Below, in pieces: positions 1 to 64,000 of a stretch of DNA of 64,000 nt. Position 1 is the first letter of the stretch, and each line of letters starts with the position of its first letter. The position numbers and the translations under genes are program-made. Under the pieces are notes generated by a model that saw only the letters and a list, made by a program, of their open reading frames with translations, was not told the origin of the DNA and did not search any database. The stretch covers positions 6,386,001 to 6,450,000 of the forward strand of contig JAYKYS010000002.1 in the NCBI GenBank assembly GCA_036924285.1, read 5' to 3'. This DNA comes from Asterella californica. Its lineage: Eukaryota; Streptophyta; Marchantiopsida; Marchantiales; Aytoniaceae.

Positions 1-2648
1 ACACGGACTATGGCTGGTTGTATGGCTCGTTGCTTGCTCTAGATCTGTGGTCCCATTCACTTTCTGTATTAAGCTTCTTAGACCTTAGTTTCTCTAATGC
101 ATTAAAAAGATTATAGATATATAGATCAGTTTCCACTGCATAATCTAAATGTGATCTATTCTGCGCTCCAATACGAGGGGGCCTAGTCTCTCTCCTTACT
201 GCACATTCCCCATTGTCTGTTCCCTGGTTAGAAATATTCGTTAAAAAATTGCTCTACCTTAGGGTACATTCCCGCCCGTTCATTCTCCTTACCATGTATT
301 TTTCCTTGCCTCAATATCTTGGGGTTACCTCAAGTGTGTGGGTAGTTTTTGCACTGCGCTGCTATCCACATGGACCCCATGTACATCTATATACTTCTGA
401 TACAGTCCATTGGCAACAGATGTTCCTGGAACTGAACAGAACTCTTGTACCGACAAGGACATGCTGAGTTGGAAAAGTCCTCTATCTCGTTTGATCACTT
501 TTCCTACTCATCTATAGCCTAACCCTCCCTTTGGGTGCTGATGAAGTCAGAGAGCTGGTTGTGGTGCACACGACAGTAGGTGCTCTGTTACATGCTCTGA
601 GTGTATCTTGTGGTAGTTAGGTGTTTCCCGTGTACACCTACTTCTCATCTACAGCTGTGTCCGAGTGACTCTTGTTGAGGGAGTTGCCACTAACCTGCTT
701 ATTTCTGATATCCACTTCAGTGCTGCGGACTGTTAGTTCAGACTTTTCCGGTTGCAGTTGGATCACCTCTACATGAACTGTTCTTTTGCTATCAGCAAAT
801 TAATTCTTTCCCCTTGCTGCTTGGTTTTCGGTCTTGGTTAGCGGATCTACATTACAGTTTTAGCTGCCTTCTTGGATCGATAGTTAGACATCGCGTATTG
901 TACTGGACATGCTCATACTCCATCATACATCTTTCATGCACCCATTTACCAGGGGTACCAGCTTGGGAATGTGCTCTTCCTACACATTTCTTACTGGACC
1001 ATCCTCGGTTATGCATAATTTTGCTAACTTCTCCAACCAAGTTAGCATACATGTTCACTACTCTTTGGTACTCACCTTGTACTTACACGGGTTCATAATT
1101 ATGGGGGGTTACCTTAAATATCAACCGTGTATCGATATATATATTTCTGATACAGTCCATTGGCAAGTATTTCACTACAACTACTGGCCCAGGGGATCAT
1201 CTCTGATTCGTAAAGACTAAGGGAGGAATTGCTTCTTCATCAGTTTCAAACTCGTTTGGCCAGAAAACGTCCAAATTTACTAGCTACGGTCATGATATAT
1301 ATATACCTAGCTCAGATTGCGCGCTTAAAGCTCGAAGACGAGAGAGACTGCATCAGATCCTGGCGAGTCATGTCTTCGACGTTGAATAGCGATTGTCTAG
1401 CTGATAATGACGGTTTGTTGACAGTTAAACGCGTGGACGGCATAGCAGCTTGTTTCCCTGTATAGTTTAGCTTCCAATGCTCAAAGGCCATCAAGTGCTT
1501 GTAGTCTTCCGGGAGTTCAAGCTCGCTAATAGGTGCTTTGAACAGGCTCAGTCGAACGCCTATCCTCCAGTGATTCAGGCCTGAGGCTCGTTGAGTACTG
1601 ATTTCCTTCTTTAAGAATAGGGCCTTTTAGTGTCTCCACTAAAGTAAAGCTTCATTACTTCACACCCGGTAGCAGGGTAAGGTGTGTAGTCTCTCTGAAG
1701 ATGGGGGAAAGGATAATGGATAAATATATAGACTCTTGGAAAAAAACCTATTCAGTGACATAAGAATTTCAACGCTGAGACCATGAGAACTGTTTACAGA
1801 GATTCAGTCACCTGGAGTCGTAACCCAAAGCAGCTGCCTTCTTGCCGAACTCCTTTTGGGGTCAGCCTGAGAAGTGGCTTTCGTGCCTTGGTTTTAGTAG
1901 TTGCTTTCGCTGATTCTGCTACACTCCAGAAAAAAAAAGATTTCTGCTTTTCTCAGTCTTCCATTTTCTGCCCTGTCCTGTTGGTCGACCCTCTCCTTTT
2001 GTTTTCGCACTACGTGCCTGCGGGCTGTTTGACAAAAAAAAGTTTTTTCCGCGCCTTTCCGTGATGGCACATTACCATCTACAGTCCTTCCCTCACAGTC
2101 TTTCACATTACGGGCCTGACGATGTAGTTAAATCCTTCCAGGTTGAAACTTGAAACCGAAACCATACGTCGTCTTACAACTTGAGTAAGTCTCCCCCTTC
2201 CTCAGGTACCTGCCTCTTCTGTTTTGTCTTCTTCACAACCCACCCTTGTTTCTAGCACCGTCCAGCCCCGCTGGTCAGAAAGGCTACGGCATGCAATTAT
2301 CTTCACACCCGTCTATTCCCTAAGTTCATCCTTTTGGATGTACTCGAGGCTGACGTTTGACCATGATGCTTCAGGAAGCCGTAGTACTTTCTCTTATATC
2401 TATCCTTGAAGTCTGGTGAACCCGGATGGAAGATTCCACTATTTCTACCACATCAGCTCCCTATGTTCACTGATCAACGCTACTCGTGATCAGGTACTTT
2501 ACCTCAATGCTCTCGGGACTCTCAGTGATATCAGTGCCTGCCTTTGAATCTTGCCCTTAAGAACTGAAACTTAAGCTTCAGTGCTTCTACTGCCATCAGT
2601 TCGCAGAGTTACAGTGTTCAAGCAACTGGTTTATTAAGGTCGATGCTC

Positions 2649-2758
2649 CTAGATCCCATCCTTCGCTACCTACGAGTTACTGAGTGACTGAGGTATAAAC
2701 ACTTCCATACTCGAGCTCGTCATGAGTTTGAGGTACACAAACTCATGATGGGATCTAG
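2649..2758. repeat. Nested inverted repeat
   Basis: An outer pair of about 12 bp (CTAGATCCCATC near 2649 and its complement ending near 2758) encloses an inner pair (TCATGAGTTTG near 2720 and its complement near 2738-2748). The result is a nested stem-loop possibility. No gene flanks it. Confidence 0.45.
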
Positions 2759-5700
2759 ATCATTGACATATAGTCCCAAGTGCATCTTGACCCCGTAACA
2801 AAATCTGGTGAGAGGGCAGAAACATACTGAAACATATGCCGGCAACGGGAACTCATTAGAGTCATACTAGGGGTGATCTCGTTGCGCAGACATCCATCAT
2901 CATACTCTGTTGTATGGTTAAGAATTTTGCGTTTTCAGAAGATACTTCCTTCATTCCCAGCGATCAATGCTGGTCTCAGTTTGTGGCTAGATTTGTTCCA
3001 TTCTTCGTTTCCTTCTTGGTTAATGTAGCAGGACAAGGACTCTAGGATGAACTATCTTCGCTCCATATGCCTGCTCCATATCTCTCGCAACTTCTGACTG
3101 TTGTTTAGTGCATGCACAGTTAAGGTTTTGTTCTTCCTGAGAGTGCTTTTGATCGCCGCCGTGCTAATTTCTCTCAGTTGCTGAGACTTAGTTTGCCTTA
3201 ACTTACCTTCTGCTCAATGGGACGATGCCAGGCTTGATGGTTTCATAAATTGTTCGGTCCGGGGTATTATCCTGAGTAATGGCCATTTTCGTATACTCGG
3301 GAATCACACCGTGCGAGATTCATGCAGAAGAGACCTTACTACAGATGTTGCAGAAAAGGTCTCCACAGTCGTGAGTAAGCACTGCCAGCCTCAACTTCGA
3401 CTTGCAGCTCTGAATGCTTGCTCTTGGGTGCCATAAATGGCCTATGGAGCTGCCTCGTGTTCATCGAGCTCCATGAATGAAGTGGTTGTTAAGTATCAGC
3501 CCATACTTTCTTGTGCTCAAGCTCTGGTGCTTGTAGCGTCCTGCCTGCTTGAGCATCGGTGCTCAAAACCCGACCTAGGCCTAGACTCCGGGGTGGTTTT
3601 CCATGCATCTAATTGAGAACCCGAAGCGCCTAGCTAGTACCCTGACTGAGCTGCGTCCAGCGCTTTGAGTACTGTCAGTTGCTTAAGCCTAGTAGGTGTG
3701 ATGTTATTCCCCTAGGCCTGGATTTCCCAAGCTCTGTCCTAATTAACTTTGTCGAGCGCTCCAAGATTGGGACGGAAATTTTCTCACATTTTCAAGTCTT
3801 GCATGTTGGACTTGGACGACCTGACACACCGCTGGCCACACTAACTGAGCTGGAAGATAAGAGGAATTATGAGTCGGAAAGAATCCACTTGTAGCGTCCA
3901 GAGATTTGTGGGGTACTGCAGCAAAGGCGGAGCGAAAACCGTTCCACCTTCCATAGGGTCCTACACGCATGCGTGTGGGAAGAAACGGGAGATTTACGGG
4001 TAAACTGGAAGCTCAAGTGATCACTCTTGCAAGGATTAGCTGAGCTGAGGCCTTGTCGTTGACAAGTTGAACGTAGTTGCTCATGATACACTCCAGACGA
4101 CCTTCCTTCAGGACCTGGCCGGTCGCCTGGCCGTTAATGAGTGGTCGAGAATTTCAATCGAAGAATCTAGCTTTAATTCCATTCACGTACGTTTCTGTAG
4201 TTCCGATGGCTCCTATAAGCTCGTGGATGAGATAGAATTTAGTTCACTACGATGTCCTTCGAATTCGTTTGTGGGAAATCTTTGTGGACTCAACGTCCGA
4301 AGTATGCTTGAAACCTGTGGAAATATGGGACATCTGCTGCGCGGCGGAGGAGAGGTATTTGTCACGATTTCTCGATGATGTAATATTTGTATTAGAGCTT
4401 ACTGAGCCCCGCCCGAAGAAGTAACGCGTAACTGAATCGTTGAAAGTTGGAGGGTCTGGATTAGTTCATGGTTGACGTAATGCGCTTGCCATAACGAGTT
4501 CGAGTATATAGATCGCCAGTAGATTGCCTGGCCCAGATTAGATAGCTGACATTCCGAAACTTTGCATGTTGTTGAATTTCCACGTTCTAAGGTCCCCGTA
4601 GTTGAGTTCGTCTATCTGTCTTATTAACAGCTCTAGACTTCGGCCCTCTTCTGACCAAAAGGTGCCCCAACATCGCTAGCAGAGCATGTCCTAAACCCAG
4701 TGGTGTTTCGATGTGGCCCTACCCAACAAGCTGACAGTGGAACCGTTTCACGTGTCAAGTGTAAGGTGCACAGTGGATACAGCATCTTTTAAAGAGCTGA
4801 TCCCTTGATTCCTCAGCTGAGTGGCTAGGAATATCGCCGCTTGCGAGGCAAGTCCTGTTTCCAGTCTAGCTGGACTGTTCTGTTCTACCTTTTGTAGCAA
4901 GTTTTGGGAAAGTACATATACGAAGTGGGTACTGTACTCGAGCTCGCCTGCTGTCAACCGGGCCCAATTTCCAGTGGAGTCTTCAAGGGGCCTCAACGAC
5001 TGGCTCACAACTCCAGTGAACTGCGCGAATGAGTCCCCTCCTAAAGCTCATGATCAGAGTGACGTCATGGGTCCTGATATGTTCTCACTGAACAACTGGA
5101 CGCAGTTACTATCAATTCTGATGCGTTGGTAGATCTAGACAGGACTACGAATTGATCACGCAAACGCAAGTATTATCTCTGCAGTATAATTTCAGCTCGG
5201 TTGGTTGAATCATCTTTATGTCTAACACACGTTTGACGTCAGTCAGACAATAGGTAGGTTTCTTGGGAAGGAGGATTATGAGGATTGCACAGAGACACAT
5301 ACGTGAGCATACTGGTGAGCTGCAGCCAGTCCATGATAAGAAGTCTGTGAAATTGAGTTATGTCGAAAGGGATCCTCTCTTAGCTTTCTCTACTTTCGAT
5401 AAGGGTTTCCGGAGGAGTAAGCCTCATTGGTCGACACCCGTCAGACATCTCATCGATCAAAGCAGCAATGTGTGTGAAACGCGGTCCTCGGCAACAATGC
5501 GGTTTGTTGGAACAGATATGGGTAGACTACTTCCTAAGCCAACGTGCTTTCATCACTAGCGAGCGTAAATATTCATCAGTTCGTTACGACGTGAAAAATG
5601 TCTTCTCTAGATCTTCACGTGACTATTCCTGGCCGGTGAGTTCTTTTCGTGCGAGTATGTGGCGGAGGAAATCTTCGAACTATCGGGACAGAAATTTAGA

Positions 5701-6313
5701 TTTATTTCCATGGCCTCGTACATAGAACGGAATCTCATTGTGGGAATCGAAAGCTTCAATCTTGTAGTACTGGGACCCGGAAGTTACGTAACCTATGTAA
5801 CTATCTCCTACGCGCCCTTCCTTGTTCATGGCTCTGAAGCTAGCAGTTTTTACCCTGCGACTGTTTAGCTGCTAGCACATGTACAATATCTGTTCGTTTT
5901 GTTGTCCGTTGAACAAGCACGGCAGGTCGCTGCTGTGGCCTCATATTTTTCTTTCTATTTGTGGCATGCCAGATGACGAGTTGGGACGACACCTTGCTCA
6001 GCGATGTGGAGAATCAAATTCTGGGCGTTGTTAAGCAGTTCAAGTGACAGGTTTCCAGGCCAGGCACGGTACAGATTGATGTCCTTATTATCCCCGTCTT
6101 CCTTACGATATGCATATATGTTTGCTACAGCAGCTTCAGGGGTGAGTTAGAACTCTTGACGCGCTTTAACGTACATGTACTAATTTAAAGGTAGTAAGCA
6201 TAATTATAGGAAGAGCAAGGGCCCGGCTTAAGCTTGTTTAGTTTGAATGATTCAAACAGTTCCTTCCTAATTGTATCTTGACGGAAGAATTTCAGTCAGT
6301 AGTCGTTGCATGC

Positions 6314-6362
6314 AGTATCGACTCATGATAGCCGATCGATCGACTGATCATGAGTCGATACT
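6314..6362. repeat. Perfect 16-bp inverted repeat
   Basis: Arms AGTATCGACTCATGAT (6314-6329) and its exact complement (6347-6362) are separated by 17 nt, which itself contains GATCGATCGA. The sequence could form a strong stem-loop. It lies in a gene-free stretch and its role is unknown. Confidence 0.7.
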
Positions 6363-7230
6363 TCCTTTCAGTGTAATCGCTTGATCAATTGGCTTTGTTT
6401 CTTCACACTCTATCCGTTGTTCTTCGGTACAATTATGTTCCCATCTTCTTGGTTCATAGCACCATATAATCCTTATAACTCATAGCGGCTTTTAACAACG
6501 CGTCAAGTCGAGGTTAAGCTTCAGTGTGGCAAGTTTAGTTAGAGACCTCCTTTACTGCTAGCATAAAGCCCTGCACGTCTTTTACGAGGGGGTCTTTAAG
6601 GACCAAAACTTGCGTGTTTATCTTGCAAAGGATCTGGAAATATAAATTCTCTCCTCCTTTGTATTTTGGAGTGCCTTTATATAAGATACACCATCTTCCG
6701 CAGCGGTTCATCAGGAAATGCATTTGACTTGCAATTGATAAACTATGATCTTTATGTATTATTCTAATAAGCTACGATAACTAACTTCTAGTAACTTAGT
6801 GAACCGTTGGATCTTCTCTTAAAACCATCTCTGGACTGTATATTTCTTTCGCCGTTTACGTAGCGGAAGCCACGATGGTGATCGTTGCTTCTCAATCCTA
6901 AACCATTCCCCACTTGGAACCTCACGTGGATTATGTTATACATAAGGCATAGGGTTGAAAGCGATAAACTACGATCGAAACTAAATGGACTAATGGATGG
7001 GAATTTATTTTAATCTTGCCATTAAAGAATCAGTTTAATCATCCACAAATTTGCGTCCTAACATTAACGTCTGCTTTGAAGCAACAAGGCAACCAAAGAG
7101 ACTAGAAAAAACTTTCAAAATATCATTGGAAATTATGTGAATGATATGAAGTAGATACTCAAACTTGTTTTGTCACAATGTTCAAAATATTCCGTTGGTA
7201 ACGAAAACCTAGAGTTTAGTCTAGAGTCTA

Positions 7231-7270
7231 GTGGAATAAGACCTTGCATGTTTTTAAGGTCTTATTCCAC
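7231..7270. repeat. Perfect 15-bp inverted repeat
   Basis: GTGGAATAAGACCTT at 7231-7245 and its exact complement at 7256-7270 flank a 10-nt T-rich loop. This is a compact hairpin without neighbouring genes. The arms are too short for a typical plant microRNA precursor. Confidence 0.7.
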
Positions 7271-8211
7271 ACGGTACCATGAACTCGAAATTAGTAGAGT
7301 TAATATCTTTTCAAACTGACTTATCTAGATAAGTGCAGAAAGTTGGGAGAAATTCTCATTTGTCACTGCTGATAAGGAGCAAAAGAACGTTTCTTTTCTT
7401 TCACATGAAGGAAAATCAAAGAGCACAAGGATCTATCATTTCTCCTATGATTGCGTCTTAGACTTTGGGGTTAGAAGGGTGGTTGTTCCTCTTATATTGT
7501 ACTAGGTCATGTTGGAGTGGATTGTACTTATTAACTTGTAGTGTACTTGTATCATTGTTTGTGGATTTCAGGTCTGCATTGTTGTATGGTTTGGCATTTT
7601 GGATGATTCAGATACGATGTGTCATATATTTCGTGCATGGGACTGATTCTCGTCACGTGTAACAAAGATTGTGAGTTATTTGTGTCATGGTTTTCATATA
7701 TATTTTGCTTAGAGGCAAAAGGTACCCCATGCAAAGTTGGAGTTACCTCGTCCACCTCTTGTAAGTTGAATAGATTCACTCAAATTTATCATAAAATGTT
7801 GTTATGCTAGAGTTCCTGAGAACACCCATGAGTGAAGCGATTATCAAGGCTCTTCTAATAGTATACCTGCAATGACATAACTGTTAGCTTCACTCTGTAC
7901 CGATGTAACCTTCTCGGTATATTACCCAATATTACCGGTATACGCAATTTCTAACTGAATTCAAGATTACTAAAGATAAACTTTGATCTTCATAGAGGGA
8001 TCTCTACCTGTATTCTAACTAACAATCCGAGGTCATTCATAGATCTCTAGTAGCTATCTTTGAACATATCCCACGCATCAAACTATTATACATACATAAA
8101 CATACTGTTCGGGATTCAGATTAATATCCTCAAGCAGATTGACACGAGACTTGAGAGAAGATACCGGGAATACTTTACTAGTACCTTTTGGATATCTCCA
8201 AAATATCGTAG

Positions 8212-8221
8212 GCGGCCACAC
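8212..8221. repeat. Left target-site duplication of the small element
   Basis: GCGGCCACAC immediately precedes the left TIR and is repeated exactly at 8611-8620. A 10-bp duplication fits Mutator-like elements. Confidence 0.85.
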
Positions 8222-8610
8222 CAGCAATTTACTTGATCGGACCTCAGAACGAACCGCGGACTTGATCGGACCCCTCTTATGATTCCTTTCTTGATCGGAC
8301 CCCCAACCTGCAACAGCCCGTCAAGCAGGTAACTCAGCCATGTCAGAGTACAGCTCGGATTGTAGAATGCAGACGACGAAACCTCGACCATGGCCGTAGA
8401 TGCCAGACGCACAAAATAACGATTTAATTCAAGGGCTTTAAGCATTAATTTCTTACTCGGCCGTAACTATTTTTGCAGACCCGAAACACATGGCCGAGTT
8501 ACCTGCTTGACGGACTGTTGCAGGTTGGGGGTCCGATCAAGAAGGGAATTATAAGAGGGGTCCGATCAAGTCCGCGATTCGTTTTGGGGGTCCGATCAAG
8601 TAAATTCCTG
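8222..8610. mobile_element. Non-autonomous Mutator-like element (389 bp)
   Basis: This is a short DNA transposon with no coding capacity. TIRs of about 122 bp occupy 8222-8343 and 8488-8610, beginning CAG(C/G)AATTTACTTGATC. Each TIR holds three CTTGATC motifs about 30 bp apart, each followed by GGACC or GGACCCCC-like sequence. The interior of about 145 bp is unique. Perfect 10-bp duplications flank it. TIR start, motif comb and TSD length match the 10.8-kb element at 17,803-28,562, so it is probably a related family that could be mobilised by a similar transposase. The base after GATC differs (G here, C there), which suggests a diverged binding specificity. Confidence 0.85.
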
Positions 8611-8620
8611 GCGGCCACAC
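8611..8620. repeat. Right target-site duplication of the small element
   Basis: GCGGCCACAC is an exact match to 8212-8221. Confidence 0.85.
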
Positions 8621-10200
8621 TTCACTTCCATACCGTGTACTGGTGCATTTATCTAGTAAGAGAGAGATACCAGTAATTAATTTGCCCTTAGTGATAGTAT
8701 CACTATGTCCTTGCCCTTCTCCTTCAATCAGTATATAGCTACTCTATCATGTTTCTATACCGGCCTCGGAATCCTAACCAACTAATCTTGACATGTCGAG
8801 GACTATACCTGATCCGTTATCTCGAGATCACTACCATGTGTGTAAGCTTGGTATCGCCTAAAATACTCTTATGTAACTTACCCACTTAAACTATGATCCT
8901 AAAAATGACAAGTAAGATATTTGGTTTATTTGATGTTTAATCTTTTACCTCAGCTCTCCTACCGAAAGGATTAGGTAAAAAACTAAATCTTAGGTTTATT
9001 GAGTTTTCTCTTATTACCTCCTCCGTTAGGAAATGGGGTAATATGCATGGACGATCAGTTTACTAAGTTTACTCATATTAACTGAAGTCGGATGACTGCA
9101 TGAACTATTTTACTTCTCTGAATTCAATTTAGTTTTCATTTCATATATATAGTCAATTTAATTAATGTTAGTTAATTAATGTTAATAGTTAATTTAATTA
9201 ATTCGATTTATGGTTAATTATATGAACTTTACTATATGACACAGCAATTTAATTGACATAATAGAAGTAAAATTAATTTAGGTGTAACTTTGCAACTGAC
9301 CTCTTTGCGATATAAAGTTTCCTTGACTAACTTAAAGGTTATCATGTAGTAGAAAGAGCTAGTATATAGACTTAGAGTGTATGAGCTATGTACACAATCG
9401 ACAAAGTTTCCTTGAAGATATATCATTCCCATCTTAAATGAAAGATGAATGTCATACAATTGTAATCCTTGTCCTCTCTTTCTTGCTTTGATTTCACATA
9501 TCGAGCTAAAACTCCTATAATATTTTTCAGATATCATCTCGTTAGAAGCATTCAACTTACGAGTTAGAAGATGGGTCTCCAATGGCCTGAGTGCACTCGT
9601 CAGTGAAGTACTTCTTCTGCTTCTTGGCTTGATCAAGGAAAAATTGATTGATTAGATCATCACTAGAGAAAAATGGTGTCAAATAAGACTAACCAGTTTA
9701 TGACTCGACGATTAGCTATAGCTCAGTTGTTTGGATAGATAGAGCTATAAGGGTTATTCTGTTCACTACATGTACTCTTGTAAGTCACAGCAAGTTATAA
9801 TTCCATGTCTTACTTGAAGACATCATCATATTGGTTAATTAGATCGAGATCTAGAGTTGCTTAACTGAGACAGGATCGAGTAGAGTGTATTATATCAAGA
9901 GAAGACCGGAGTACTAGATCATCGAGTATGGTGGAGTACACTAGGAGTAGAACAAGAAAGGCCGAGACACTGAGAGTAGATAGAGATGAGTGTATATAAT
10001 AGGAGTGAATCAAAAAACTTACCAAGAGGGAGTGAAGACGAGATAAGGTTTGTGTTAAGAGACCAACACTAGCTAGCACTGACTACTGAAGCACCTATTT
10101 CTGTAGTTCGATCAGTGGTTCATGTTGCTCGACAGATGGTACAGTTGCTCCAGCTATTCTAGTTGTCTAGACACCTATAGTATCTTTGAAGAAGAATGAT
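8621..10200. other. AT-rich intergenic stretch
   Basis: No gene is seen. TTAATTAA-type repeats cluster at 9155-9225. The longest open frame (9232-9636, minus strand) has biased low-complexity composition and no motif, so I treat it as chance. Confidence 0.55.
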
Positions 10201-10551
10201 TCAAACTTTGAGGAGATCATGCGTGAAATGCTAGACCTGTAGATCAAGCTCAAAAGATTGGAGGAGTAGGAGTCTACAAGCGGAGCAAGATCCATTGGGA
10301 AGCAAGGTTGGATCTAATGATGTATCTGATGCGCTGGTACCAATCATCCATGAAAAGATTGCAAGGAGTTCACTGATGTCTTACAACAAGGGGTGATCTT
10401 CTGGAAAGATGAGAAGGTAGCATTGAGAGATACGGGTGTGCTTCTTCAAACCAACTATTGTAGAGGAGGGGTGAAGAAGTTGGTTGAAGATCACTTATCG
10501 GCACAAGCAGTTGCAATAGTGGAGGTTGGAACCTACGGTATTGTAACACCA
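10201..10551 (+). pseudogene. Gypsy-type gag fragment, 5' part of interrupted host element
   Basis: Translated segments with in-frame stops read like the coiled-coil and basic part of a plant Ty3/gypsy gag. The frame running up to 10,551 is open, and it resumes in phase at 14,008 once the element at 10,557-14,002 and one copy of its TSD are removed. This is therefore the older host element into which the second element inserted. Its own LTRs were not found. Family assignment rests on resemblance to plant retroelement gag regions and is moderate. Confidence 0.5.
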
Positions 10552-10556
10552 AGGGT
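10552..10556. repeat. 5-bp target-site duplication (left)
   Basis: AGGGT directly precedes the left LTR and is repeated at 14003-14007 directly after the right LTR. The length is standard for LTR retrotransposons. Confidence 0.75.
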
Positions 10557-11303
10557 TGCATAGTATTAAATATGTGATAAATTATAACTATGTGTGGTGA
10601 ATCTTCTAAATAAGTCTCAAGGCTAGACGACGCTCTAAGTGAATGACAGATAACTAAGAGTAGTCACAGTTAGAGTTGGTTATATTTGTGGACAAAATAT
10701 TAGAATATTCTAGATGTGAGAACCACTATTTTCTTTTATTGTGCATAAGATGACAAGTAGGTGAATAATACCCTCTTGTCTTATGCGTGACTGAATTTTA
10801 TTGGTTGTAGAAGCTTAAGATCAAACAATGTTGTTGATTTTTTTGACTCAATTATGTGTTAGTACTTTGTCTTATAGAGAGCAATTCGAGATTCCTTTCA
10901 AGATTTCTTTATAATTATAAAAAGATTCAAATTATTAGAGTAGAGTCAAAGATAAAAACATCTACTCTTGACTTATGATTTTTACTTTTGACTTGGTCTC
11001 AGTAAATTGCAATAAATCAGATTTACGAATAGTTACCGTGGTAAATCTGCAGTAGTATAAATAGAGAGGTTGTATAGTGATCCTTCATCTTCTCTTTTCT
11101 TTGTATTTAGAAACGTTAGGCTATATCTATATAAAAGGTGTGTTCTTCATCTCTATGTCTCCATGAAAGTTCTCATCCCGAGTGAAAAAGTGATATATGT
11201 TGAGAGTTGGGTTTAGTTAAGTCTTCTTAGTTCTATGATGTGCCTCATAAAAAATCATTAGAGGTTATGTTACCGGTCCGGTCTCTCAAGCTTGAGTGTC
11301 ACA
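10557..11303 (+). repeat. Left LTR (747 bp)
   Basis: It starts TGCATAGTATTAAATATG and ends GTGTCACA. Shared blocks with the right LTR include the AGTAGTATAAATAGAG region near 11,052, a likely TATA-box promoter, followed by conserved sequence through the pre-terminal CTTGAG. It carries about 300 bp absent from the right copy. Confidence 0.7.
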
Positions 11304-12599
11304 TTTTTTGTTCTGTGGGTAGGATCTCACTAGGAGGCTTGAGATATATGCTTCGAGAGCTTACATTAGACAGAATGAGGTTATGAGAGAGCATATTGAA
11401 AGAACTCTTGGAGAGACTAGAGCTATTGCCATGCTAGAGACCTTAGAGCCATTCGTGTATCTTGTTGTCATCTATCATGCGTTTGAGGTCATCTTTCATA
11501 TTCTGTAGACAGATGATAGAATTAACGAAATAGAATGTGTAGAGTGTTAGAGTTTATATGAGAGTAGAGTGCTTCATGTAATCTCATATGCTGATGAGGG
11601 TAGAAGATCAGACTACTATCATCAAGTTCTTTGAGTGTTAGTTCTTATCGTTACAACTAAAAAGGAGGAGAGACTAAGGATTCGAGGGTGTAGACAATTC
11701 GCTTTCTGGCCGAGTTTTACAGTCGTTATCATTATCTTTGTATTTTTGGGACCTCTTCGAAACTTTGTGACAGACTGAAGGAGCTCATGACCTATTCGTT
11801 GACCCAAAGATCACTCATTTTGGAGCTATAGAGTTCAAGATATCGTTGTCGGAAGTTCAATTGATAGTCCGATAGATCAAAATCTGCATGGGGTCAAATT
11901 TAAGTCGAGATCATGGAGGGTCAAAAAGAACGGGCAGTGAGGCTAGGAACCTTCCTCAAAATCTTGACGTCATAATGGGTGTGGACGAACGTCTAGAGAG
12001 TTAAAAGTCAAATTTGAAGAGAAAACTGAGAGAAACAAGTAAGACTTTTCCAAGAAAAAGTTGAGGACAGAACCGTTGTGCTTTTTGTAGAGGGTTGGAG
12101 CACTATGCTGCAAGTTGTCCGATGAGATTCAAGGGAAAAAATACTCATGAGAGAAGGAGTTCGACTGATCTAGGTCTTTGAGTTGATCCATCTTCCCTTC
12201 GCGCGTTAATTTTAAGAACGAGAACATCTACTCCAATTGTGGAACTGAAGGTTTGCCAAAAGAGCACGAGTGTGGAGATGTGATCGTACAGTTGACACTC
12301 TACGTCTAGAAGATTGAGAGAGGAACAAGGAGTCGAAACATAGAAGCTACCATCTTCAGACCAAACTTCAGCTAATGCATGATGGAGATGATAATTCATA
12401 TGATGGAGAAGGTGACAATGAGGATGCGACTCGTCCATACGTTTGGTGAGGAGATAGCACATGCGATTATGATGGAACCATTTCTCTTTTTGCTACCGAT
12501 GGTTGATTATGCTCGCATGGAGTTAATGATGTTCAATCTATATCTGAAAGTGAAGAGAGATATTGGGTTGAGGAGAGGAAAAGACATCGAGAGCTTAAG

Positions 12600-12959
12600 A
12601 TGGGGAAGCTTTCAATTTTTCATGGTAAAGGTAATGAGGTTGTAGAAACCTTTGTGCGAGACTTCAAAAGAACATGCAATGAGAGTTCTCATGATAGGAA
12701 GAAAGAAGAGTGGACATCATTATTATCTGTTTTTTTGGAGGGTACCCCATTGACTTGGTATGAGGAACATAGAAGAAACAAGACTGATGTTGATACGTGG
12801 GAAAGTTTGACGGCGGCTCTAATTGAGAACTTTCTGTCAGATGAGAGCTATGAGAAGCTCATGACCGAGGTGACCTTCTTGAAGCAAGGAGATGCTGAGA
12901 AGGTGAAGATGTACGCAGAAAAGATAGAGAAGTTGAGGTTCGTTTCAAGACTATATTGA
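12600..12959 (+). pseudogene. Gag (retrotransposon gag domain) fragment
   Basis: The 119-codon ATG-initiated frame encodes a typical gypsy gag capsid segment. It contains an LTWYEEH-like motif (in the family usually A..W), WESLTAALIENF in the middle and a final KMYAEKIEKLRF, which match the conserved helical core of the retrotransposon gag family. Capsid assembly would be its role. It stops early relative to full gag, no zinc knuckle follows in frame, and sequence after the stop still shows degraded gag-like codons. I take it as a broken copy. Confidence 0.65.
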
Positions 12960-13229
12960 AGAAGAGCGGTGATAATGTAGAGGTTACAATGGAGAGAATT
13001 GTGGCCATGCTTACCAAGAACTTTGTGACAGGTCTGAAGTCTCAAATCAGTACTCAAGTGAAGTACTAGAAGCTCACCACTAAGGCAAAGGCGATTGAAA
13101 TTACAATCTGAAAGGAAGAGAGTTTGAAAGATGATGACGTTCTTCTAGGAGAACAAAAAACGACGAGTGTTGAAAAGATTACATCCGATGATAGAGCTGC
13201 TCAAAGGATCTAGACACTCTATGATTTAG

Positions 13230-13430
13230 ATGGAGAAGACCCATGAACGTCAAAGGAAGTACTACGACAAGCGTCTCGATAAGAGAGAGGTGAAGTCGTT
13301 CAAGGAAGGAGATATGGTAATGCTCTTTGATGCCATTAGGTAAAAAAAAGCTAGAAAAAAAAATTCCTCTTTATTGTGGCCCTTTCATTGTTGAGAAGGT
13401 ATGGAACAACTTTACCTACAACTTGAAGGA
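13230..13430 (+). pseudogene. Integrase C-terminal fragment of gypsy pol
   Basis: From an ATG at 13,230 the frame encodes the linker and GPY/F-like part of a gypsy integrase: KYYDKRLDKREVKSFKEGD, then after an in-frame stop near 13,340 a CGPFIVEKVW segment. It lies just upstream of the right LTR, as expected for the pol 3' end. The reverse transcriptase and integrase core that should precede it are missing, which shows an internal deletion between gag and here. Confidence 0.65.
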
Positions 13431-13568
13431 GCATGGAAGATGTTGGAGGACAGAAGTTTGATCTTGTGAATCACAACAAGCTCAAGCTCTTCCATCAAAA
13501 GAAAATCACTATTCACTCCGAGGACAGAGTGAAAACTTAGTCTGGAGGTAAATGTAAAACTTAAAGGT

Positions 13569-14002
13569 TTCATAGTATTAAATATGTAATAAGATATAAC
13601 TATGTGTGGTGAGTCTTCTAAATAAGTCTTAAAGCTAGACGACACTTTAAGTTAGTGATATATAACTAGGAGTAGTCACTCTTTCTCCAGTTCCGATAGT
13701 TGCTGGAGAAAGTAGTTCTCGTGATAAATCTGGAGTAGTATAAATAGAGGAGTTGTGTAGTGATCTCTCATCTTTTTTCTTCTTTGTATTTGGAAGTCGT
13801 TAGACTATATCTATATAAAGGATGTGTTTTTCATCTCTATGTCTCCATGAGAATTTTCATCCCGAGTGAAAAAGTGACATGAGTATGTTGAGAGTTGGGT
13901 TTAGCTAAGCCTTCCTAGTTCTATGATGCGTCTCATCAAAGATCATCAAAGATTTATCTTAGATGAGAGACAAGACCGGTGGCAAGCTTGAGGGATAATA
14001 CA
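13569..14002 (+). repeat. Right LTR (434 bp, internally shortened)
   Basis: It aligns with the left LTR at both ends and through the TATAAATAGAG promoter block near 13,740. It lacks about 300 bp of the left copy and ends AATACA. It is followed by the AGGGT TSD. Confidence 0.7.
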
Positions 14003-14007
14003 AGGGT
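14003..14007. repeat. 5-bp target-site duplication (right)
   Basis: AGGGT matches 10,552-10,556. Confidence 0.75.
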
Positions 14008-15003
14008 TGAGGATCAAGATGAGAGAAGTTTTGGTGAGCAGTTCAGTCAAGTGGATTGTGTTCATCTGTCATCTCCATGAAACAGAAAAAAAAGATGACA
14101 TGTGAGACACCGTTGAGGACAACTGCTACGATCCGAAAAAATACTAGATAAGAAGATCCGATAGAAGCTCTATTGGTACATGCTTACATACTTACATTGC
14201 CAAGAACCAACACGAAGCTAATTGGAAGAAAAAAGAAGACGAGATTCAGAGGATGCACGAGAAACAACTTCTTCCAGAGACAAATTCATAGAGAGAAATT
14301 TTATCAAGAGCTTAGAGATACGAGAGCTCAAGATCTATCGACGGATAATATTTCTTCTCCATCGAAAGAGAGAGCAAAGGAGTCACAGAAAGAGAAAGAT
14401 AAACCGGTTACATACAAACTGCAGTCAGATATCGAGGCTACAACAGACTTGAAACGAGTCTTGGAAGATCGCATTCTAAATGCGAAGATGGAGTTTACCT
14501 GAAGGTAGATTTTGGCTAAGCATGAATGTCATGATCTCATGATCAACATCATCAAACGAAAGCGATATATTACGGGTGAGATTGTTTTATCGCATGCTTT
14601 GGATACTAGGGTGTCTGTGGATGAGGAAAAAAGATTACAAAGTGTAATGTACATTCTTCAAAAGAAGAAAGAGATCGACGTCGTTGGTACATTTTGAGGA
14701 TGAAGAGGAGGACAAGAAGCAAAGCGCAAGTCATTATAGTCACAATCACTAGGCTCGAGCTACGACAAAGACACTGGTGAGGATTGGAGATTTGGATGAA
14801 CCGATGTTTGTTCTAGTTGATCATGGATCAAAAATCAACATTATGTCGAAAGATTGTACAAGAGGAAGAAGTGACTTAGACAAAAAACATGGATGGATCA
14901 TAAAATTAACCAACAACATAAGAGGAGATCTGTATGGAGCTTGTTCAGATGTTACAGTGCGGATAGGTGATGTTGCTATCGAGCAAAATTTCTTTATTTG
15001 AAG
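14008..15003 (+). pseudogene. Gypsy gag-protease region, 3' part of interrupted host element
   Basis: This continues the older element split by the insertion to its left. Segments near 14,400-14,697 look like the C-terminal gag and protease-linker region of plant gypsy elements. The frame 14,777-15,001 encodes a retropepsin-like aspartic protease domain, with the catalytic region VLVDHGSKINIMSK. Here the usual DSG/DTG triad reads DHG, a variant also known in some plant retroelements. Downstream strand-loop motifs (GELYGAC-like and RIGDV) are visible. Several stops separate the pieces, so it is non-functional. No reverse transcriptase follows. Confidence 0.6.
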
Positions 15004-15009
15004 AAGCAA

Positions 15010-16277
15010 CATTATACTCGTTCATCCTTGGATAACTTTTCATCACAACAACTCGGATGGAGACGAAAGTGCTAGACGACAGGTCTATTTATGCTAAGAT
15101 ATGAAGTCAGGGTGAGAAAAAAACGGTATAATTCTTGACTGTGCCGTTGAGTCATGAGTGCAATAGATCATCTAAAAGAAAAATCAATTTCAAAGATGAG
15201 TGAAGAGTTCAAAGATTTTAATTAAGTACCACTGTAGAACAAGATTATAATGATACACAAGAGAATGTATTCTCGTTTGAAGAAGAAAGTGCTTTTTGTA
15301 AAAGGTTTGTCTAGTTTTCAGAGTTTCGGATTGTTATTTACAACTAGAAAGCAAGAGATGGAAAAGAAACAAAACATTTGATGTTCGGAAAGAGAAAGAG
15401 AGGAGGCTGGTGGGAAAATGAAGGGAGCAGCTTCCTCTTTGTCGCGTGCCGATTGCGAATGCAGCGGCGAAGACCACCGAGAAATCAGAATCCTGCTGGA
15501 TGAGAACCAAGTCTCGACAGTATGTCAATTCGTCGAGCTGACGGAGCATACACATCGAGAGCGCACCCTCTCTTGCACACCATCCCCTGCATACGGTTAG
15601 CCTATCCCGAGCGAGGTTTTACTAATGCGAGATATACTTTTACAGTAACAATCCAAATTCAGAACTTTTGAAATTCTCTATATGTGGTGCTCAATGCCGC
15701 GTGAGCTTTTCTATCAGTCTTGCGTCGTCCGATTTCAGAATGAGGCAGTCAATGGCCCGTTTGAAAGCCTTCCCGATGCCCGTCGTTTTGACACCACGAA
15801 ACTCTGATTAGTTCATAATTTCAGTGGAACAATCCACCAGGCCTAAACGCATTTACTTTACAAATAAAGTACTTACGCGGGATATCCCACCGCTAATGCA
15901 GTGGAACTTACGGTTTAAGCATACGCCAAAAGGGAAACACTGTATGAAACAAACAAGGAAACGATTCCTCAATGCTATCCTCTCGTACAAATCAGAATCT
16001 GACACGGTATATTACTATACCGTGTCAGAATCGATTGACGAACTTTGTTCTTGACATGCTCGTCCTGCAAAATGAAATGGATCAAGAATCAAGAGAAGCT
16101 GTTCTGTATCTGGATTTATAAGGGACCCCAGCAAAGGTTCGGTCGTGAATTGCAAGGTATCGTAAACTTCCGAATTCTCATACAGAGTCCGTACAGTTTG
16201 GTAATGAGTGGGCTCTGTCGACTAGCTACTGTTAATTAAGTGGCGGGTTCTTGAACGCACTGGTCGTATTCTTGTCG
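15010..16277. other. Non-coding remnant region
   Basis: No gene is supported. The first few hundred bases may still belong to the decayed gypsy element. A perfect hairpin lies at 15,998-16,029. Confidence 0.5.
15998..16029. repeat. Perfect 14-bp inverted repeat
   Basis: TCTGACACGGTATA at 15,998-16,011 and its exact complement at 16,016-16,029 are separated by only 4 nt. The result is a tight, stable hairpin. No gene is adjacent; the nearest is the ATPase gene ending at 16,278 on the other strand. Confidence 0.75.
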
Positions 16278-16992
16278 TTACTGCTGTTGAGAGAGTACTA
16301 GCCACGACTTGACCTTTCTTACTCGTTCGTCCAAGCTTCCACAACTGGTCTCGATCACACGGAACGGTATCTCCCATGTAGTCAGAAACCGAGCGAATAA
16401 GTCCTTGAACGCCCACCAGCCATCCCAATCATCGGACAAAAATCTCGTGCCGTCATTCTCCCAGAACTTCATGTTGGGCTCCAGCAGAACGACCAAGGAG
16501 ACGATGGAGTCAGCATAGCGCTCCCTCAACGTCCTCCATTCGGTGGAATCGCAGAGCTCCCTCGCAACCTCGTCATTTATGTACCTGCTTGCGTAGATAA
16601 TCGGATCCGCTCCCGACCGATCTGATATAAAGCTCTGTCCTCCTGATGCGTACGGGGTTTCTGCTTCGAACTGGGCCTGAAGAATCTCCCGCTGCAGCGC
16701 CTTGCACCTCACCGGATCGGACGATATTTCGGCTGCCGTATATCCTCCACGAGAAACCACCCCTCTGGAAACCTCGACAATCAGAGGAGTCTCTACAGGA
16801 AAAGCGTTCTTTAGAGCTCTGCAGAGTGTAGTCTTGCCCGCCGAATGTGGGCCGATGATGTAGATGGACTTCTCGAGTGCCGATATTATTCCGAAACCTT
16901 CACTTGGTATTCGGATAGCTCGAATAGTTCGGATAGCCAACTTGAATCGAACTCGCAACAGGAGGATCCGGACAGGGCCGCTCTTCAGTCAT
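16278..16992 (-). pseudogene. AAA-type P-loop ATPase, fungal-like (probable frameshift near N-terminus)
   Basis: The open frame (stop at 16,278) encodes about 215 residues of a P-loop NTPase resembling the AAA_28 / NadR-type ATPase family. Visible are the Walker A GPHSAGKTT, a VSRGVVSRGGYTAAEI segment, LQREILQAQFEAE, and an SDRSGADPIIYASRYI block characteristic of the family. No partner or pathway is evident. The conserved frame has no ATG before Walker A. The nearest plausible start, at 16,990-16,992, is in another phase and meets a stop after about 30 codons, so either a small intron or a one-base frameshift separates them. The family is common in filamentous fungi. The catalytic core appears intact. 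Confidence 0.6.
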
Positions 16993-17792
16993 TCTCCCTA
17001 ATGCGGCCGGCCGAGAGAAGTAAATATGACTCAATAAATCTTAGTCGCAAGTTCCACGAATATTATTCTATGGTATTTCTATACAGTCCTGACCTACCGC
17101 CAGTCCCACCTTTCGCCCGCTCCCGCTATAATTTTTGTGTTCCCGAGTGTGGAACTTCGTGGAAGCCACTTTACAAGGCACTGTTCTCAAGCTCAACAGG
17201 TGACGAAGGTCGTGACTCCTGTCCTGTTCGTGAGGGAGCCCTCTCGAAAGACATCTCATGACTCGAGCTCTTCCTTATTTGGGTTTCAGTATCCAGAACG
17301 TTACCGTAGGACTTGTCTACTTTAGACTCTCACCAGACGAATTCGTTGCTCCCTGGATTGTCTACGGAGAACGGAGAACGTGCAGATTGTTCTTGCTCCT
17401 TCGACCCACCTTTTCTACGTCGGTCGTTCATCATTTCAAGACCCTGTGGACTCTTGAAGTCCTGAACTCAGAAGAGGATAGAGAAGGAACATGGAGCATT
17501 TCCGCCGCAGGTTTGTCGAGTCATAGCAGAAAGCAGAGCGACCGCTATTCCTATTTCCTGACAAGAATCGTAAGCATGCATAGAAAATTATTACCTTTTT
17601 GCAGATAATTATTTCTTCGGCGATCCCATATACTGTATAAAACACGGCATGAACAGCCAGAACATCTCTACAGATTACAGTATCGGGGCAGCCGAACACA
17701 AAACTGTCCAATCTTAAGGTAGGCACGTGTGGGTCTATTAGGGCACGGTCTTATACAAAAGGTGAAGGAAATACTTACTCGCTCACGCACAT
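16993..17792. other. Left flank of the large Mutator-like element
   Basis: Mostly uncharacterised. One plus-strand frame (17,258-17,608) is discussed separately as a possible N-terminal piece of the RdRP gene. Otherwise I see nothing I can name. Confidence 0.4.
17258..17608 (+). pseudogene. Possible N-terminal exon of the RdRP gene, displaced by the transposon
   Basis: The ATG-initiated frame of 116 codons includes FSIQNVTVGLVY, an ERRTCRLFLLL strand and HFKTLWTLEVLN. Loosely, these recall the N-terminal region that precedes the catalytic core in fungal-type RdRPs. It is on the same strand as the RdRP remnant to the right of the transposon and directly adjoins the transposon left TSD side. 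If correct, the transposon split this gene. The similarity is weak and from memory of the family only; it may be an unrelated open frame. Confidence 0.2.
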
Positions 17793-17802
17793 GAGCGAAT
17801 TG
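17793..17802. repeat. Left target-site duplication of the large Mutator-like element
   Basis: GAGCGAATTG precedes the left TIR and is repeated exactly at 28,563-28,572. Ten bases falls in the usual 8-11 bp range for Mutator-like elements. Confidence 0.92.
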
Positions 17803-17970
17803 CAGAAATTTACTTGATCCACCCCCAGAAGCAATCCCGGACTTGATCCACCCCCTCTTAACGATACCCTTCTTGATCAACCCCCAAACTGGCTACCGCC
17901 CGCTTTGTAAGTTACTTTGCCACATGGACGTCCAGTCAGATAGTCCTGTCAGCTTTCCGAAGCTGATGTG
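17803..17970 (+). repeat. Left TIR of the large element
   Basis: It contains three CTTGATC motifs at about 17,813, 17,842 and 17,872, about 30 bp apart, each followed by a C/A-rich run (CACCCCC, CACCCCC, AACCCCC). The complement of 28,398-28,562 matches along its length with a few small indels. The comb is a plausible transposase-binding array. Confidence 0.9.
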
Positions 17971-18133
17971 TTATGTCATGTCAGATGTCAGTTGGTGATG
18001 TCTGACGTGGTACAATGTTAGATTAATGCGCGGGAAGACAAGAAAGACTATGCAGCAGAATGTTACATTGCGTAGAGTTTAGTGCAGCACGTTAGCGTTG
18101 AAGTTTTAGAGTGCTCGGTCCACATTCTTGTCG

Positions 18134-18907
18134 ATGGCTGTGCAGATTGTCGCTCTTCGTGAATTCTACGATGAAATCGAAACGATTGAGAAAAATGTAG
18201 AACCACGATGGATCAGATGCGCGATAGTGAAAATCGTCCGCAGCTGCAATGGTTCCATGACTTATCAGGCTTGCGCCAGATGTTTGAAAGCTGCCGGAGG
18301 AGTTCCTAAACAAAAAGAATTCCTATCTCCTGGAGCAAACTCTCCAAGTCCAAGCAGTTGTTGTTCTCATGCTCGTATTGTTCGAGCTTGGAGATTCAGT
18401 ATGTCACTGATGGACTCGTCAACAAAGGAATGGAAAGTTGAAGACTGTGGTGTTTTCACAGTGTGGCAAGCTGGGAATGAACTCTTAGGCATGACAGCGA
18501 CAGAATTTTCCATTTTGTCTTAAAGGAAACAGAAGGAACTTATCCAATCTACTATTTTGAGAGGATTTTGGGAGCTGCAAATCAGTCTCAGCCGGAAAAA
18601 TAGAGAACGCACAGTGTTCGCAGCGCGTAGAGTAGGATGTTCAGAAGCAATTTCTGATGTTATCGAGCGAGTTGGGATACAGTCTATTGTTTGGGACATG
18701 GACCGATTGGTGATGGAAGAACCTATAGTCATAATTAAACATGTTGATCATTGCCGAGACGTATTGACTGAGTTTCGCCAAGTTCGAGATCATATTGCAG
18801 AGGTGAAAGACCGAACTGTGGGTCTGTGTGAAGAAATAAAGAATACACTCTGTGTGTGCGAAGATGCAGTTGAGAACCTCGAGAAATTATACAGTTTGCT
18901 AGAGTAG
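18134..18907 (+). pseudogene. RPA1 C-terminal-like OB-fold protein A (in-frame TAA)
   Basis: From the ATG at 18,134 the reading frame runs to 18,907 with one internal TAA at 18,521-18,523, leaving about 257 sense codons. The first 130 residues resemble the zinc-ribbon OB-fold at the C-terminus of replication protein A large subunit (Rep_fac-A_C family). They show VRCAIVKI-like first strand sequence, TYQACARCLK (CxxC), a second Cys pair (SCCSHA), RFSMSLMD, and the signature VWQAGNELLGMTATEF. Single-stranded-DNA binding would be the expected role. The region after the TAA continues collinear with paralogue B (24,281-25,084), including a basic segment and a C-terminal coiled coil, so the TAA is a disabling point mutation. 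The gene sits just inside the left TIR and points toward palindrome array 1. Confidence 0.6.
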
Positions 18908-19466
18908 CGAAAGAGTATATTTTGGTAACAATGTTGGGTAATATTGCGGAATAAAATGTATCTTCTTCTATATATGTTGTTATCTATTTTGATAACAATG
19001 TCCGGTAATTTTGTGGAATAAAATGTATGCTGTTATCTTTTTGTTTGAATGGTTTTAGAAATGAAATGAAAGTTTTCCGAACTTCAAACGAAACAAACCG
19101 AACTAAACTGAACTTCAAAAGCATCGATATCCTTGCTCGGGCTTCCTTGTAGCACCTTATTCCCTTCTTGGAAAGTCGAGAGAAGTAGAGGCTACTTCAA
19201 GCTTTCGATTAACTTCCTCACACCCTTCCAGGAGGAGAGTTTCTCACGCATGTACAGAGAGTGGAGAGGAGAAAAAGAGGACGAGAGCCAAAACAGTCGA
19301 GAGGAGAGTGGAGAGGAGAGTGGAGATCAAAAGAGGAGGAGAGAGGAGAGGTTTATCGATATTTGAGGAGAGAGCGAAGGAAGAAGAGTGAGGCTGCGAG
19401 CTCTGAGTGAGTAGAAAGGTTGTTGTAAAATTTGATTAACTCTGAGCGATTTTGAAAATCGCTGTG
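18908..19466 (+). other. Intergenic region with polypurine tract, putative promoter of the cargo gene
   Basis: Between RPA-like A and the next gene lies AT-rich sequence with a repeated TTTTGATAACAATG/GGTAACAATG block (near 18,924 and 18,987). This is followed by a GA-rich tract at 19,235-19,420 (GGAGAGGAGAGTGGAGAGG-type repeats). The GA tract is directly upstream of the first exon proposed for the cargo gene. Similar purine tracts occur in plant 5' regulatory DNA; a regulatory role is inference. Confidence 0.35.
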
Positions 19467-19590
19467 ATGAAAATGAGAGGAGTTCCAATTCGAGGTCGAG
19501 ACGGAGGCGTTGGAAGAGGACAAGAGAGCGGAGGATACCACGACGTACCCATCGAAGTGTCGAGAGAGCGGAGGGTACCACAACGGTCCT
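19467..19590 (+). CDS. Putative first exon of the cargo gene, RG-rich
   Basis: The ATG at 19,467 starts 41 codons rich in Arg and Gly (GRDGGVGRGQESGG), reminiscent of RGG-type nucleic-acid-binding segments. It ends at a canonical donor (CCT/GTAAGT at 19,591). The acceptor TTTTTAG at 20,914 joins it in frame to an acidic exon beginning DEEMESMKEG. If so, palindrome array 1 lies within this 1.3-kb intron. Exon structure is inferred from splice consensus and frame only. Confidence 0.4.
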
Positions 19591-19683
19591 GTAAGTTAAC
19601 TAGGATGCTAGAAGTCTTATTTGTATTGCATGTGTTTACCGTCAGTGTATGAATTTGGATTTTCTTTTTCCATGTTAGGGTTA

Positions 19684-20768
19684 GCGAAACGAACATGTTT
19701 CGCCCAAGATTGATGGAATTGGTAGAAATTTCTCGGTAAGATTAGAGCAAAACACGTCAGTTACGTCTTGGACGAGGACGAAACACATGTTTCGTCCTCT
19801 GCGGTCCCATTCTTGTCACAAGGCAGGGCGGAACAGCATGTTTCACCCTGCCCATTCGCATGTGTTTTCATTGAGCAGGGCGATACATGCTGTTTCGCCT
19901 TGCGGGAGGACGAAACAGCATGTATCGCTCTCTACGGTCCAATGTGTTTTCACTGGGCAGGCGATACATGGTATTTCGTCCTGCGGGAGGACAATATATT
20001 ATGTTTCGTCCTCCCGCAGGGCTCATGTGTTTTCACTGGGCAGGGCGATACATGCTGTTTCGCCTTGCCCAGTCTCATTGTTTTCACTAATAGGGCGAAA
20101 CACATGTTTTGCCCTCCCAGTGACCTTATTTGCACTTATCAATCCAGAGGGCGAAACACGGCCTGTTTCGCCTTGCGGGAGGGCGAAACAGCATGTATCG
20201 CCCTCTGCGGTCCAATGTGTTTTCACTGGGCAGGCGATACATGGTATTTCGCCTTGCGGGAGGGCGATACATGCTGTTTTGCCCTCTGCGATCTCATGTG
20301 TTTTCACTGGACAGGGCGATACATGCTGTTTCGCCATGCCCAGTCTCATTGTTTTCACTGATAGAGCGAAACACATGTTTCGCCCTGCCCAATCGCATGT
20401 GTTTTCACTGAGCAGAGCGATACATGCTGTTTCGCTCTGCCTCCTAACCTTATTTGCACTTATCAATCCAGAGGGCGAAACACGGCATGTTTCGTCTTGC
20501 GGGAGGGCGAAACAGCATGTATCGCCCTCACACAGTCCCATGTGTTTACACTGGACAGGGTGAAACAGCATGTTTCGCCCTGCCCAGTCGCATTTGTTTC
20601 ACTGAGTAGGGCGAAACAGCATGTATCGCCCTCCCGGTCCCATGTGTTTTCACTGGACATGTTTCGCCCTCCCAGTGACCTTATTTGCACTTATCAATCT
20701 AGAGGGCGAAACGAGTTGTGTTTCGCCCTCTGGATCCACTTCTCCGTGAGGACGAGTTTCGCCCTTGA
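19684..20768. repeat. Palindrome array 1 (about 22 hairpin units)
   Basis: About 1.1 kb is filled with short near-perfect palindromes built on GGGCGAAACA and TGTTTCGCCC with 0-5 nt centres. Examples are GGACGAAACACATGTTTCGTCC near 19,778 and units near 20,505, 20,557 and 20,608. Many units swap GAAACA for GATACA. Spacers of about 25-35 nt often contain a second inverted pair, CTGCCCAGT and ACTGGGCAG, around CATGTGTTTTC. A longer spacer, CTTATTTGCACTTATCAAT, recurs three times (near 20,125, 20,449 and 20,679), which suggests higher-order duplications. No coding role is evident despite open frames, which follow from the repeat composition. Confidence 0.85.
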
Positions 20769-20914
20769 CGATTAGATCTGCCTTTCTCTTGTTGCATTAT
20801 TCGCTTCCATTTCCTGCATTTCTAATAGTTCTACAATATCCCGGCTGTGTGTCAATAGTTGGATTGTTGTGTTTACGTTTTTGGACATTTTTAATTTGTA
20901 TACGTTCTTTTTAG

Positions 20915-22066
20915 CTGATGAGGAAATGGAGAGCATGAAGGAAGGACCTTCATTGTTTCAATATACTCACGAGGAGGATGAACGATATCATCTGAAGTGA
21001 TGTTGGGTCGAAAAGGAGGAAATGGAGAATTGTTTGCAAGGAGTAGAGGAAGAAGCTGTCGATCGACTTGGGTTACTTATTGCTCTCTCTTTTGAGTTCC
21101 CTCGTCCTGATGTGAGTTTTCATATCTTTCAACAGAGTATTACAATGATTCTTGTGTGTTAAAAGATTCAAACATTGCTTTGATAAGCATACTTATCCTT
21201 ATTATTATTTATTTTGCAGATTCCTTTTTGTATAGAATTCATCCAGTCATACGAAGAAGAAAGTCGTCGAGCTATTGTTCAAGGACGTCATATTGTATTG
21301 GATGAGTTTTTTATCCGAGAGTCTTTAGTTTTGCCAATGGGAACAACAGTACCTCGTCCTCATCATGTGAAGAGAAATCTGATAGAGGATTGATTTCCCA
21401 CAAAAGACTAAAAGGGAAAACGATATTACTGTGGATGTGTGAGTTTCCAGAGTGGAGACCGCTGTTCCAACTTATCAATTGTGTTCTTTTGGCTCGTAGA
21501 AGACCAAAAGAAGTTCCTGGACATTTAGCTCTATACGTGAAAAGTAAAGTAGAGGAGAGTGAGGAGGATTACGATTGGACTGAATTCATTTTGGATTCTT
21601 TGGATGCTGAAATCTCTTCTATGAAAAAGCACATGAACAAAGAGAAATTGGTACGACATCCTGAAACATGGGTGGATATGATCTTGACTCACCTCATGTC
21701 CACATCGGTATACTTCCTGAAGGAGGAAGAGTGGAATCTTCTCAGAGAATTCAACAATCATCAAGTAAGTTTTTATTTTCAGTTCTAAAATGTTTTATGA
21801 CTTTTAAAACTTAGTTTCTTTCTTTTTAGTTTAGGTGAAATAAGTAATTTTTATTGATATTTATTTTTCATCATGGTTAAACATTTTATTTAATAACGTT
21901 ATGTTCAAGTCCTAATTCATTACACTTTCATGTCAAATGGATCTTGCAGATAATCCTCCTCTTATGCAAGATCCTCCTGCTGGGCTAGATCCTCAGGCCT
22001 CTCTTCATGTTCCTCTTGATCAAGATCAAGATCCTCAAGCTTCATATCATCCTCCTCCTTCATCAG
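20915..22066 (+). pseudogene. Middle exons of the cargo gene, gag-like helical and proline-rich region
   Basis: Exons inferred at 20,915-21,111, 21,220-21,764 and 21,950-22,066 are bounded by GT-AG signals (GTGAGT at 21,112; TTTTGCAG before 21,220; GTAAGT at 21,765; TTGCAG before 21,950; GTAAAA at 22,067). The second and third encode an acidic region, then a helical domain with EFPEWRPLFQLINCVLLARR and KHMNKEKLVRHPETWVDM. The fourth is a Pro/Asp/Gln-rich linker (DPPAGLDPQASLHVPLDQD). I do not recognise the domain family. There is an in-frame TGA at about 20,999 and a one-base frameshift near 21,390, so the copy is disabled unless splicing differs. Confidence 0.45.
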
Positions 22067-22239
22067 GTAAAAAATTTGTAGTTGAGTGACTATAGTTGAA
22101 GTTTACGTTTATTTTGTTCCTTTTGTACTAGGCTTTTTTTACTTGTTAGTTTTAAATATATTTAATTCTAAATACAAGTAGTTTAGTTTTATGAATTCAT
22201 TGAATTAATTTATATTTGTTTCGCACTGTATATTTATAG

Positions 22240-23290
22240 ACGATGAGGCTATTCTCATCGCGAGAATGAATCAACTCCATGAAGCGATCAAAAGGAAAGA
22301 GGAAGAGCTTAAGTCCAAAAGCCATGATCTTGAGCATATGACTATCAACTCATGATCACTAAAGAAGAATTGACAACGATACGAGCTGCAGAAGAGTTCT
22401 ATCCTCATCTAGTGACCCCTACTGCAAATCGACGTAAGACCTTAATCCTTGATTTGAATGATCTTTTAGTCCATGTAGGAAGGAACGAGCATGAGTTGAT
22501 GCCAGCTCGTGAGAGAAGATATGTAGTGGAAACTACATCCAAGCAGTATATATGGTACGTGGAGAGACGTGGAGTCAAGCAGTTCATGGAGATATGCCTA
22601 GATAAATTTCATGTCATCATATGGACTTCTCGTACTGTGGTAAACACAGACACCTTACTACGTGCTATGGAGGATGCTGATTATTTGCCTCCTGGAGTTG
22701 CAAGAGCGAAGGTATGCGAATTCTTATGAGATTTTCTTTTCAGTTTTACTTTTAATCGTTTTTTTATATTATATGTTATATTCTTGATCTAAGATATATG
22801 TTCTATTTGTTCTAATACATATGAGTGGCATTTGTAGGTGTCTCACGTTTTTGCTCAAGATATGTTTTTGAAATATAAGACGGTGAGAGAAGTTGCCTTC
22901 GGGAACCACTTATACTTGAAGGATTTTACTGTTCTTCATGACCGTAACTTGAGCACGAGAGACGTTCTGTTGTTGGATGATAGTCCGGTCAAAAATTGTA
23001 CCAATCATCCATTTAATGCTATCCATCCGTCTCCTTTTTCTCCTTTCACTATGGATAGTGATAGAGAGTTATATTTAGAAGCCACCTTATTGCCTTGGCT
23101 TCTTCGTTGGAGAGTTTCCCCCCAGGAGACTCCAGCTTACGTGGAGAGTAGATTTTCACAAGTTTTTGCTCAAGATCCATTTCTGGCCCTCAAGAATTAC
23201 TGGACCAATATTACCCAAGAGGAAGTCAATATCGTATGGAGATCCGTGCCACATAGAGTTTCTATGGATTTGTATCCTAAACTCAAGTGA
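22240..23290 (+). pseudogene. FCP1/NIF-like HAD-domain C-terminal exons of the cargo gene
   Basis: An exon from 22,240 encodes a short coiled coil (IKRKEEELKSKSHDLEHM). A phase change at about 22,345 precedes the frame 22,352-22,711, and an intron 22,712-22,837 (GTATGC...TTTGTAG) joins 22,838-23,290. The domain begins KTLILDLNDLLVHVG, corresponding to the HAD motif I of NLI-interacting-factor/FCP1 phosphatases (DxDx[T/V]) but reading D-L-N-D. The second catalytic Asp is therefore replaced by Asn at the third position. IIWTSRT (motif II-like) and DVLLLDDSPVKN (motif III/IV) follow, with a C-terminal tail. Some plant members of the family also have DLN. Protein dephosphorylation would be the family role; this version may be catalytically weak or only structural. 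Confidence 0.6.
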
Positions 23291-23479
23291 GAAAGATATG
23301 TCTTTTGAGTATCCATTATATAAAAAGAGATTTTGAAAAATGGTTCCATTACTTTATTGTTTTGGAATGAATTGAGTGGATTTTGAAAATGGACTTTATT
23401 GCTTCCGTGTCTGGAATGAAACTGGATTTTGTAAAAAGACTTTAAACTTTACAACTTCCTTGTGAAAGAACAAAACATC

Positions 23480-24140
23480 GGCGGTGAAACATCCCTGTTT
23501 CGCCTTCCCATATCCCTTGACGAGTTCTCTCGGGAGACGATACACTCATGTTTTGACTCCCGGCTCTGCGAAACAGCCATGTTTCACGGAGGGAAGGCGA
23601 AACATGAGTGTGTCGTCCTCCCGCGAGAACTCGCAAAGGGGTACCCCTTAGGTGAGTAATCGCGGGAGGCGATACATCCATGTATCGCCTCCGACAGCGC
23701 AAAACATCCATGTTTCGTCTCTCGACAGCGCGAAATATCCATGTTTCGCCCTCCCGCGAGAACTCGCAAAGGGGTACCCCTTGGCAAGTTCTCGCGGGAG
23801 GCGATACATCCATCTATCCCCCCCAGCAGCGCGAAACATCCACGTGTTTCGTCTCCCGATAGCGCGAAACATTAGTGTTTCACCGCGGGAGGGCGGAACA
23901 TTAGTGTTTCGCTCTGGCGAGAACTCGCCAAGGGATCTGGAAGGCAAAACATCCATGTTTCGCCTCTCGATAACACAAAACATTAGTGTTTCGCCTCTGG
24001 CGAGAACTCACCAAGAGATCTGGGAAGGTGAAACATCCATGTTTCGCCTCCCGACAACACGAAACTCCCGTGTTTCGCCCTCCTCGGCGAAACACTCTAG
24101 TTTCACGCTCGGTGGAGGCGCGGTACACGGTGTTTCGCCT
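23480..24140. repeat. Palindrome array 2 (about 17 hairpin units plus long palindromes)
   Basis: Units follow the pattern GGCGAAACATCCATGTTTCGCC (perfect or near-perfect) with GATACA and ATTAGTG variants. They are spaced by the element CTCCCGCGAGAACTCGC. Two spacers are themselves long palindromes centred on GGGGTACCCC: one at 23,750-23,801 (26-bp arms, 2 mismatches, no loop) and a decayed one at about 23,616-23,668. The array lies between the convergent HAD-domain gene and RPA-like B. Core half-sites match array 1, but the spacer families differ. Confidence 0.85.
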
Positions 24141-24280
24141 CTCGCGGGAGTAATTTTGGCGACACAAAACGAGGAAGATTGGAGTACAAGAACCTTGCGA
24201 AACACAAGTAGTATTGCATAATGAAAGCAGTATACAAAATATAAGATGGACAAGCTAACCATTTACAACCGGTACCATTC

Positions 24281-25084
24281 TTAAAACTCTTTAAGTTTTT
24301 GTAATGTTTCTACTATCTCTGAAAGCTCTCCCTTCTGTTGTCGTTGGAGCTCAACAACCGCTTGCAAATCTCAAACTATACTGAGCAAGCTCGATTCAGT
24401 GTCTTCTGATCTTTCGACTAATGTCACTACCCGATTGTGTAACCGCTCCATCTCTAGAAGTTCAGCGTTATCCCCAAACTTGGCCTTCTCACTTTCTTCC
24501 GAAGGATAAAATGTTACACTGTCCATGACAGAAGCAAGATCTTCTATTGTATCCTCGAACTCGTCCGACTCTGCTATTTCATGTTCCACATCGAACGCTG
24601 TATATCGATTCTGCTTTGTGTTCAATCCTATTTTGAAGCGCCACTTCTTCGAACAAACAACGTTCAAAAGTCTATCTTGCTCTTCGGATGATAACTTCTC
24701 AAAAGATTCTGCGGTCATCCCTAAGAGCTTCTCTCCTATACTCCAAACAACCACTATTGGTAACGCTGCTTCTTGCCGCTCACAAACGCTATAATCAATC
24801 AATCCTAAATGAAATCGATACTGCCTCTTATTTCCCCTTTGACCACAAGCATGCCAAGTCTTTTTGCTGTCGGGCTGCACTTGACTGAAATATAACATCT
24901 TCTTAGCGGAGCTTGATGAGGTCTGTGCAGAGTCTATCACTTGCTTCAAGCACCCCGAGAAATTACAAGCCAAGTACGATATAGAATTCCATTTCCGATT
25001 TTTGATAATCCTTTGAATAGAAGCAACCACCCACATGCAAGGTATGTTACTTATACACTCTTCAAATTCAGCCAACGAACACAT
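24281..25084 (-). pseudogene. RPA1 C-terminal-like OB-fold protein B (late in-frame TGA)
   Basis: The ATG at 25,084 opens a 237-codon frame. It encodes a zinc-ribbon OB-fold like the RPA1 C-terminal domain: SYLACNFSGCLKQV, TWHACGQRG, QYRFHLGLID, and VVVWSIGEKLLGMTAESF. It then has a KWRFKIGLNTKQNRYTAFD strand pair and an acidic, coiled-coil C-terminus. It is paralogous to gene A: the stretch around LLGMTA, the position where A has its TAA, and the following basic strand align without gaps. After the TGA at 24,371 the same frame continues 29 codons of good coiled coil to a TAA at 24,281, so the TGA probably truncates an older, longer protein. Loss of only the tail may leave a functional OB-fold. 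Orientation mirrors gene A, with its 3' end facing array 2. Confidence 0.6.
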
Positions 25085-25453
25085 TGAAGCACTGAAGTAG
25101 AAAACACAACTTTCTCTATGAGGAGTTGAAGGATAATATGCGAAGAGAGTTTCGTCTTCAATCGCTCAACACCGTGTCTAATCCTGAGACCTCATTACAG
25201 TTCCCGTCCTCACTGAGTCGCTCTCTCTCCAGCCTCAGATTTTACATAAACAGCCATATAACACTACTACTAAAGAGCCGTTGGACAACTCCATTGGATA
25301 CTACGGTAAGCCAACCAACGAAGGAAGTACAACCCGTAACCATAAAGTCCATGTTCGAGGTCGGTCTGTTCTGCTCAGTCTTCACTCACTTCTGCATTGA
25401 TACACGGGCACAAAACAGAGGAACATGAATGAATGTTTCAAGAAATTTAAACA
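25085..25453. other. Spacer between RPA-like B and the transposase gene 3' end
   Basis: No gene is seen. It would hold the promoter of RPA-like B and the transposase terminator region, given that the two genes are in tandem on the minus strand. Confidence 0.4.
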
Positions 25454-28115
25454 TTACAGCCAAAAAAACACTCTCGGAAAGGAGCTCTGTAACGAACCTG
25501 CTGGTACATCACTATTGTTGTCTGTTTCACCGAGTTCTTCATCCGAGGTCGTGAAAACTACATCATCCTCTCGATGCAATGTTGGCATGCTAGATTGATT
25601 CGATAGGTGCTCAGCGTAGTTGATATCTGCTATATCATTTCTTTGACATGTTCGAACATTGTGTCCAACCTGCTTGCACCGACTACATCTTCCAACCTGA
25701 TTTTGCCTGCTGCCACTAGCCGTAGTAGATGATATGCCAGATCGTCTCGTTCTATGAATAGGAAATTCTGACGAAAAATGAGACATTTGTTCATCTGCTA
25801 CATCGAACTCCATTTCCACAGCATTAACACTACCACTACCAGTAACAGGAGGAAGTCCCGTGACACTCTCTTCAACGAAATCAGTTGCATTTCCTGGAGC
25901 TCTAACTTGTGAGGATTGAGTATTGTTATCCATTCGTACCACTCGGTGCCTTCCTCGTCGAATTGCAACAGGGGGCGGATCACAAGTCCAAACTGGTTCT
26001 AAGTCGTCCATTACTATTAGAGGCAGATGTTGTTGTCCATAAATTGAAAATAGTGACGAACTGTACCAAATTTGATCAACGAGTGTCATAGGATTCTCTC
26101 CCACCTCTCTGTCATCCCATTTCCTGGTACTCGACGCAAGTGCACGTTCCTCGTCCATTCGAGTTATGTTTCACTACATGAGTTGATCCGGAACTGTGAC
26201 AGCAAACTGTGGCCTCTCTAATGTTGGAAACTTGACAAATGAATCCTTCTGCAGCTTGCTCATTCTTTGTCTGTCTGCTCCTTGCAAACTTGGTGAGTAG
26301 ATTTGTCTCCTGCTCTAGTTGTTGATGTCTCGTGGTAAATTGTTGCATGATGTAATACCAAATTTCAAGCAAAATTCTCAAAGGAGCATTAAAACGGATG
26401 GTCCTCAGAGCGTTGTTCATACTCTCAGCTACATTTGAAGTTACCTTCCCATATCGTGGCTTCAGAAATGCACAGCGACTATATCTTTCTGGCATGATAC
26501 CTCGTAAATAAGTAGCCAACTGCTTGCCTCGATCTCCGGAGTCATCGAGTTTTTTTAAAACATTGTTATACCTATCACATCACATTGCATTAAAACACAC
26601 CAAACAAACTAATACTATAACTGACATAAGAAGCTACACCAACTAACCAAATGCTCACAGATGAGGTGAGATTCTTACGCTTCTGGATTTTTCGCGTATA
26701 AACAAGCCAAAAAAGGTTTTTCGGCCTCCTTGCCAAATCTCGCCCTCACGTTCATTCTAATGTGTTGGGCGCAATGACCATGAGTCACCGTCGGAAATAT
26801 CTCAGCAACGGCTTTCTCCAATCCTTTTTGTCGATCGCTGATGATGACAGTTTGAGGACTCTCAATTCCATTTATTGATTCTTTCAATAAACCACAGAAC
26901 CAAGTCCAGTTGGATGTATCCTCTCTCGGAGCTACAGCATAAGCTAAAATGATAGCCTGGTTTGCACCATCGAGTGTGGAAGCCAAGAAAATTTGACAAG
27001 GAAACTTACGAGACTTTGAATGACAAGCGTCAAGACAAATCATTTTCTGACAGGAGCTAAAAGCATTACGAGTAGCACTATGACAGACAAAAGAACGACT
27101 GAAAATTGTTGGATGATTTATCCATGTGTCCCATTCCACAACAGTTAAAGGATCCACATCTTTGATATTTCTGCATACAGATGGAATATAATGAAAAGAG
27201 ACCATCTGATTACGTTCTAACCAATCTCGTGAATGCTCACGGCTTCTCCAAACTTGGTTATATGGAGCTCGTTTATTAAAACTAGTCCGAATTTCTTCCA
27301 TTAAATTCCTGATTGGGATGTTCGGATCTATTGCTACTCTATTACACAAAACTTGTGCAAGGAATTTAGAGTTTGAGGCTGGTCCACGCCAGTAAGCTTG
27401 TTGTCCAGGGCAAGTATGCTCCAGATTACACACACTGATGGGGATTCTCCCTGTGAATTTCCCTCTTTGTGCACGTACCCTCCATTTGCACGACTGCGTT
27501 ATTTACCCTTCTCTTGCCTCAACTCCAGTTCCATAAAATGTTTCTCTACCAGAGGTCAAATATCGCATCTTCTCGCCACATCGATCATTCTCAGGAACTC
27601 GCCGTGTTCTTTGGATCACAGTGACATCTTCTCTTCTTCTTCTGCTCTCTCTCTCTCTCTGTCGTTGGTTGGGTGAACTCGTGGAAGCTGCGAGACTGAC
27701 TACTTATCAAATTTGGATCCAAGTTTTCGTTGTTTCCAACTCGCTGTTCTATTGATTTTCTGCAACGAATCCTCCCTCCATACCGACAGACGCGCACTCT
27801 GTGAGTAGAATATGACTTGAGCTTGTTACAAGCTCTACTGTTCAGAAAACACCAACAATCTATAGCAAAGTCAAAATCCTTCCAGCATTGAAAATCTCCC
27901 CTCAACTTCAGTGTCCCATCGACCTCTTTCAAAGCGTCTAATGTTTTTTCTTGAAGTACGCGGTCAGCAAGACGGGTGTCAATCATCTCCTGCCGCCATC
28001 GCTCCAGTATCATTTCGTCTTCTTCCTCGTCGCTTCTTGCATCTAAAAAGAATTCCCGCTCTTCATCTTCAAAATATAATCCATCGAAGGAATCTAAATC
28101 ATTATCCTCCGACAT
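25454..28115 (-). pseudogene. Mutator-like (MULE) transposase, multi-exon
   Basis: The ATG at 28,115 starts an acidic N-terminal exon (to about 27,730) that ends in a Cys/Arg-rich putative DNA-binding segment (WCFLNSRACNKLK, VRVCRYGGRIRCRKS). The exon 27,433-26,675 and the frame below 26,574 carry the DDE core: Asp in CLDACHSK (27,029-27,031), Asp in IISDRQKG (26,834-26,836) and Glu in VAESMNNA (26,424-26,426). CAQH lies between the second Asp and the Glu, as in the family. A SWIM-type finger starts (CTCVEYQEMG), but the following CxH pair is not visible because the frame changes at about 26,110-26,160. The last exon has a CCHC zinc knuckle (CSRCKQVGHNVRTC). Catalytic residues are intact, but the SWIM break makes function doubtful. 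It would bind the TIRs and catalyse cut-and-paste transposition in the nucleus. Confidence 0.8.
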
Positions 28116-28129
28116 TATAGCTAAGTGCT

Positions 28130-28260
28130 TACATGCACTGCAAATCTATGTCCCAGATGCCCCGCTGTTACCTCGCTGTTACCACCATGTACTGTGCAAA
28201 TCTATGTCCCAGATGTCTCGCTGTTACCACCATATACTACTGTTCACAAATCTGCACTGT
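28130..28260. repeat. Subterminal tandem repeat upstream of the transposase
   Basis: A unit of about 60 bp containing TGCAAATCTATGTCCCAGATG and CGCTGTTACC is repeated twice with a partial third copy, between the transposase start codon and the right TIR. It may be promoter or transposase-binding sequence (inference). Confidence 0.65.
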
Positions 28261-28350
28261 TAATAGTCATTCCTTCTTTTCGATGTCGAACACTGTATCC
28301 TGCCAGTACTTGTTTTGCTGTGCAGTTCCGCTTCTCTTCCTGCGCACTAG

Positions 28351-28411
28351 TTTCTTCCCGCATCAGGTCACACGTCAGCTTTCTTCCTGCATCAGATCAC
28401 ACGTCAGCTTC
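28351..28411. repeat. Direct repeat of about 30 bp next to the right TIR
   Basis: Two adjacent copies of a unit with CATCAGGTCACACGTCAGCT (second copy with A for G) straddle the inner border of the right TIR. The left TIR has only the equivalent of one copy. Confidence 0.7.
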
Positions 28412-28562
28412 GGAAAGCTGACAGGACTATTTGACTGGACGTCCATGTGGCAAAGTACAAAGCGGGCGGTAGCCAGTTTGGGGTCGATCAAGAAAAGAAT
28501 CGTTAAGCGAGGGTGGATCAAGTCCGGGATTCCTTTTGGCGGGTGGATCAAGTAAATTTCTG
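28398..28562 (-). repeat. Right TIR of the large element
   Basis: It is the inverted match to 17,803-17,970, with three GATCAAG motifs at about 28,485, 28,516 and 28,546. It ends AAATTTCTG, directly followed by the TSD. Confidence 0.9.
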
Positions 28563-28572
28563 GAGCGAATTG
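28563..28572. repeat. Right target-site duplication of the large element
   Basis: GAGCGAATTG is identical to 17,793-17,802. Confidence 0.92.
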
Positions 28573-28766
28573 TGACCTTCCCAGTACGGTAGACGAACAA
28601 AGCTCTAGAATTCGCTTGTATTTGTCCAACTGGTAAACGAGTTGGAGATATCCATGTGGAGCTTTTGAGTCTGTGATGTAGTGACTCAGAAATGATAGTG
28701 ACCACACCGCACTGACTGCGGGTAGTGAAGCTGTAATGATCTTTTCTTTTGTCTTGTCAGCAAACG

Positions 28767-29680
28767 GCGGCGGCGTATCAGATCTATGAATATGTCGAGA
28801 GAAGCAGCACGTCACAGAAACCATACGGACCATCCATTTTCGAGTTCTCCAACCTATCTTTCAATAATTTATGGGCTCTACCATTCTTAGCTCCGCGGAC
28901 CGAACATGGTCGTACGAGCGGCCCAAGATGGATGATTCCCCCAAATGCCTTGGGTTCTAAGCAAGACTTTCGAGGACGGAAATCAATATGTCTAGAATTG
29001 CATGTCCCTATGGATCGCAGTTCATGGGATATCACGACAGTAACTACAGACTTAGAGCCAGATGCAAAGGGGGTGAGCTTGTCTTCGGGGTCCTACATAC
29101 GAAGGAAATTATTCGCTCCACTACTGTACCGAACATCGATAGTAAGTTACCAGTTTTTGGATGGTCACTGTGGAGAAGTGGAGTTAAAGGAGCGCTTCAA
29201 CTGGGTATGCTCTGCTGTCAGCGGAGATCCGTGCTTCGAACATTTGCTAGCTGTGGGATCATATTACAGACTTCTGCTTTCAGTACACGCAGACACATAC
29301 TCCTGATCTCTACTCAACGTGTGTAAGTTAAACAAACTTTCTAGCTCCTTTATTGGTCCGTTCAGACACTCCGTTCATCGTTTGCTGCTTGTTCTCTGAC
29401 GTCTTCTAGAGCTTATAACTCAGAAATCTGTTTGTCTGAGAAACGTGACGAACTTGTGAGGGTAGGCAACATTTGAGGTCGTTCGTCTATGCAAATTTCC
29501 CGGTTTATGACATGGATTGCTGGTTCGCGTATGACTTTTAGAAGGAGAACTAAAAATTCGGGCAAGGTCTACACGATGGCCGTACACAACTTTCGACTCG
29601 TGCCGCGTACTGAACTGGACGTACCAGTACGAGGCACCATCTTCCCAAAAGCTTCAAGAAGAAATAAAAGTCAAGGATAA
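28767..29680 (+). pseudogene. Probable N-terminal region of the RdRP gene
   Basis: After a good acceptor (TTTTGTCTTGTCAG ending at 28,766) an open frame runs to 29,306. It contains QIYEYVERS and SIFEFSNLSFNNLW, with further open stretches to about 29,680. It is on the same strand and just upstream of clear RdRP sequence, where the less conserved N-terminal domain of a fungal-type RdRP would lie. I do not recognise motifs with certainty. Stops between 29,306 and 29,707 mean either introns or decay. Confidence 0.35.
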
Positions 29681-29706
29681 GTTCGTGTGGAGCCTCCACG
29701 GATCTT

Positions 29707-32660
29707 GTGCCGAAACTGGCAATGGAAAGCCCGGCCGTGCCGAGCTATAAGCGGGTTTTGCAGCGTGGGGTCTCGCCTGATGATGCTTCATGGCAATACA
29801 GTCTACGCGACCTCCCGCCCCCATCGCTGGGAGGGGCTTTGAAGCTCATCACTGTCACAAGCACTGATATTAAGCTCAGCTTCATAAAGAAACCGATCAA
29901 CAGAGCCCTTGACTTCGGTGCAACCTCATATCTTTCGCCAATCTCCGATTCCCCGACTTGCCCATCAGCAAGTCGAGCCAGTATATCCTACGGCTGCTCA
30001 CGACTGGCATCGACCTCAACGGCTCAACCTACAGATTCTATGGCCACAGCAACAGTCAGCTCCGGTCTCGCACATGCTTCCTGTACGCTGGCAGCGTGAT
30101 TGACATCAGCGCCCGAATCAACTCATTACGCAATTTCTCCAAAATCATGTCTACTGCAAAGCGGGCCAAGAGAATCGGCCTTCTTTTCTCAGCTGCAGAG
30201 ATGGGGTACGCACTGAACTCGTCCGACTGCGATTAGGCATGTTTTCACTAATGGCTGCGGCTTTATTTCGCCCAGGTTCGCCCGGACATTTTCCGGCCAT
30301 CGCAAAATCGTTTCTCGGAACGAAAAATACGTACCCAGTGTGTTCCAGATTCGATATAAAGGATATAAGGGGATCGTGACACTGAACCCGAATTTGGATC
30401 GACAACGAGGACCAAAGACCCGGCGCCAACGCCATCCTCTGGTTCAGTTTCGAGATTCTATGCGCAAATTCAAAGGGTGCACAGATGACACCTTCTCTGT
30501 GGTGGACTACTCGAAACCCTACATGTTCGGGAAGCTCAATGGCGAGCTCGTCACGTTGCTGTCTTGTCTCGGCATTCGGGACGAGGTTTTCCTTCAGAAA
30601 CAGGAGGAGTACTTCGAATTTATCAAGGACGCGACCCGAGACCCTCTCGTCGGCTTCCATTTCGCATCCTACTGCAATCAGCCGGACTTGGGTGAGAAGC
30701 TAGCTTTGGAGGGGCTCGAACCTGTGCAGTCGGAACTCCGAAAGCTACAGAGCCGAGAATGGGCTGGGCACTTCGACAAGAACGAGCACGAGCGGGTGAG
30801 AATCATGATTCGAGAATCTCGTCTACTCTTTGGGGTCAGTGATCATGGGAATAATCTTGCCGAGGATCAATGTCAAGTGAGAATCACACTCGAAGGTGGT
30901 GGAATCAGAACTCTGGAGGGTGCCGAAGTCATCGTGGCCCGTAATCCTTGCCTTCACCCTGGAGACATACGCAAGCTGCGTGCAGTACGCATTCCCGAAG
31001 TTCTCGATCACCTGGTGGATTGCATTGTGTTCTCTGTGCAAGCTTGCTGCCTCGCTCATGAGCGGAGGAGATCTGGATGGTGACAAGTTCTTCGTCTGTT
31101 GAGACAAAGAGTTGATTCCCTCCAAGCTCTTCGAGAAAAAAACCCCACGAAAAAACATTTCACATGTAGATATGATCAGATATTTTGCCAATTACAACAC
31201 CGTTTCTCTGGGTCGAGTGAAGAATTGTTATCTGGAATGGGTGTGCATCAAAGGGGCGGATAGTCAAGAGTGTCTGGAACTCAATGCTCTCTTCTCCTCA
31301 TGCGTCGACGGTGAACGAGTGAAAATTCTTGAACACGTGCAGTCCCCTCCCAAGAACCTCAACATGAACCGGGAACCATTCATTCCCGACAAGCTGTGCG
31401 ATGCGGTGAAAGTTGCGGCTTTATCGTGGCCCACGATTTGCCTTTCGGAGTTCGAACTTTTCCAGCTCGTGCATCGTTGGGCTTTAGTCCATGGTGTACC
31501 ACTGACGAGATTTCTTTGGCATTTTGACTTCGGAGCCTTCACTGCAGTCCAGAAGCAGTGGATTGCTGCTCAAATGCCTGACACACTGAACATGCAGTGC
31601 TTGTTATACAACGGGCTCAACCAGTCGACACTGATCAGGCACAGTGAGCTCGAGGCGTACAATCTCCACTGGCCTGTTCTTCACTGGAAACGAATCTACT
31701 CATCCTACGAGCACGACTTCCAGCGCTTTTTCCACTTCGTCGAAACATCCCTCGAGCAGTTCCACATCAGATTGATAATCATCCGTATCGATGACCGTCT
31801 GACAGTCGCCATGTACATTCCTGTGAGGATCGCTCACAATGAGGACTACGTGGTCGATGATGCCGTGCGGGTGCTCGGTTTCACTCCGACCGGAGTCGAT
31901 CGGCGCCATAACAGTAGCACCGTTCAAGGCTACCGTTTGTACTTCGATGATGATACCTTCCAGCTGTTCCAAGGCAAACGAGCCAACACGTTCGTGTTCA
32001 TGACAGCAGGAGGAGGAGCAGATGGTTCGAGCTCGAGCTCGTCACCAGTGCTGCGTACAAGCATCGCTTTACAGAAAATAAATCGGTCGATTCAGCGGCA
32101 CGTGGGTTTCGTGAAGAGGACTCCGATAATGGCCGCCGAGATCTACGTAATCAGCAATCGTGACCGTCTTGGGCATGAGATTCTCAATATCGCCATGAAC
32201 CAGGTCGATACGCAGGGTGATTTGATTCCTCTGGTGCAGAACATCCCGCGAGAGTATGAGCTCTCGGACATGACGTCTGTCGAGTGGAATGATCTACCCC
32301 TTCATTGTACAAGTATAATTCGAGATCACAACTGGAACGAACTGGAACTCCTTCAAGATATGGCTGACTTCGAGCTGATCTTCGAGACTTGCATACAGCA
32401 CAATGGGCACGGTGAGCTATCCTTCATTGTGTAGTACATCCTAAATCATCCGCTTCTATGCAGCCCAAATTCGGACATTGTAGCACGAATCTTAGCTCTG
32501 CTCGAGGATGTACCCATGCTTGTAATCCCTGTGCTTAATGCTCTTCTCTCTCGTGAAGAGATCGGGGGATCAAAGGTCAAGTTTCCAGAGTCGTATGGTG
32601 AAAAAAGTCTCCATCTCTATCTTCTACATGTTCTTCTGCTCACAACAAACACCATCATAA
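29707..32660 (+). pseudogene. RNA-dependent RNA polymerase (cellular, fungal-like), disrupted
   Basis: This encodes the double-psi-barrel RdRP of RNA silencing, which converts single-stranded RNA to double-stranded RNA for Dicer. Recognisable segments include FYGHSNSQLRSRTCFL, AKRAKRIGLLFS, VFQIRYKGYKG, VARNPCLHPGDI and the catalytic MSGGDLDGDKFFV (DLDGD at 31,070-31,084), followed by IPSKLFEKK. The reading frame breaks at about 29,950, 30,235 and 31,040 (one-base shifts). A TGA at 31,100-31,102 replaces the Trp normally after FVC. After 32,410 a 62-nt GT-AG intron (GTGAGC...CTATGCAG) restores an open frame. The three catalytic Asp codons survive, but the gene as read cannot make a full protein. 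Motif wording is closer to fungal than to plant RDRs as I recall the families. Confidence 0.8.
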
Positions 32661-32685
32661 TCTAGTGCTTCCAGAAGTCGACTGA

Positions 32686-34588
32686 TTGCTCAAGGCAGCA
32701 CCTCTGAATTCAATTCCACTTTCAGATTTCTCAGAGCTCCTCACGCGGATCCCCATGTCCACTCGCCGGCCCGAACTAGTTTACGAGCTCCTTCACACGT
32801 TAGTAACTGATCACTCCCCTCGTCTTCTCTCGTATTCTGGTATATGTGGAGTCAGTTTGGATGCACTAGCTGTTGCTCTAGATCGAGCTGGAGAAGCAGC
32901 GGAATTGTGTCCATGTGACGATTGGGATGTTCCTACCGGTTCTTCGGAAGTAATGGTCACCCTCCGTCGTAGCCAACGAGACCGTGGCGTCTTCGAGGCA
33001 AACTTGCGCTTAGACGCTCCCAACAGTATGAGGAATGGGGATCACATTCGTTGTTGAACCCACCAACAAACCACTGAGAAGATGTGCCGTCCTGGATGCT
33101 TCAGTGAAAGGGACAGAGGATGGTGTGGTCAAACTGAAACTCGTTCAGCCAGCTCCACCCGAAGTGGGGACATGTTCGTGGGAGGTATTCTCATGCGGCA
33201 GCATGGTCACGATGAAGGTGATGATGGACTCACTGACCAAGTTGTTGGTTGAACAGGATGAATGTTGTGGGGTTTATGGAGCCATCTTGCGGCTGGGCGA
33301 CAGAACACATGGCACTTATGAGACTGATAACAACATCGAGCCCGTGACGGCAGGAGCTGATCGAAAGCACTACGAGAATGAGAAGATGAATGAGCGTCAG
33401 AAAGAAGCTGTAGTTCCGGCCATGGAAGAGCAGTTGATATTAGTTTGGGGACCAGCCGGGACGGGCAAAACCACAGTGGTAGTAGAAATCCTGATGCAGC
33501 TGAGCAGCAGATTTCCAACCCAGAAGCTCCTGATCACAGCATCCACTCACAATGCAGTAGACAATGTCCTCGAAAGGTTTGTGGCGGCAAGGAGCGACAG
33601 TGGAATCGGAGACAGTGACCAGATCGTGCGAATTGCAACCGGATACTCCAAAGTTTCGCCATCCTTGAGAAAATACACTCTCGATGCCTTCGTTGGGAGC
33701 AACAATCTTCACTCCAACCATCGAGCAAAGCGAGAAGCAGAGAAGAGGCTGAAGAATGCCAAGGTCGTCTTCACTACTTGCACCGGAGCCGGACTCGGAA
33801 TCGTTCGTAACGTAAACTTCGACACTGCTGTAATCGACGAAGCCTCCCAGCTTGCCGAGGCTAATGCTCTTGCTCCTCTGGTTAAGGGCCCGCGCAGAGT
33901 CATTCTTGTAGGAGATCATGTGCAGTTACGGCCCACAGTTCGGCCTCAGGCTGAGGTTTATCAGTTGGACACTTCTTTGTTCGAGCGGCTGTATGTGGCA
34001 CCACCGCGAGCGGACACCAGGGTGATGCTTAATGTTCAGTACCGAATTCATCCAGTCGTTGCTGCTTTCCCGTCTCGTGAATTCTACGACGGCAAGTTGC
34101 TCGATGGTGTTCGCGCACAAGATCAGAAGATACTATCCTCCTCGTTTCCATGGCCGGTTCTCTCGACTGATAGTCCGGAATTCGGTCGGATTGTTCTCGT
34201 TCGATGTTCCACGAAAGAATTTGGCTTGTCCTCGAAGAAAAACGATGGGCAAGTGAAGACGTGCGTGAAGATTGTGAAGATGCTTTTTGATAGAGCTGAC
34301 AGTGTGAAGGGGAAGGCTTCTGGAGCAAACCTTCCAAACGATTTGAGAGTTGAGGTGTCCACAGTCGATGCATTTCAAGGGCGTGAGGCAGATATCATTA
34401 TAGTTTCAACGGTGCGGTGCAATGACCACGGAGACTTGGGGTTCGTTACCGATCCTCGCAGGATGAATGTGACTTTGACTCGGGCCAGACTCGGAACCAT
34501 AATCGTCGGGGATGAGGCAACCTTGACAGCGCGGGGAGGTTTGTGGCAGAAGCTCGTTGCAGATGTGCAGAAGGTAGACTTGAATTGA
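32686..34588 (+). pseudogene. SF1 helicase of the NFX1/Sen1/Upf1 type, one frameshift
   Basis: The ATG at 33,035 opens a 517-codon frame with a complete SF1 core. It has motif I GPAGTGKTT, Ia ITASTHNAVDNVL, II DEAS (IDEASQLAEA), III GDHVQLRP, IV QYRIHP, V VDAFQGREADIIIVS and VI MNVTLTRAR. These match the DNA2/NAM7 (AAA_11/AAA_12) group that includes Upf1, Sen1, NFX1-like and the RNAi helicases Hrr1 and SDE3. The frame 32,686-33,057 is collinear upstream sequence (barrel and helices), separated by a one-base insertion near 33,049. It follows the RdRP on the same strand with no clear intergenic gap, so it may be the C-terminal half of one RdRP-helicase protein. An alternative is a separate helicase gene starting at 33,035, which would be intact. 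Confidence 0.75.
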
Positions 34589-36781
34589 AGAATCATTGCA
34601 GTCAGTGTAGACTCAGCTGAGGTCTCTCGGCATCGACGTCTGACAACGAAGTAGTTCGGTGGTAAATGTGTATTTTCTGTCATATTCTGTTTTCAGTTTC
34701 AGTGCTATGTGAGAACCACCGTTTGTCTGCACTATGTTGGTCGACTCCATTTCACACTCAGTTTCAAGTTCTTCAGTCGTAACTCTTTCTGCGGTGGTTG
34801 CAAGTTGGTCTCTTTCTTGTTCTGCAGACTGCGGCCACGTACGAGGCGGTGACGTAGCCCCGACTATGATCATTCCCTCCTCTTTGAATGGATGGCTGTC
34901 TCGCCGACTACTGTTGTTGTTCATGTTAGGCTCATCAACTTACAAATGCTTCGGATTCCGCTCGTGGTAAGAGACCTGCCAGTTTTCTTACCTCCCTTGT
35001 TTCGTTTGCTTGAGTTGAAAACGAAGGGACCTGCCTGTACAGTAGTGCCTGTACGAGAGTGTGAGAAACCTGCCTGTAATGACGTGATGAAACACAAAGG
35101 GACATGAAGGTGCTGAAGATTACGGTGGACATAAACTCATGCACTGCACGAGACAGTCGCAGTGACTAAAGTACAGTCGGAGTAATGTTTTGTAATGCAT
35201 CGACATATCATAGGGGATATCGTAGGTAGGTACTTACGTGGATATGTACGCACGAAATCCCAGTACATCAAGATGCGTCGTTTAAAGACTAGTGTTAGAA
35301 AGCAAATGCATGGTCCACAAATCGCAACAGCAGTGAACTTCTCCACGAAGATTTTGCTTAGCATGTAGTTAGAACTTTCGAAGTCTACCTCCGTGTGATG
35401 CAGATGAGGTTAACAGAAAAGTTTTAGTCATAGCTCAAGGGCCAAGCTTCGAACGACAATCGCGTAGGTTATAACGTGTACCACTCATCGTCATTGCTGC
35501 TGTACCCGCACCGGACCGAAAGTTACCACAGTCGTTATTTGAAAATCTGCGAATGGACCGAACTCATCATGCTCGTGGAAAGAGATAGGGAGAAGAAAGT
35601 CTAGGTTTCATTTTCCATCATCCAATAGGTTTAGAATAGATGCCAGAGAATCACACAAACAAACGACCAAACTTGTGATGATAACCATGAAATTGTCAGT
35701 GATCACATGCGATGCTGCGATCAATGATGCGCTGACTTCACTTTGTCATCAGAGCAACTTGTGCTTCAGATAGTCAAGCCTTTGTGCCTCACCCATCCAT
35801 AATAGATTAGAATTGAGAGTTTAGACTACCACCGAGCGAGCGACCGCATCATTGCTGAGGAGCAAATACAGAAGCAGCAGCGGTAAACTTGTTCGCCCAG
35901 TGAGAGTCTTCTGGCACATTTAGTACTAAGATCTTGCCGATAATCTCCCAACTGCATTATACCTCTGATCAAGAAAGAGAAAGAATCAAGAATCCAGTAA
36001 AGGAAGGCATTGAACCTCTGAGATCAAGAATCCAGTCAAGGAAGGCATTGAAACGATCTGAACTTGGACGAACGAATACATGACACGCACTTTGAGAAAC
36101 AGAGCGAACAGATGGCGTCATGCGGAGAAGAGAAAAGAGAACAGAAGTAACTGAAATGTTGTGCTTGGATTGGGAACTACTCAACCAAAAAGATTCTTTT
36201 CTTACACCACATGTATCGAACAAAACAAACAAAACTTGGAACCTCCGGCCAATTTCAATGCCTCTATCTTGAAGAACGTGAGCGAATGCGTATGGAACCT
36301 TCGCTTCGTCTAGCCGACTCCCTTCCCCATAGAACTATTTTATTTAGGTCTATACTTTCAGAATAGGTATAGTATGGTATAGTATTTCCTGGTATACCAT
36401 GGATGATCACTGTCTCTCAGTACGAAATACGTCCATGGCGAGCTGTCTATTAAATAGTCTAAAACAGCAATAACGGCTAAGTTGAATAACTGTAACTAAG
36501 TATTAACAAAAAGCTAAGGATTAAAACAAAATGCTGTAGGGTAAATGTACTCGCGAGAATGCTTTACGCAATTTTAGCGTCTCCAAAGACGCTGCACCGC
36601 CTGGGGAGACTCTCAGAAGGCATTAATGAACTCCTATCCTATATACATCCCCTATACATAAATTCTCTCGTCCGCTGTTATAAGTTATAACATCACTAGG
36701 GAACGGCAGAAAACGGCAACACCGTCCCAGATACCAAACAAGCAAAATTACATTCGCGAAGATCAAATTGTATTAATGGAC
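34589..36781. other. Intergenic stretch without supported genes
   Basis: No coding region is supported. A short direct repeat, AGATCAAGAATCCAGT(A/C)AAG with the following GGAAGGCATTGAA, occurs twice near 35,985-36,055. Confidence 0.5.
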
Positions 36782-36853
36782 TGCCCCCAGTGAGGATCGA
36801 ACTCACGACCTTTCCCTTACGAAGGGAAGGCACTACCACTATACTATGGAGGC
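36782..36853 (-). tRNA. tRNA-Thr (anticodon CGT)
   Basis: A 72-nt cloverleaf reads on the minus strand. The acceptor stem GCCTCCA pairs with TGGGGGC (one G-U), with discriminator A. The D-arm contains AGTATAGTGGTAG, which also serves as the A box. The anticodon stem TTCCC/GGGAA holds the 7-nt loop TTCGTAA with anticodon CGT. The T-arm is GTGAG-TTCGATC-CTCAC, with GTTCGATCC as the B box. No intron and no encoded CCA, as usual in eukaryotes. A T-run terminator lies about 35 nt downstream. It would decode ACG threonine codons. Confidence 0.9.
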
Positions 36854-38386
36854 TAGGTAATTATTCTAGCAATTAGGCTATTCTTATATTTTTTTAGATT
36901 CGAGTTTGTGGGGAAAGTTATGATGCCTCTTGGATCAACACTCCATTCTCTCCTGGATCTCAAGTCTGCCAGACCATGAAATATACCGGGCTGGCCATTT
37001 CCTGGCTCCATAAGGTCCTGTACAGCGTCACTTGTAGTCGGTCCATTTGCAGATCCAAGTTCCAGAGAGTAATTCGTAATCCTCCTTCACGTGGCTGACC
37101 ATCTCTATATTCCATCCAGCTTCTAGTATACCATGTTCTTCATTTGTTGGTTTTTGGACAAAGTGTCTCACTGAGTTACCACCTAGAACAGAATGCAACT
37201 GACACGATAAAAAAGGAAGTGCCAGAAACTGACAGGTACGGAGTACCAAATCGAGGCAAACTCTGAATACTAGGTAGGACTTCCTATTAATAGGTACCCT
37301 TCTTACCAATAAGAACAAAAGGTGAATCCGTTCGCCTTATTGAATTAAGTTTATGGTCGGTCTGACAGACTCATTACTTATTTGAGATGCTCAAGACTTA
37401 TTCAAGATCAGATGCAATCTTCGCAACACGTTAACTCTACTCATATTAATCGCTCTACCGTGCATAAAAGGAGTAATATATCGTTATTTCTCACTTCATC
37501 ATACGATCAGGATTCAATCTTCTCATATGAACATAGCTGAAGTTACTTTTTACAATTTCAAAAAAGCTGCAAAGTCACCAAATCAAAGCTTTTTGAAAGC
37601 CGAAGGAACTACACTCTCATAATACCAATGAGTTACATACGCCAGAATTTTATGGAACCATGTTCTGATATTAGTAGTAGGTTAAGTTATGATAATGTTT
37701 TATAATGATGTCAAGATTCGATCGAACCTGAGGTTGGAAACCCATGCTTCCTCTCCGTCAAATTAAAGGACCAAAAGTCCTGATTTACTCTAAGCAACTA
37801 AACGTACTAAAACATAACTAACTAATGACTACAAAAACCTAGACTTGCAAAGTAACTAAAAGATAACAATAAAATTTAACCGATAGAGCTGATCTCAGGT
37901 GAAACTTAAATAGTACTTTCATCCTTGATCAGATTCTCAATCAGAGTTGGATAGAAATTGATCTCAATATTCCTCCGAAGAGTTTCAAACAACATCCAAA
38001 CGGTTAACATGGAAAATTACAGTATTGGTTTCTCATTGTAGGTGGCAGACCTTATAGATAACAAGATGAACATGCCAATCCTTACCTCTAGAAAAGCAAA
38101 ATACACGAAAAGCTAGATTTACATATAGCAACTAAACTGATCCTACCGGTACCTGGCAAGGTAATGACCTGATGGAGTCCCAATGATGGATTGACAATAC
38201 CATCTTAAACCGTTGGGGATTATAGATAAAGAAATAGTCTTGTATTTATGGATAATCTATCACTGATCTCTCAACAGACCTCTTCCACGACTCTCATGAC
38301 GCATAAGAGAACATAAGTGAGGAGGAACCACTACACGTCAACTAAAAAATTACATTGTTCCCATTAAAGTTTGTGGTCTTCGAAAC
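36854..38386. other. AT-rich intergenic stretch
   Basis: I see no gene. The sequence resembles eroded transposon or LTR DNA, but I could not pair it with another copy in this window. Confidence 0.5.
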
Positions 38387-38753
38387 AAAGAGTCGAGAAT
38401 GATTTACTTACATCTCTCTAGGAGTTTCGGATAAAATTTAGTATCTAGATCAGAGGATCATAACCTCTATGTTTATGATTTGAATGTCTTTGAACCTCCC
38501 CAAAGTCGAACCGTACAGTAATGTCACATATTAGCAAACTAATGCATCATTAATTAATTTTCAAGCGTGTGATGGAAAGTTGCACCTGATGGAAAGCAGC
38601 TTTCCATCACACGCTTGAAAGTTAATTAATGGTGCACTAGTTTGCTAATATGTGACATCACTGTAGAGTTCCACCTTCGGGCCTCTCATCTAGACATTCA
38701 ATTTTATCCGAAACTTCTGGAGAGATGTCAGTAAATAATTCTCGACTCTTTTT
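38387..38753. repeat. Fold-back element (long imperfect palindrome)
   Basis: The left part (38,387-38,580) and right part (38,600-38,753) are inverted copies. AGAGTCGAGAAT, CATCTCTC..GAGTTTCGGA, TGTCACATATTAGCAAACTA and TTTCAAGCGTGTGATGGAAA all recur in reverse complement. The arms meet at a roughly 20-nt centre near 38,590. The right arm lacks about 40 bp. Partial copies of the same unit recur at 38,870-39,080, 39,175-39,375 and, eroded, near 58,045-58,095. Confidence 0.75.
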
Positions 38754-38769
38754 TTCAGTTTTCCATCAT

Positions 38770-40077
38770 ACACTTGAAAATTAATTAATGGTGGTAGGAA
38801 ATAGTGCACAGTTCTCACTCACAGGCGGGCAGTTCTCCGGACAGCTTTCTGTCACACGCTTGAAAATTAATTAATGGTGCATTAGTTTGCTAATCTGTGA
38901 CATCACTATAAAGTTCAAGTGGAACCGTACAGTAATGTTCCGATAAAATTGAGTATCTAGATCAGAGGATCATAACCTCTGTGTTTATGATGAATGTCTT
39001 TGATCCTCCCCAAGGTGGAACTGTACAGTGATGTCACATCTTAGCAAACTAATGCATCATTAATTAACTTTCAAGCGTGTGATGGAAAGCTGTCCGGAGA
39101 ACTGCTCGCGTGTGAATAAGAACCGTGCACTCTTTCTTGAACCATCATTAATTAACTTTCAAGTGTATGATGAAAACTGAAACAAAGAGTCTAGAATGAT
39201 TAACTGACATCTCTCCAGGAGTTTCGGATAAAATTGGGTATCTAGATCAGAGGATAATAACCTCTATGTTTATGATGAATGTCTTTGATCCTCCCCAAGG
39301 TGGAACCCTATAGTGATGTCATAGATTAGGAAACTAATGCACCATTAATTAACTTTCAAGCGTGTGATGGAAAGCTGCCCAAAGCGCTGCCCGCGTGTGA
39401 ATGAGAACTGTGCATTATTTCCTAAACCACCATTAATTAACTTTCAAGTGTGTGATGGAAAACTGCTCGGAGAACTGCCCGCGTGTGAATGAGAACTGTG
39501 CATTATTTCTTAAACCACCATTAATTAACTTTCAAGTGTGTGATGGAAAGTTGCCCCGAGAACTGCCCGCGTGTGGATGAGAACTGTGCACTATTTTCTA
39601 AGGCATTGACCTAAGCTGCCCGTAGAACTGCTAGCGTGTGAATGAGAATGAGAACTATGCACTATTTCCTAAACCACCATCAATTAACTGTCAAATGTGT
39701 GATGGAAAGTTATCTCGAGAACTGCCTGTGTGGATAGGAACTCTGCACTATTTCTTAAACCCAGAAGGAGGGACTTTTGAATGAGAACTATGCACTATTT
39801 CCTAACCCTAGAAGGAGGAGCTTTTTTCCTAAGGCATTGACCTAAACTGCCCCGAGAACTGCCCATGTGAATGAGAAGCGTGCACTATTTCCTAAACCTA
39901 GAAAGAGAGGCTTTTTTATCTAAGGCATTGACTTAAATTGCCCGTAGAACTGCTAGCGTGTGAATGAGAATGAGAAATGTGCTCTATTTCTTAAACCACC
40001 ATTAATTAATTTTCAAGTGTGTGATGGAAAGTTACCTCAAGAATTACCCACGTGTGGATGAGAACTGTGCACTATTT
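38770..40077. repeat. Satellite/fold-back array, left block
   Basis: Tandem degenerate units of about 80-100 bp combine GAGAACTGTGCACTATTT, CCTAAACCACCATTAATTAA, CTTTCAAGTGTGTGATGGAA and a CCGAGAACTGCCCGCGTGTG block. Some have the variant AGAAGGAGGGGCTTTTTT. At least nine copies of the TGCACTATTT core are present. The same family fills 51,660-52,434 and 57,426-57,830. Confidence 0.8.
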
Positions 40078-40146
40078 GATTTGGCTCGACTTTAGTGGTT
40101 GTTTAGTACCGGCTGGCATGGTGGAGTGAGTACATTTCGTTTATCA
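40078..40146 (+). repeat. 5' LTR remnant (3' end only)
   Basis: It matches 51,483-51,551 with a few substitutions (GCTCGACTTTAGTGGTTGTT...TTATCA). Satellite sequence joins directly on its left, so the rest of this LTR is missing. Confidence 0.65.
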
Positions 40147-41253
40147 CTCAAAGAAATTTGAATTGCAAGGTCTGATTGAGAGCTTTCAGGTCGTGGATTT
40201 CTGCCGGTGGTATCTCAAGAGTTTGCAGATCGTTGAAATATTCGATTTGCGGGGCGGAGTGGTTCGTGAGTGCGTGCGTGAGCGGAGTGGTTCTTTTTGG
40301 TCATGTGGTTGATCCCTGTGCGGATTAGTAGTGGTTGGATCTGTTCTTGGTCAGATTTTGTGGTGAGGTAGTGCGGAAGCGCTGCACGAATTTCTCGTGA
40401 TAAGTTTTGATGTCAATTTGAGGTCGACAGAAGTGCGTCGACAGATGTCAGATAGACGTGGGTCAGCAATTTCTGGTGCTGAAGAGTGCATTAGATGCGC
40501 GTTGAGAAGACGAGTCCAACGCACCAAAAATCAGCCGATTTGGTGAAGGATCGAAGGAGTTACAAGAAGAAGAAGGTCGCGGGTGGTCCAAAGTCTGAAG
40601 TAATCTCGTCTGTGAGTGCTAATTTGACAGATCTCGACCTTGTGGAGTGTGTCTCTTTCTTGCACGTCCTTCTTGTGTTGTTTGGCTCTAGTTTCTACTC
40701 TACTCCAAGCGGAGCGGAGAGTAGAGTAGTGGGTGAGCTAGTAGAGCTATCACGTAGATACTTTTGGAGCTACTAGAGATGTGGACATCTAGTTAGTGAC
40801 CTTAGGTACATGTTATGATAGTTGGTGATCATATATTGTGCATGTGATCACCGAAGAGGAAGCGTCAGTCCGGGTGGGACTGGGTTTCTCGTTATGTGAA
40901 TGTTTGAATGTGGAGGATTATTGTTTGGATTTCTTGTGGTTGGAACCTCTCCATATTCTATTTCTTGTTTGTGCGACACGTTTGCTTGTGTTGGCGCTTG
41001 ATTTCCAGAGTGAGTTCACTCTAGTGTGTTGTCGGTAGTGAGACTGGAGTTGCGGACTAGTCAGACTATCTTTATTTTTCTCACGGTGAGGTTGGATTGA
41101 CGATCAACAGACCATGAGAGACTGTCTATGGTGATGGCAGGTACAAGTTGTCCTTATCTTGACCGTCCTAGTAAGAGATAGGTGAGCTCAGTAGAAGCGG
41201 AGTTAAGCAAGTTGTGGTTATGGTGGTGATGGGAATTTCGACATTCTTGGAGA

Positions 41254-42363
41254 GTGTGTTCACGAGGTTCTATCATCACTGAGTTCTCGGGAGGTTCCGA
41301 TGGAGACATCTTTGATAGTGAGTATACACGGAGTGGGATGAGGTACCGACTACCTACACCATTGCCGTCGGTTGTTTCAGACGACGAGTCAGACATAGAT
41401 AATGCGTTTTCTAGTGGTGAGTGTAGTGTCACCACATCGTTGTTGTGGGACATGGATGAGATCTATGAGACCACGAAGGGACCTCGATGTTACTCGGATA
41501 TGATGAGAATCGTAGAGCTGGATGACTTCATCCAGGAGTTCGACAGTTGGTACGATCTGCAGCAGATGTAGAACCCACAGCTGTTTACACTTTTCATGGC
41601 GAGGAAAGGTTTTTTTCAACACTTGAAGATACCGTCGATGGACGATTACCATGAGTTCAGGCGAGACTATAACGTGGAGATTGAGTTGTGGAGATCACAT
41701 TGGTCTCCCAACTACATTTCTATCACTACTGGCGCAGTTTCAAGAGGCGTAGCACTTGCGAGTTTGGGTGCCAGTAACAGTGGTACATCCACGCATGACG
41801 GAGTACTTACTACCGGCGGTGCATCCACTAGTAGTGGAGCAAGCGGTAGTATGAGTGGGATACCACCAGGGTTTAACCCTGTGGTTCAATTCTTCCAGTG
41901 TTTGAGGAAGAACTATCAAGGTGTGCGGACTGACAAGTTGAGGAGTCTGCAAGAGTTCCAGCAGAAGACTAGAGAAAATCTACGCAAGGCGTTTACTCGC
42001 ATGAGACGGTTGATCAGCGTTATCCAAGGAGTGACGAAAGCACAAGCAGTCCAGTTCTTGTATGGGATACTAGACAGAGATCTGCGTAAGAGAGTCAGAG
42101 ATGCGACTCTCCTTAGAGACACCGCTCTGACGTTGGAAGTTCTCTTTGGTCTAGCTGAGCGGATTGAGCTCAACATGATGGAGGAGAGGGTGGTGACGGT
42201 TGGGTTCAACAAGGAGGCACCACATGAGACGACCACCTCTTCTCGAGGATCACAGGCTATGCAACAGCGTGGTGGTGGTGGTGGTAAGGATTGTGCTGAG
42301 TCGTCACAAGGAGGTGTTGGAGGACCTCGTGAGCAGAAGCTCATGCCGTCCTTCTCTAGTTAG
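41254..42363 (+). pseudogene. Gypsy gag (split by one stop)
   Basis: Frames 41,254-41,571 and 41,596-42,363 encode the retroviral-type gag of the element. It has an acidic N-terminal region (DDESDIDNAFSSGE), a Ser/Gly/Thr-rich linker (GGASTSSGASGSMSG), and a capsid core with QFFQCLRKNYQG, LQEFQQKTRENLRKAFTRM and FLYGILDRDLRKRVRD, as in plant retrotransposon gag. A stop at about 41,569 and a small phase change separate the two parts. Two CCHC-like fingers follow beyond the stop at 42,361. Confidence 0.6.
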
Positions 42364-42369
42364 CAGCAA

Positions 42370-42699
42370 GCGGGTCCTTGCTGGACGTGTGATGATCGTC
42401 ATTACCAGAAGGACTGTCCATAGAGGAGAAGTGGTTATGAGACGTCAAGGACGTCTCAAGCGGTGCCTAGGCAGTGTGAGCATTGCGGACGACCAAGTCA
42501 CAATAGTGACCGTTGTTTTGATCTCCACCTTGAGCTACGGCAAGAGAAGACTGATCATGGACGAGGCGGAGGAGCTCAAGGAGGTCGTGGTGGTCGAGCT
42601 GGAGGTAGAGATCCAACACCTGAGAGTGGACCAGTCTGTCCATCGTCTGCTACGACGTCACACGCGAGTATGACTGCTCGGATTGAGCAGTTAGAGTAG
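42370..42699 (+). pseudogene. Gag nucleocapsid zinc knuckles
   Basis: Continuing in another phase after gag, CWTCDDRHYQKDC (CX2CX3HX4C) and CEHCGRPSHNSDRC (CX2CX4HX4C) form a double zinc knuckle, separated by a stop near 42,421. A Gly/Arg-rich tail (GGRGGRAGGRDP) follows. The role would be RNA packaging. Confidence 0.65.
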
Positions 42700-42960
42700 A
42701 TGATAGCTAGTATGGCTATGACTCATATCTGATTCAAGAACATAGGCTTTCACATCTTATGGAGGAAAAGGAGTTGACTTTGACTTCATGGTTGGTGTGA
42801 CACAGATTGAGACATCTACGGTAGTGTCTCGAGGTGCAGTACGTGTCTCTGAGTCACGAGGTGCGTCGGTGGAGTTAGATTCATAATGCGGGGAGGCTGG
42901 TAGACAAACCAGGCTTCCTCAATCATTCACGTTATCGGAGATGTTGAGGACCACGTCTAT

Positions 42961-43190
42961 GGTTCTTAAATGATCTACTGATGATGCAGCGGAGTTGGAG
43001 ACATCGACATCCAAGAGTGAGAGTGATGCGAGTCAACTCTCGACGTATGTGGATGCGACGTCAAACTCGATGTTGGAGGCGGCTACAGCAGTTTTGAGAG
43101 TCTCACTATTTTCAACCATGGATATGAGAGCATTAGGAGTCAGCTTGGCTCTAGTGTTCCAGTTGGCGGCCACGTTAGCGTATAACATGT
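42961..43190 (+). repeat. First copy of a duplicated gypsy segment
   Basis: This roughly 225-bp segment (GGAGTTGGAGACATCGACAT...GTTCCAGTTGGCGGCCACG) is repeated with about 90 percent identity by eye at 45,606-45,822. The first copy is cut off by inserted DNA at about 43,190. Confidence 0.75.
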
Positions 43191-45567
43191 TTTTCTGTCT
43201 AGGAATACACTGGGTATATGGTTGTGCTGAGGTATGTGGATTGACAAGGTTGGATCTAGATCTGAATGTTTCCAGTCAAATGTTTCACTATCTACTCTTC
43301 TAGTCGAGTGACCTTGTATCCGCTCGGCTCAAGTTTAAAGCTCGCTACGATCCAAGGTTACGTATAGGTTGCATAAACTTGTGTTACAAACATATCTTTT
43401 GTACTCTAACTAAAAATACTCAGCTCTGTACTATCTAACTGAAGTTATTCCTCTATATCACTGGAAGCATGACTTCTGAATAGCTCTCCAGCGACGCTAA
43501 TTGTCCATCAATCCAACTATCACAACTTCATAATACAACCAGAAGATGCTATAAGATCACTCAATCAACTTGATAGAGTATCGATACAACTTTCTGTACA
43601 CCTTGGTCTACCAAGCATTCCAGCAAGGTAAAGCATGCATGCTTCAAGGTACTACTCAGATCTCAACATAGCATCAACGGCAGTAGTACCTAGCAGCTCC
43701 GAGAACTCAAACAGCGGCTTAAGATTCATGACGACTCCGTTCTCCTTCATCACCAAGAGCTGAAATCAGCCCCACACCCTCCAATGTCGAGTTGTATGTA
43801 GGCATGGCAGTTTCAACAACAACTCCTTTCCAAATTGCTCGAAAATGATCAAAATGACAATAGATGATATCGAAAAACCTGAAACTGCTAATAACAGAAG
43901 TATCTTTGAACTTTGAGACCTCAGTCCTCCCAAACCAGTCGACCAATGATGATCAAACTTCACAGGAAGCTTGATTGGACCCTTCACTCCTATCCTGAAC
44001 AATTTTCAGGTCGAAATCTTAAACCAATTCTCAGATATGGATCAAACCGTAATCTGTGCTAACTTCATAGCTTTACAGACCTAGGTACATTTGATCCAAG
44101 ATTCTGAACAAACTACTCGACCATTTGAGGTGAAACTTCCCAAGTATCTTATTGATAAGACATGCTTCAATCCTGGAAAGTTTCACTCAGAAATTCGACT
44201 CAGAACTTAAGCAATAGCAAACTATCCATGACTATCACAGTTCGCTGTTCCCGCCTTATCACGTCTGCACTTCTCAACTTCAATCCGTCGGTTCAGAATC
44301 CAAATCGATCAAGAACTTGATGAAATTGATATCAAAACGACCAGCACGTCGTCAGCTCCTTAAAACTTTTCGCGAGTCTCTCGGAACAACCAGAAACGTA
44401 GCGGTAGGTACGAGTTGCACCCCCTCCATTCAATCGATCATAACGCGCTCATCCTTCCATCAAATCGATCGATTCTTCAGCCCAGATTGTAGTCCCGGTC
44501 AAGAGCTCTCCAACCGTACCCTTCGTTTTGCGAATGGACCTCCGAAGCCTCCAGAAACCACAGAAACGTCGCGAGGATCAGCTAGAACATCATTGGTCCA
44601 AAAGTGGACCAATAAGAGCAAAAAGATCTTTACTTTTGTCTTTTCTCCAATCAACTTTTTCCCCTAGAACGAATTTTTACTCCCAAGGAGACACAAGACA
44701 TCAACAAGACTCTAAGACCTCACAAATCCTTCAGATATGTCGATGGATTCTTCACGGTCCGTATCTACATAGAAGCGCTCAACCAGAATGAAAACGATTG
44801 AGTCGCAGACTAATACAACGTCAATATTACAACCTGGAAACGTTCTACAATAAAAAGTATGACAAAAGGAAACGGTGAAGCTATCACTCGATTGTAATAT
44901 TCTTGCCCGAAGTTTCTCACGATCCAAGCCCCATGATTGATCTTTGGTCTGCAATGACACCGGACATCGACCCAAAGGTTGAAAGGAACGTTCGATGGAT
45001 AGTTGAGATCCATTGTTCCTCAAAACAAAATGTACACCGTCATATCCCAAGTCTCTCCGTATGTTACGATCGGAAGGATCACCGGAACCTGTAACTCCAT
45101 CATTCTTCCCATGAATTCATTGCCAAGGTATGCAACTAACCAATTGTCGAAAGTGATCGCGGTGGATGCAATGAAGCTTGATGTGAAACGGATTCGGGAA
45201 AGGAAGATCCGGAGCCGGTAACACACCTCCGTCCATAACCACCACTCCTGCAATTCTTCACTCCTCCATGCAGACCACCGAGAACCCTTACGAATCACCC
45301 GCTGAGAAAGAATGTCTTATGAACCTTCGACCCACCATTCTATACACAAATGCGACGACAAGGACCACTGAAGTGAACGCGCACAGATCGATGACTTGGC
45401 ACGTTCCTCTACCGTACGATCACTTAAACAGATAATCACAAACGTGACATTCATCACACCGTTCGGCGAGTTATGCGATACGGTTCACGAAACATAGAAA
45501 AGAAACACAACATAGGTTAGACAGGAATTTCACCCAAGAGCCGAACCACAACACGACAACGCTCAGT
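43191..45567. mobile_element. Unclassified 2.4-kb insertion in the gypsy element
   Basis: It separates the two parts of the first duplicate copy: the sequence that follows GGCGACCACG in the second copy (GAGAGCGAGGATGTAGTTAC) reappears at 45,571, after this insert. No long open frame, no recognisable transposase and no clear TIR or LTR are visible. Likely a non-autonomous transposon or solo-LTR-like remnant. Confidence 0.45.
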
Positions 45568-45605
45568 GAGAGCGAGGATGTAGTTACATCTAGTGTTGAG
45601 GTGCT

Positions 45606-45822
45606 ATGGTTCTTAAATGACCTACCGATGGTGCAGCGGAGTTGGAGACATCAACATCCAGGAGTGAGAGTGATGCGAATCAACCCTCGACGTATGTGGA
45701 TGCGATGTCAAACTCGATGTTGGAGACGGCTACAGTAGTTTTGTGGGTCTCATTATTTTCAACCACGGATATGAGAGCATTGGGAGTCAGCTTGGCTCTA
45801 GTGTTTCAGTTGGCGACCACGC
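45606..45822 (+). repeat. Second copy of the duplicated gypsy segment
   Basis: See 42,961-43,190. This copy is uninterrupted and leads into the AGTGAGAGCGAGGATG sequence found also at 45,567-45,590. Confidence 0.75.
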
Positions 45823-48218
45823 TTAGTGAGAGCGAGGATGTAGTTACCTCTAGTGCTGAGGTGGTTCAGCGAGAGACGGTAGATGTGTCTATAGAGTCGA
45901 GGATCAAGACAGCTACCAGTGATACTTGACAAGCGGTGACTGCCATGTTAGATGAGTTATCAACTATGCCGGCGATTGACCGTGCTGGTTTGGCACTAGG
46001 TGTGGTGTTGTTGGACAACAGAAGTGATATCTTTTGTTTGGAGACACCTTTAAGGAAGGTCTTCTTAGACCATAGAAAGTCTTCTTAGACCTGGAGCTCA
46101 GCTGTTGATGTTGATGTTGAGGAATGCGGCCTGCATTGGTTTGAGTTTGAGGAAGTCCGAGGTGGAGAGATGTCCATTCTAGTGACAGCCATCTCTAAAG
46201 GGATCCGGAGGTACAGCTCTACACATGACACGCGAGATGCTGTCGATGACAGTTCGATTAGATCATCTCACAGATGGCTCCATGATGAGGACCAAGACCA
46301 TCATTACGAACGTGGAGTCTTATGATGTATTGGTTGGAGGTACTGTGTTATATCTTATGGGTTCGTGATCGACTATTGGATAGAGATAGCATCTTATAGA
46401 CCAGGTTGGCAGTCCGGTGAGAGACAAGTGAGCCGCTTACCAATGCGATTCAGTGCTAGAGCTGGGACAATGGAGCTTACACCATATGTTGCAAGATTCA
46501 GTTGGGTATCACTTGGCCGAACGAGTTGTTAGATGATAATGACCATGCGGAGAATACTCTGATCTTTGAGGAGGTGAGAGACATGCCTAGTATGACTACG
46601 GTAGTACCATCTGCCTTGGTCATACTGCAGCAGTATGCTGATCGGTTGGTGCATCAGGCTTGAAGTGAAGTCTTTGTATCGTCAGTAGAGGATGGTCGTC
46701 GGTGACCGTATCACCGTTGGATACGACTCTCATTGTGTGACGGTATCTAGAGGAGGGTGTAAGTGTGTTGGAGCTGTTCGGAGAGATCAGCACAAGTTTG
46801 GCTGATGTATTGCAGGCAGACATACGAGTACATCGATACTTGTATGTGGAGAGAGATGAGATTGCGAGACGCATCTCATTGCGTCATGTGGCACGTTTGA
46901 TGCAGAGATATCTTGAGTTGTTGTCCATATCAGCCGTTAGAGGATACCAGTAAGCATTATCATCGAATATTTCGCTGTTGGAGGCGCATGATCTCACGTT
47001 TGTTGACACCATTCACTTGATGATAGCCGGATGGCCATGTCAAGATCACACGCGTGCTAGGAGAGATCAAGGTTAACATGATCCGCGATCTAGGATGTTC
47101 TAAGAGATGTTACGGATCTTATGACATCTCCAGATGCATCAGATGGATTCTCCAACGTACATCTTGGAGAATGTTCCTTTGTTGGGTGATGCTCGTACAC
47201 AGATGATGGTGAGTGTGCACCAAGTGCAGTCTTGAGTTGGATCGGCAGTACTGTTGGATGCAGCGAGAGTGGGATCTCGTGCGCATCGTCCACGATTGTG
47301 ATGGACGAACTTGTTATCGAGGGAGGTGCTCAAGCGCGCACATGATGCAGTGAGACGACCATCATACTTCACAATTGATGGCATCTTGGATGCAGGACGA
47401 CGATCTCAAGTAGTGAGAGTCGTCGATAAGTCACCATGACAATGGTGAACCTAGTGGGACGGTCCATGACAGCGTTGTTCACTTTGGTGAGCTTTCCAGC
47501 GTCACATGCTTACAGAGATGGAGGACCTGGGCTTGTGTGAGATGCTCAGTTATAAAAGTTGGTGGAGTCCAATGCAAGCGAGCGAGCAATGGGTTTCGCT
47601 ATGAGTACGACAGTAGTAGCTTTGATGTCGAAGACCTCACGTCGTCAAGTATTGGATCAAGCTATGGACTTGAATTGCTTGACATGGATTGTTAGCTTTG
47701 GATTGGCTGAGCAGCGTCGGATGCGATCGATGAGTGTTACTGTCGGACACGTCTGAGCTCTTTGTCTATCGAGTCGGTGGAGACAAAGGCTAGGGACGAG
47801 GCGTGTGGAGTTCGTCATCTTTGGATATTATGAGATGTCGTAGAAGAGAGTGTGGAGCTTGCAGCTAGGACTGCAGGAAGTTTTTGCACAATGGAGGTGG
47901 AGGTTGTTGGTGGTGAGCAAAAGAGGCTGCTCTAGAGGCTACAAGAAGCAGTCAACGACTTCATCTTCTATCTCTCGCGTGGTGACAGAAAATATTTGAG
48001 AGTCAGAGATTGGACCCAAGCTTATAGGAGAGGAGAGACAAAGAATTCAGAGATTCCTGAAGAGCTACAGGAATTGTTTTACCTTCACTATGAAGGATTT
48101 GGGTACCTTGAAGGGATCAGATATACGGATCGACTTGGCTAGTGACACGTCAATCTTTCGACGTCCTTACATGTACAGTGACATAGAGAAAGCCTTGATC
48201 TAGAGTAGGACTCAAGAC

Positions 48219-49400
48219 TTGTTGGAGGCTGGGTTGGTGAAGATGTCGCATGAGTATGCATCTGTCACAATTATGTCAGCAAAGAAGGATATGTATGGCA
48301 ACTACACGGATAGACGGATGTGTGGAGACTACCGTCTTATCAATCGGCAGACGAAGTCTGATAAGTATGCCATACCAACACCTGAGGAGATCTTTGATGC
48401 ACTGGGCATGTGAAGGTCTTCAGTACTTTGGACCTTCGAGCAAGGTATCATCAGTTGCCGGTGAGAGAAGAAAATAAATCCAAGACAACATTCTGAGGAA
48501 TTGACTCTCACGACAAGAATTGTTTGTATCAATGGCGATTCTTATCATTTGGGTTGAAGAACGCCCCTGCTGAGTTCCAGAGGATGATGGACATGATCCT
48601 AGCAATATTGGATTTTGTCAAATGTTATATTGATGACATATTAGTCTATAGTGCTACAGTGGAGGAGCACGAGAGACACTTACGGGATGTGTTCGAGCGA
48701 TTGAGAGCTCATGGGTTGAAGTTACACCTTGGGAAGTGTAAGTTTTTCTAGGAGTAGGTAGAGTATCTGGACCACACCATCTATCTAGGTGGGTTGGATG
48801 TTTAACAGATATAGGTTGAGGCTATTGCACGTATCTCACGCCTCACAGATGTGAGTGTTCGGACATTTGTTGATTTCACAAACTTCTACCGTCGATACTT
48901 GAAAGAGTTTAGTGCAATTACGAAACCATTGACCAAGTTGATGAAGGTGAACCAGGAGTGACAGTGGGGAGATGAGCAGGAGCGAGCTTTTGTAGAGCTC
49001 AAGGATAGGTTGACATCTGTTCTCATCTTGAGGAGACCCGTTAGAGGTCGTCTCTTCCAACTACACACTGATTGGAGTATGTTGAGACTTGGATTAGTGC
49101 TGACTCAACACGATGATGAGAAAAAAGAATTCGTGGTGGCATATACCAGTCGCTCCAACAATTTGACGGAGGCGAGATATCGTATGAAGGAGAGTGTTTG
49201 ACGGAGTGTGGGTTGTTGCACACTTTCGATATAATTTGTTTGAGAACCCTTGTATTCTCATCATTGATCATCAACCGCTCAAGTGGTTGATGGAGTCCGA
49301 CAAGCTTACAAGGAAGCTTGCACGATGAGCTTTGATCTTACAACAGTATGACTTCCAAGACCTGGAGTTGTAAACCTAGATGCTGATGGATTGAGTCACA
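48219..49400 (+). pseudogene. Gypsy reverse transcriptase and RNase H remnants
   Basis: The pieces are collinear with gypsy pol. MCGDYRLINRQTKSDKYAIP lies in the 48,219 frame. FGLKNAPAEFQRMMD and CYIDDILVY (the catalytic YxDD as YIDD, near 48,626) are in 48,524-48,751. FTNFYRRYLKEFS follows, and LFQLHTDWSMLRLGLVLTQ (RNase H, first Asp present) is in 49,010-49,201. DADGLSHNPC ends the domain near 49,407. Stops and frameshifts separate each part, so it is inactive. Confidence 0.75.
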
Positions 49401-49739
49401 ACCCATGCACGAGTCAGCAAGATCAGACTAGAGCTCGATGGCATGACGAGATTGATGAGGAGATAGTGCCAAGATGGCATGCATCTACTTTTCTTTATGT
49501 GTTGGTCATGAACTCTAGTATGGAGGACCAAGTCGTATCTTTCTCAAGTCAGAGAGTAGATGATGAATCTCAGATCTTGAGGGTGGAGATGATGTTCCAG
49601 ACCAGCGAGATATCACCATAGTAAGTGTCAAAGAGCGAGATCGCATCCTTCAATGAACAAAGAGATTTTGACGAGAAAGACGACAATGTACTTCGAGCGT
49701 GAGATGATGAGAGAATAATGTCACAACCATCCCAAAGGG

Positions 49740-50250
49740 CACAGTTAGTACGACATGTCCATAAGAAGTTGAGACATTTTGAGATGAAGCGTACACATAG
49801 CTTACTCCAAGGATAATATTGGTAGCGTGGTATGTACCTCGATGTGGAGCAGTTTGTCGCACGATGTGTGATTTATGATCGAGTATGTTTAATGCTCATA
49901 CTCCACAGTTACACCCCTTATCAATTATGGGGTTGGGTTATCACTGGAGTTTAGATTTTACGAGATCTTTACCGTTGATCGTCCGTCACCACTGATATGT
50001 ATTGGTGATGATAGAACACTCTCCAAGTGGATTGAGTTGGTGGTATTACCGGACAAGACGAGTGAAGAGACGACGTATGCGTTCTTAGATCAAGTGCTGA
50101 GTCATTTTGGAGCACCAGCTGAAGTGCTGACGAATCAAGGTACAGAGTTTCTTGGTGAGTTTCAGACCTTGTGTGATCAGACGCTGATTGAACATTGGAC
50201 CACATCTCGAGATCATCTTGAGGCGGATGGTTTGACAAAAGTGTAATTCA
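49740..50250 (+). pseudogene. Gypsy integrase remnants
   Basis: An HHCC-like zinc-binding stretch near 49,740-49,880 and the core segment in 50,037-50,246 (LPDKTSEETTYAFLDQVLSHFGAP) are recognisable. The usual catalytic TDxGTEF reads TNQGTEF, so the second Asp of the DDE triad is Asn. Many stops are present. Confidence 0.6.
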
Positions 50251-51150
50251 GATGGTGAAGAGAGGATTACGCAAGTATGGCTTGCAGAAGGGCCACTTGG
50301 GAGACTAGGATGTGCATCTAGCATGGTTGACTATGGGTTATCATTTTAGCCAACAAGCGTCTTTGGCTTCCTTCTCACCGTATTTTCTATTGTACGATCG
50401 AGATCTAGATCTACCATCGGCAATTCCTTGTGATTTTGCTGAGGTGCTGAACCTTGATGACCCGGATATGTGGGTGAGAGCATTTTCTCAACGAGCAGAG
50501 ATATTTAGAGAGTTATGCCTATGACTTTTGAGAACCTAACGATTGCTCAACATAGAGAAACGTTGCGATATGTGACTATTCGAGAAAGAGGTTATCAGCC
50601 ATTGATTCACAGGTTTCATCTTGGCGATTATATCTATCTGCAGCAGACTACACAACAACATTGGATGTGACCGTAGGACGCACTATTTTACGAGTGCATG
50701 AGGTGTTATCTTCTAGAGTACTCATATTAGAGGACCGTGATGGTGTTGTTTGGAAAGACCATGTGCGTAATTGCGCGTCATGTCCTCTTCCTAGCATCGA
50801 TGGGACCATTGACCTAAGCTTAGCAGTTGTACGTGCGGGCTTGAGATGTATGTTGTGTGGGTCTGCTGGTGGAGTAGCTCGTATGTTGGTGTGTGTGTTT
50901 AGGTTGACACATGTCGTGGTTGACTTCATCTCTCAATGTCATTCTTGTTGGACGGTGGGTTTGTCCTCGATGTGTATAGCAGAGATAACCAATTAGATCT
51001 TTGCGTGATATGGATTGCAGACAGACGACTAACGATGGGGCGATGTGGCATCCGCCTCCTGATCCTTGCACCACGAAGGTGTATATCACGTAGTTGAGAT
51101 ATGGGGCTATCTGGAGTTAGAGAGACCTATCTGCTAGTTAGAGGAGTGAT

Positions 51151-51551
51151 TGTGATACACTTGTGTATGTGTATGACATCGTCCATGTGTTATGTGTATG
51201 TGTGGTATATCTCTGACACTGATGTATGTTTGTGTAGCGATGTGTATGCGCACGACAGCTGTCACATCAGTTTAGCACCTCGGCTAGGTTGGACGAGTGC
51301 GGAGTGACTAATCTCCGTAGGACCATTAGTGCCGTTAGAGTGAGTTCTTGGGATAGCCCACCAGGGGTATACTTGGAAGGTAGGGCTTGGAGGCCTTAGT
51401 TCTTCGAGTTGAGCCTTCAAGCTCCTGGCTATGATGGATAGTCTTGGTGAGTGCAATCTGGATTCTCAGCGAGCACAGAGTGGATTTGACTCGACTTTAG
51501 TGGTTGTTTAGTGCTGGTTGGCATGACGGAGTGAGTACATATCTTTTATCA
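51151..51551 (+). repeat. 3' LTR of the gypsy element (401 bp)
   Basis: It starts TGTGATACACTTGTGTATG after a purine-rich stretch (AGTTAGAGGAGTGAT, likely polypurine tract) and ends TTATCA. It shares its last 69 bp with 40,078-40,146. Confidence 0.6.
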
Positions 51552-51552
51552 T

Positions 51553-51659
51553 TGTGGTACACTTGTGTATGTGTATGACATCGTCCATGTGTTATGTGTA
51601 TGCTCGGTATATCTTTGACAGCGATGTATGTTGTGTAACGATGTGTATGCGCATGACAA
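51553..51659 (+). repeat. Truncated second LTR copy
   Basis: It repeats the first 107 bp of the LTR (51,151-51,257) immediately after the LTR end, beginning TGTGGTACACTTGTG, then switches abruptly to satellite sequence at 51,660. This is the complement of the missing part of the left LTR. Confidence 0.65.
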
Positions 51660-52434
51660 AAATGAGAACTGTGCACTATTTCTTAAACTTAGAAGGAGAG
51701 GATTTTTCTCTAACGCATGCTGTCCGGAGAATTGTCCACGTGAATGAGAACTGTGCACTATTTCTTAAACCTAAAATGAGGGGCTTTTTTTTCTAAGACA
51801 TTGATCGAGAACTGTGCACTATTTCTTAAACCTAGAAAGAGTGGCTTTCTTTTCTAAGGCATTGACCTAAACTGCCCGCGTGTGAATGGAAATGAGAACT
51901 TTGCACTATTTCTTCAACCATCATGAATTAATTTTCAAGTGTGTGATGGAAAGTTACCCCGAGAACTGCCCGTGTGAATGGGAATGAGAACTGTGCACTA
52001 TTTCTTCAACCATCATGAATTAATTTTCAAGTGTGTGATGGAAAGTTACCCCGAGAACTGCCCGTGTGAATGGGAATGAGAACTGTGCACTATTTCTTAA
52101 ACCACCATTAATTAACTTTCAAGTGTGTGATGGAAAGTTACCCTAAGAATTGCCCGCGTGTGGATGAGAACTGTGCACTATTTCCTAAATTCAGAAGGAG
52201 GGGCTTTTTTCTAAGGCATTGCCCTTAGCTGTTCGGAGAATTGTGCACTATTTTCTAAATCTAGAAGGAGGGGCTTTTTTTTCTAAGACACGCTGCCTGG
52301 ATAACTGCCCATGTGAATGAGAACTGTGCACTATTTCCTAAACTCTGAAGGAGGGGCTTTTTTTCTAAGACATGGGTTTTTTTCTAAGGCACTGACCTAA
52401 GCTACCCGGAGAACTGCTGTGTGAATGAGAACTG
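51660..52434. repeat. Satellite array, middle block
   Basis: It holds about nine degenerate units with the GAGAACTGTGCACTATTT core and AGAAGGAGGGGCTTTTTT or CAAGTGTGTGATGGAAAG blocks. The copia element is inserted at its right end. Confidence 0.8.
52430..52434. repeat. 5-bp target-site duplication of the copia element (left)
   Basis: AACTG is repeated at 57,426-57,430. It lies within a satellite unit (GAGAACTGTGCAC) that is restored when the element is removed. Confidence 0.9.
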
Positions 52435-52663
52435 TGTAGAAAGATCGATACTTCGAGGACACTCCAAGAAGAGAGAGAGCGAGTAGACAAGGAAGTAAAA
52501 TAGGAATGAGATGAGAGAGGCTTTGCCTCTCTCTGTATATATAGTGGAGGTGAGTACAAGGGAAACCCTAATGGTGGGTTAGCCCTCTAACTAACTCTAA
52601 CAACCCTAACCACTCCGGCTAATGGTAGCCGTCGATCTACTGGAGCTTGGGACTATATCAACA
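52435..52663 (-). repeat. 3' LTR of the copia element
   Basis: 229 bp, identical by eye to 57,197-57,425. The polyprotein stop codon (52,606-52,608) lies 58 bp inside it. A TATATATA promoter box occurs near 52,536. Confidence 0.95.
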
Positions 52664-55600
52664 CTCCCCTTCAAGCTCATCTCTACATCCTGTACTCCTA
52701 GACAATGTCTGAAAGCATCAAACTTATCTCTAGGCAACGCCTTAGTGAAGATATCGGCAACCTGATCTCCTGTGCTCACATAACTGAGCTCAATCTCTCC
52801 TGCAAGGACCTTCTCTCTAATAAAGTGATAGTGCACCTCAATGTGCTTCGTCCTAGCATGGAAAACAGGATTACTAGCTAACTTCATGCTGCTAATGTTG
52901 TCTGTATATACAACAACAGGATCTGTACACTCCACACCAATATCAGATAGCAGACACCAAAGCCAAATCGATTCGCATGTTGCGTTCGTTGCTCCTCGAT
53001 ACTCTGCTTCCGTGGACGACAAAGCAACAGTGGGTTGCTTCTTAGAAGCCCAGCTTATAGCAGCGCTTCCAAGTCCAAAAGCGTAACCTGACGTGGATCT
53101 CCTGTCGGCACTTCCTGCCCAATCAGCATCTGTGTAGCCATGTAACAACAATGGTCCACCGTATCGATAGTGAAGTCCGTACTGCATCGAGAACTTCACG
53201 TAGCGGAGGATCCGCTTGACAGCCTCAAAGTGTGGTCTCCGTGGTGACTGCATGAACTGACTAATCAGACCGACAGCATAACTCAAGTCTGGTCTGGTGA
53301 TGGTCAGATAGATAAGACTTCCAACCATCTGTCTGTACATGCGTGGATCATCCAACAACTCACCATCCTCTGCTCCTAGCTTTACCCCTTGCTCTAATGG
53401 TGTAGCAATGGGTTTGCAATCAAGCATACCAAATCTCTCAAGCATACTGAGAGCATACTGTCGCTGTACAAGCCAAACATCCTTCCCATCTCTAATGAAC
53501 TCCACAGCAAGGAAGTACTTGAGTTCTCCTAAGTCCATCATCTCGAACTCGGATTTCAAGTGATCCTTGATCTGGGAAATAAGCTCCTCAAAGTTACCGG
53601 TAATGATCAAGTCATCAACATAGATGGTGATCACAACAATCCGGTCTCGTATTCTCAATGAATACAAGGTAGAGTCTGAACTACAAAGCTGGAACCCAAG
53701 AGACTGCAAATAAGAATTGATCTTTGCATACCATGCTCTTGGTGCTTGTTTCATACCATAGAGAGCCTTCCGTAACTTACATACACGGGAAGGGAACATA
53801 GGATCCTCATAACCGGGAGGTTGCTGCATGTAGACCTCCTCCTCAAGATCGCCGTTGAGGAAAGCGTTCTTGAAGTCCATCTGGTGCATCTTCCAACCTT
53901 TCTGAGTTGCAACTGCAACTGCTGTTCGAATAGTCACCATCTTCGCAACAGGAGCAAAGGTCTCCTCAAAATCCACTCCATGTTGCTGTGCGTAGCCCTT
54001 AGCTACCAATCTGGCCTTGTACCGACACACGGTACCATCCGAGTTGCGCTTGACCTTGAAAACCCACCTGCAACCAATCGCTTTCTTACCCTGAGGTAAG
54101 TCTACCAACTCCCAAGTCTGTTGGTGATGAAGCGCAGCAAGTTCAGCTTCCATAGCACTTACCCATTGGGCCTTGTGCATCACCTCCTCAAGCGAACTCG
54201 GTTCCTGTTCCTGAAGAACATTGGCCATATATGCATGGTGCGCAGCAAGAAAACCTTCATGCATATACCTACTCACTGGATGTTTTGGCCGCTCAGATCT
54301 GCGAGAGGTAATTGGTGCACTAGTCACCTCCCCTTGCAACTGATCTGACGTAGACGCCAAGGTCTGGGACAAAGTATCCAGTGGATGTGGAAGATCCACA
54401 TATCTGGATGAGTCAAACATACGCTGCAATAGCACGCGCTCATCCTGTGTAGAAACTACACTAGTTCCACTAGGCTGTGTTACGTGGACTCCAGCGTTAA
54501 CATCAGCTCTATGTGCAACCGTTTCTGATCTGGAATCAGTGACTTCTCCAGATCCTCCACTCAACGTACTACTCTGAGGTACTACAGTGGACTGACTCCT
54601 TGGTTCTACAGTAGGTACAGGGATGGCTATCACAGGTGCAGGTGCAAACCAAGACTGTAGCTCATCAAAAACGACATCTCTACTGATGTAGAACTGTTTG
54701 GACGAAGGATTGTAGCACCTATATCCTTTCGTATCAGAAGCATAACCAAGGAAGATACATCTATCTGCTTTCGGATCTAGTTTCTTACGTCTTTCATCAG
54801 GTATGTGCACATAACAGATACATCCGAAAACTTTGAGGAAAGAGTAATCAGGCTTACTGCCTGTGAAGACCTCCATCGGTGTCTTGCTGTGGACTGCCGC
54901 TGTAGGCGTCCGGTTCATCAGATACACCGCACATGAAACAGCTTCTGCCCAGTAAGGTCTAGGCATGGTCTTCTCGTTCAACATCGCACGAGCAGCTTCT
55001 GCTATGTGTCGATTCTTGCGTTCCGCAACCCCGTTCTGCTGCGGGCTGTAACTGCAGGTCTTCTGGCGTCGAATGCCATGCTCACGCAGATATGCATCGA
55101 ACTCTCCAGAAAGAAACTCGCCTCCTCCATCAGATCTTAGACAGAGGATAGATGCTCCAGACTGTTTCTCCACCAACTTGCGGAAAGTCTGAAATGCTGA
55201 CAGTACTTCGGCAGAGGACTTGTTTCTCAACAAATAGATCCAAGTATAACGCGAATGATCATCAATGAACGACACGAAGTACTGGAAACCGGTCATACTT
55301 GGCTGAGAAGCAGTCCATACATCAGTGTGAACAAGCTCCAGAAGCTTGTTCGCTCTACTACCTGATCCCTTAAAGGGCTGTCTAGCTTGCTTTCCGAATT
55401 GACATGCTGCACAGACTCCAGTGGGCTCACTGGATTCGAATTTGGGCAGATCTGTAACCAGGTCAGAACTCGGAAGGCTTTTCAGCCTCTGAAAGTTCAT
55501 GTGCCCAATTCGCTTGTGCCAGATGTCAATGTCAGACACTACTGGACCACTCTGTCCATACATGGCAGCCTGTAACTTAGGCGCAGATGCATCTAGTTTA

Positions 55601-56859
55601 AACAGCCTACCACTCTTGATACCTCGAGCTATGACAGTGCCATTCGAATCTTCAATAAAGCATCCATCTTTATTGAAGCGCACTTGCAGACCCTGCTCTA
55701 TCAACTGTCCTACAGATAGCAGATTTCTAGTCAATGTAGGTACATGTAAGACATTCCGTATACCAGTAAACGTTGAGGCAGGAATGTCAAGTGGAATGTT
55801 ACCCTTGTGCTGGATCTTGTGCTTGGTGTCATCTCCTGTCACCATAAACTGTGGAGTCTCCACAGGCTCGAGTGAAGTAAACCACTCCCGATGGGGAGTC
55901 ATGTGACTGGTGGCGCCGGAGTCGATCACCCAGTCAGTCTGCGGCTCGAAAGCCGCATAACTCTGATGCGTAGTAATCAGCAACTGCTCCGAATAGACAT
56001 GCTCAGTGACTGCATAGCCTTGCTGGTTGCTGTTACCTTGTTGGGGGTTGTTGTCGTGTTGTCTCTGATCGTTCTGCTTCTTGTAGCACTGATTCGCATT
56101 GTGGCCTTGTTTCTTGCAGTAGTTGCAGGAACCAGGCGCTCTTCTCTGATTGTTGTTGGAACCACCAGACTGTTGCTGGTTTTGCTGGTTCTGCTGCGAT
56201 TGCTGTTGCTGTCCGCGACCCCGTCCACGTCCAGCACCTTTGCCACGACCCCTACCTCGAGATCCTCCAGAACCTGCAAAATAGACAGATTCTTGCTGAC
56301 CCGTCGAAGTAGAACTCCCCAGTAGGCGCACCTCCTCTCCTAACATCATAGGAACAAGCTCATCAAACCGCGGAAGAGGTTCTCTGGTCGAAATCGATGT
56401 TATGAACTGCTTGTACTCTGCAGGCAGTCCCTGCAATGTGGCTCCAATCAAGACAGTGGGATCAATCTCGACTTTGACAGAAGATAACTGATCCGCGAGC
56501 TGCTTGACCCCGTTCACATAGTCGTTTATGCACATCGACCCCTTCTTCACGGTATTGAACTGCTGCAGCAATTGCAGCTTCCGCGCCTCTGTTCCGGATT
56601 GGAACAGATGCGCGAGTGCATCCCAAGCTTTCTTGGGCGTATCACAATCCTGGATGTGACCGATCATCGATGCTGAAACTGTCAGCGCGATGTAGTGAAT
56701 AGCCTGATATGAGCGCTTCTTCCACTCCTTGAATTTCGGATCAGAAATTGGCACTTCAGGCGCTTTCTCCTCCTCAGTGATAAGATCCCATATTATCTCA
56801 TCCCATATCTCATCCCATATCTCCACCCTTATTCGGAACAGGATTAGTTTTGGACTCAA
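52606..56859 (-). CDS. Copia gag-pol polyprotein
   Basis: One uninterrupted frame of about 1,417 codons. In order: capsid-type gag; a Gly/Arg and Gln/Asn-rich linker; the zinc knuckle CNYCKKQGHNANQC (about residue 245); protease with WVIDSGATSHM (about 310); integrase with a zinc-binding GHMNFQRL..CAACQFGK and DDE core (HTDVW, FIDDHSRY, PQQNGVAERKN); reverse transcriptase with FKNAFLNGDL and IYVDDLIITG; RNase H with GYTDADWAGS, ALSSTEAEY and YTDNISS. The order protease-integrase-RT defines Ty1/copia. All catalytic residues I can check are present. The frame begins just after a TAG; its first codon is not ATG, and the first in-frame ATGs are internal to gag. An upstream short frame (MSKMEFGVQERAAG, near 57,160) may supply the N-terminus through splicing or was separated by mutation. 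Confidence 0.95.
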   Translation of the reverse strand: MSPKLILFRIRVEIWDEIWDEIIWDLITEEEKAPEVPISDPKFKEWKKRSYQAIHYIALTVSASMIGHIQDCDTPKKAWDALAHLFQSGTEARKLQLLQQFNTVKKGSMCINDYVNGVKQLADQLSSVKVEIDPTVLIGATLQGLPAEYKQFITSISTREPLPRFDELVPMMLGEEVRLLGSSTSTGQQESVYFAGSGGSRGRGRGKGAGRGRGRGQQQQSQQNQQNQQQSGGSNNNQRRAPGSCNYCKKQGHNANQCYKKQNDQRQHDNNPQQGNSNQQGYAVTEHVYSEQLLITTHQSYAAFEPQTDWVIDSGATSHMTPHREWFTSLEPVETPQFMVTGDDTKHKIQHKGNIPLDIPASTFTGIRNVLHVPTLTRNLLSVGQLIEQGLQVRFNKDGCFIEDSNGTVIARGIKSGRLFKLDASAPKLQAAMYGQSGPVVSDIDIWHKRIGHMNFQRLKSLPSSDLVTDLPKFESSEPTGVCAACQFGKQARQPFKGSGSRANKLLELVHTDVWTASQPSMTGFQYFVSFIDDHSRYTWIYLLRNKSSAEVLSAFQTFRKLVEKQSGASILCLRSDGGGEFLSGEFDAYLREHGIRRQKTCSYSPQQNGVAERKNRHIAEAARAMLNEKTMPRPYWAEAVSCAVYLMNRTPTAAVHSKTPMEVFTGSKPDYSFLKVFGCICYVHIPDERRKKLDPKADRCIFLGYASDTKGYRCYNPSSKQFYISRDVVFDELQSWFAPAPVIAIPVPTVEPRSQSTVVPQSSTLSGGSGEVTDSRSETVAHRADVNAGVHVTQPSGTSVVSTQDERVLLQRMFDSSRYVDLPHPLDTLSQTLASTSDQLQGEVTSAPITSRRSERPKHPVSRYMHEGFLAAHHAYMANVLQEQEPSSLEEVMHKAQWVSAMEAELAALHHQQTWELVDLPQGKKAIGCRWVFKVKRNSDGTVCRYKARLVAKGYAQQHGVDFEETFAPVAKMVTIRTAVAVATQKGWKMHQMDFKNAFLNGDLEEEVYMQQPPGYEDPMFPSRVCKLRKALYGMKQAPRAWYAKINSYLQSLGFQLCSSDSTLYSLRIRDRIVVITIYVDDLIITGNFEELISQIKDHLKSEFEMMDLGELKYFLAVEFIRDGKDVWLVQRQYALSMLERFGMLDCKPIATPLEQGVKLGAEDGELLDDPRMYRQMVGSLIYLTITRPDLSYAVGLISQFMQSPRRPHFEAVKRILRYVKFSMQYGLHYRYGGPLLLHGYTDADWAGSADRRSTSGYAFGLGSAAISWASKKQPTVALSSTEAEYRGATNATCESIWLWCLLSDIGVECTDPVVVYTDNISSMKLASNPVFHARTKHIEVHYHFIREKVLAGEIELSYVSTGDQVADIFTKALPRDKFDAFRHCLGVQDVEMSLKGSVDIVPSSSRSTATISRSG
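52664..52674 (-). other. Copia polypurine tract
   Basis: The minus strand reads TTGAAGGGGAG immediately before the 3' LTR. It is the expected primer site for plus-strand DNA synthesis. Confidence 0.85.
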
Positions 56860-57184
56860 GTCCTAAAACTTTCGTTTTGGTCGAAAAAGATCCGTTTGAA
56901 AAACTGCCGCTGGAAATCTCCAAATCGACTGAAACTTGGCCCAGTACACAATTCGCACCTTCTGAACAAGACAGCCCTAGAAGGGCTGGTCGACAGAAAT
57001 CAGCGAGAAAAAATCGTCTAGGCCTCCGAAATCGCGTTCAAAGTTTCTGGTGGCGAAAGAAACGGTTTCGCCTCACCCGAACGCATCAGCAGGATAGTGC
57101 TCGACATCAGGCACAACTCCGGCTGCTCTCTCCTGTACTCCAAACTCCATCTTGCTCATCAGCAAGGGACACACACTCTCACCA

Positions 57185-57196
57185 GCTCTGATACCA
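57185..57196 (-). other. Copia primer-binding site
   Basis: The minus strand reads ATGGTATCAGAGC adjoining the 5' LTR. TGGTATCAGAGC is the classic complement to the 3' end of plant initiator methionine tRNA. Confidence 0.9.
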
Positions 57197-57425
57197 TGTA
57201 GAAAGATCGATACTTCGAGGACACTCCAAGAAGAGAGAGAGCGAGTAGACAAGGAAGTAAAATAGGAATGAGATGAGAGAGGCTTTGCCTCTCTCTGTAT
57301 ATATAGTGGAGGTGAGTACAAGGGAAACCCTAATGGTGGGTTAGCCCTCTAACTAACTCTAACAACCCTAACCACTCCGGCTAATGGTAGCCGTCGATCT
57401 ACTGGAGCTTGGGACTATATCAACA
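57197..57425 (-). repeat. 5' LTR of the copia element
   Basis: 229 bp. It contains the TATATATA box (near 57,298), and transcription would run leftward. Confidence 0.95.
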
Positions 57426-57850
57426 AACTGTGCACTATTTCCTAAACCTAGAAGGAGGGGCTTTTTTTCTAAGGCATGCTGCCCCGAGAACTACCTATGT
57501 GAATGAGAACTGTGCACTATTTCCTAAACCCAGAAGGAGGGGCTGTTTTTTCTAAGGCATTGACCTAAACTGCCGCGTGTGAATGAAAACTGCACTATTT
57601 CCTAAACCCTGAAGGAGAAAGAGTTTTTTTAAGACATTGATCTAAGACTGCGACCACATAGTAAGAGCCCCAAGGAGGGGTTTTTTTTCTAAGGCCCCTC
57701 CTTCTTTTTCTAAGGCATGCTACTCGGAGAACTACCCATGTGAATGAGAACTATTTCCTGAACCCAGAAGGATGGGCTTCTTTTCTAAGGAATTGACCTA
57801 AGACTGTGGCCATATAGTAGAGCCCCAAGGATCTTAAGACTGGGTCCAAA
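57426..57850. repeat. Satellite array, right block
   Basis: It starts with the AACTG TSD and continues the unit interrupted at 52,434. Four to five further degenerate units follow, ending near 57,830. Confidence 0.8.
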
Positions 57851-57861
57851 AAAACATCGAG

Positions 57862-57925
57862 AGGATTGAACCCAAGACCTGTCATTCCTACTCTCGAGTT
57901 ATCACCACCATGCCATTAAGATATG
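57862..57925 (-). repeat. tRNA-like / SINE-head sequence
   Basis: The minus strand reads TGGCATGGTGGTGATAACTC, then about 20 nt later GGTCTTGGGTTCAATCC. The second is a good pol III B box (GGTTCAATCC), the first an imperfect A box. It cannot be folded into a full cloverleaf by eye. A tRNA-derived SINE head or tRNA relic is likely. Confidence 0.4.
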
Positions 57926-60376
57926 ATGTCAGATCTTTCTCCCGCACGGTAATAAACCAGCTCAGCTTGACCTCCACATCTTCTGCCTGAATTTCTCTCT
58001 TGGCTACTTGGATTCGCATGTGCTGCAATTATGGAACGCTGCATTCATTTGATAATCTGTGACATCACTGCAGAGTTCCCCAAGGTGTGATAGAAAAACT
58101 AATAACATTAAGAAGTGCGTGCATGAAGAGACCTAGACAATAGTTGCGACAAGGAGAAGTTGCTGTGGTTTTCTCGCACATGAGATTTTACACCAGAACA
58201 GAGTTTCATCAATAAAGTATTTATTTATAGAGAATATACTATTAATTAGAGGTGTCGAATTGGAGATTTTGGATTTGTTGTTCAAGTATTTATTGTATTC
58301 TAGTTATTTAGAAAATGACACGTGTTGTAACAAAAGTCACCTACCTTGGGAATGGATGATTTGAAATATGACATAACAGAAAGATCATCGCTCCTTCTTT
58401 TATGCGGATATCCCTTCAGATTGGAAATGAAAAACACGTCGTTCGCGCAAGTAAAGTAAATTTTGTCAAAATAAATTGTGACAAAAAGCTAAAATATTTT
58501 AAAAGTTCCAATGATGTGATAGAGTAATGTGTTATTTACTGTATCAAATAACAAAAAGATAGCTAACTTTGACGCCTGTAATGTCTTCCATCCATCCCCT
58601 TAGAACCTCACCGTCGAGGTTTGTGATCCACGTTGTCGTGGTGAGAGTCTTTCTTGGGGAGGGCAGACCTCCTGACTGTGATTGATCAGAGAAACGACCC
58701 AAAGAGAAAACAGATTGCTGCTGGCAATGAGATCTCAAAATCTGACTTCTTTCGTCCACCAACTACAAAACAAACACTCAACAAGTACTCAGGTACACAG
58801 ACAGGTCTCTCAGGATTCAAAACAACTATTTCAGTGTCAGTTGCATCATCAATTTCTTCAACTGTAAAAAAAATCTCTCTCTTTCTCTCCTATGCATCTC
58901 TCCCTCTGTCTCTCAGTTCTCTGCCAAAGATTGTCAAATTCACCTCAAACCCGACCCAATCGGTAAAATTCAGACCCCTAACTCTTATACCTCTCCTTGC
59001 GTCAACTTCTCAACTGAAAACTCAAAGATTTGATCCAACGACGATCAAAATCTCTCACAGATCATCAAACTGGTCTCCCCTCAATACACTACTTCCTGAA
59101 AGTAATTTATCTCCAAAATAATTTATTAGACAAAGCTCAAGCTCTAAAACACTTGTCCCTCTCCTTGCGACGACCTCTCAATTCCGATTTCTCAGAAATT
59201 TAATCTCCCCTGCTCCCAAGTTTTTCCTGCGCGTCTCGATGGTTTCTCCTTCCATTCTGTGTCAAAAAAGTCCTCGTCCAAAGCCGCCGCAGGTTATTTA
59301 ACCTAAAAGCTAAGGCCCTAGCTAAGCTGCCCCTGCTGTCCTTATAAGCACAACCACTTATCAGAAGCAGGCCCCTAGCTAAGCTGCCCCTTACTGTCCT
59401 TATGCGTACAGAACTTTATTTGCTAAGCGGGCATCTTTTTAATAAAAAGTTCACAGCCGTCTTTACAAAGCAGACTGCTTCACTAATAAAGGTCTCATAG
59501 CTTCCTTGGCTATTGCTAAGCCGACTCGATGATTCATTAACTAATTAACAAAAGTTTCCTGTGCTCTTGATGCCACCCTGAATATACTACAAGCCATCCA
59601 ATGCCGAAGCCCCAACACTTATGAGGTTGCCCTACAGGGCTTACAGCCCCCCCATATGCACACCAAGTATCTCTCATAGTATATTCAAGATGGCATGCGG
59701 AGGCTTAGACCAGGAAGCCCATGATTAAAGGAGATACCGGTCTCCCGCCCCTAGATATGCAGGACGTGGCTGCATATCCAACATAGACTCCCGTCCAAGA
59801 GGCCAACATGCCGGAATAGGAACCAGAGGCCAGGGAGAATTGATCCGGAGACCACTTTCCTCCTAAGCAGACGCCCTATCATTGGGATGGCCTTTGGTTC
59901 CGTTCAAGAAGGTTAAAAATTCTATACATATGTTTTCCTGAAGAAATTTTTCTGTAAAGTCTTTACTAGCCTTTCCTACGCTAACTTCTCTATACAACTC
60001 CGTTTTTAATGAATAAGGAGTCAAAACTATAGTACTTGTGAACACCTACACACTTACGCTATCAGATTCTAAGTTCGAGTCACGAGCCAGAATCGAAAAA
60101 TTTCCCTCTTTCGCATATTTCTCAATCTAAAACCTGTACTAACTATTGCTTAAAACACTTTTTGTCAAAACAGGAAGCGTGAGGTCGCTCTCCTCGTTGA
60201 GCTCTGGATTCTGGAAACTTTCCTCCTTGTTCAAGGTGATGTTTCAACCCAAGCTAGAGGACAGCTTGCAGCTCCTGCCTAGCTTGGTAAGCTAGGGTGC
60301 AGCTTCCGGAACAAATACTGATTGAGTGTTTTCTGAAGCTCTATTTCATCATGTAGAATGTCATGCACTACGACAT
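57926..60376. other. Non-coding stretch, partly LTR-like
   Basis: No gene is supported. A CT-rich microsatellite lies at about 58,872-58,925. A 30-bp direct repeat (CCCTAGCTAAGCTGCCCCT...CTGTCCTTAT) occurs at about 59,315 and 59,372. The part just left of 60,379 should be the 3' LTR of the minus-strand gypsy element, but I could not fix its other end. Confidence 0.45.
59571..59695. repeat. 125-bp inverted-repeat unit
   Basis: TGCCACCCTGAATATACTA (59,571-59,589) and an inverted copy with two mismatches (59,677-59,695) flank about 87 bp. It could be a small MITE or a structural part of an LTR. Confidence 0.6.
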
Positions 60377-60424
60377 TCACCCCCTCCAAACCTGCACATC
60401 CTCCGATATGTGCCAAACTTTCCA

Positions 60425-63295
60425 CTAGTCTCCAAGGTTCTCTAAATTGCCATCGTCCTCTTCAACGTCCCTTGCGTCTTCTTTTGATAGCAGATGTGCA
60501 TCGGCATCCACCATCTGATCTGACTCCAAAAATCTGTCTAGTTCAGTGGATTCTCTCCTTCTTCTAAACAACTTGATATGCTTACCAGCAACAGGAAGCT
60601 TTAGAGGTGTACCATCGAGCTTCCGTAAGGAGTAAGTAGCATTCTGATGCACTTCTAAGACAACATACGGACCAAACCACCTCCTAGAAAATTTCCGAAC
60701 CGTAGAGTGCTGATTCTCTTACGTACTGTCATACACCAAAACCCAATCTCCAGCATGTATGCACTTCGGTCGGAGCCTGTGGGTCTTGTCAAACCTGTCC
60801 TTGTTCTTGAGACGGACCTCTTTAAGCTTCTGTTGTGCCTCTATAAGATCCTCCTCTCTATGTTCCAATTGCCTGATTCGAAGTGCAAGAAGTTGTACAC
60901 GATCCATTTCTTCTTCCCACAGTAAAGTAACCCATGTAGAAAAATCCTCCTCTGCTGACATAATCGGCTTCTGACCCAACATCAATTCAATGGGCATGTA
61001 TCCAGTAGTAGTGCAATGAGTCGACCTGTCAGCCCACAGAGCAAAAGAGAGCAACCGAGGCCACTGTCTATGCCTACCATCGCATGCCTTTACCAGAGCT
61101 TGAACAATCGACGGATGCCCTCTCTCGCTCTTATCAATCCCTTCCGGATTCATGACAATAGTGAGTTTGAGTTTCACTCCGTGTTGGGTGAAGAACTCCT
61201 TCGCTTCCCTACCACGCAACTCTCCTCTGTCTGCACGCAGTCTCTCTATAGATCCGTACCTACAGATAATATCTTCAAGAACAAACCTACATATCCCTTC
61301 TGTGGTCTTCGTCCTCAGACCTCGTCCTTCCACAAAGTTGGAGAGGTCTTCTCGAGCCAACACCAAGTACCTCATACCTCATAACCCAGGAGGCATTGCT
61401 ACCAAATCAAGAACCCATTGAAAATGGATACCGGACGGATAGGTTGGTACCAGGCCATCATTGTAACGTACCTTTGAATAGAATTGACAGTGCAAGCATG
61501 AACTCACAAAGTTCACCACATCTTGATAAAGTCCTCTCCACCAGTATCTCTCCTTCAACTTTGTATAGGTAGTCCAAGCTCCTCGATGTCCGACCCACAA
61601 GGTGTCATGAAACTCCTTCATCAACTGTTGCTTGGTCTGCAGATCATCTATAACTCGCAAAAGTGCTCCATCTCTTCTCTTTGGACGCTTACAAAGATAT
61701 CCATCTCGCAACAAGTAATCATATGCCTTCCTTCTTACCTCTCTGAACTCTGCATCACTCAAACCCTCCCGCCTATTTAAAGAACTCAGAAAGAATCCAA
61801 TGTCACATAACCTTCCCGTGTAGAACTCCTCTCTGAACGGCTTCAAGTCTGTAGTCCGTTGATTAACCTGACACTGAGCATCCTTTCTCTCCTCTTCCTC
61901 AGCTTCTGAAAACATGACATCCTCATCTACAAATCGAGCCCTTGAAAACATATATGCGACCACATTCTCTTTTTCTTTTATATGCTTCAGCTCTGGATTC
62001 AAGCTTCTAATATAGACAATCCAACCTAACATTGCTATGTCTGGCATGTTGCAGTTGGATATCATGCCTAGTAGAGGTAGACAGTCCATTTCTAAGACAA
62101 CATGAGCATTAATCAAAAACTCACGGTCTGTCTTCATCGCTGTCACTGCTCCCCACAACTCACGCTTCACCTGAGGATAGTCTTGTTGCCTGTCTGTCAA
62201 GATCCTAGCTCCAAACCTAGAAGTAAACCGCATATCATCCGTATCATCTTGACCTATTGTCCAACCAATCGCCTTTGGACTAGTTTCTACTGTGATAATG
62301 ACAGGTCTCCCACACCCGTAGTCTACTCTTCTCAGAACAGGTGGAGACTGTAGAGCCTCTTTCAGCCTATTCATAGCTTCTCGATGGATTGAGGTCCATA
62401 CAAACCTCCTACCTTTCCTCAGTAATGCATATAAAGGCTCAGCAACATGAGCATAATGAGGAATGAATAAACGATAAAATACACAAGCACCTAGAAAGCG
62501 TCGAACCTCCATGATATTCTTACAGTCTGCCATCCTAGCTATGGCTTCAACCTTCTCCGGGTTTGGTCGTCTTCCAAAAGCACCACACAGATGTCCAACC
62601 ACTAAAATCTCAGACACACCAAACTTGGACTTAGCTCCTGACAAGGTGAGATGTACCTCCTCCAAACGAGTTAAGATACGTTCTACATCCCTGATATGAT
62701 CCGCAACAAACCTCCTACATCCATTCGCAAGTACTGCTTCATCCTTGTCTTCAACCGCGCAACCTTTTATAGGAATATCATCTAGAAATGGAATGGTAAC
62801 ATCAGGCACAAATTCCCTCAGTACCTTATGCATCGCATTCTGTATATGAGCCACCGAGTTCGTCGCTCCTTGTAGAAGAGTACACATCCGCATCAATTCC
62901 AGGGGCGTAGGCATAGTAGTTAGATCTCTACTCTCTACAGCCAGCTGGAACTGATCATAATCAGAATATAGATCTCTTATCGAATAGATAGCTCTCCCTG
63001 CAAATGTCTCTGCTACCTCCTCAATCACAGGACCCGTCCCAACGTTACGAATGGTTACGTTATTCGCAAGCTGTAGGTCTTGAATAAAACGCAAAGCTCC
63101 TAACTTCTTGGGTACAATGAACCATCTGCTAGAATATGGCCCCATAGACGGCTCAAGTATCCTCATCTGTACCTTCTCTTTCAACAACTCGATGAGTTTA
63201 GGCAACAAAGCACGAGGAACTGGGATCGGTTTCAGATCCCAAGGCACATGAGGGATTGTGAATATAACCATAGGCGCTATAACCTTTGGGTCCAC
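60425..63295 (-). pseudogene. Gypsy pol: RT, RNase H, integrase (two in-frame stops)
   Basis: A single phase runs from about 63,295 to 60,425 (near 957 codons), broken only by TGA at 61,379-61,381 and TAA at 60,719-60,721. RT motifs include SRWFIVPKKLGALRFIQDL, TIPFLDDIPIKG (FLDD in place of the common FxDD) and FLGACVFYRLFIPHY. RNase H shows ETSPKAIGWTIGQDD and VLEMDCLPLLGM. The integrase zinc region is HDTLWVGHRGAW..CLHCQ. Its core has VLDLVAMP, RADRGELRG and NPEGIDKSERGHP, and a GPY motif appears as RRWFGPYVV near 60,610. The wording of the integrase tail (GYMPIELMLGQKPIM, DWVLVYDS) resembles gypsy elements I associate with filamentous fungi. Confidence 0.85.
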
Positions 63296-63354
63296 ACAAC
63301 CTATCTCCTCTGCTGAAAAAGAGAATGCTTTACCATGACCCCATTATCATCTGC

Positions 63355-64000
63355 TCAAACAAAGACTGTCTTCTCAACCTCAGTCAAGAAATCACCCCCT
63401 CCTATCTGGAGCTCTTTCAACGTCTCCTCAGTAAACTGATGTCCTACTCGTCTATGATCACGCAATATAGGCTCAGTCCCTACTAATTGTACTTGCTGCT
63501 GGGAGTTAACAAGTAGTTGAGCTGCTACCGATCTCATCTTTTTCAATATAGATTTGTACTTCGCAGGAACGTCTACTTCCTGAGGAAGTGCACACCAACA
63601 AACGGCTTCTCTTCTCTCACTATTCTGCATCAGATGAGGAAAGAACTACACGTATCTAACAACCTCTTCATATATGCGTCGAGAGTGGATAGGGATCACC
63701 GTCATACTATCTTTCTCTTCCATCAATCTACTCACACTGTTTAACCAACCAACAACTGACTGTACAGACATAAACTCTTCAAACAAGCCATAAACCACTT
63801 CGTCTTAAGGCAGAACTCCTACACGCCACAATTCTGATATCTGTTTCACCATCCATCTTTTTGTATTTTCTCCCATATCTTCAGCTCTTGTAAATCGACT
63901 CCACCCATCCGTCCCGAACATCAGCAATCCAGACTGCCAACACTGTACACTACACCTGTCTCCAGACCTTTGTACATGTCTCGCTTCCAACTCTGACGGG
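63355..64000 (-). pseudogene. Gypsy gag-protease/linker region of the same element (partial)
   Basis: The same-phase frames 63,990-63,805 and 63,630-63,355 (stops at 63,805 and about 63,648) precede pol. They contain WMVKQISELWRVGV, DVPAKYKSILKKMR and FTEETLKELQIGGGDF, which are typical of the linker between gag/protease and RT in this gypsy group. A one-base frameshift near 63,330 and a TGA near 63,353 separate it from pol. It is cut by the window edge. Confidence 0.6.

Follow-up and report, generated by a model that had tools for sequence, protein, structure and literature searches.

Mutator (MuDR) and other TIR-type Mutator-like elements (MULEs) encode a MULE DDE transposase with a zinc knuckle, and they have long TIRs and a 10-bp TSD. 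Pack-MULEs carry captured fragments of host genes, normally without a transposase of their own. Among plant transposons, Helitrons carry RPA-like proteins; these elements have a Rep/helicase protein and no TSD. In the VANDAL elements, the VANC protein carries a DUF1985-type domain and causes a sequence-specific loss of DNA methylation.

VANDALs are described as non-TIR MULEs (PMC13317346). VANC binds short motifs that form dynamic repeats in the introns and upstream regions of VANDALs (PMC5735166; PMC13317346; PMC10398659). The motifs are arranged as tandem repeats, which VANC21 and VANB21 carry in their introns and VANA21 in its upstream region (PMC5735166). In searches of an open-access library, some of them with incomplete match listings, no paper was listed that describes RPA-like or FCP1-like genes as a regular part of MULEs. 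Further, the terms replication protein, accessory, ULP, Marchantia, liverwort and phosphatase have no occurrence in the available part of one MULE survey (PMC6446971).

Here we describe an old, organised and selectively kept set of genes and sites in recently mobile MULEs of Asterella californica. The starting point is a single copy in the window, by which we mean the whole stretch of 64,000 nucleotides that was analysed. The element covers 17803-28562 (10,760 bp) and has TIRs of 178 and 173 bp (about 175 bp) that are 88.8% identical; the perfect 10-bp TSD GAGCGAATTG flanks it on both sides. From left to right the gene order is RPA_L (+), the six-exon FCP gene (+), RPA_R (-) and the transposase (-). 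The features are as follows.

17793..17802, no strand: left copy of the TSD, GAGCGAATTG, a perfect 10-bp match to the right flank
17803..17980, + strand: 5' TIR with repeated CTTGATC-CCCCC units, from the TIR alignment
18134..18907, + strand: RPA_L, the left RPA70-DBD-C-like gene; in-frame stop at 18521-18523 here, open (254 aa) in related copies
19467..23290, + strand: FCP gene (PF03031); gene model from three families, frame broken here
19467-19590, 20915-21111, 21220-21764, 21950-22066, 22240-22711, 22838-23290, + strand: FCP exons, from comparison with open copies and transferred to the window by eye
19684..20745, no strand: palindrome array 1, within FCP intron 1; 28 GCGAWACA/TGTWTCGC half-sites in the intron
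23484..24141, no strand: palindrome array 2, between FCP and RPA_R; 17 half-sites in the spacer
24281..25084, - strand: RPA_R, the right RPA70-DBD-C-like gene, with a C-terminal coiled coil; shortened by a stop here to an ORF at 24371-25084
25454..26576, - strand: transposase exon 2, with the third acidic residue in NVAESMNN, a SWIM-like CxC...CxH and a CCHC knuckle; frameshifted here
26675..28115, - strand: transposase exon 1, MULE DDE domain (PF10551); frameshifted here
28390..28562, - strand: 3' TIR, from the TIR alignment
28563..28572, no strand: right copy of the TSD, GAGCGAATTG, a perfect match to the left copy

In a Pfam scan of the window ORFs the transposase domain PF10551 scores above the cut-off (E 1.1e-14). 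A first-pass annotation, made from the window alone, had claimed the TIRs, the perfect 10-bp TSD and the 10,760-bp span, all of which are borne out; its list of parts (a transposase, two RPA-like genes, a multi-exon FCP1-like gene and two palindrome arrays) is likewise confirmed. When compared with open relatives, RPA_L and RPA_R have one stop each, and the readings of FCP and the transposase contain gaps and many stops. The window copy is dead, as all four of its genes are broken.

The genome that we searched comprises 516.7 Mb in 773 contigs. It contains at least 40 matches to the TIR (40 scored of 400 candidates), at least 140 to the transposase (140 scored of 1526), at least 151 to RPA_L (from 150 scored of 529), at least 145 to RPA_R (145 scored of 815) and at least 150 to the FCP exon used as query (150 scored of 1182). 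From the family of the window copy, called family A, we studied ten further copies, eight of which are close to each other. These eight are 11.1-11.9 kb long and share long blocks, mostly 97-99.7% identical to the copy C1_8.04; one of them, C32, has stretches at 90-96%.

Other copies bounded by TIRs and TSDs and with open frames, for which the first-pass annotation had proposed a search, do exist: perfect 10-bp TSDs are present in 6 of the 8 close copies, and 5 of the 8 have no stop in any of the four coding regions. Of these five, two are ungapped (one being the reference for the comparison) and three have in-frame gaps. As to the remaining three, the transposase of C1_8.04 lacks or gains 8 bases in a gap, RPA_R of C313 has one stop, and C32 has three broken genes. 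Among the 11 family-A elements examined, the TSD is absent in four (C313, C729, C81 and C526), where C81 and C526 are more diverged copies with uncertain ends. Near-identical copies with TSDs are dispersed in the genome, which implies that family A has moved recently. The window copy belongs, in decayed form, to a large clade of TIR-type MULEs with such recent mobility.

With the first 73 RPA_L matches listed, 31 of the 44 family-A transposase matches have RPA_L within 20 kb, always on the 3' side of the transposase (31/31) and nearly always on the opposite strand (29/31).

Next, we read one copy each of two further families, B and C, chosen from transposase matches at about 81% and 76%. Each of the two is bounded by TIRs and flanked by a perfect 10-bp TSD (CTAGCTGAGC and ATATATCCAC, respectively), and their lengths are 9,994 and 10,593 bp. 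The transposase has 851, 850 and 857 aa in A, B and C, the FCP protein 644, 639 and 646 aa, and the RPA_R orthologue 267 and 273 aa in B and C. The FCP exon borders are largely common to the three families, with one extra exon each in B and C. RPA_L has no separate match in the B or C copies, as the only match with E below 1 is the RPA_R locus. Further, with the transposase as reference, FCP and RPA_R form a block that has one orientation in A and the opposite one in B/C.

The same arrangement is seen across the genome. Of the 145 RPA_R matches listed, 86 have an FCP match within 15 kb, while random placement gives a mean of 1.5 and a maximum of 7 in 1000 shifts. The median distance in these pairs is 2.5 kb, and among the matches listed the two genes lie on opposite strands in 85 of 86. 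For the transposase matches listed, 23 of 44 in family A share their strand with RPA_R and face FCP on the other one, while 23 of 41 in the B class have the reverse arrangement, with RPA_R opposite and FCP on the same strand. Neither RPA_R nor FCP is listed within 15 kb of 15/44, 5/41, 17/37 and 17/18 transposase matches in four identity classes; for the 15 in family A, decay or the limited length of the lists may be the explanation.

In the single copy of family D that we read, the transposase is 60-63% identical and an RPA_L-type gene 43% identical. This copy has no match to FCP, and none to RPA_R beyond the RPA_L-type ORF. As a set, the genes of the clade encode a MULE transposase together with one or two RPA70-DBD-C-like proteins and a protein with RGG, coiled-coil and FCP1-like parts.

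To assess selection on the cargo we compared the A, B and C copies by Nei-Gojobori counts. For FCP the dN/dS is 0.126 (A-B), 0.172 (A-C) and 0.134 (B-C). For RPA_R it is 0.120 in A-B, while silent sites are saturated in A-C and B-C. In the transposase the silent sites are saturated in all three comparisons, with pN/pS about 0.3. The amino acid identities in the three comparisons are 80, 66 and 67% for FCP versus 68, 64 and 63% for the transposase, so that the conservation of FCP is no lower than that of the transposase. Judged by these substitution counts, purifying selection acts on both FCP and RPA_R, with dN/dS of 0.12-0.17 in the comparisons that could be measured. The low dN/dS and the conservation of FCP, which matches that of the transposase, make it unlikely that the cargo is drifting.

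At the sensitivity of the search, no close homologue of FCP or RPA_R was found among 5.8 billion proteins. For the FCP protein, this search gave a single relative, R1sor_023161 from the liverwort Riccia sorocarpa, and the named matches of the transposase are from flowering plants.

Gene capture by MULEs is known (PMC13317346), and the cargo could in principle be a random capture of host gene fragments of the Pack-MULE type. We regard this as extremely improbable: the same cargo in the same relative orientation is found in many copies, the exon borders are common across families, the cargo is under purifying selection by dN/dS, and the large protein search returned no close homologue of FCP or RPA_R at its sensitivity. 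Membership among Pack-MULEs is ruled out by the presence of a transposase and by cargo that is conserved across families, and random capture and recent host duplication are rejected by recurrence, selection and the lack of close homologues at the sensitivity of the search. Copies lacking all cargo, or cargo consisting of recent host duplicates, had been named in the first-pass annotation as outcomes that would speak against an organised set. Instead, other copies keep the cargo, which is old and under purifying selection. It appears that the extra genes and motif arrays belong to the element as a permanent kit, as opposed to debris picked up from the host.

A different origin is that of a composite element, in which the convergent block of FCP, array and RPA_R was inserted into a simpler element with a transposase and RPA_L, entering A in one orientation and B/C in the other, as a selfish passenger with no role in transposition. 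The flip of the module between A and B/C fits this, as do its absence from the family-D copy and the fact that, of the A, B and C copies, only those of A carry RPA_L. However, the module has been kept under purifying selection up to saturation of silent sites, FCP recurs at loci where the transposase is only 32-37% identical (see below), and an unsystematic look revealed no boundaries of a separate mobile unit. Taken together, this makes a composite origin improbable.

The FCP protein has an RGG-rich exon 1, a middle domain, a coiled coil and an FCP1-like HAD domain, the latter matching PF03031 at 51.7 bits (cut-off 21.8). The catalytic motif of FCP1/NIF phosphatases is DxDx(T/V). At this position the A, B and C copies have DLNGL and the window copy DLNDL, and because of this replacement the FCP1-like domain is probably a binding or scaffold module, not a phosphatase. 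The middle domain has no relevant match in Pfam, and its AlphaFold model is poor (pLDDT 53). R1sor_023161 resembles FCP in its RG-rich N-terminus, in the same middle domain (hhalign probability 97.3) and, by eye, in an FCP1-like C-terminus, with 21% identity over 80%. It differs in that the HAD motif has changed further, to DIFGL; R1sor_023161 has no relevant Pfam match.

The RPA-like proteins match PF08646 (Rep_fac-A_C) with E-values of 6.5e-6 to 3e-4, at 21.0-26.4 bits versus a cut-off of 28.5. Their ORFs of 254-274 aa hold one OB-type domain and a C-terminal helix, and the N-terminal domains DBD-A and DBD-B are absent from them. In a fold comparison the AlphaFold model of RPA_R, which is of low confidence (pLDDT 53), resembles DBD-C of RPA70. 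A sequence search of PDB with the window RPA_R gave no relative and a profile search with RPA_R only a weak coiled-coil match. Based on the sub-threshold PF08646 matches and the fold comparison of a poor model, these proteins would resemble RPA only in the DBD-C OB fold of RPA70.

The palindrome arrays are built from the half-site GCGAWACA/TGTWTCGC, which is found 73 times in the A copy, 51 times in B, 70 times in C and 46 times in the window copy, while shuffled sequences have means of 0.45-0.68 and a maximum of 3. In the rest of the window (53,240 bases) there is no such site. Virtually all half-sites are located in FCP intron 1 or in the spacer between FCP and RPA_R: 73/73 in A, 51/51 in B and 69/70 in C, in total 193/194. 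The unit is dyad-symmetric, consisting of GCGAWACA, mostly 3-5 bp, and TGTWTCGC. A strict palindrome, GGCGATACAN{1,4}TGTATCGCC, has 190 sites in the genome when both strands are read, compared with 0 for the reversed control; of 50 places listed, 47 are within 10 kb of an element gene, and the other three have none among the matches listed.

The half-sites are most often 11-13 bp apart when facing each other and 17-19 bp when back to back, and in all three families this spacing adds up to a repeat of about 30 bp. In 66 of the 68 palindromes of A, B and C the two arms carry the same W base, compared with 3 of 10 in the decayed window copy. In the two FCP-less elements used as a contrast, GCGAWACA is missing: the family-D copy, which has the RPA_L-type gene, contains 0 sites and no close inverted repeats, and L074, a short derivative with RPA_L only, also contains 0 sites. 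It is unlikely that the arrays are binding sites of the transposase, as they lie in mid-element and the family-D copy has none, although it encodes a transposase with about 60-63% identity. The arrays could also have evolved in concert without a binder.

Palindromes can form stems, and array 1 is intronic and therefore transcribed, so the arrays might act as RNA: the hairpins in intron 1 and at the 3' side would control FCP transcripts, serve as a source or decoy for small-RNA pathways, or influence splicing. Selection on RNA should favour an excess of G-U mismatches. In the arm flanks, on the FCP sense strand, there are 49 G-U and 52 A-C mismatches, and a hairpin reading is not supported by this comparison. 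Since G-U is not in excess over A-C, the arrays look more like binding sites on duplex DNA than like RNA hairpins. Further, it is the half-site itself that is conserved and not pairing alone, and the spacing near helical turns suits DNA. Overall, we consider a role as RNA unlikely.

The first-pass annotation had read the locus as an organised, element-encoded replication or excision system rather than random capture. In such a system the palindromes would be extruded as cruciforms or as hairpins in single-stranded DNA and coated or processed by the RPA-like proteins. The organised set has stood up; the proposed function fares less well, given that the likeness to RPA is confined to DBD-C and that the arrays are in mid-element. 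The resemblance of the low-confidence RPA_R model to DBD-C of RPA70, the matching W in 66 of 68 palindromes and the RPA-like gene of the FCP-less family-D copy all agree with such a system, but the arrays surround one gene in the middle of the element instead of its ends, they are missing from the RPA-bearing family-D copy, and only the DBD-C-like part of RPA is present. To our knowledge, other MULEs transpose without a replication or excision system of RPA-like proteins and hairpin arrays. A function in replication or excision therefore appears to us a minority possibility, although a real one.

Arrays are also present in more distant relatives. A genome scan with PF03031 gave many further FCP1-like exons, at least 150 (150 scored of 596), and we studied three loci: L071, L072 and L073. 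Exon by exon, their FCP genes are mostly 41-60% identical. L071 and L072 have an RPA-like ORF that is 29-31% identical to RPA_L over 95 aa (E 2.9e-7 and 1.1e-6), with no Pfam match for the one in L071, and C-terminal parts of a transposase at 32-37% identity. In L073 the RPA-like ORF matches PF08646 with E 0.0063 only, and the piece fetched contains no transposase.

GCGAWACA occurs 0 times in L071 and L072 and 4 times in L073. The palindromic motif CAGTGCGA/TCGCACTG occurs 42 times in L071, 42 in L072 and 45 in the first 5,600 bases of L073, where shuffle means are 0.2-0.4; for the copies of families A, B, C and D the counts are 7, 1, 2 and 0. There are 43, 37 and 17 hairpins in L071, L072 and L073, versus shuffle means of 5.6, 4.8 and 3.3. 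In L071 and L072 most of them precede FCP exon 2, fall between the later exons of FCP, follow this gene on its 3' side or lie close to the end of the transposase. As the distant FCP loci carry arrays of CAGTGCGA and not of GCGAWACA, the architecture has been kept while the motif has changed. The split between the two motifs is not absolute, as can be seen from the 4 GCGAWACA sites in L073 and the 7 CAGTGCGA sites in the family-A copy.

By analogy with VANC, we think it somewhat better than an even chance that the arrays are sites on duplex DNA for an element-encoded factor that keeps the element transcribed. The transposase would move the element via its TIRs, as in other MULEs. The arrays would be bound, at sites about one and about three helical turns apart, by a dimeric factor encoded by the element, most likely the FCP1-like protein, because the arrays track the FCP gene. 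RPA_R could be an alternative binder, as it is linked to the arrays as tightly as FCP in A, B and C. The factor would act in cis, and in trans on sister copies, to uphold transcription, either through self-activation or by working against silencing, in the manner of VANC in VANDALs. The RPA-like proteins probably have a helper role at intermediates that are single-stranded or arise in transcription or repair; this is the least certain part of the proposal.

A more specific version is that a VANC-like, sequence-specific self-protection has evolved independently in a clade of TIR-MULEs outside Arabidopsis. Here, the protein with RGG, coiled-coil and FCP1-pseudophosphatase parts and its RPA-like partners would bind the arrays within and next to the gene of this protein and leave sister copies unsilenced, and protein and motif would diverge in step, with GCGAWACA in families A to C and CAGTGCGA in the distant ones. 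We put this forward tentatively, as a possibility with the balance somewhat against it.

When compared with known systems, the element shares with MuDR and other TIR-MULEs a DDE transposase with a zinc knuckle, long TIRs and a 10-bp TSD. Unlike MuDR, it has four genes, including RPA-like and FCP1-like ones, and internal palindrome arrays. With plant Helitrons it shares a transposon-encoded RPA-like protein but differs in its TIR/TSD structure and DDE transposase, and a Helitron identity is ruled out by the TSDs and by the absence of a Rep/helicase domain from the element ORFs scanned. The Ulp1-carrying KIU/Kaonashi MULEs also have a conserved gene other than the transposase (PMC13317346); the element studied here has TIRs and no Ulp1 domain in Pfam scans. 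Irrespective of mechanism, an old and selectively maintained set of RPA-like, FCP1-like and transposase genes makes this an unusual autonomous DNA transposon.

VANDAL21/Hiun of Arabidopsis, whose anti-silencing VANC protein is the nearest precedent for the proposed factor, is also a multi-gene MULE with genes beyond the transposase, and has short motifs as dynamic repeats in introns and noncoding parts that differ between related families (PMC5735166, PMC13317346). In contrast to VANDALs, the element here has TIRs of about 175 bp, RGG/FCP1-like and RPA-like proteins and palindromic motifs, and its anti-silencing role is putative. At the sensitivity of Pfam, no DUF1985-type domain was found in FCP, the RPA-like proteins or the middle domain. 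Because of this and the presence of TIRs, the element is not a member of the VANDAL/VANC system. If the proposal is true, the co-evolution of transposons and silencing could be tested in a plant other than Arabidopsis, where the several families of one genome would serve as natural replicates, and MULEs would contain a second multi-gene kit for counter-silencing or self-regulation, built from different proteins and palindromic sites.

Among the matches listed in the genome containing the window, five transposase matches lie on the same strand within about 100 kb (C313:29606857-29709899). They are 86-87% identical to the query and four of the five are spaced 23.6 kb apart; this region is probably a tandem duplication that includes an element. 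Seven FCP1-like exon matches, again among those listed, cluster at C43:6354825-6734342, where the same 76.4 kb offset separates two pairs, and this cluster is possibly a segmental duplication.

Two further loci in this genome carry sequences similar to element genes:

L074 (C102:38056600-38065599), 98-2678: short element, about 2.6 kb long, that has inverted ends
L073 (C32:4828900-4838899), 4314-10000: almost perfect palindrome, each arm about 2.8 kb long

In the short element an RPA_L-like ORF is the only ORF found. In the palindrome, the last FCP exon is present in each arm together with an RPA-like ORF.

In the window itself, the following features were recorded:

30217-34585, +: possible RDR/helicase region, three open stretches with domain matches
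36782-36853, -: tRNA-Thr (CGT) gene
39340-39601, 51746-52184 and 57425-57651: three tandem arrays, periods 61-92
52609-56862, -: copia-type retrotransposon frame whose domains are gag, integrase and reverse transcriptase
60722-63343, -: another retrotransposon, in pieces, with reverse transcriptase, RNase H and integrase

The first of these is about 1.7 kb from the element. Its match to PF05183, the RNA-dependent RNA polymerase domain, has E 5.7e-57; a weak match comes next, and after it an SF1-type helicase (AAA_11/AAA_12). The region may be an RDR with a helicase part. The copia-type retrotransposon is a single open frame of 1418 aa. The consensus units of the three tandem arrays have in common a similar stretch around GTGCAYTATTTCYTMAAC.
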